Both the position numbers and the translations under genes were made by a program. A stretch of DNA of 23,874 bases, from IMG/VR virus record IMGVR_UViG_3300021440_000122, positions 1 through 23,874 of that record, one strand, 5' to 3'. Of this stretch, positions 1 through 23,874 are shown in pieces. Below the pieces are notes generated by a model. The model was given only the letters and a program-made list of their open reading frames with translations, did no database searches and was not told the DNA's origin. Numbering within the stretch: the stretch's first letter is position 1; every line of letters starts with the position of its first letter. The DNA comes from a virus.

Positions 1-24
1 GAACCCTCAGCGGCGACGCACTGA
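1..24 (+). CDS. 3' end of an upstream gene (partial)
   Basis: Frame 1 is open from the window edge to a TGA at 22-24 and reads EPSAATH before the stop. The next start codon lies one base further on, the same near-touching spacing seen between the later genes of this strand. Only seven residues are visible, so no function can be given. The frame used by the next gene is also open back to the window edge, so this short tail could be a chance open frame. Confidence 0.3.
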   Translation, partial: EPSAATH

Positions 25-25
25 A

Positions 26-1480
26 ATGCGCCCCTTTCTTTCACCGCGCAGGCCGAGGGTTGGAGCGACTGCGAGCGGGTCAACCACGCTGATCGGTGCG
101 TCTGACATCACGTACTTGGGAAAGTACTACCTGTCAGACCACAACGGTGGGTTTATCCATGGCTTCGGGCTGCGTCGCGTGGCGGGACAGGTGCGCTTCA
201 TGACGATGCAGCATTATCCGAATTCCAACATCGTCGAATGGGCCAAGCCGTCGAGCTACGATTCGACCATCACGTCATCGGATCGGACGAACAACTGGGA
301 TACCGCGTCGGTAATCAGCCAGCAGCAGGGAAGTCGGTCATCTCTGACGTGGGATTGGGCGCAGAACCGGCTGTGCATTTCTCAGGCGGTGGACTATGAC
401 GCCTATGTCGGCAACTTGCAGTTCTGCACGCTGTCGGAGGGAGGTTCAACCGTAACCAGTCCCAAGAAACTGACGCTTGAGAACGTGAATGACCGCCAAG
501 GCATGAGCGGAATTATGAACGTGCCGAGCGCCTTCCAGAGTGCGTACAGCTTTGAGCCGTACATTCTGGCAGGCGGTGGGTACTCCAGCAGGCAGGGCAG
601 CGCAACGACTTCTATGGGATTCTCCTGCTGGGCGTTTCCCAACTACGTGCCTTATCTGGCCTCATCGCCGAGCAATCCCGACATCAACACCGTGGGCGCG
701 ACAATACTGTCTAGCACGTATCGTCTGTGCTCTTACCACGATCATCAGAATCGCGGCGTTGTCGGCTGGTACAACTACACGGCGACGGCGGACGGGACGA
801 CCAACGACGACTACCCGCTGTATCCGTCGCACAACTCGGGTATGGGATCGACCGGCATCACCAACTACAACTTCACCGCCTCGCACTCATCGGGTGCTAT
901 TGGCCCTATCACGTACTATGACGGTGGCGATCCGCGAGACAATCCCGGCAGCGGTGTGAACCCTGTTGCAGCGCCAAAATTCATCCCGTTCACCACGGGT
1001 GGACCTACTGGCGGTTCGCCGTACTACAACTTCGCGCAGCCGTTCAACGTAGACAAGATGCACTGGTCATCGGGAACCGCGTACCCGTGGGTATGGGGCG
1101 ACATGTACTGCGGTGGCGCATTCCTGTACGGATCGAAGCGCGGCATTCTGCATGTCAATAACGCGATGCTAGGCAAGAACTACTACCACGGCAGCGCGGG
1201 CCACTTCGAGCAGCGCATGAACGAGCTGCACATAATCGACCCCATCGACATCAAGGATGCCGCCAACGGGTCACTTGATCCGACGACGATTCAGCCGACC
1301 TACATCATCCCGCTGGTGGAAACGCTGACCACGAACGGGATCGAGGACCAGTATCAGCCGACTACGGGCGCGGCCTACGACTACACCAGCAACATCCTGT
1401 ATGTGTGCGTCGGTCAGGGCGAAACTGGCCCCGGCGCGGTGCGTGACTTCATCATCTACGCCTATTCGGTGGCCGCATGA
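26..1480 (+). CDS. Phage structural-type protein of unknown function, beta-rich
   Basis: A 484-residue protein I do not recognise. After a short arginine/proline-rich N-terminus it is rich in Gly, Ser, Thr, Tyr, Trp and Asn with few charged residues and no long helices. This is typical of beta-structured phage appendage or receptor-binding proteins. No signal peptide or membrane segment is seen. The C-terminal part (about residues 395-484) has Asp/Ile-rich strands and ends in VAA. Its stop overlaps the start of the glycine-rich protein gene by 4 bases, so the two are probably translationally coupled and may work together at the virion surface. The start is uncertain: there is no clear Shine-Dalgarno site before this ATG, and the same frame stays open upstream to the window edge. 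Confidence 0.7.
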   Translation: MRPFLSPRRPRVGATASGSTTLIGASDITYLGKYYLSDHNGGFIHGFGLRRVAGQVRFMTMQHYPNSNIVEWAKPSSYDSTITSSDRTNNWDTASVISQQQGSRSSLTWDWAQNRLCISQAVDYDAYVGNLQFCTLSEGGSTVTSPKKLTLENVNDRQGMSGIMNVPSAFQSAYSFEPYILAGGGYSSRQGSATTSMGFSCWAFPNYVPYLASSPSNPDINTVGATILSSTYRLCSYHDHQNRGVVGWYNYTATADGTTNDDYPLYPSHNSGMGSTGITNYNFTASHSSGAIGPITYYDGGDPRDNPGSGVNPVAAPKFIPFTTGGPTGGSPYYNFAQPFNVDKMHWSSGTAYPWVWGDMYCGGAFLYGSKRGILHVNNAMLGKNYYHGSAGHFEQRMNELHIIDPIDIKDAANGSLDPTTIQPTYIIPLVETLTTNGIEDQYQPTTGAAYDYTSNILYVCVGQGETGPGAVRDFIIYAYSVAA

Positions 1481-2367
1481 GCACAGATGTTGATTACCTG
1501 CTGGTTGGCGGCGGTGGTGGTGGACATGATTCCGTAGGCGGTGGCGGTGGCGGTGGTGGCGTTGTTTCTGGAACAGCCACTGCACTTGCTGACGGCACCT
1601 ATGCCGTTGTCATCGGCGCAGGCGGAATCCATGAGTCGCAGTACACCACACCATCCTCTGCGAGCGACGGTGGCGATTCGACTTGGAACTCACTGACTGC
1701 CGGTGGCGGTGGTGGTGGCGGTGATCGTGACGCATTCACCGGAACGCATGTCGGTCGCGATGGTCGAGCGACAAACGGAAATGGCGGTGGTGGCGGTGGT
1801 GGAAACGGCGTTGTCGCAGGCGGTAGCGGGAATGGTTCTGGATACGCTGGCGGCAACGCTGACGGCGGAGCGGGAAATTCTCGTGGTGGCGGCGGTGGCG
1901 GCGCAGGTGCTGTAGGCGGGAACGCTGTTGACGCTGGCGCTCCTGGTGACGGCGGTGCGGGCGCGAGTAGCTCCATCAGCGGATCATCGGTCACTTATGG
2001 CGGCGGTGGTGGTGGCGGCGGTGCAAGTACGGGCGGTTCTGGCGGTTCTGGCGGTGGCGGTGCAGGCGGCACCAATTCCGCAGCAGCCACAGCGGGCACT
2101 GCAAACAAGGGCGGTGGCGGCGGTGGCGGTGGTCACGGTGGTGGTTCTGGCGCTGACGGCGGCACAGGCGTTGTCATCCTTCGCTACCTCACGGCGGCTG
2201 CATCGGCGACTGGCGGAACGATCACAACCAGTGGCAGCTACACCATTCACACGTTCACGTCGAACGGGAATTTCGTACTCACGGCGGCAGCAGCCGGAAT
2301 CACAGACCCCCAACTTCAAGCAATGTCGCGTGGTATGCCTCGCGGAATGAACAGAGGAATGAACTGA
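1477..2367 (+). CDS. Glycine-rich phage adhesin-like protein
   Basis: A 296-residue protein. It starts with a short hydrophobic strand (VDYLLV) leading into runs of 6-8 glycines, then strand segments alternating with Gly-rich blocks to about residue 230. The C-terminal part (about 228-270) has a GTGVVILRY strand followed by a TGGTITTSGSYTIHTFTSNG segment. This layout matches the glycine-rich domain family found in phage tail-tip and fibre proteins. In T4-like gp38 adhesins, comparable glycine runs pack as polyglycine II helices that present receptor-binding loops (family knowledge). The last residues are a MSRGMPRGMNRGMN tail, an Arg-Gly-Met near-repeat. The ATG overlaps the previous stop (ATGA). 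Receptor binding is inferred; the glycine-rich fold type is fairly secure. Confidence 0.8.
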   Translation: MSTDVDYLLVGGGGGGHDSVGGGGGGGGVVSGTATALADGTYAVVIGAGGIHESQYTTPSSASDGGDSTWNSLTAGGGGGGGDRDAFTGTHVGRDGRATNGNGGGGGGGNGVVAGGSGNGSGYAGGNADGGAGNSRGGGGGGAGAVGGNAVDAGAPGDGGAGASSSISGSSVTYGGGGGGGGASTGGSGGSGGGGAGGTNSAAATAGTANKGGGGGGGGHGGGSGADGGTGVVILRYLTAAASATGGTITTSGSYTIHTFTSNGNFVLTAAAAGITDPQLQAMSRGMPRGMNRGMN

Positions 2368-2368
2368 C

Positions 2369-3658
2369 ATGTATCAGCTTGCAAAATACGCCACGGCGAC
2401 AACGATTTACTTCAGCATGGTCAAGCGCGGGGTCGTTGACCTTGCGCAGTCTGCGGACTGGACGCCTGCCACGGGCGATACCAAGATCAGCATCAACGGC
2501 GGCACGCTTGCCAACACCACGAACAATCCCGCGATTGTCGCTGGCACCAATGGCGTGTTGTGGTCGCTGGCGCTCACTACGGGCGAACTGACTGGAGCGG
2601 ACATTCGCATTCAGATCGTCGATAGCGCGACCAAGGCTGTGGAAGATCAGTCTCTGACGGTCTACACGTACGGCAACGCGTCGGCGAAGATCGTGGCGGA
2701 CTACTCCACGGCAGCGCTCGGTGCGCTGATGCCGACAACCGCTGGCCGCACGCTGGACGTATCAACTGGCGGCGAGGCTGGAATGGATTGGGCGAACATT
2801 GGCAGCCCGACGACGACTGTGAATCTGTCCGGCACTAGTACTAAGGCGGTTGAGCCTACGGTTGCCGGCAGAACGCTGGACGTAGCGAGCACTGGCGAGG
2901 CGGGGCTGGACTTCAACAACGTCAACCTGCCGGTGGGTCCGGTGCCGGTGGTGGGCATCATCGAGAATGGCACGCTTCAGAGCGCGACCTCGACAACGGC
3001 GGTACTGCGAAGCGCGACCAACTTCGCTGACAACCTCATCAATGGCGCGGTCATCGTCATCACTGGCGGAACTGGTGCAGGCCAGACGCGCCTGATCGTG
3101 GCGAGCGTGAACAGCAGCGATACGGTCACTGTTGATCCCGCATGGACCACGACGCCGGACAATACTTCCACGTACATCGTGGCAGCCGCACCGCCAGCGC
3201 CAACGTCGAGCAGCTACCTGCAAACGGTCCTGCTGTCGGTGGGTACTGGCACGGGTCAGGTGAACCTGAGCAGCGGCAACGTACCGGCGACGGTTGCGGG
3301 CGCGGTGGGCTCGGTTACAGGCAACGTGGGCGGCAATGTCGTCGGCAGCGTGGGAAGTGTCACGGGGGCTGTTGGATCAGTGACCGGGAACGTAGGCGGA
3401 AACGTGGTGGGCACCGTGGCAGGCGTCACGCCAGCCACTACTGCCGGAATCCTCACCACCGCGCTTACCGAGTCCTACGCCGCAGACGGTGCAGCCGGAA
3501 CGCTGTCGCAAATTCTGTTCGGCTTGCAGGCATTCCTGCAGGAGCGGGCAGTGTCGGGCACAACGCTCACGGTCAAGAAATTGGACGGCAGCACCACGGC
3601 GATGACTTTCACGCTGAACGATGGCACCTCGCCGACAAGCCTGACCCGCGCAACCTGA
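2369..3658 (+). CDS. Phage structural-type protein with GSVTGNVGGNVVG repeats
   Basis: A 429-residue protein in three visible parts. Residues 1-100 are a beta-rich N-terminal domain of the type found at the start of phage baseplate or fibre proteins. Residues about 110-280 carry two copies of a motif around AGRTLDV followed by GEAG(M/L)D, and then a Gly/Thr/Val-rich domain. Residues about 305-350 are a low-complexity Gly/Val/Ser repeat, followed by a short C-terminal domain with a helix (GTLSQILFGLQAFLQERAV) and a strand-rich end. An AGAGGA-like ribosome site lies about ten bases before the ATG, inside the end of the previous gene. No enzyme motif is seen. A virion surface or fibre role is inferred from composition and from the neighbouring adhesin-like gene. 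Confidence 0.75.
   Translation: MYQLAKYATATTIYFSMVKRGVVDLAQSADWTPATGDTKISINGGTLANTTNNPAIVAGTNGVLWSLALTTGELTGADIRIQIVDSATKAVEDQSLTVYTYGNASAKIVADYSTAALGALMPTTAGRTLDVSTGGEAGMDWANIGSPTTTVNLSGTSTKAVEPTVAGRTLDVASTGEAGLDFNNVNLPVGPVPVVGIIENGTLQSATSTTAVLRSATNFADNLINGAVIVITGGTGAGQTRLIVASVNSSDTVTVDPAWTTTPDNTSTYIVAAAPPAPTSSSYLQTVLLSVGTGTGQVNLSSGNVPATVAGAVGSVTGNVGGNVVGSVGSVTGAVGSVTGNVGGNVVGTVAGVTPATTAGILTTALTESYAADGAAGTLSQILFGLQAFLQERAVSGTTLTVKKLDGSTTAMTFTLNDGTSPTSLTRAT
3308..3412 (+). repeat. Two copies of a 13-residue coding repeat, 66-base period
   Basis: The peptide GSVTGNVGGNVVG is encoded at 3308-3346 and again at 3374-3412, separated by a related GSV/GAV segment. The 13 residues are identical, yet 10 of the 13 codons differ by silent changes between the two copies. 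Confidence 0.85.
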
Positions 3659-3659
3659 T

Positions 3660-4160
3660 ATGGCCGCAGCGGACCTCATCAGCCTGGGAATTGGAAGCCC
3701 TGCCGGGATCAGGGCTTTCGTGCTGGTCGGGCTGTCGTCGGATGGCAGTGGGCCCCCGCCTACCCCGCCTCCTGCTGCCCAGAACTCTGGCGGTTACGGA
3801 TGGTGGCCCGACTTCGAGCACGTCCAGCGCCAGCGGGCCAAGCGCAAACGCGAGATCGAGGAGCTAGAGGCCGAGGCCGAGCGCATCGCCGACGCCACGA
3901 CACGGGAGATTTACCGCCTTGAGCGCGAACGCGATGCGAAAGAGGCCGACGCAGCTGATTTGGCGCGATTGCAGGCGCTGGCGGACCAGTACGCGGGCAA
4001 GGTGCAGGAACTGTCGAAAGACGCCCGTATTGCGATCCTGAACGCTCAGGACGCACGCACGCGCAACTCCCTGGAGCAAATGCGCCGCGTGGTCGAACGC
4101 GAGCTGAACGACGAAATGCTGGCGATCCAGCAGGTGGTTCTGCTGCTGATGGTGGATTGA
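3660..4160 (+). CDS. Small coiled-coil phage protein, function unknown
   Basis: A 166-residue protein starting one base after the previous stop. The first 50 residues are non-polar with a proline-rich stretch (GPPPTPPPAAQN) and a GGYGWWPDFEHV segment. From about residue 55 to 135 it is a highly charged, alanine/glutamate/arginine-rich helix with heptad-like spacing, clearly a coiled coil. It ends in a hydrophobic tail (MLAIQQVVLLLMVD). No catalytic motif or signal peptide is seen. It is the last gene before a 48-base gap and the scaffold gene. It could be a chaperone or minor structural partner of the appendage proteins encoded upstream; that role is inferred only from position. Confidence 0.7.
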   Translation: MAAADLISLGIGSPAGIRAFVLVGLSSDGSGPPPTPPPAAQNSGGYGWWPDFEHVQRQRAKRKREIEELEAEAERIADATTREIYRLERERDAKEADAADLARLQALADQYAGKVQELSKDARIAILNAQDARTRNSLEQMRRVVERELNDEMLAIQQVVLLLMVD

Positions 4161-4208
4161 TCGAAAACCGACTTAGGGCGGCTTCCCTATGACACTGGAG
4201 TATGGTAT

Positions 4209-5060
4209 ATGGAAAACACTGGCCTAGAGCCTGCGAACGCTGAAAACAATGCCCTTGCTGATGCAGCCCCGGTGGATACTGGGGCCGACGATGCAAGTGG
4301 TGCGGACCCTGCACCCGCTGCCGCTGAAACCGGCAAGCCTGACACCCGCGACAAGGTGCAGGAGCGTTTCGACAAACTCACACGCGAAAAGTACGAAGGT
4401 TTGAGCAGGGCCGAGCGTGCCGAATACCGAGCGCAGATGCTGGAACAGCAACTGGCGCAGTTTCAGGCACAAGCGCAAACACAGACGGTCGCGCCGTCCA
4501 ACGATTACCCCTCGCTCGAATCCGTTGGCTACGATGAAGCCAAGCACGCGACAGCCGTCGCCGCTTGGAGCGCAAAGCAGGCACGCGACGCCGCGAGGGC
4601 AGAGCTGCAAGCCGAACGCGAATCTGCAACACGCGAACAGACCTACCGGGAATGGGAGCGCAAGCAGGCTGAATTCATCAAGTCCAAGCCGGACTACGTG
4701 GAAAAGGTAGGCAGCCTGCCTCCAAGCCTGATGACAAACGCGCTGGCGGATGAAATCAAGGCAAGCCCGATGGGGCCGGAAGTGGCGTATTACCTGTCTG
4801 AAAATCTGGACAAGCTGGCAGCGATCAAAGACCTGCCGGCCAGACAACAGGCTCGCGAGATCGGACGTATTGAGGCAAGGCTTGAAGCACTGAAAGCTGC
4901 CCCGCCGCCTGTGAGTAAGGCACCGCCGCCACCTGCCAAGATTGAATCAGCCGCATCGACAGGTGCAGCCGATCCAACATCTCCCGATAGCGACAAAATG
5001 TCGGCAGATGAATGGCTAAAGCGGCGGGTGAAACAGGTACACAAACTCAATCAAAGGTAA
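4209..5060 (+). CDS. Head scaffolding protein, P22 gp8-like in type
   Basis: A 283-residue protein, close to the roughly 300 residues of P22 scaffold. It has an acidic, alanine-rich N-terminus (about 1-45) and a long charged helical region (about 55-160) rich in Glu, Gln, Arg and Ala. A proline/alanine linker (about 230-255) leads to a short basic C-terminal helix (DEWLKRRVKQVHKLNQR). In P22 a positively charged C-terminal helix-loop-helix of scaffold binds the coat protein (family knowledge). The gene sits directly before the coat gene, as expected for a scaffold. A GGAG site eight bases before the ATG supports this start. Sequence identity to a specific scaffold family was not tested. Procapsid assembly in the cytoplasm is the inferred role. 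Confidence 0.8.
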   Translation: MENTGLEPANAENNALADAAPVDTGADDASGADPAPAAAETGKPDTRDKVQERFDKLTREKYEGLSRAERAEYRAQMLEQQLAQFQAQAQTQTVAPSNDYPSLESVGYDEAKHATAVAAWSAKQARDAARAELQAERESATREQTYREWERKQAEFIKSKPDYVEKVGSLPPSLMTNALADEIKASPMGPEVAYYLSENLDKLAAIKDLPARQQAREIGRIEARLEALKAAPPPVSKAPPPPAKIESAASTGAADPTSPDSDKMSADEWLKRRVKQVHKLNQR

Positions 5061-5066
5061 CAAGTC

Positions 5067-6329
5067 ATGGCCGGTACAATTCTCACCCCTACGCAGATTC
5101 TCCGCGAATCCCAGCGGTATCTGCACGCCAATCTGAGCCTCATCGGCAACGTGCAGCGTGATTACGATGACCGTTTTGCAGGCAGTGGCGCAAAGCCGGG
5201 AACGTCACTGAACATTCGCCTGCCGCCGAAGTACGCCGCGCAGAACGGCGCGACCTACGTTGATCAGAACTACGTGGAACGCTCAACCCCGCTGACCTGT
5301 GCGACGCAGACTCACATCGGCGTGAGCTTCACCAGCGTTGACCTCACCATGTCGTTGAACGACTTTGGCGACAAGTTCCTGAAGCCGCAGATGGCGCAGC
5401 TTGCCTCGTACATCGAGGGTCAGTGCGCTGCCTACGCTTACAAGAAGATCGCCAACTACACGGGCACGACTTCCACCAGCATGACCTATCTGGCATTCCA
5501 GCAGAACGGCCAGCGCCTGACGGAAGCCCTTGCACCGACCTCTGACCGTGCCGCACTGGTCAACCCGCTGTCTGCCGTCAACTTCATGGACGCGACCAAG
5601 GGCTTGTTCCAGGACACCAGCGCGATCCGTGAGCAGTGGCGCGAGCGAATGATGGGTCGTACCGGCGGCTTCGACGTGTACGAAAACACGCTGATCCCGA
5701 CGCACACGATGGGCACGCTGGCGGGTACTCCGCTGACCACTGGCACCACGCTGGGCACGTCGACCACTGCGAATACATGGGTATCGCAGACCGATATGTC
5801 TGTTGACGGTGCGACTTCGGCGACCACGCTGAAGGCTGGCGACGTAATCACGTTCGGCACAACTGCTGCGGGTCTGGTGGATTGCCACCCTGAGACAAAG
5901 ACCAGCTACGGTCGCTTGAAGAACTTTGTCGTTCAGTCCGATGTGACGCTCTCGACCACGGCCAACGCCTACACGGTGACCGTCAAGCCGGGCGTCATCT
6001 ACGGCAGCGGCAATGCCTACCAGAATTGCATCCTCACCAACGCGAACACGGACAACATGACCGTGACGCTGTTTGGTGCGGCTGGCACTTCGGTCGGCCA
6101 GTCGTTGTTCCTGCACAAGGACTCCTTCGCGTTCGTTACCGCTGACTTGGAAGATGTCAGCAAGTACGGCGCATGGGGTGCGCGTGGCACGATGGACGGC
6201 ATTTCGATGCGTATTGCCCGCCAGTGGTCGGCATCGACCGACATCGTGGCGAGCCGCATTGACGTGCTTTGGGGCTTCGCTGAAATCTACCCAGAGCTGG
6301 CATCCCGCCACATCAACGCGCTGACCTAA
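5067..6329 (+). CDS. Major capsid protein, P22 coat-like
   Basis: A 420-residue protein, near the 430 residues of P22 gp5. The N-terminal segment (ILRESQRYLHANLSLIGNVQ), the DYDDRFAG and GTSLNIRLPP stretches, and the following segment with VSFTSVDLTMSLNDFGDKF match the P22 coat family in type and order (HK97 fold with an added I-domain, by family knowledge). The middle, about residues 215-330, is Thr/Gly-rich and beta-like, where P22 coat carries its inserted domain. The C-terminus has an RIARQWSASTDIVASRIDVLWGFA segment typical of these coat proteins. The gene directly follows the scaffold gene with a 6-base gap and an AAAGGTAAC ribosome site, and is followed by an intrinsic terminator. Confidence 0.92.
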   Translation: MAGTILTPTQILRESQRYLHANLSLIGNVQRDYDDRFAGSGAKPGTSLNIRLPPKYAAQNGATYVDQNYVERSTPLTCATQTHIGVSFTSVDLTMSLNDFGDKFLKPQMAQLASYIEGQCAAYAYKKIANYTGTTSTSMTYLAFQQNGQRLTEALAPTSDRAALVNPLSAVNFMDATKGLFQDTSAIREQWRERMMGRTGGFDVYENTLIPTHTMGTLAGTPLTTGTTLGTSTTANTWVSQTDMSVDGATSATTLKAGDVITFGTTAAGLVDCHPETKTSYGRLKNFVVQSDVTLSTTANAYTVTVKPGVIYGSGNAYQNCILTNANTDNMTVTLFGAAGTSVGQSLFLHKDSFAFVTADLEDVSKYGAWGARGTMDGISMRIARQWSASTDIVASRIDVLWGFAEIYPELASRHINALT

Positions 6330-6346
6330 GCGCCTGCAACAAGAGG

Positions 6347-6372
6347 GGGCCGGGTAACACCGGCCCTTTCTT
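6347..6372 (+). terminator. Intrinsic terminator after the capsid gene
   Basis: A 7-bp GC stem (GGGCCGG at 6347-6353, CCGGCCC at 6360-6366) encloses a six-base loop and is followed at once by TTTCTT. It lies 17 bases after the coat stop codon. It probably lowers transcription into the downstream genes relative to coat, since no obvious promoter follows before position 6384. Confidence 0.85.
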
Positions 6373-6383
6373 CAAGAGGAATT

Positions 6384-7130
6384 ATGGCTTTCAAGAAAAG
6401 AGAAACGACCGAACCGGCCAAGCGGATTCACGCCTACGTAGCGACACCTGCATACGATGGGAGGGTGCTGACGGATTACGCTATTTCATTGGCCGAGAGC
6501 ATCCAGCACGCGACCTTACATGGCATACAGACAACTGCTGCCGTTATGGGGAATGGCGCATTCATCGAGCTGGCGCGGAATACTTTCGTTCAGCTTTTCC
6601 TGAAAACTGACTGCACTCACCTGTTTTTCATTGACGCTGACTTACGATGGGAGGCACGCGCCTATTCTGGCTTGCTGGCATCCGGCTTGCCGATTTGCGC
6701 TGGCGTGTACCCCAAGCGGCAAGACCCTGAAGAATTCCCATGCCACTGGATGAACAACGAAGATGGCACCATCCAGATGGCTGAATCATGGGTAGTTTGT
6801 GATCGTGTTCCCACTGGCTTTCTGTGCATCGAGCGCCGGATTGTCGAGGAAATGGTCAAGGACTGCCGGATGATCGGCGCGAAAACGGAAGTTTCCGAGA
6901 CGCAGCCCTACCTGTTTGAGACATACATCAACGAGCGCAGTGATTTCGTCGGCGAGGACTTCGCATTCTGCGCCAAGTACGTCGAAAAGTACGGGCGCGG
7001 CATCCCTGTCTATCCTGATTTCAACTTCACGCATGGCGTGCGGTGGAAAGGCAACATGCACGAATGGTTGAACAAGCTGGCAGAAACTGCACAGGCGAAG
7101 CAGGCTGCCGAGACATCGGTGGCCGCATGA
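6384..7130 (+). CDS. Glycosyltransferase-like protein (GT-A type)
   Basis: A 248-residue protein with features of a GT-A fold sugar transferase. There is a first strand with HAYVATPAYDG (16-26). A hydrophobic strand ends in the acidic motif FFIDADL, with DAD at 84-86, the position of the nucleotide-sugar/metal-binding DxD. A CAGVYPKR segment follows (105-112), then VPTGFLCIERRIVE, a GED motif at 190-192 (candidate catalytic acid region) and a histidine (H217) after a strand pair. There is no signal peptide or membrane anchor, so it acts in the cytoplasm. An AAGAGGA site precedes the ATG. It overlaps the methyltransferase-like gene by 4 bases. The substrate is unknown: a virion protein, modified DNA or a cell-surface glycan are all possible. 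Confidence 0.8.
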   Translation: MAFKKRETTEPAKRIHAYVATPAYDGRVLTDYAISLAESIQHATLHGIQTTAAVMGNGAFIELARNTFVQLFLKTDCTHLFFIDADLRWEARAYSGLLASGLPICAGVYPKRQDPEEFPCHWMNNEDGTIQMAESWVVCDRVPTGFLCIERRIVEEMVKDCRMIGAKTEVSETQPYLFETYINERSDFVGEDFAFCAKYVEKYGRGIPVYPDFNFTHGVRWKGNMHEWLNKLAETAQAKQAAETSVAA

Positions 7131-7663
7131 ATGCGGTACTGAAGCCAGCCGAATACAGCGAACTGCTGATCGGCTGCGGCAACAGCCGAAAGAAGAAGGT
7201 CAAGCATGGCAATATCAGTCAGGAATGGCTGAACCTGACCACGCTGGATATCGACCCCAACTGCAAGCCGGATGTATTGCACGACTTGTCGAAGCTGCCG
7301 CTTCCGTTTGCAGACGAATCATTCGACGAGGTTCACGCCTATGAGGTGCTGGAGCACATGGGCGCACAAGGCGACTGGCGAGCGTTCTTCGACTTGTTCG
7401 CGGAGCTGTATCGCATCCTGAAGCCCGGTGGATTGCTGATCGGATCATGTCCGATGTGGGATTCCCCGTGGGCATGGGGCGATCCAGGGCATACCCGCAT
7501 CGTCAACAAGACCCAACTGCTGTATCTGAACCAGAAGCTCTATGAGGAAGTCGGCACCAACAGCCTGACCGACTATCGGCACTATTGGAAGGGCGATTTC
7601 GACATGCTGGCCCATGTTGAGCAGCCGGATACGTTCGGCTTTGTTCTGAAGGCGGTGAAATAA
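7127..7663 (+). CDS. Class I SAM-dependent methyltransferase-like protein
   Basis: A 178-residue protein showing the class I methyltransferase pattern: a short glycine loop LLIGCGNS (13-20), an acidic end of strand 2 (DID, 41-43), PDVLHDL (48-54) before PFADESFDEV, the central YEVLEHM (72-78) and the LKPGG turn (98-102). The start is set at the ATG that overlaps the glycosyltransferase stop (ATGA); a longer reading from 7043 would overlap the upstream gene by 88 bases. The pattern resembles the Methyltransf_11 type acting on small molecules or sugars more than a DNA methylase, as no DPPY/NPPF motif is seen. Coupled expression suggests that it methylates the product or substrate of the sugar transferase; that is inference. 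Confidence 0.82.
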   Translation: MNAVLKPAEYSELLIGCGNSRKKKVKHGNISQEWLNLTTLDIDPNCKPDVLHDLSKLPLPFADESFDEVHAYEVLEHMGAQGDWRAFFDLFAELYRILKPGGLLIGSCPMWDSPWAWGDPGHTRIVNKTQLLYLNQKLYEEVGTNSLTDYRHYWKGDFDMLAHVEQPDTFGFVLKAVK

Positions 7664-8067
7664 TGCAACTACTCGACCTCATCACGCAATCGCTGCGGTC
7701 CATTGGCGTGGTTGACGTGACGGAATCTCCGAGTGCGGAGGCCGGTGCCAATGCGCTGATCAACCTCAATAACCTGATGGCGACGCTGGCGGAAGATGGC
7801 ATTGACTTGGGCTACACCGCGACCTCGACCATTACGGACGACTTCGCGTTGTCGGCAGGCCATGTGGGCACGATTGAGGCGCTGCTGGCGATGAAAGAGG
7901 CGTCGGATCGTGGCATTGCGCCTTCTGCAACGCTTTCAGGTATGGCTGATAGTGGCTACCGGCGCTTGCTGTTGCAGGCGCAGAAGCTGGCGATGCAGCC
8001 CGCGTCGCTGTCTGGCGTATCGCATGGGCTCGGATCGTTGCCACCGTACAACATCTTGACCGGATGA
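7663..8067 (+). CDS. P22 gp4-like head-completion / tail accessory factor
   Basis: A 134-residue, mostly helical protein. The N-terminal helix (LLDLITQSLRSIGVV), the central NLNNLMATLAEDGIDLGY, and the later helix with AMKEASDRGIAP and YRRLLLQAQKLAM fit the P22 gp4 type of adaptor that binds the portal after DNA packaging (166 residues in P22). The start overlaps the previous stop by one base (TAATG). The gp10-like protein gene follows directly, as in P22. Some related proteins also carry a muramidase activity, but no catalytic residue can be assigned here. Confidence rests on gene order as much as on sequence. Confidence 0.75.
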   Translation: MQLLDLITQSLRSIGVVDVTESPSAEAGANALINLNNLMATLAEDGIDLGYTATSTITDDFALSAGHVGTIEALLAMKEASDRGIAPSATLSGMADSGYRRLLLQAQKLAMQPASLSGVSHGLGSLPPYNILTG

Positions 8068-8068
8068 C

Positions 8069-9508
8069 ATGGGAGCACTACCGCTACCGATTGCGTCCTA
8101 TCAGTTATCGTCGCCGGTAGGCTCATCGGCGCGGCTGGTCAACTGCTTTTCATCGCCAGCGCCTCAGGGCGGAAAGTCGGCGGTCATCATCACCCGTTCT
8201 GCGGGTATCGCCACCTTCGCCAATCTCGACTCCAGCGGCGCGGCTGGCGGGCGTGGCGCGATCAACATGAACGGCGTGCTCTATGCGCTGGTGCATGAGA
8301 CGCTGTACCGCGTGGATTCTGCGGGCGCTGGCACCAATGTCGGCACGATCACCGGCACCGGGCGCGTGCGGATGGCGACCAACGGGACAAACTTCGTCAT
8401 CGTGCGCCCATCGGATAACGTGGGGTTCTGGTGCAACGGTTCGGCCACGACGCAGATCACGGATGCCGTGTTCACCGGTTTCGGCGCGGCGGACGTGGAA
8501 TTCATCCACGGCTACTACATATTCCGCCGACCCAGCACCGGCCAATTCTTCCAGTCGCAACTGAACGAAACCTCCTTCACCGACTTCGACGCGGCAGACA
8601 TTGCCGAAGCCGAGCAGGTGCCGGATAACCTCGTTGCGCTTGGCGTGGATCACGAAGAAGTATTGCTGTTTGGCACTGCGTCTGCTGAGGTGTGGTACGA
8701 CGCCGCGAACGACACGGGTTCATCCTTCAGCAAGTCCCCTGGCGGTCTGGTGTCGCTCGGCATTGCGGGCTCTGAGTCGCACGGCAAGCAGGACAACTCG
8801 ACGTTTTGGCTGGCGAATGACCGGACTATCCGCAGGCTGACCGGAGCGACGCCGCAGAAGGTGTCACAGTGGGGTATCGATACGCAGTTGAACAAGCTGA
8901 CTACGATCAGCGACTGCTATACCGTGCCATTCATTCAGGAAGGGCACATGATGCTGGCGTTCGTGCATACCACGGACGAGCGGACATTTGTCTATGACTG
9001 CACAACGCAGCAGTGGCACGAGCGGTCATCGTATGTCAGCGCCAGCAGTTCCACTCGGCAGCGGCAGTGGCGCGTGTCGCATTGCGTCGAGTGCTACGGC
9101 AAGCAGATCGTTCTGGATACGCTCAGCGGGAAACTCGGATATCTGTCCACGGAAACGCTGGACGAATGGGGCAACCCGCTGCGCATGTCATGGACGTATC
9201 AGCCGGTTTACGCGAAGAACAATCTGGCGATTCACCGACGGTTTGAGATCGTCTGCAACGTCGGGCATGGGCTGGCGAGCGGGCAGGGCTCTGATCCCAA
9301 GGTGACGCTTGAGATTTCCGACGATGGCGGCGAGACGTGGCGCACGATGCCTGAGCGGTCGCTGGGGCTGCGCGGTCAGTACAAGGCCAATGTGTTCTGG
9401 GACATGCTCGGCAGCGCTCGGCAGCGGGTCTATCGCGTCACGATCACTGATCCGATCCCTGTGATGGTGGTCGATACGCAACTGACCGTTGAAGGAGCGG
9501 CGTGGTAA
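8069..9508 (+). CDS. P22 gp10-like packaged DNA stabilisation protein (tail hub)
   Basis: A 479-residue protein against 472 in P22 gp10. It begins MGALPLPIASYQLSSPVGSS, has early NCF and APQGGK motifs and a chain of beta-blade-like segments such as GVLYALVHETLYRV, and contains LVALGVDHEEVLLFG, VWYDA and FWLANDRTIRRL. This matches the phage stabilisation family, a beta-propeller hub that plugs the portal channel and anchors the tail appendages (family knowledge). The C-terminal region has a DPKVTLEISDDGGETW segment. It starts one base after the gp4-like stop. Its end overlaps the fibre-like gene start by one base (TAATG). Confidence 0.85.
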   Translation: MGALPLPIASYQLSSPVGSSARLVNCFSSPAPQGGKSAVIITRSAGIATFANLDSSGAAGGRGAINMNGVLYALVHETLYRVDSAGAGTNVGTITGTGRVRMATNGTNFVIVRPSDNVGFWCNGSATTQITDAVFTGFGAADVEFIHGYYIFRRPSTGQFFQSQLNETSFTDFDAADIAEAEQVPDNLVALGVDHEEVLLFGTASAEVWYDAANDTGSSFSKSPGGLVSLGIAGSESHGKQDNSTFWLANDRTIRRLTGATPQKVSQWGIDTQLNKLTTISDCYTVPFIQEGHMMLAFVHTTDERTFVYDCTTQQWHERSSYVSASSSTRQRQWRVSHCVECYGKQIVLDTLSGKLGYLSTETLDEWGNPLRMSWTYQPVYAKNNLAIHRRFEIVCNVGHGLASGQGSDPKVTLEISDDGGETWRTMPERSLGLRGQYKANVFWDMLGSARQRVYRVTITDPIPVMVVDTQLTVEGAAW

Positions 9509-10791
9509 TGGCTGCGCGAGGCTTCGACAAGATCGCGCTTCGAGTCCCTGAACAATGGGATGCGGAGTGGTATCGCCGCCATTTCCGTGACGTGCTGGCC
9601 AAGGGTGACGCACGGAACGTCATCCCCGCTGGTGGCCTGAGTGTGACCGGCAACACTGACGAACCGGCGACGCTCACCGGCAGCCCTGACGTGGCGACGC
9701 TGATGGCGCTACCGTTCGTGCTCACGGCCAACTCTGGCAGTGTGGCGAACGAACGCAAGCTGACCGGAAGTAGTACGGTCACGGTTACGGACGGTGGCGC
9801 CAATGGCAATGTGACGCTGACGATCCCCGATGATGGTGTCACTTACGCGAAGATGCAGAACATCTCGGCGACTTCGCGCTTTCTCGGTCGCATCTCATCG
9901 GGCGCGGGCGATACGGAAGAGTTGACGCCAGCCAATGCGACCTCGCTGCTCAACACCTTCACCAGCAGCTTGCAGGGGCTTGTCCCGGCTTCTGGTGGCG
10001 GCACGACTACCTTTCTGCGGGCCGATGGGTCTTTCACCCAAGTATCGCTATCGACTGGCGTCACCGGCACGCTGGCCGACGGGTCGCTGTCCAGCAATGT
10101 TCCGCTGAAGAATGCGGCGAATACGTTTACTGCTGGGCAGACCATCAATGCTCCGGCGAGCACGGTTGGGTTGACACTCGCGGGCGCGGCCAACGCCGCG
10201 ACTCTGATCGCACAGGGGTCATCTACCACTGGCCAATCCTACGGGATTCAGTCGCTCGGCGGCACGAACGCATCAGACCAATCATTCGGTGCATACAACC
10301 GATCAGGCGGAACGCTGTTTTTCAGCGTGGCCGGTGATGGTGGGATCATTGGCGGTTCTCCCACGGGCGGCAACAAGGGCGCGGGAACGATCAACGCGCA
10401 GGGGCTCTACGTCAACGGCGTGGCGGTCAGCACGTCGACCAGTGGCACCGACGGCACATGGACCGGCACACTGACGAACATATCTGGCATGTCTGGCGTG
10501 ACCGTGCATCAGGGTTGGTATACCCGCGTTGGCGACACCGTGACGTGTGGCGCGGTCATTGACTGCACAGCAGCGGTTGGCGCGTTCAGTTTCTATCTGA
10601 CGATCCCTGTGGCGTCCGCCTTTACGCAGTACTACCACGCATCGGGATCAGCGACCTACAACAACGGCAGCGTGGTGATTCCGGTTGAGGTTGTCGCGTA
10701 CCCGGCAACGGATGCGCTGCTTTTCACGGGAATACTTGGCACGGTCGGTGCCGGCGAAATCAGTTTCACCGCGATATATCGCGTGATATGA
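9508..10791 (+). CDS. Tail fibre / needle-type protein in the P22 gp26 position
   Basis: A 427-residue beta-rich protein. Residues 1-40 form a helical, charged N-terminus (PEQWDAEWYRRHFRDVLAKG) likely to attach to the virion. Next comes a fibre region with phage-fibre signatures: VTYAKMQNISATSRFLGRI, GAGDTEELTPA and TTFLRADGSF. From about 310 there is a C-terminal domain (GTWTGTLTNISG through YYHASGSATYNNG) ending in FTAIYRVI, which resembles the compact beta domain that closes many phage fibres. The ATG at 9508 has a GAAGGAG site ten bases upstream. A GTG at 9502 is also possible but leaves only four bases after that site. The position between gp10-like and ejection genes matches the P22 tail needle, but the sequence looks more fibre-like. 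Confidence 0.72.
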   Translation: MAARGFDKIALRVPEQWDAEWYRRHFRDVLAKGDARNVIPAGGLSVTGNTDEPATLTGSPDVATLMALPFVLTANSGSVANERKLTGSSTVTVTDGGANGNVTLTIPDDGVTYAKMQNISATSRFLGRISSGAGDTEELTPANATSLLNTFTSSLQGLVPASGGGTTTFLRADGSFTQVSLSTGVTGTLADGSLSSNVPLKNAANTFTAGQTINAPASTVGLTLAGAANAATLIAQGSSTTGQSYGIQSLGGTNASDQSFGAYNRSGGTLFFSVAGDGGIIGGSPTGGNKGAGTINAQGLYVNGVAVSTSTSGTDGTWTGTLTNISGMSGVTVHQGWYTRVGDTVTCGAVIDCTAAVGAFSFYLTIPVASAFTQYYHASGSATYNNGSVVIPVEVVAYPATDALLFTGILGTVGAGEISFTAIYRVI

Positions 10792-10800
10792 GGTATCAGT

Positions 10801-11994
10801 ATGAGCTTGCTTAAAAAACTCGGTAGCTTCGTCAAGGACTCCACGAAGGCGCTGGCGCAGATGCCGAAGGGCGTCCTGCATGACCCGTCGCGTCTCATCA
10901 CTGGCGTTGATCCCGCCTCCACAAAACTGTGGAACGGCATCACCGGCAGCGACAAAGCGCCGTTGGTCAACATGTTCGGCGGGCCGACTGGCTCGCAGCT
11001 TGACGCGGTGAACGCGGGCGGGCTGGCGCGAACGGGTTTCAAGGTGGCCGATACCGTGGCAGGGCTCTATGGTGGCGCGGGCGCGTTGTCGGGGCTCGGC
11101 AATGCCGTTGGGGCGCGCGGTGGAACCGCGGCAGACGCCACTGTAGGCGCGAACTCGCTCGGCGGCACTGCTGCACTGGGGGCTGGCACTGGCGGCGGCT
11201 CATCGCTTCTGGGGCGCATTGGCACCGGCGCTGCTGGCTTGCTCGGCGGTGGCGCGGGCGGCAGTCTGCTCGGGCCATTGCTTCAGGCGGGCGGGGCCAT
11301 TGGCAGCGCGGCACTCAGTAGCAGTGCGGCCAAGAAGGCTACCGCTGCCGATCAGGCGGGCTACGATCAGGCAATGCTGGGCCAGCGGCAGGCGCTCGGT
11401 GACGTGCGCGGCATCCAGCAGCCCTACAGCGACTTCGGTCAGCAGGCTATCGGCTCGCTCGGCAAGGTCAACAGCGGCGATTACAGCGGGTTCATGAACT
11501 CGCCGGATTACCAGTTCGCTCTCGATCAAGGCGGGCGGGCAGTGGATCGTTCGGCGGCGGCCCGCGGCAACCTGAACAGCGGCAATACCCTGTTGGCGCA
11601 GCAGCGCTTCGGGCAGGGGCTCGCCACGCAAAACCTGAACAACTACCGCAACTCGCTGTTTCAGCAGTTGGGCGTGGGTCAGCAGGCCGCGAACCAGAAC
11701 ACGAACGCCACCACGGGCATTGCCGGCAACATCAGCAATATGGCCATTGGCGCGGGCGACTCGCGTGCATCGGGCATCACCGCACAGGGCAACGCGCTCA
11801 CCAATGGCATTGATCAGCTCGGTCACTTGTTCGGAAACTACTTCGGCCAGAATCCCGGCACCAACGTGAACTATGGCTACATGGGCAATCCTGCATCTGG
11901 CGGCTGGACTGGAACGGGTAACGCGCTGTTTGCGAATCCGCTAGGATCATCGCCGAAGATTCCGCCCTATACCTACGTTTACGGAGGCCCGTAA
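10801..11994 (+). CDS. DNA ejection/transfer protein (internal virion protein, first of three)
   Basis: A 397-residue protein. A short basic N-terminus (MSLLKKLGSFVKDS) precedes a region with a long Gly/Ala/Leu/Ser low-complexity, weakly hydrophobic part (about 85-180) able to insert in membranes. It continues with Gln/Asn-rich helices: QPYSDFGQQAIGSLG, SPDYQFALDQGGRAVDRSAAA, RGNLNSGNTLLAQQRFGQGL. That last block is the recognisable part, of the type found in phage DNA transfer proteins encoded between the tail hub and tailspike genes. It fills the P22 gp7 position. A TGAGGT site lies six bases before the ATG. The likely role is release from the head with the DNA and forming part of the conduit through the cell envelope. 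Confidence 0.72.
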   Translation: MSLLKKLGSFVKDSTKALAQMPKGVLHDPSRLITGVDPASTKLWNGITGSDKAPLVNMFGGPTGSQLDAVNAGGLARTGFKVADTVAGLYGGAGALSGLGNAVGARGGTAADATVGANSLGGTAALGAGTGGGSSLLGRIGTGAAGLLGGGAGGSLLGPLLQAGGAIGSAALSSSAAKKATAADQAGYDQAMLGQRQALGDVRGIQQPYSDFGQQAIGSLGKVNSGDYSGFMNSPDYQFALDQGGRAVDRSAAARGNLNSGNTLLAQQRFGQGLATQNLNNYRNSLFQQLGVGQQAANQNTNATTGIAGNISNMAIGAGDSRASGITAQGNALTNGIDQLGHLFGNYFGQNPGTNVNYGYMGNPASGGWTGTGNALFANPLGSSPKIPPYTYVYGGP

Positions 11995-11995
11995 C

Positions 11996-13330
11996 ATGGC
12001 CTACAACATCGCAGCCAATCAACTGCTTGGCCGTCCGGTCAGCGCGTTTCTTGACTCGCAGGACACGGCGCAGCGCAATGCGTTGAACGCGCAGCAGTTC
12101 GCGGCCCAGCAGCAGAACGCGCTGTTCAATCAGCAGCGCCAGAGCCAGCAGGATGCCTACACCGCGCAGGACCGAGCGAAGGCGCAGAACGAGGACGAAC
12201 TCAAGCAGGTTCACGCGCACCTTTCCTATCTCGCCGCAGCGACCACGCCGGAGCAGTTCAGTGCGCTGGCTGACCGTGCCGCAGCCGATCCCGTGATGCA
12301 GAGCGTAATGCAACGGCACGGCATCACTCGTGATGAGTTCAAGACCCCTCAAGAAGCTGCGCAAGGTGCACAAATGGTGGCGGCGGCGTTGGGAGTGGCA
12401 GCGCCTGTGCCGGGGCCGAAGAGCATCGTCCAGCTTGACCCGGAGAAAAACGCATTCATCCAGCAGCCTGATGGAAGCCTCACTCCATTTGCGACGGCGA
12501 AGCCATCAAGCGCCAAAGCACAACTGGTAGAAGTACCGCTGCCCAATGGCACAGTTCAGAAGCAGTGGGTGGTGCCTGGGGAAAAGTCTGGCGTCAGCGT
12601 TGGCACGGCGGTGAAGCCCAAGGGCGACCAGTTGGCCGGATTCTCTGACCCGAAGATTCAGGATTTGCAGGCCGCGATTGCCTCGACCGGCTACGCATTG
12701 CCGACTGGGTTCCGTTCACAAGCGCAGCAGATTTCCTTGTATCAGGGACTGCTTCGCAAGTATGACGGCCTCGACCCGAACGACATTGCGCACCTGCTCG
12801 CAAACAATGCCATTGACTACAAGGGCGTGAGCAAGGCGACGCAGACGGCAGCGGGCATTGCAGGCAAGGTTGAGTTTGCGAACAAGGAACTGGAAGCATT
12901 CGCGCCGATTGCGCTGGATGCCAATGCTTCGGTGCCTCGCGGCAGCTTTGTGCCATTCTCGAAACTGCGACAGATGGGCGAGCGCAACATCTCCGACCCA
13001 GACCTGAAGCGGTTGTTTATCGCCACGCAGACGATGCTGAACTCGTACGACATGCTGGCATCTCGCGGCGGCACGGATCAGGCCAAGCGTGCAGAGAATC
13101 ACAAGATTCTGGAAACTGCCGACAGCCCGGAAACGTACGCGGCTGCCGTGCAGATGATTATGCGTGAGGGTAAGGCGGCTGGCAGTGCTGCTGCGGGCGC
13201 AATGAAGTCTGACGCATACAAACCGCCAGTTCCGGGCGGAAGTGCACCGCCCCCGCCAACAGCGACCGGACCCGGCGGGCAGAAGTTGATCCTGCAGAAC
13301 GGTCAGTGGGTGCCTGCAAATGGCCGGTGA
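11996..13330 (+). CDS. DNA ejection-type protein (second of three, P22 gp20 position)
   Basis: A 444-residue protein. Residues about 1-70 are rich in Gln, Ala and Asn (QFAAQQQNALFNQQRQSQQ) and helical. Residues 70-115 contain AADPVMQSVMQRHGITRDEF. The middle is mixed, and the C-terminal third has long helices (KRAENHKILETADSPETYAA) followed by a proline-rich tail (GGSAPPPPTATGPGG). An ordered Gln/Ala-rich protein of this size in this position fits the ejection proteins of P22-like phages. There is no clear signal peptide and no lysozyme motif. A GGAGG site eight bases before the ATG supports the start. The end overlaps the third ejection gene by 11 bases. Confidence 0.6.
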   Translation: MAYNIAANQLLGRPVSAFLDSQDTAQRNALNAQQFAAQQQNALFNQQRQSQQDAYTAQDRAKAQNEDELKQVHAHLSYLAAATTPEQFSALADRAAADPVMQSVMQRHGITRDEFKTPQEAAQGAQMVAAALGVAAPVPGPKSIVQLDPEKNAFIQQPDGSLTPFATAKPSSAKAQLVEVPLPNGTVQKQWVVPGEKSGVSVGTAVKPKGDQLAGFSDPKIQDLQAAIASTGYALPTGFRSQAQQISLYQGLLRKYDGLDPNDIAHLLANNAIDYKGVSKATQTAAGIAGKVEFANKELEAFAPIALDANASVPRGSFVPFSKLRQMGERNISDPDLKRLFIATQTMLNSYDMLASRGGTDQAKRAENHKILETADSPETYAAAVQMIMREGKAAGSAAAGAMKSDAYKPPVPGGSAPPPPTATGPGGQKLILQNGQWVPANGR

Positions 13331-15344
13331 ACTGCCGCCGCTGCCAGCAGGCTTTACGCTGGATCAGCAGCCTAGCGGACTGCCGCCGTTGCCGCCGGGG
13401 TTCACGCTTGATAATGCTGCGCCGCCAAGCCAGCCAGTGACCGCATCAAACCGATGGAATGCGGCAATGGCCGGACTAAATAGAGGCGTTGCAGGCGTGC
13501 TCGGTTTTCCGATGGATACCGCCGCAAACCTGCGCGACTTGGCTGCCGCTGGCGCGGGAATGATTGTCAGCGGCGTGACCGGGAAAGCGCCGCCTTCCAT
13601 GTTCGATCCCATAGACAGGGCGAGCCAGTACGGCACGTCAGAAAACATTGCTCGACTGATGGACAAGTGGAGGCAGACATCCACGCAGGTAGAACGCCCA
13701 GACGATCCAGCATCACGATACTTGTATGCAGGCGGGGCTGGCCTTGCAGGCGGTGCATTGCTTGGACCGGCAACTGGGGCGAGCGTAATCCCGTCTGCAT
13801 TATCCAACGCTGCGGGTTCAGTGGCCGCGCAAGTGGCCGCAGAGAATGGCGCTGGCCCATTGGGGCAAACGCTTGCAGGCATGGTAGGCGGCGCGGCTCC
13901 ATCTGCTCTGCGCTATGGTGCACAAGCCGGAGCGCGTGCGGTTGCGCGAGGCGGCGAGGATGGGCGGCTACAGACTGCGCAGAACATTGCGGATTTCCAG
14001 CAGGCCGGCGCTTTCCCGTCAGTCGGTCAAGCAACCGGAACGCGGCGTATGCAGGCGGCAGAATCCGTTGCAGCAAAGGCACCCGGATCGGCTGGCGTCA
14101 TGGCCGCTGCCAGCAAGAATCAGGCAGCGGATATTGGCGGTAACATTGATCGGCTGGCAAACTCGTTATCGCCAGCAGCTAGCGGTGAGCAGGCCGGACG
14201 CGCCATTGTCAAAGGCGTTACGGGTGAAGGCGGATTCCTTCAGCAGTTCAAGGACAAGACTGCTGCGAACTACAGCGCACTGGACAAGTTCGTCAACAAG
14301 TCTCAACTGGTAGATGTATCCAACACGGCAAAGACATTGGATGATCTTTCCGCAACCATTCCAGGGGCTGAAAACACCTCAGCAGCATTTGCAAATTCAA
14401 AGATTGCATCTATCCGTGATGCGCTTCAATCTGACTTGAGTTCGAACAGCAGGCAAAACAATCCTGCCATTCTTCAGAACGGCGGCAACGGGTTGCCATA
14501 CGATGCAGTTAAAAAGCTGCGGACTATCGTCGGCAACGAACTGGCAGACGCTCCTTTTTCTGGAGACGTTCCGGTATCTCAGTGGAAAAAGTTGTACGCG
14601 GCCATGTCTACGGATATGGAGGCAGCAGCGAAGTCGGCTGGGCCAGAAGCAGAAGCCGCGCTCTCGCGGGCCAACAAGTTCCATGCCGCAGGAATGAAAC
14701 GGCTTGACGTTATCAGCTCAGTGATCGAAAAGAATGGCGGGCCGGAAGCGGTATTCCGTGCTGCAACTTCCGGTGCGAAAGAGGGCGCAACGACGCTTAG
14801 AGCAGTCATGCAGAGTCTGCCTGAAGATGGACAGAAGGCAGTTTCTGCCGGAGTGCTTCGGCGGCTCGGCAAGGCGAACGCGGGCGCACAGAATGCCGCT
14901 GGCGATGCCTTCTCTACAGAGACATTTCTGACCAACTGGAATTCAATGTCACCTGAAGCGAAAACCGCGCTGTTTAACAGGTACGGTGACGGTTTCAGGC
15001 AGGACATGGATGCAGTTGCGCGTGTGGCAGACAACCTTCGCCAAGGGTCATCCGTATTCCGCAATCCGTCAGGCACTGCCGCTGCAAATGCGCAACTCGG
15101 AGCGGGCGCGGCTTTTATCGCGGCGCTGGCGAGCGGAAACTACAAGACGGCATTAGGGGTTGCGGCTGGCGTCGGTACAGCGAATGTGGGCGCTCGCGTG
15201 CTGACAAACCCCACGGCAGTGAAATGGCTGGCGATGACTACACGGGCACCGCAGAGCGCTATTCCCGCTATTCTCGCTCAGGCCATGCTGTCGAAAGACC
15301 CTGATATCCGCGCTGCCGCTATGGCAGTAAAGAACAGCCAATGA
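13320..15344 (+). CDS. Large DNA ejection protein (third of three, P22 gp16-like in type)
   Basis: A 674-residue protein (P22 gp16 has 609). The N-terminus carries two copies of a proline motif (residues 5-15 and 21-31). Residues about 45-215 are Ala/Gly-rich with hydrophobic stretches (LYAGGAGLAGGALLGPATGA, AGMVGGAAPSALRYG) that could enter a membrane. The rest is Ala-rich helices with many Asn and Gln, and a hydrophobic LGAGAAFIAALASG followed by a VAAGVGTAN segment near the C-terminus. This composition, the size and the place just before the tailspike-like gene support an ejection protein that crosses or lines the envelope channel. It begins inside the end of the previous gene and its stop overlaps the next start (ATGA). 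No murein hydrolase motif is seen. Confidence 0.65.
   Translation: MAGELPPLPAGFTLDQQPSGLPPLPPGFTLDNAAPPSQPVTASNRWNAAMAGLNRGVAGVLGFPMDTAANLRDLAAAGAGMIVSGVTGKAPPSMFDPIDRASQYGTSENIARLMDKWRQTSTQVERPDDPASRYLYAGGAGLAGGALLGPATGASVIPSALSNAAGSVAAQVAAENGAGPLGQTLAGMVGGAAPSALRYGAQAGARAVARGGEDGRLQTAQNIADFQQAGAFPSVGQATGTRRMQAAESVAAKAPGSAGVMAAASKNQAADIGGNIDRLANSLSPAASGEQAGRAIVKGVTGEGGFLQQFKDKTAANYSALDKFVNKSQLVDVSNTAKTLDDLSATIPGAENTSAAFANSKIASIRDALQSDLSSNSRQNNPAILQNGGNGLPYDAVKKLRTIVGNELADAPFSGDVPVSQWKKLYAAMSTDMEAAAKSAGPEAEAALSRANKFHAAGMKRLDVISSVIEKNGGPEAVFRAATSGAKEGATTLRAVMQSLPEDGQKAVSAGVLRRLGKANAGAQNAAGDAFSTETFLTNWNSMSPEAKTALFNRYGDGFRQDMDAVARVADNLRQGSSVFRNPSGTAAANAQLGAGAAFIAALASGNYKTALGVAAGVGTANVGARVLTNPTAVKWLAMTTRAPQSAIPAILAQAMLSKDPDIRAAAMAVKNSQ
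13332..13427 (+). repeat. Two 48-base coding repeats (LPPLPxGFTLD)
   Basis: Residues 5-20 and 21-36 of the large ejection protein are a tandem pair sharing LPPLP(A/P)GFTLD, then diverging (QQPSG against NAAPP). Codons differ between copies. The motif may be a short linear binding signal at the exposed N-terminus; that role is a guess. Confidence 0.8.
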
Positions 15345-16294
15345 CCGGCATCCTGCACCTTGACCCCGCATCCAAGCCGCGTGACGTGTTCGGCAGGGCT
15401 ATGCCGTATGCGACGCTGACGTTTCTGCGCACGGGCACGGACGAAGTGCTGGCGACCTATACGGCGGACAGCGCGGGCGTATTCGCCACCATCACGCCGT
15501 CATTCGATACCTACGTCTATCGCGTGCAATTGAAGGATGCAGCGGGCGTGCTCCGCTATGACGTGGACCCGTACCGCGCGGGGTATTCGACCTACGTTGA
15601 CGCACGGTCGCAGCGGCTGGAAAGCGGTGCCATTGTGCCGAATACCTCGTACACGTTCACCACGGATGGCACAACGTTGAAGTCCATCTATGCGGATGAC
15701 GCGATGACGGTGCAGCATCCGAACCCGATCAAGACCGATTCCAGCGGACTGCTGCCACCCATCTACCTGACGCCAGCCGAGTACTTCATCACCCGTGGCG
15801 GCGGTGGCGGTGGGTCTACCTACTTCCCCGGCGTCACCTATCCGGCAGATGAAACCCTGATAGGCGGCACGGTTGTGTTTGTGGCAGCGGCCATCTCAGG
15901 CGCTGGCGGAAGCTCAACCCGCGGGTACAACAGCGCCACGGCAGCCAACTGGATCGGCAACCCGACAACCTGCGCCGCAGCCGGGACGCTCACATCCGGC
16001 AGAATCGCGGGAAAGACAGACTTCGGCATCGGCACCTATGTCGGCTCCGGCTTCGAGCTGAGCGTGCGTATCCGTGTCACCACTGGCACCGAGCGTGCCT
16101 CACCGCAGACGGCCTACTTTACGGGCCTGACCATCGCAGGGATCAAATCAGGCGCGACTGCTGCGGGGGCGGCATTCGTCACGGATACCACCTCAGACGT
16201 AGGCTACACAACCTACAAATGGGTCTGGTCAGGAGGTAGCGCCCCATCGGCACTGATGGCAAACGCGACCGGCTACACCGCCGTTTTCACTTAG
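15341..16294 (+). CDS. Tailspike-adaptor-like protein with two related N-terminal domains
   Basis: A 317-residue beta-rich protein. Residues about 15-68 (PYATLTFLRTGTDEVLATY through YRVQLKDAAGVLRYDVDPY) have the pattern of the small attachment domains at the start of podovirus tailspikes and fibres. Residues about 82-150 (SGAIVPNTSYTFTTDGTTL, then YADDAMTVQHPNPIKTDSSG and LLPPIYL) look like a second copy of the same type. A short glycine run (GGGGGG, about 152-157) leads to a Thr/Gly-rich C-terminal domain. There is no long right-handed beta-helix or enzyme domain as in P22 gp9, so it may be an adaptor or a short non-enzymatic spike. It overlaps the preceding stop by 4 bases (ATGA). Confidence 0.68.
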   Translation: MTGILHLDPASKPRDVFGRAMPYATLTFLRTGTDEVLATYTADSAGVFATITPSFDTYVYRVQLKDAAGVLRYDVDPYRAGYSTYVDARSQRLESGAIVPNTSYTFTTDGTTLKSIYADDAMTVQHPNPIKTDSSGLLPPIYLTPAEYFITRGGGGGGSTYFPGVTYPADETLIGGTVVFVAAAISGAGGSSTRGYNSATAANWIGNPTTCAAAGTLTSGRIAGKTDFGIGTYVGSGFELSVRIRVTTGTERASPQTAYFTGLTIAGIKSGATAAGAAFVTDTTSDVGYTTYKWVWSGGSAPSALMANATGYTAVFT

Positions 16295-16313
16295 CACAAG
16301 GACCGCTACGACC

Positions 16314-16604
16314 ATGATCGACAACAAGAAACTGACTGACCTTGAGAACAACGCATACCTGAGACTGGGGACGATTGTCACGGGCGCGGTGTTTTGTATC
16401 AGCGCGTCATTTTTGGTCGGCGGCTGGATGACGGGGATAGGGAACAAGATCGACAACCTGCAAATGCAGATGACCGAGTTGCGCGAGTCCGTCTCGCAGC
16501 GCACGGCGGATCGCTGGCGCAAAAGCGACATGGACAACTGGTGCAGGGAAACCGAGTTGGCGAACCACCAGTGGCACTGCGGCAAGGTTGAGGGGCGGCA
16601 GTGA
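16314..16604 (+). CDS. Single-span membrane protein with coiled coil, holin candidate
   Basis: A 96-residue protein. Residues about 17-43 (LGTIVTGAVFCISASFLVGGW) form one membrane segment after a charged N-terminus. A polar helix of coiled-coil type follows (IDNLQMQMTELRESVSQR), then a Trp/His/Cys-containing tail. It is the first gene of the lysis block and its last bases overlap the endolysin start (GTGA), so it is probably coupled to the endolysin. Its size and position fit a holin or a lysis accessory, though the single span followed by a long soluble tail is less usual. An AAGGA site lies about eleven bases before the ATG. Confidence 0.65.
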   Translation: MIDNKKLTDLENNAYLRLGTIVTGAVFCISASFLVGGWMTGIGNKIDNLQMQMTELRESVSQRTADRWRKSDMDNWCRETELANHQWHCGKVEGRQ

Positions 16605-17023
16605 GTACCCGTGCCATCACCGCACTACGATCACCGTTCCTGCCGCTGGCTGAGGCGTTTCTGGCTGAGTGCGAAAAGCAGGGGCTGGATGTGTTGGTGG
16701 TCTGCACGCTGCGGACGCTCGATGAACAGGCCGCGCTGTACAGCCAAGGGCGCACGACACCGGGCAAGATCGTCACGAACGCCAAACCCGGCAGCAGCGC
16801 CCACAACTACGGCTTTGCGATGGACTGCTGCCCTCTGCTGAACGGCAAGCTGATATGGGGGCTGCCAGAGGGTGACGCGGTATCTGACCCGCTGTGGCAG
16901 CAGTACGGGGCCATTGCCCGTCAGTGCGGGCTGGAGTGGGGCGGGAACTGGGCCGGATTTCCAGAAGGACCACATGTTCAACTGCCCAACTGGCGCGACC
17001 ACATTCCAGAGGGGGCAACATGA
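16601..17023 (+). CDS. Endolysin: M15-type zinc peptidase (VanY / T5 endolysin-like)
   Basis: A 140-residue single-domain peptidoglycan peptidase. Visible family marks are TLRT (R38), the SSAHNYGFAMD block with H68 and D75 as zinc ligands, LEWGGNW (E112 a candidate catalytic acid) and GPHVQL with H125 as the third zinc ligand. Members are D-Ala-D-Ala carboxypeptidases or L-Ala-D-Glu endopeptidases; phage versions cut the stem peptide to lyse the cell. There is no signal peptide, membrane anchor or wall-binding domain, so it needs a holin for release. The start is a GTG overlapping the previous stop, with a GAGGGG site five bases upstream. The next gene begins inside its stop (ATGA). Confidence 0.92.
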   Translation: MSTRAITALRSPFLPLAEAFLAECEKQGLDVLVVCTLRTLDEQAALYSQGRTTPGKIVTNAKPGSSAHNYGFAMDCCPLLNGKLIWGLPEGDAVSDPLWQQYGAIARQCGLEWGGNWAGFPEGPHVQLPNWRDHIPEGAT

Positions 17024-17277
17024 GCGCGTCCGCCGAAAACGTGGCGTTACTGCCCATCTGGAAGAAAAACGCCAGTGCGGGCGAGCGACTGCGAGAGCTG
17101 GCGCAATTGGCAGACAAGCATCCCGTCTGGTTCGAGAAATGGGTATTGGTCTACTGCGAGGACAACGAAGAACGGTTTGTGACCCGCACATGTTCGGGCG
17201 AAAGCACGCGAACTTCTGACAAAATCGCTGTGCTTGAGGCTGGCAAACTCGATATCTGGGAGGCAGCTCGGCGATGA
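17020..17277 (+). CDS. Small cytoplasmic phage protein, function unknown
   Basis: An 85-residue protein I do not recognise. It has an amphipathic region (SAGERLRELAQLADKHPVWFEKW), a strand pair with two cysteines (VYCEDN and RTCSG), and a helical C-terminus (LEAGKLDIWEAARR). There is no membrane segment or signal. The start is the ATG overlapping the endolysin stop; a longer reading from 16894 would overlap most of the endolysin end and is unlikely. The 3' end overlaps the next gene by 4 bases. Its place between endolysin and a membrane protein suggests a lysis-linked or accessory role, which is not shown by the sequence. Confidence 0.72.
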   Translation: MSASAENVALLPIWKKNASAGERLRELAQLADKHPVWFEKWVLVYCEDNEERFVTRTCSGESTRTSDKIAVLEAGKLDIWEAARR

Positions 17278-17612
17278 CCCTCTCCACGATCCCGCACCTC
17301 AAGATATTCGCCCTGCTGGCCCTGATGGCGGTCGGGCTGGTTATCGTTCGCTCACTGCTGCGACGGGACCAGAGCGAAGGCAGCAGGCTGGACCTCGACG
17401 ACCTGCTGATCGACCCCTCGACCAACCGGATCAGCAAGGCCGCTGCCGTGCTCATGGGGTCGTTTGCGATAGCCAGCTGGGTGCTTGTCTATACGACACT
17501 CACGAAAGGCATAGACCCGGTTCTGTACGGGGCATACCTTGCAGTCTATGCCACGCCGGCAGTGATCAAGATCGTCAGCGACGGCAAACCGCCAGCGGAC
17601 GGGGGTAAGTAA
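17274..17612 (+). CDS. Small multi-span membrane protein, holin candidate
   Basis: A 112-residue protein with three likely membrane segments: about 8-29 (LKIFALLALMAVGLVIVRSLL), about 58-77 (AAAVLMGSFAIASWVLVYTT) and about 84-102 (VLYGAYLAVYATPAVIKIV). A charged loop (RRDQSEGSRLDLDDLLIDPS) lies between the first two. The C-terminus is short and hydrophilic (DGKPPADGGK). Size, topology and location two genes after the endolysin fit a holin. It competes for that role with the single-span protein at 16314. It begins inside the previous stop (ATGA). Confidence 0.72.
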   Translation: MTLSTIPHLKIFALLALMAVGLVIVRSLLRRDQSEGSRLDLDDLLIDPSTNRISKAAAVLMGSFAIASWVLVYTTLTKGIDPVLYGAYLAVYATPAVIKIVSDGKPPADGGK

Positions 17613-17613
17613 C

Positions 17614-18042
17614 GTGGCGGATGAAATCTATAGTAGGCTAGCAAACGCTTTGTTTTCAGCGCGGCAAGCCCAATCTAGCAATGGGCAGCAGCTCCCGTTT
17701 TCGCCTATGCCTGCTACGCCGCTGGTCCATGGAAACATCGACCTGCATAATCGGCCAGTGGTCAAGAACCCCGACGGATCAATCAGCACCGTGCGATCCA
17801 TGTCGTTCGGCACGGATCAAGGGGAAGTACTGGTTCCCACCGTCAGCAACGACGGGAAAATCCTCTCAGACGCTGACGCAATTCGTCAGTACTACCTGAC
17901 GGGGCAGCATTTGGGGATTTTCCGCACACCGCAAGAAGCCACAGCTGCTGCAATCCGCCTGCACAACGCACAGGCCCAAGAATACGGACCTAAGTGGGGC
18001 GTAAGTCTTAACGCGTTATTCGCACCAAGAGGGGGGAAGTGA
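17614..18042 (+). CDS. Small phage protein with a NIDL-NRPVV-type domain, function unknown
   Basis: A 142-residue protein starting with GTG one base after the previous stop. About 35 variable polar residues are followed by a compact domain (about 40-130): GNIDLHNRPVVKNPDGSIST, then VRSMSF, GEVLVPTVSNDGKILSDADA, the TGQHLGIF motif, and a helix (TPQEATAAAIRLHNAQAQEY). I know this domain pattern as a recurring piece of larger phage virion proteins, with no assigned activity. Here it stands almost alone inside the lysis cassette. No catalytic residues are evident. It could be virion-associated or a lysis accessory. The TGA overlaps the Rz start. Confidence 0.7.
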   Translation: MADEIYSRLANALFSARQAQSSNGQQLPFSPMPATPLVHGNIDLHNRPVVKNPDGSISTVRSMSFGTDQGEVLVPTVSNDGKILSDADAIRQYYLTGQHLGIFRTPQEATAAAIRLHNAQAQEYGPKWGVSLNALFAPRGGK

Positions 18043-18575
18043 TGCCGTTCTTGACGCTGCTCTGGCAGTTCCGCCGCCCGCTCGCCTACGCGGCCCTATT
18101 GGCGGGTCTGGTGTCGGGGGCATTGTGGTACCGCCACAGCCTGATCGCAGCCGGTGAGGCCGCTGGGGCCGCCAGAGTGCAGGCGCTGTGGGATGCCGCG
18201 AACGCCGCCGCGCTGAAGGTAGCTACCGATGCCGCCCATGACCGAGAAACGAAGGACGCGGCAGACGCCGCCCGCAATGAGGTACTTGCCCATGACTACG
18301 CCGCGAAACTGGCCGCTTCTGCTGCTGACAACGGCAGGCTTACACGCCTGCTCAACCGTGCCCTGCAAGCCCCTGCCGCCGGTAGTGGTCCCGCCGCCGA
18401 AGGTGCAGATATCGCCGGAACTGCTCCAGCCAGCGCGACGGGAAGCCCTGAACCGGCTGCTGGAGAGACTGGAATCGCAGCCGACATCGCCCGCGCCCTG
18501 ACCGAAGCGCGGCAGAACGCGGATCAGCTCGACGCGCTACTTTCTCAACTCAAGCCACAGATAGAAGGCAGGTGA
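18042..18575 (+). CDS. Rz: Rz-like inner-membrane spanin subunit
   Basis: A 177-residue protein with an N-terminal membrane anchor (about 12-30, RPLAYAALLAGLVSGALWY). A long Ala-rich, charged periplasmic helix follows (about 35-115), then a low-complexity Ala/Gly/Pro stretch and a final helix (ALTEARQNADQLDALLSQLK). This is the architecture of an i-spanin, which links the inner membrane to the outer-membrane Rz1 lipoprotein and fuses the two during lysis. The identification is strengthened by the Rz1 frame nested inside it. The ATG at 18042 is preceded by a G-rich ribosome site; the GTG one codon earlier is an alternative. The start overlaps the previous stop by one base (TGATG). Confidence 0.87.
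   Translation: MPFLTLLWQFRRPLAYAALLAGLVSGALWYRHSLIAAGEAAGAARVQALWDAANAAALKVATDAAHDRETKDAADAARNEVLAHDYAAKLAASAADNGRLTRLLNRALQAPAAGSGPAAEGADIAGTAPASATGSPEPAAGETGIAADIARALTEARQNADQLDALLSQLKPQIEGR
18292..18501 (+). CDS. Rz1: Rz1-like outer-membrane spanin lipoprotein, nested in Rz
   Basis: A 69-residue frame lying wholly inside the Rz gene in another reading frame. MTTPRNWPLLLLTTAGLHAC forms a short lipoprotein signal with Cys20 as the lipidation site. The -2 histidine of the lipobox is unusual. The mature part is proline-rich near its start (CKPLPPVVVPPPKV), as in known Rz1 proteins, and ends in a charged helix (ARREALNRLLERLESQ). Sorting to the outer membrane and pairing with Rz in the periplasm follow from the family. 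The start at 18292 has a TGAGGT site eight bases upstream; the ATG at 18277 lacks one. Confidence 0.85.
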   Translation: MTTPRNWPLLLLTTAGLHACSTVPCKPLPPVVVPPPKVQISPELLQPARREALNRLLERLESQPTSPAP

Positions 18576-18580
18576 TCATC

Positions 18581-18628
18581 ATGGCGAAGAAAGGCAAGGG
18601 CGGTCGCGGCAAGGGCAAGGGCTGCTGA
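18581..18628 (+). CDS. 15-residue lysine/glycine mini-protein (putative)
   Basis: A 15-codon frame, MAKKGKGGRGKGKGC, begins five bases after an AGGTGA ribosome site that overlaps the Rz stop. It has seven basic residues (six Lys, one Arg), six Gly and a C-terminal cysteine. Only eight bases separate its stop from the hairpin that appears to end the late transcript. If translated, it would be a nucleic-acid- or membrane-binding peptide, possibly one able to form a dimer through the cysteine. The reading is speculative at this length; its support is the ribosome site, the position and the strongly non-random composition. Confidence 0.45.
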   Translation: MAKKGKGGRGKGKGC

Positions 18629-18635
18629 CCGATCA

Positions 18636-18658
18636 CGCTCCGGTTGCGAGCCGGAGCG
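18636..18658 (+). terminator. GC-rich hairpin closing the late operon
   Basis: CGCTCCGGTT (18636-18645) pairs with AGCCGGAGCG (18649-18658), ten pairs including one G-T, around a GCG loop. No strong T-run follows on either strand, so it is a weak intrinsic terminator or an RNA-stabilising 3' end. It lies between the last plus-strand frame and the last minus-strand gene and could serve both directions. Confidence 0.6.
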
Positions 18659-18774
18659 ATTCTGAGCGCGGCCCGTATCGTGGGCCAGACGGCGTGCCCT
18701 GCTGCGGGAGATCCATGAGGAAACATGCCAGCCGGCACGCTGAGGCTGTTAGCGACCTGCCCCTGCGCGTGAAA
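18659..18774. other. Convergent intergenic stretch
   Basis: About 115 bases between the ends of the plus- and minus-strand gene blocks. It holds a second small hairpin (GGCCC at 18670-18674, GGGCC at 18682-18686, seven-base loop). A plus-strand 33-codon frame starts at 18715 after a GGGAG; it is not supported beyond that. Confidence 0.5.
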
Positions 18775-18882
18775 TCAATGCCGATGCACAAACAGCCAGC
18801 CCGCTGCCAGCCATGAGGCGATAAAGGAAAGGATGGCGATGCAGGTGAGCATCACTGCAATCAGACCGTAGTTCAGCTTCAT
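18775..18882 (-). CDS. 35-residue single-span membrane protein
   Basis: A very small protein: MKLN, then a hydrophobic segment (about 5-29, YGLIAVMLTCIAILSFIASW and onward), ending GWLFVHRH. A GAGGTG site lies five bases before the ATG, and the start overlaps the stop of the upstream gene (ATGA). The longer frame from 18984 overlaps that gene almost fully and is unlikely. It is the last gene of the minus-strand chain, next to the convergent hairpins. Function is unknown; an inner-membrane location is inferred. Confidence 0.65.
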   Translation of the reverse strand: MKLNYGLIAVMLTCIAILSFIASWLAAGWLFVHRH

Positions 18883-19100
18883 CTCAGCACCTCGTAAACG
18901 CTTCCCCATCCCGATGCGTTGTAGCAGCGGATCGCCTCGCTTTCTGTGCGGAGTGCAACCGCGATCAGTTTGCGCCTCAGCCAATATCGGCGAAACACGA
19001 CGAACGCCAGCCAGTTCAGTCCAGTGCGATGCTCAGTCAGTTGCTCATACAGCCGCCTGCGCTCAGACTCAAGCTGCCAGAGGTAGTCAGTCGGGGTCAT
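18879..19100 (-). CDS. Small basic protein, function unknown
   Basis: A 73-residue protein with a charged N-terminal helix (TDYLWQLESERRRLYEQLTEHR), a more hydrophobic middle (NWLAFVVFRRYWLRRKLIAVAL) and a short C-terminus (SGWGSVYEVLR). The middle stretch is interrupted by arginines and is too polar for a confident membrane span, though it may associate with the membrane surface. The start overlaps the previous stop (ATGA) and has an AGGTGAAGGT sequence directly upstream. Its end overlaps the 35-residue membrane protein gene. I do not recognise a family. Confidence 0.68.
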   Translation of the reverse strand: MTPTDYLWQLESERRRLYEQLTEHRTGLNWLAFVVFRRYWLRRKLIAVALRTESEAIRCYNASGWGSVYEVLR

Positions 19101-19339
19101 ACCTTCACCTGTGCTGGTGCGTTAGTCAGCGGCCCCAGTATAGGCTCACCGCAACTGCACGATGGGCAGTGTGGCGATTCACGCTGGCGGGTGCGCTGGA
19201 GTTCGCGGAGGGCGGAGGCAGTATCTCGGTTGTGCTCGCATTGTCCGCAACCGTCTGCCGGACCTTTCCCCATATGCGGCTCTGACTCGGCGCATTCAAT
19301 CAAGTACGCCAACCGCTCATCGCTAATCTTCTGCGTCAT
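19097..19339 (-). CDS. Cysteine-rich small protein, possible zinc-binding
   Basis: An 80-residue protein with C31-x2-C34 (CGQC) and a second cluster C58-x2-C61-x-C63 (CPSCSCG). A charged helix (ASALRELQRTRQR) separates the two. This spacing suggests a zinc-ribbon-like fold. The N-terminus (SDERLAYLIECAESEPH) is helical. The chosen ATG at 19339 has GGGAG seven bases upstream; the longer reading from 19441 would overlap the upstream gene extensively. It overlaps the upstream gene by 17 bases, the longest overlap in this chain. DNA or protein binding is inferred only from the cysteine pattern. Confidence 0.68.
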   Translation of the reverse strand: MTQKISDERLAYLIECAESEPHMGKGPADGCGQCEHNRDTASALRELQRTRQRESPHCPSCSCGEPILGPLTNAPAQVKV

Positions 19340-19481
19340 TGCGGTTCTCCCATTCTGTAAGCGTGTTGTAGAGTGATACCAATCTGGTCTTAAGATCATC
19401 GTCGAGAATGGAATGGTTACCCCACGCCGGGAGAATTGCATCCCACGTCGCCTCCAGATCAGCCTGGCCGATGAAGTTCAT
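19323..19481 (-). CDS. 52-residue acidic protein, function unknown
   Basis: A short protein starting MNFIGQADLEATWDAILPAW, then a helical acidic part (LDDDLKTRLVSLYNTLTEWE) and an acidic tail (NRNDAED). The ATG overlaps the stop of the upstream gene (ATGA); an earlier in-frame ATG at 19523 lies inside that gene and is less likely. No known motif, membrane segment or cysteine is present. Small acidic early proteins of phages often bind and inhibit host proteins, but nothing here identifies a target. Confidence 0.62.
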   Translation of the reverse strand: MNFIGQADLEATWDAILPAWGNHSILDDDLKTRLVSLYNTLTEWENRNDAED

Positions 19482-19666
19482 GGGGCGGCTCCGTACTTCC
19501 GCGCAGCCTGCCATATCGCCCACATCTCCCTAACGTATTGGGCGTGGTACTTTCCGTCCTTGTCGCGGCTGAAGCCGACTGTGTGGCCAGGTTCCAATCC
19601 TTTGTGAGCGATTTCCTCGAAGTCGGCCTGCTCCTGCGTCACCGGCGGCGCGTTCTTGTGGGTCAT
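19478..19666 (-). CDS. 62-residue protein, function unknown
   Basis: Starts MTHKNAPPVTQEQADFEEIA and continues with a strand pair (HTVGFSRDKDGKYHAQYV) and a Trp-containing helix (REMWAIWQAARKYG) to the end. Such a C-terminal helix with WxxWQAAR recurs in small early proteins of phages from Gram-negative hosts, where it has no assigned function. Both ends overlap neighbours by 4 bases. It is soluble and has no metal-binding pattern. Confidence 0.68.
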   Translation of the reverse strand: MTHKNAPPVTQEQADFEEIAHKGLEPGHTVGFSRDKDGKYHAQYVREMWAIWQAARKYGAAP

Positions 19667-19902
19667 GGCTTATCTCCGGGCGAGGGCGGTCGCTTGCGGA
19701 CGCGAATGCCGAGAATAACTAAGTGCTCTTGGGTAGAAACAACGTCTCCGCGATGATCGTGCGTCCAGCCGTGGCTGTAAAGCCAGTCAAGAAGCTCCGT
19801 CCACTCTGCATCCGTGACCTCAAAACATAACCGTTCGACATCGCAATCTGCTGCACGCCTGATTGCGTGAATTGTTCGGGCTATCTCATTGAGAATCGTC
19901 AC
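19663..19902 (-). CDS. 79-residue protein, function unknown
   Basis: The start is a GTG at 19902, supported by a strong GAGGGAG site six bases upstream and by the GTGA overlap with the 32-residue membrane gene. A longer reading from 20061 would cover that gene and is rejected. The protein has a helical N-terminus (NEIARTIHAIRRAADCD), then FEVTDAEWTELLDWLYSHGW, a polar loop (THDHRGDVV) and a strand (HLVILGIRVRKR) before a proline-rich tail. It is a compact alpha/beta type with no recognised motif. Confidence 0.68.
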   Translation of the reverse strand: MTILNEIARTIHAIRRAADCDVERLCFEVTDAEWTELLDWLYSHGWTHDHRGDVVSTQEHLVILGIRVRKRPPSPGDKP

Positions 19903-19997
19903 GGCTTCTCCCTCATAACCACCCCAACAACCGAGCCCGCGATAAACAGCAGATTCGACAGCAGGGACAGGCCGAAAACGATGTGCTGCTTGGTCAT
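19899..19997 (-). CDS. 32-residue single-span membrane protein
   Basis: This frame reads MTKQH, then a hydrophobic stretch (IVFGLSLLSNLLFIAGSVVG plus VVM), then REKP. Its ATG overlaps the stop of the cysteine-rich gene upstream (ATGA) and its stop overlaps the GTG of the next gene (GTGA). These two couplings, plus the positive residues on both sides of one clean membrane span, make it likely to be real in spite of its size. Function is unknown; inner membrane inferred. Confidence 0.65.
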   Translation of the reverse strand: MTKQHIVFGLSLLSNLLFIAGSVVGVVMREKP

Positions 19998-20239
19998 GGC
20001 CGAGCGCCTCCACTGGTAACGTCCAGCCCTGACTTCGGCGCATGGACCTTTCCGACGCCATCGCAGGTGGGGCAGCTAAGTTGTGGTGCGCATTCCAGCC
20101 TACCCGGAAGATTCAATCCGCAGGTAGCCGTAAACACCTTGTTGCACTTCCAGCACATACCGGCCACAACATCATCACTGAAGCGATGCAGGTTGCAGGC
20201 GTCGAACTTGTGCTGGCAGACGGCGGAGAACAGTTTCAT
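19994..20239 (-). CDS. Cysteine-rich small protein, zinc-finger-like
   Basis: An 81-residue protein with eight cysteines: C8, C15, C29-x2-C32, C40, C50 and C56-x2-C59. The last pair lies in CPTCDGVGKV, which resembles one CxxCxGxG unit of DnaJ-type zinc centres. The first pair (CWKCNKVF) looks like a zinc knuckle. Two zinc sites are plausible. A GGGAGGGG site just upstream and the ATGA overlap with the Lar-like gene fix the start. It may bind nucleic acid or a host protein; the role is not shown. Confidence 0.72.
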   Translation of the reverse strand: MKLFSAVCQHKFDACNLHRFSDDVVAGMCWKCNKVFTATCGLNLPGRLECAPQLSCPTCDGVGKVHAPKSGLDVTSGGARP

Positions 20240-20871
20240 TTCCCCTCCCTCACGGCGTCGATGACAGCTCTCGGATCAGTGCCTATCGGTGGATACGACA
20301 CACCAGCGTCTAATACGCGAGATTCGATGTTGTTGAAATGGTCAGCATCCAATAGGGCAGTGAGGTCGGCCATTATTAGTTGCAGGCAACTCGTCAGCCG
20401 CTCCGCATCCGCCCGCAGCGCCTCGACCGTTGACTCAGGGACGTAGCGCACATGCTCGCAGCCTTCGTACTTTTCGTGATCGCCTTTGCATACGAGTAGG
20501 TCAGCGCCATCCTCTTTGATATTCCACCTGCGAGTGTTCCGGTAGTCGTTAACCTCGGATTGCAGCTCCTCGACCTGCGCTTGCAGGGCGGACTCTCGCT
20601 CCGCACTCTCCGCGCTGTTCACCCGCCACGCTTCCAGGTGCTCGCCGTGGCGCGTTTCGAGGGAGGCCAGCTTCTCCTCCGCCTCACTGAGCGCGTCGTG
20701 TCGCACGTTCCAATGCCGACCTGCTTTGTGATCTGGCCCGCAAGACGTGCAGTCGTTGCACTGCATGAACTGTATCCCGTCGTGGGTATACTCTCGAATA
20801 TCCGCACCGCCGCAGAATGGGCATGGTTTCAGGGCTGCCGCCCCCTCGCTGATGTCCACGGGGGAGGTCAC
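20236..20871 (-). CDS. Lar-like zinc-finger protein with a coiled-coil extension
   Basis: A 211-residue protein starting with GTG at 20871, within the upstream stop (GTGA) and with GGAGG upstream. Residues 14-50 hold LKPCPFCGGADI (C17, C20) and CNDCTSCG (C38, C41), the four-cysteine pattern of the Lar family. Lar of the Rac prophage eases EcoKI restriction of phage DNA (family knowledge). Many phage proteins share only the finger, so anti-restriction is not assured here. Residues about 59-110 are a coiled coil (SEAEEKLASLETRHGEHLEA). The C-terminus has a domain with YVPESTVEALRADAERL and ends in IGTDPRAVIDAVREG. The length is about three times that of stand-alone Lar proteins. Confidence 0.78.
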   Translation of the reverse strand: MTSPVDISEGAAALKPCPFCGGADIREYTHDGIQFMQCNDCTSCGPDHKAGRHWNVRHDALSEAEEKLASLETRHGEHLEAWRVNSAESAERESALQAQVEELQSEVNDYRNTRRWNIKEDGADLLVCKGDHEKYEGCEHVRYVPESTVEALRADAERLTSCLQLIMADLTALLDADHFNNIESRVLDAGVSYPPIGTDPRAVIDAVREGK

Positions 20872-21173
20872 TTCACCACCTCCATCACTGCGGCTACCAC
20901 AGCGTCGAGCCATGTGGGGCCGCAGCGTTGATCGTTTAGTCCTACGCCCCACGACGCCTCATAGCGAAGTTCCGCGCCGTAATCAGTTCCTCGGTCGCAG
21001 ATCGCTGGCGCATATCCCCTCTCCGCCAGCTTCTCTAGCAGCGCCAGAAGAAGTACACCGTCTTGCGCCATGAGCCCCTGGAAACAAAGGCGCGGACCTC
21101 CGAGACGGAAATTCATCACGCGCCATGGAAAGCCCAAAAACTCCGCCACCTTCGCCAGTTCGGAGGGGGTCAT
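20868..21173 (-). CDS. Small alpha/beta protein, phage ABA-sandwich-like
   Basis: A 101-residue protein: a helix (SELAKVAEFLGFPW), a short loop, then LLALLEKLAERGYAPAICD, a strand segment (YGAELRYEASWGVG), and a final helix (PTWLDAVVAAVMEVV). The helix-strand-helix order with LLEKLAERGY and a C-terminal Ala-rich helix resembles the phage ABA-sandwich (BC1872-like) family, whose function is unknown. This is a pattern match by eye. The start overlaps the lipoprotein gene stop (ATGA) and the stop overlaps the Lar-like start (GTGA). Confidence 0.65.
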   Translation of the reverse strand: MTPSELAKVAEFLGFPWRVMNFRLGGPRLCFQGLMAQDGVLLLALLEKLAERGYAPAICDRGTDYGAELRYEASWGVGLNDQRCGPTWLDAVVAAVMEVVK

Positions 21174-21379
21174 GGTGTTGCCTGTGGCGCTGTTTTGCTG
21201 CTCACCCTGCTGCCGTCTTTGCAGCCAGCCTCAGTCCACGAATGTGGAAACCCGCTGACTATATAGTTTACGCCACCAAAGTTAGCGCACAGGGATTGCG
21301 CGCGAGAAATCTCCGGTGCAGTTACCCTGTTGCTGCATCCAGTAAGTAGCGCGACAACACAAAGAAGAATTTTCTTCAT
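21170..21379 (-). CDS. Small early-region lipoprotein
   Basis: A 69-residue protein with a clear lipoprotein signal: MKKILLCVVALLTGC, lipobox LLTGC with the cysteine at residue 15. The mature part has a pair of cysteines (LCANFGG and GCKDGS) likely to form a disulphide. There is no Asp directly after the lipidated Cys (it is Ser), so outer-membrane sorting is likely. The start is the ATG at 21379, five bases after a GGAGGAGGAG site; the GTG one codon earlier is too close. Placed in the early-type operon rather than the lysis block, it could alter the cell surface, for example in superinfection exclusion. That is inference by analogy with T5 Llp and similar phage lipoproteins. Confidence 0.78.
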   Translation of the reverse strand: MKKILLCVVALLTGCSNRVTAPEISRAQSLCANFGGVNYIVSGFPHSWTEAGCKDGSRVSSKTAPQATP

Positions 21380-21687
21380 CACGTCTCCTCCTCCACTTCC
21401 AGTTCAACGCGAACGGGGGCGGAGATGCGGTATGGAGCATGTTCTGCGCCGTCCTTGGTGTACGAAAATGCTGTCCATGCAGGACCAATATCCCGACACT
21501 CATACACCCACCTCTCCACCTTCCGCGTGCGGGGCAGGCGGGTGCAGTTATCTACATGCCACGCCTCATAGTTACCATTTGGCAGGCGCACCATGGCGCG
21601 GTCATCAACCACGGCCCTGACCTCTGCCGCTGCTGTTCTACCGAAAAGCTGCACCCTATCCCCCACCTTAATCGTCTTGTCGGTCAT
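21379..21687 (-). CDS. 102-residue beta-rich protein, function unknown
   Basis: Begins MTDKTIKVGDRVQLFGRTAA, a strand-rich KOW/SH3-like opening, continuing with VVDDRAMVRLPNGNYEAW. The second half has a Trp-rich strand set (KVERWVYECRDIGPAWTAFS) and ends in an acidic tail (RVELEVEEET). The start is chosen at the ATG that overlaps the upstream stop (ATGA); the longer reading from 21753 overlaps the upstream gene. The SH3-like opening suggests binding to nucleic acid or protein but is a weak clue. Confidence 0.7.
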   Translation of the reverse strand: MTDKTIKVGDRVQLFGRTAAAEVRAVVDDRAMVRLPNGNYEAWHVDNCTRLPRTRKVERWVYECRDIGPAWTAFSYTKDGAEHAPYRISAPVRVELEVEEET

Positions 21688-21923
21688 GGCTTGTCCTTGA
21701 GTAGTTGTTCCAGTTTGTCGGTGTTGTCTGCGTGATTGAAGCGTGCGCAGCATCCACAGCCCATTGTGCTGATGACAGCACGGGCGGCATCCCTCAGCGC
21801 ATCCCGCTCGGCGGCGAGGGCGCGGATCATATCGCCGGCCATCGCTTCCGTATCCGTTGCGTCGCGGTGCTCAAGCGTCTCGCAAAGACGCTCCACCGCC
21901 TCAGTGCTGGTGTCGATGGTCAT
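21684..21923 (-). CDS. 79-residue helical protein, function unknown
   Basis: Starts MTIDTSTEAVERLCETLEHR, followed by a helical AMAGDMIRALAAERDALRDA and a cysteine cluster (GCGCCARFNH), ending LEQLLKDKP. The IRALAAERDALR helix is common in small early proteins of phages from Gram-negative hosts, with no known role. The ATG overlaps the upstream membrane-protein stop (ATGA); the longer frame from 21977 would lie inside that gene. The three closely spaced cysteines with a nearby histidine could hold a metal. Confidence 0.68.
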   Translation of the reverse strand: MTIDTSTEAVERLCETLEHRDATDTEAMAGDMIRALAAERDALRDAARAVISTMGCGCCARFNHADNTDKLEQLLKDKP

Positions 21924-22039
21924 ACCGCCCCCAGCACCGCCACGGCCAGCAGGATGCCAAACACCCAGCCCAGCCACGGGAAGCTGATGACCAGGCCGAT
22001 GATGCAGACGGCCAGCAGCAGGCTAAAGAACAGCTTCAT
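21920..22039 (-). CDS. 39-residue membrane protein (hairpin or single span)
   Basis: Almost the whole protein is hydrophobic: MKLFFSLLLAVCIIGLVIS, a turn with FPWLGW, then VFGILLAVAVLGAV. It could be two short spans joined at the Pro-Trp-Gly turn, or one long one. The ATG overlaps the stop of the 526-residue gene by one base (TGATG). The longer frame from 22138 lies inside that gene. Function is unknown. Confidence 0.68.
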   Translation of the reverse strand: MKLFFSLLLAVCIIGLVISFPWLGWVFGILLAVAVLGAV

Positions 22040-23619
22040 CAGTCCCACCTGTCTAGTAAATAGTCGAGAGATTTTCCGCCACTGGTAACGCGGAATACGT
22101 GTGCCCATGTGCCGCCTTTCTGCAACCCAATCCCGCACGCAGAGCCATCTTCCATACCAGAAATCTCAGATCCACGCGAATAGGATTCGATCACAGACCG
22201 GATGCCGTGAAACTCCGACTTCATGCATTCCGGGAACAATGCCGCACCAGACTGGCGTGTCTCGCGAGCATCCTTTAAGAGAAATATCACGCCTTCCCCG
22301 TGTTGCGGGAAACTGCCATGCCACATGGATGGCTTCATGGTGACAGCGGACACGTCGCACATAGCGCCAGTTGTGAGGCCAAACTGCTCTGGAGACGATC
22401 CGCCGTGCCAGAAGTACCACGACACCGGGTTGCGATGCTCCAGCGTATCCCATTGAAGGATGGGCGGCGCATCTGGATCAACGGCAGTGACCAGCACCAT
22501 AAAGGCATCCCGAGATGCCCGCGCATGGAACTGGATGCGATCCGCAGTAGGCAGAACCTGCTGAGAAAACTTCGCCCATGTCATCGTAAGTGGCGGAATC
22601 TTCATGTCCGGCGCGGGAGTCGCGTTCTTGGATTTCAGGTGGCTGAATACTCCGGCCTGGGGTTTTGACTCGGTGGCTGTGGCCTTCGGAAGCCATATCG
22701 GCGTCACATCTTCCACGCGAGCAAACCGGCGTGCCAACGATCCGGCAGCGCCCATCTCGGCAACGATCTTCTCTGCCTGTGCGATAGCCCCGGCATTTGG
22801 CGCAGATTGTGGGCGCTGGTACTGAAGTGGGTGCATCTTCGATTTCCAGCGGCGAGACACTTCCGCGAAATCCATGCCCGCAGCGATGTCCTCCAACAGC
22901 GTTCCAACCATTGAGGATCGAGGATGGCAGAATCCAGCCGGGGCCGTAGCAATACCCAGCCACACTACGTTGTTATAGTTCAGGGCTGTTGCCTTGGCGG
23001 CATGTAGGTCGTACAGGAACTGAGCTGGTCCGATGACCTTCTCTGCCCGAGCAAGTGAATCCGTCTTGAGCAGAGTCATGGCCTGTTCAACCATTGGCAT
23101 GGTGAACTCCGCCAGAGCCCGCTTGACGTTGATGTAGTCCTCACGCTTCTCCGCCATCGCTTGGCCTGCGGTTTGCGTAGTGCGTGCGAATACCTTTGGC
23201 ATCGTTACCGACAGATGCCGCCACTGTCCTGTGACTGGAGTCCCAAGTTCCTTGTTAGAGGATAGAAACACCCCCGTCACCTTGGCCTTGCGGACGATTT
23301 TCGCCATAGCGCCTATGGCTTTCTTGTATTCCTCCGGCGCGTCATCTACATTCCAAACGGCGGGCGTCGTGATGCCGCGCTCATCAATCGTCACCAGGCC
23401 AGCCCAGCGTTCAATGTAATGTCGGCAAGCGTGGCAGTTGTGGTGCTGGCGGTCGGCGTCGCCAAAAGACGATAAATACGCATCCCACAAACCCGAAGCG
23501 TCTGTAGTGAATAGCGGTCCAGTCGCATTGCTGGCGAACCTGGCATTAACCCTATCCAGAAATGCGTGATAATCCTGATCGTCTACGTTGCCGATTACCG
23601 GCGATGCTGCGCTTTTCAT
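22039..23619 (-). CDS. Large orphan phage protein (526 residues)
   Basis: The only large gene of the minus strand, and one I cannot assign. Visible parts: an N-terminal region with HHNCHACRHYIERWAG (a CxxC next to histidines, a possible zinc site); YKKAIGAMAKIVRKAKVTGVF; a helical region with EDYINVKRALAEFTMPMVEQA; ALNYNNVVWLGIATAPAGFC; and MHPLQYQRPQSAPNAGAIAQ then AEKIVAEMGAAGSLARRFARVED. A C-terminal beta-rich, Trp-containing part (WYFWHGGSSPEQFGL, WHGSFPQHGEGVIFLL) follows. No polymerase, helicase or nuclease motif is evident. The ATG at 23619 has GGAG five bases upstream; the GTG at 23640, which overlaps the upstream stop, is an alternative. Confidence 0.75.
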   Translation of the reverse strand: MKSAASPVIGNVDDQDYHAFLDRVNARFASNATGPLFTTDASGLWDAYLSSFGDADRQHHNCHACRHYIERWAGLVTIDERGITTPAVWNVDDAPEEYKKAIGAMAKIVRKAKVTGVFLSSNKELGTPVTGQWRHLSVTMPKVFARTTQTAGQAMAEKREDYINVKRALAEFTMPMVEQAMTLLKTDSLARAEKVIGPAQFLYDLHAAKATALNYNNVVWLGIATAPAGFCHPRSSMVGTLLEDIAAGMDFAEVSRRWKSKMHPLQYQRPQSAPNAGAIAQAEKIVAEMGAAGSLARRFARVEDVTPIWLPKATATESKPQAGVFSHLKSKNATPAPDMKIPPLTMTWAKFSQQVLPTADRIQFHARASRDAFMVLVTAVDPDAPPILQWDTLEHRNPVSWYFWHGGSSPEQFGLTTGAMCDVSAVTMKPSMWHGSFPQHGEGVIFLLKDARETRQSGAALFPECMKSEFHGIRSVIESYSRGSEISGMEDGSACGIGLQKGGTWAHVFRVTSGGKSLDYLLDRWD

Positions 23620-23636
23620 TGTTGCTCCAGTGTTGT

Positions 23637-23843
23637 TCACTTCCGCCCCCTGTTCACGATGTCCCAATGCTTGCGCAGCACGTCGCGATCATCTGCAACC
23701 GGCGGGCGGCTCACGTAGCGGTTGCGGCGAGAGCGGGCGGCGAGCCATGCGCCGAGTGCTTCGGACGCGAGCCAGCCCAGGAACAGCAGCGCGGTGGTTG
23801 CGACCAGCGCGGCCACGGCGAGGTCGAAGGGGTGGGCGGTCAT
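23637..23843 (-). CDS. Small single-span membrane protein
   Basis: A 68-residue protein with a membrane segment at about 8-34 (LAVAALVATTALLFLGWLAS and onward), then a basic cytoplasmic-type tail (AARSRRNRYVSRPPVADDRD, ending NRGRK). The strong positive charge after the span suggests the C-terminus is inside the cell. GGGGAGG lies seven bases before the ATG. The start sits inside the stop of the partial gene upstream (ATGA). Confidence 0.7.
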   Translation of the reverse strand: MTAHPFDLAVAALVATTALLFLGWLASEALGAWLAARSRRNRYVSRPPVADDRDVLRKHWDIVNRGRK

Positions 23844-23874
23844 TGTGCGGCCTCCCCAATCAAAACAGCTTCGG
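23840..23874 (-). CDS. 3' end of an upstream minus-strand gene (partial)
   Basis: The frame EAVLIGEAAQ-stop is open from the window edge and its TGA overlaps the next ATG (ATGA), the same join used by most pairs in this operon. A different frame ends at 23860 (PKLF-stop) but lacks that coupling. Too short for a function. Confidence 0.45.
   Translation of the reverse strand, partial: EAVLIGEAAQ

Follow-up and report, generated by a model that had tools for sequence, protein, structure and literature searches.

The host range of a phage is set largely by the fibres on its surface, many of which are difficult to identify from sequence in uncultivated phages. The locus described here raises the question of what is encoded by a block of genes placed directly ahead of the scaffold and coat genes. 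The window, that is, the whole stretch of DNA analysed, corresponds to a linear IMG/VR record (23,874 b) and represents a genome fragment. We consider it probable (about 0.6) that the block is a virion-appendage cassette in the late operon of a P22-coat phage, with a two-component fibre, ORF3 and ORF4, as its core.

Layout of the block

The block consists of four tightly packed ORFs, all on the plus strand, 5' of the genes for a scaffolding protein and a P22-type coat protein (Table 1). ORF1 and ORF2 overlap by 4 nt, the spacing is 1 nt each between ORF2 and ORF3 and between ORF3 and ORF4, and 48 nt separate the end of ORF4 from the start of the scaffold gene. This layout, together with the phrog_8865 and PF11651 hits, confirms the appendage-like block ahead of scaffold and coat that a sequence-only reading had described. 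Codon usage was modelled on seven late genes elsewhere in the window. In each of the four ORFs the annotated frame scores highest of the six, at 0.24 to 0.40; the best alternative frame reaches 0.08 in ORF2 and is negative in ORF1, ORF3 and ORF4.

Table 1. Features of the block and of the neighbouring genes in the window
Feature	Position	Strand	Basis
ORF1, Gly/Ser/Thr-rich orphan, 484 aa (start uncertain)	26..1480	+	position and composition only
ORF2, polyglycine protein Gly_rich_2, 296 aa	1477..2367	+	PF21722, 67.5 bits; phrog_2295, E 1.7e-38
ORF3, modular fibre-like protein, 429 aa	2369..3658	+	domain alignments, fold matches
ORF3 conserved C-terminal domain, marker of the pair	3443..3655	+	alignment A1
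ORF4, 166 aa	3660..4160	+	homologues in L040, MW202691 (L033) and L003
ORF4 N-terminal motif, goes with the ORF3 C-terminal domain	3660..3740	+	motif model
Head scaffolding protein, bounding the block on the right	4209..5060	+	phrog_8865, E 1.9e-31
P22-type coat protein	5067..6329	+	PF11651, E 2.3e-29
Normal fibre of the window	9502-10791
Short spike-like protein, enzyme-less	15341-16294

The window resembles the P22 late operon (TerS-TerL-portal-scaffold-coat) in that the coat gene directly follows the scaffold gene, as in the P22-type head operon, and is followed in turn by Hc3 and DNA-ejection genes (PHROGs, Pfam). It differs in that the appendage block is located directly 5' of the scaffold gene, where ORF4 is found instead of the portal gene. 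The tailspike gene of P22 lies at the far end of the late operon. Neither portal nor terminase is recognised anywhere on the window, and both may lie just outside it, off the left edge; since the portal is possibly located there, the block need not replace portal and terminase and may sit between portal and scaffold.

ORF1 contains 11% Gly, 10% Ser and 8% Thr, and its true start is uncertain because the reading frame is open as far as base 2 of the contig. No usable relative came from tblastn against GenBank phages or from scanning IMG/VR and GTDB genomes with patterns, and there is no usable match in Pfam, PHROGs, NCBIfam or PDB sequences; in phmmer against the retrieved loci the best E is 0.53. 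Its single-sequence AlphaFold model (pLDDT 30) is useless. ORF2, with 36% Gly, is the polyglycine protein that had been noticed in the block, its Gly_rich_2 score (Table 1) standing against a curated cut-off of 24.3 bits.

A conserved gene pair, ORF3 and ORF4

ORF3 and ORF4 form a conserved gene pair, found again in many viruses of bacteria known only from uncultivated material. ORF3 (17% Thr, 12% Gly) is composed of an N-terminal Ig-like domain (residues ~1-100), a middle beta domain (~195-275), a repeat stretch and a C-terminal domain (~359-429), and its structure model agrees with the beta-rich character ascribed to it earlier. The C-terminal domain of ~70 aa shows 51-71% identity to the window over the 71 columns of alignment A1; the window belongs to this seed alignment, so its own match is by construction. 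This domain was found at 70 IMG/VR loci in one scan, and a later search gave 162 stretches encoding a relative of it, 80 of which were kept. ORF4 (13% Lys+Arg, 6% Gly), the coiled-coil protein noted directly ahead of the scaffold gene, starts with a motif of ~28 aa, followed by a Pro-rich linker, the coiled coil and an acidic, then hydrophobic C-terminus. The C-terminal parts of ORF4 differ greatly among phages, and one homologue has a PASTA domain (E 2.6e-12).

At 49 of 66 non-redundant testable loci, the ORF4 motif starts at -3 to +36 nt, counted from the final base of the ORF3 stop codon. The window is one of the 14 loci from which the motif model was seeded; all 14 match, and without them the linkage is 35/52. 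Elsewhere the motif matches five among 55,533 ORFs, two of which are also downstream of an ORF3 homologue. In a hold-out with the frozen motif model and new contigs, 48 of 58 loci are linked, 46 of them with a spacing of -9 to +10 nt and the other two at 159 and 214, and two negligible matches occur elsewhere among 12,982 ORFs. By this measure, the linkage is not seen at 17 of the 66 loci in the first set and at 10 of the 58 in the hold-out.

Against Pfam, PHROGs and NCBIfam, the pair gives no model above cut-off, and sub-threshold NCBIfam matches to ORF4 and to one ORF3 homologue were set aside. A search of 50,697 GenBank phage records gave nothing at the sensitivity applied, and neither did a GTDB scan with one narrow pattern of the C-terminal domain. 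Alignments A1 and A3 have no relevant match to solved structures among the PDB sequences. A match of A1 to PDB 8fre 'RBL4', which we take to be a designed protein, covers only 29 residues (E 0.0015) and was set aside, as was a weak AAA_22 match of ORF3 (E 0.098, 13.4 bits against a cut-off of 27).

Residues 190-276 of ORF3 resemble baseplate and tailspike structures with Z of 6.9 to 10.9, a shared fold that does not show function. The matches include the GTA particle 6tba_7A (Z 10.9, rmsd 2.6, 87 aligned), the R4C baseplate 8gtc_P (Z 9.3, rmsd 4.7, 96 aligned), the JBD30 baseplate 8rk3_O (Z 8.3, rmsd 5.7, 92 aligned) and the tailspike depolymerase 24qj (Z 8.1, rmsd 3.1, 77 aligned). The same stretch also matches unrelated ubiquitin-activating enzymes, and the N-terminal domain many Ig-like domains, both at Z of about 6; in this search the C-terminal domain is barely covered, and a Z near 8 can mean a common fold. 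Foldseek gave nothing below E 0.001 against PDB and 18 matches against BFVD, many of which represent one domain of 70-90 residues, some being named tail protein or pectate lyase.

Appendage genes and the pair in other phages

Cassette content and several gene maps described below were read by eye except where hits are given. Four close coat relatives stand out among those found. In L105 (63%), L106 and L107 (56%) the block is missing between portal and scaffold, while the contig of L002 (59%) starts too near the coat gene to be informative. In other phages this boundary is occupied by a GH16 enzyme (L003), LamG (L153), a pectate-lyase tailspike (DSL-LC05) or an 844-aa protein together with a Gly_rich_2 relative of ORF2 (MW202483). 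DSL-LC05 is a phage of the proposed 'Luchaoviridae' (PMC10611076). DSL-LC05 and MW202483 are thus similar to the proposed arrangement in having appendage genes between portal and scaffold, although the content differs from that of the block in the window, and no ORF3 homologue was found in either. Other ORF2 relatives are encoded upstream of the scaffold gene (L178) or 3' of the coat gene (MW202674, MW202520).

Of 80 IMG/VR coat loci, 48 bear a portal gene, and in 19 of these more than 1.4 kb lies between portal end and coat start. These long intervals include clearly different inserts, e.g., that of L105, and appendage-like content was seen by eye in seven of the 19, with Pfam support in one; the intervals in L110, L115, L127, L131, L136 and L152 seem to be artefacts of ORF calling or of frame. 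The position of the block had been regarded as unlike P22. This is true, but several phages in this group have something inserted at the portal-scaffold boundary. High divergence between relatives, which had been proposed as a check on the block, is also seen, in that ORF1 is without relatives in the searches and cassette content varies from relative to relative.

The pair itself can be placed against terminase, portal or MCP at 73 of 125 loci, the other 52 having no head gene by this test. It is upstream of TerL/portal at 57 of the 73 and certainly between portal and MCP at only three, so the layout of the window is a minority one, and the portal-scaffold boundary was dropped as the normal home of the pair. 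The P22-type portal phrog_156 occurs in 14 of the 44 records behind pair loci, which indicates that the pair also occurs outside the P22-type phages. In the P22-coat IMG/VR contigs L206, L208 and L235, the order is portal, other ORFs, ORF3 homologue, ORF4 homologue, scaffold-like gene and coat (ORF4 of L206 was missed by the motif model and recognised by eye). L225 has a window-like architecture with no portal on the contig, and L007 and L003 have related layouts.

Possible roles of the cassette

The enzyme-bearing and Gly_rich_2 counterparts at the same boundary, the presence of ORF3-ORF4 in L206, L208 and L235 and the fold of the ORF3 middle domain support the appendage nature proposed earlier. 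The cassette would belong to the late (head/packaging) operon, probably between portal and scaffold. ORF3 would form a shaft with an Ig-like base, a spacer, a baseplate/tailspike-type beta domain, repeats and a conserved end domain. ORF4 would be its constant partner, the short N-terminal motif probably docking on the end domain of ORF3 while the C-terminal part is exchangeable, and ORF2 and ORF1 would add to the proteins on the surface. The set may serve initial cell contact in addition to the fibre and the spike-like protein encoded further downstream. Such a block might also explain why the spike-like protein lacks an enzyme domain, as the sequence-only reading had suggested. A block consisting of non-structural proteins is very improbable in view of its late-operon position, its fibre-type domains and those enzyme-bearing counterparts. 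Unrelated accessory genes at a tolerated insertion site, with only ORF3-ORF4 as a unit, would fit the many kinds of insert between portal and scaffold, but the appendage-like inserts described above and the recurrence of polyglycine proteins make this explanation rather unlikely.

In T-even phages, g37 is followed by g38. The ORF3-ORF4 pair is similar to gp37 and gp38 (T2/S16/PP01 type) in that a shaft gene is directly followed by the gene of a partner having a conserved N-terminus and a variable C-terminus. The T-even gp38 is glycine-rich, whereas ORF4 is a coiled coil with little Gly and hence no polyglycine (PGII) partner; the polyglycine gene of the window (ORF2) precedes the shaft gene, and the pair lies among head/packaging genes, unlike gp37/gp38. 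No relevant PDB sequence match links the pair to gp37/gp38, and the fold search is compatible with a structural relation. T2 gp38 interacts with gp37 through its N-terminus, hypervariable regions are present in gp38, and the gp38 of T4 serves as a chaperone that leaves once assembly is complete (PMC12892980). ORF4, which is likewise small and encoded directly 3' of a fibre gene, and is a coiled-coil protein, might therefore act as a chaperone in the assembly of ORF3 and be absent from the virion instead of forming a tip. The highly variable C-terminal parts and the PASTA domain would be odd for a pure chaperone, and we regard this as improbable.

The head fibre gene of phi29 (gp8.5) is near the capsid gene, and the block is similar to it in this respect; no sequence relation to the head fibres of phi29 or phage 7-7-1 was detected with Pfam. 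Literature searches, among them searches on head fibres, turned up nothing resembling the pair, which does not prove that it is unpublished. In phage 7-7-1, capsid fibres make early host contact, and head fibres touch flagella (PMC12796354). That ORF3 and ORF4, and the block as a whole, are capsid-bound head fibres or decoration and not tail-bound fibres is doubtful but deserves some weight. The pair shares strand and locus with a terminase, portal or MCP gene at the 73 placeable loci, and in the long-tailed phage L083 it is located by eye between MCP and head-tail/tail genes, away from tail-tip genes. On the other hand, the ORF3 middle domain is similar to baseplate and tailspike proteins, although this domain could be a module of general use. 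In L048, the pair was seen by eye to come after tail and lysis genes, near the latter. In the window, ORF3-ORF4 may form a second apparatus for adsorption, placed on the capsid.

Beyond the appendage cassette preferred here, it is tentatively proposed, at somewhat less than even odds, that ORF3-ORF4 is a virion fibre of two components, as yet undescribed and widespread among tailed phages that are uncultivated. It would have a docking pair (~70 aa at the shaft end and ~28 aa at the partner start) and a swappable ORF4 effector (coiled coil, PASTA or short repeats), and the whole cassette would move between boundaries of the head/packaging operon.

The paired signature, an ORF3 end domain followed by an ORF4 motif, provides a short marker for a fibre-like system unmatched above cut-off in the libraries searched. 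The putative binding between the ORF4 N-terminus and the ORF3 C-terminal domain is reducible to two small proteins. Among the sites where such cassettes are placed is the boundary between portal and scaffold in P22-coat phages, and if ORF4 is an exchangeable tip, the pair would represent a natural plug-in system.

Gene order around the block

The sequence-only reading placed a block of four ORFs just ahead of the scaffold and coat genes, and this arrangement is borne out by the ORF coordinates and by phrog_8865 and PF11651 (Table). The window is an IMG/VR virus record, linear and 23,874 bases in length. Codon usage prefers the annotated frame in all four block ORFs, and the reading frame of ORF1 is open up to the contig edge. 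Scaffold and coat are followed by Hc3 and DNA-ejection genes (phrog_578, phrog_598), and neither a portal nor a terminase is recognised anywhere on the window. Relatives of one or both of the two tabulated products encoded after the coat gene are also found 3' of coat in L002, L013, MW202691 and MW202573 (L numbers denote phage loci, mostly from IMG/VR; MW and MT numbers, GenBank phages) and, by eye, in L105–L107; these products might participate in virion modification.

Table. Coordinates of features in the window and in related loci
Feature	Location	Strand	Remarks
ORF1	window 26-1480	+	484 aa
ORF2	window 1477-2367	+	overlaps ORF1 end by 4 nt
ORF3	window 2369-3658	+	1-nt gap after ORF2
ORF4	window 3660-4160	+	1-nt gap after ORF3
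Scaffold	window 4209-5060		P22 type, phrog_8865; begins 48 nt past ORF4
Coat	window 5067-6329		P22 type, PF11651
Conserved ORF	window 6384-7130		after coat gene; no Pfam match; glycosyltransferase-like by eye
Methyltransf_11 protein	window 7127-7663		after coat gene; Pfam
542-aa ORF	window 22039-23667	-	right end of window
ORF4 homologue	L040 416-1093		N-terminal part near-identical to L042 counterpart; C-terminal part differs
ORF4 homologue	L042 257-913		N-terminal part near-identical to L040 counterpart; C-terminal part differs
356-aa ORF	L105 7096-8166		overlaps portal end, before scaffold; not appendage-like by eye

ORF1 has no relative across all the searches made, including Pfam and PHROGs, and its best phmmer match among the fetched loci has an E-value of 0.53. 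ORF2 is a Gly_rich_2 protein, the relative of which in MW202483 is encoded between portal and scaffold, where it is annotated as 'baseplate wedge protein gp6'. Another relative lies upstream of the scaffold in L178, a contig without a detected portal, and those in MW202674 and MW202520 are positioned after the coat. In the annotation of MW202674 (L030; 10001-11516), a small ORF separates two CDSs of the P22 coat gene, and an intervening element or a frameshift may have split it.

Linkage of ORF3 and ORF4

The ORF3 and ORF4 genes behave as one unit. Neither product has an above-cut-off model in Pfam or NCBIfam, or one at E 0.01 in PHROGs. The C-terminal domain of ORF3, defined by a 71-column alignment (A1), is present in 70 IMG/VR loci, and a second alignment (A5) yielded 162 stretches that encode a relative, 80 of which were kept. 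A tblastn search of 50,697 GenBank phage records with three domain members as queries gave zero matches; a control with the same queries and database size and with the low-complexity filter on recovers 73–75 of the 75 fetched domain-bearing loci.

The first 28 or so residues encoded by the gene after ORF3 form a motif, which a hand summary of the seed alignment renders roughly as MaxxdLIxxGiGsxxxIxxxVtxGL. The discovery set of 76 domain-bearing genes comprised 68 non-redundant ones, 66 of them testable (at least 120 nt downstream). A motif gene occurs within 250 nt in 49 of these 66, always at -3 to +36 nt from the last base of the stop codon, and in 35 of 52 when the 14 seed loci of the motif model, all of which match, are left out. 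By eye, several of the 17 misses contain a look-alike, either at the expected position or farther along (L011, L039, L056, L090, L101, L102). With the motif model frozen, 73 new loci provided 58 non-redundant genes, all testable, after eight loci were dropped because they overlap with earlier ones; the motif gene follows in 48 of the 58, on contigs that are new but belong to the same phage kinds and therefore are not independent in descent. Most of the 10 misses have a look-alike start by eye. Away from a domain gene, the motif matches five of 55,533 ORFs in the discovery set, two of which (L090, L101) are downstream of a domain gene, and in the hold-out set there are two negligible matches among 12,982 ORFs.

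The ORF4 product is a coiled coil, and its C-terminal end is acidic and then hydrophobic. Its homologues are found in L040 (E 4.9e-17), MW202691 (E 3e-14) and L003 (E 2e-4), and that of L040 bears a PASTA domain. PASTA domains bind peptidoglycan fragments.

Position of the pair and the portal–scaffold boundary

The placement of the pair was surveyed in 125 non-redundant domain-bearing loci, window included, using query genes drawn from the loci of this analysis, some of them picked by eye. A terminase, portal or MCP is recognisable on the same strand in 73 loci, and none in 52. Among the 73, the pair lies upstream of TerL/portal in 57, between portal and MCP in three, after MCP in six, after TerL/portal without a recognised MCP in five, and before MCP on a contig without portal in two (the window and L225). 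The three clear portal-to-MCP cases (L206, L208, L235) all have a P22-type coat and the order portal, other ORFs, ORF3, ORF4, scaffold-like ORF and coat, as in the window, with one small ORF between ORF4 and the scaffold-like ORF in L208 and L235; ORF4 of L206 was identified by eye because the motif model missed it. L007 has this order with a different head type. In L003, portal is followed by a GH16 enzyme, a beta protein, an ORF3 homologue without the end domain, an ORF4 homologue without the motif, a scaffold-like ORF and a coat of another family (PF13252).

The boundary was examined in 14 of the 83 GenBank phage records matched by the coat. The scaffold starts less than 100 nt from the portal end in eight, the spacing is 428 and 621 nt in two, 3.1–5.2 kb of extra genes intervene in three (DSL-LC05, MW202483, MW202691), and the boundary of MT192033 is not resolved. 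At the scaffold position of MW202655 (L035; 9142-10065), the GenBank annotation is on the minus strand only, with a scaffold-like ORF present on the opposite, plus strand; this is probably a misannotation. Of the 80 IMG/VR loci recovered with a coat alignment, 48 have a portal upstream, and in 19 of these the distance from portal end to coat start exceeds 1.4 kb. This group is a mixture of appendage-like genes, other inserts and artefacts; the content is appendage-like by eye in L146, L149, L153, L160, L169, L175 and L176, with Pfam support only in L153.

Among the phages with the most similar coats, L105 (63%), L106 and L107 (56%) have no such block at the portal–scaffold boundary, and the contig of L002 (59%) begins too close to the coat gene for the boundary to be read. 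Beta-rich ORFs are seen by eye upstream of the terminase in L105 and L107, where L107 also has an ORF with an ORF4-like end and another with a sub-threshold PASTA match (E 0.0034). L105, the closest coat relative of the window, carries a 356-aa ORF before its scaffold (Table).

Putative role of the block

The structure model of ORF3, built on an alignment of 35 sequences (A3), has a mean pLDDT of 68 and a pTM of 0.32, with ten-residue pLDDT means of 60–94 (residues 1–100), 74–97 (201–280) and 74–87 (381–429). Five chains from GTA, baseplate and tailspike structures match its middle domain, with Z values between 6.9 and 10.9 and rmsd between 2.6 and 5.7 over 77–98 residues; unrelated enzymes also reach Z about 6 against this domain. 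Matches of the N-terminal domain, likewise at Z about 6, are to many different Ig-like domains and are not distinctive.

According to a passage in one source, gp38 of the T2-type fibre tip interacts through its N-terminus with gp37 (PMC12892980). The likeness to this tip is one of logic, in that the end of ORF3 and the start of ORF4 are conserved while the remainder of ORF4 is variable, as exemplified by L040 and L042; on present evidence, ORF3–ORF4 is not a member of the T2-type gp37–gp38 family. The 15341 protein of the window, which is short, spike-like and without an enzyme domain, has a weak relationship (E 4e-4) to the start of a tail spike gene in MW202691; that the block accounts for the absence of this domain, as the sequence-only reading proposed, is a guess. 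In the simplest account, the block is a movable putative virion-appendage cassette in the late operon, in which ORF3 would form a fibre shaft and ORF4 would serve as the partner of this shaft.
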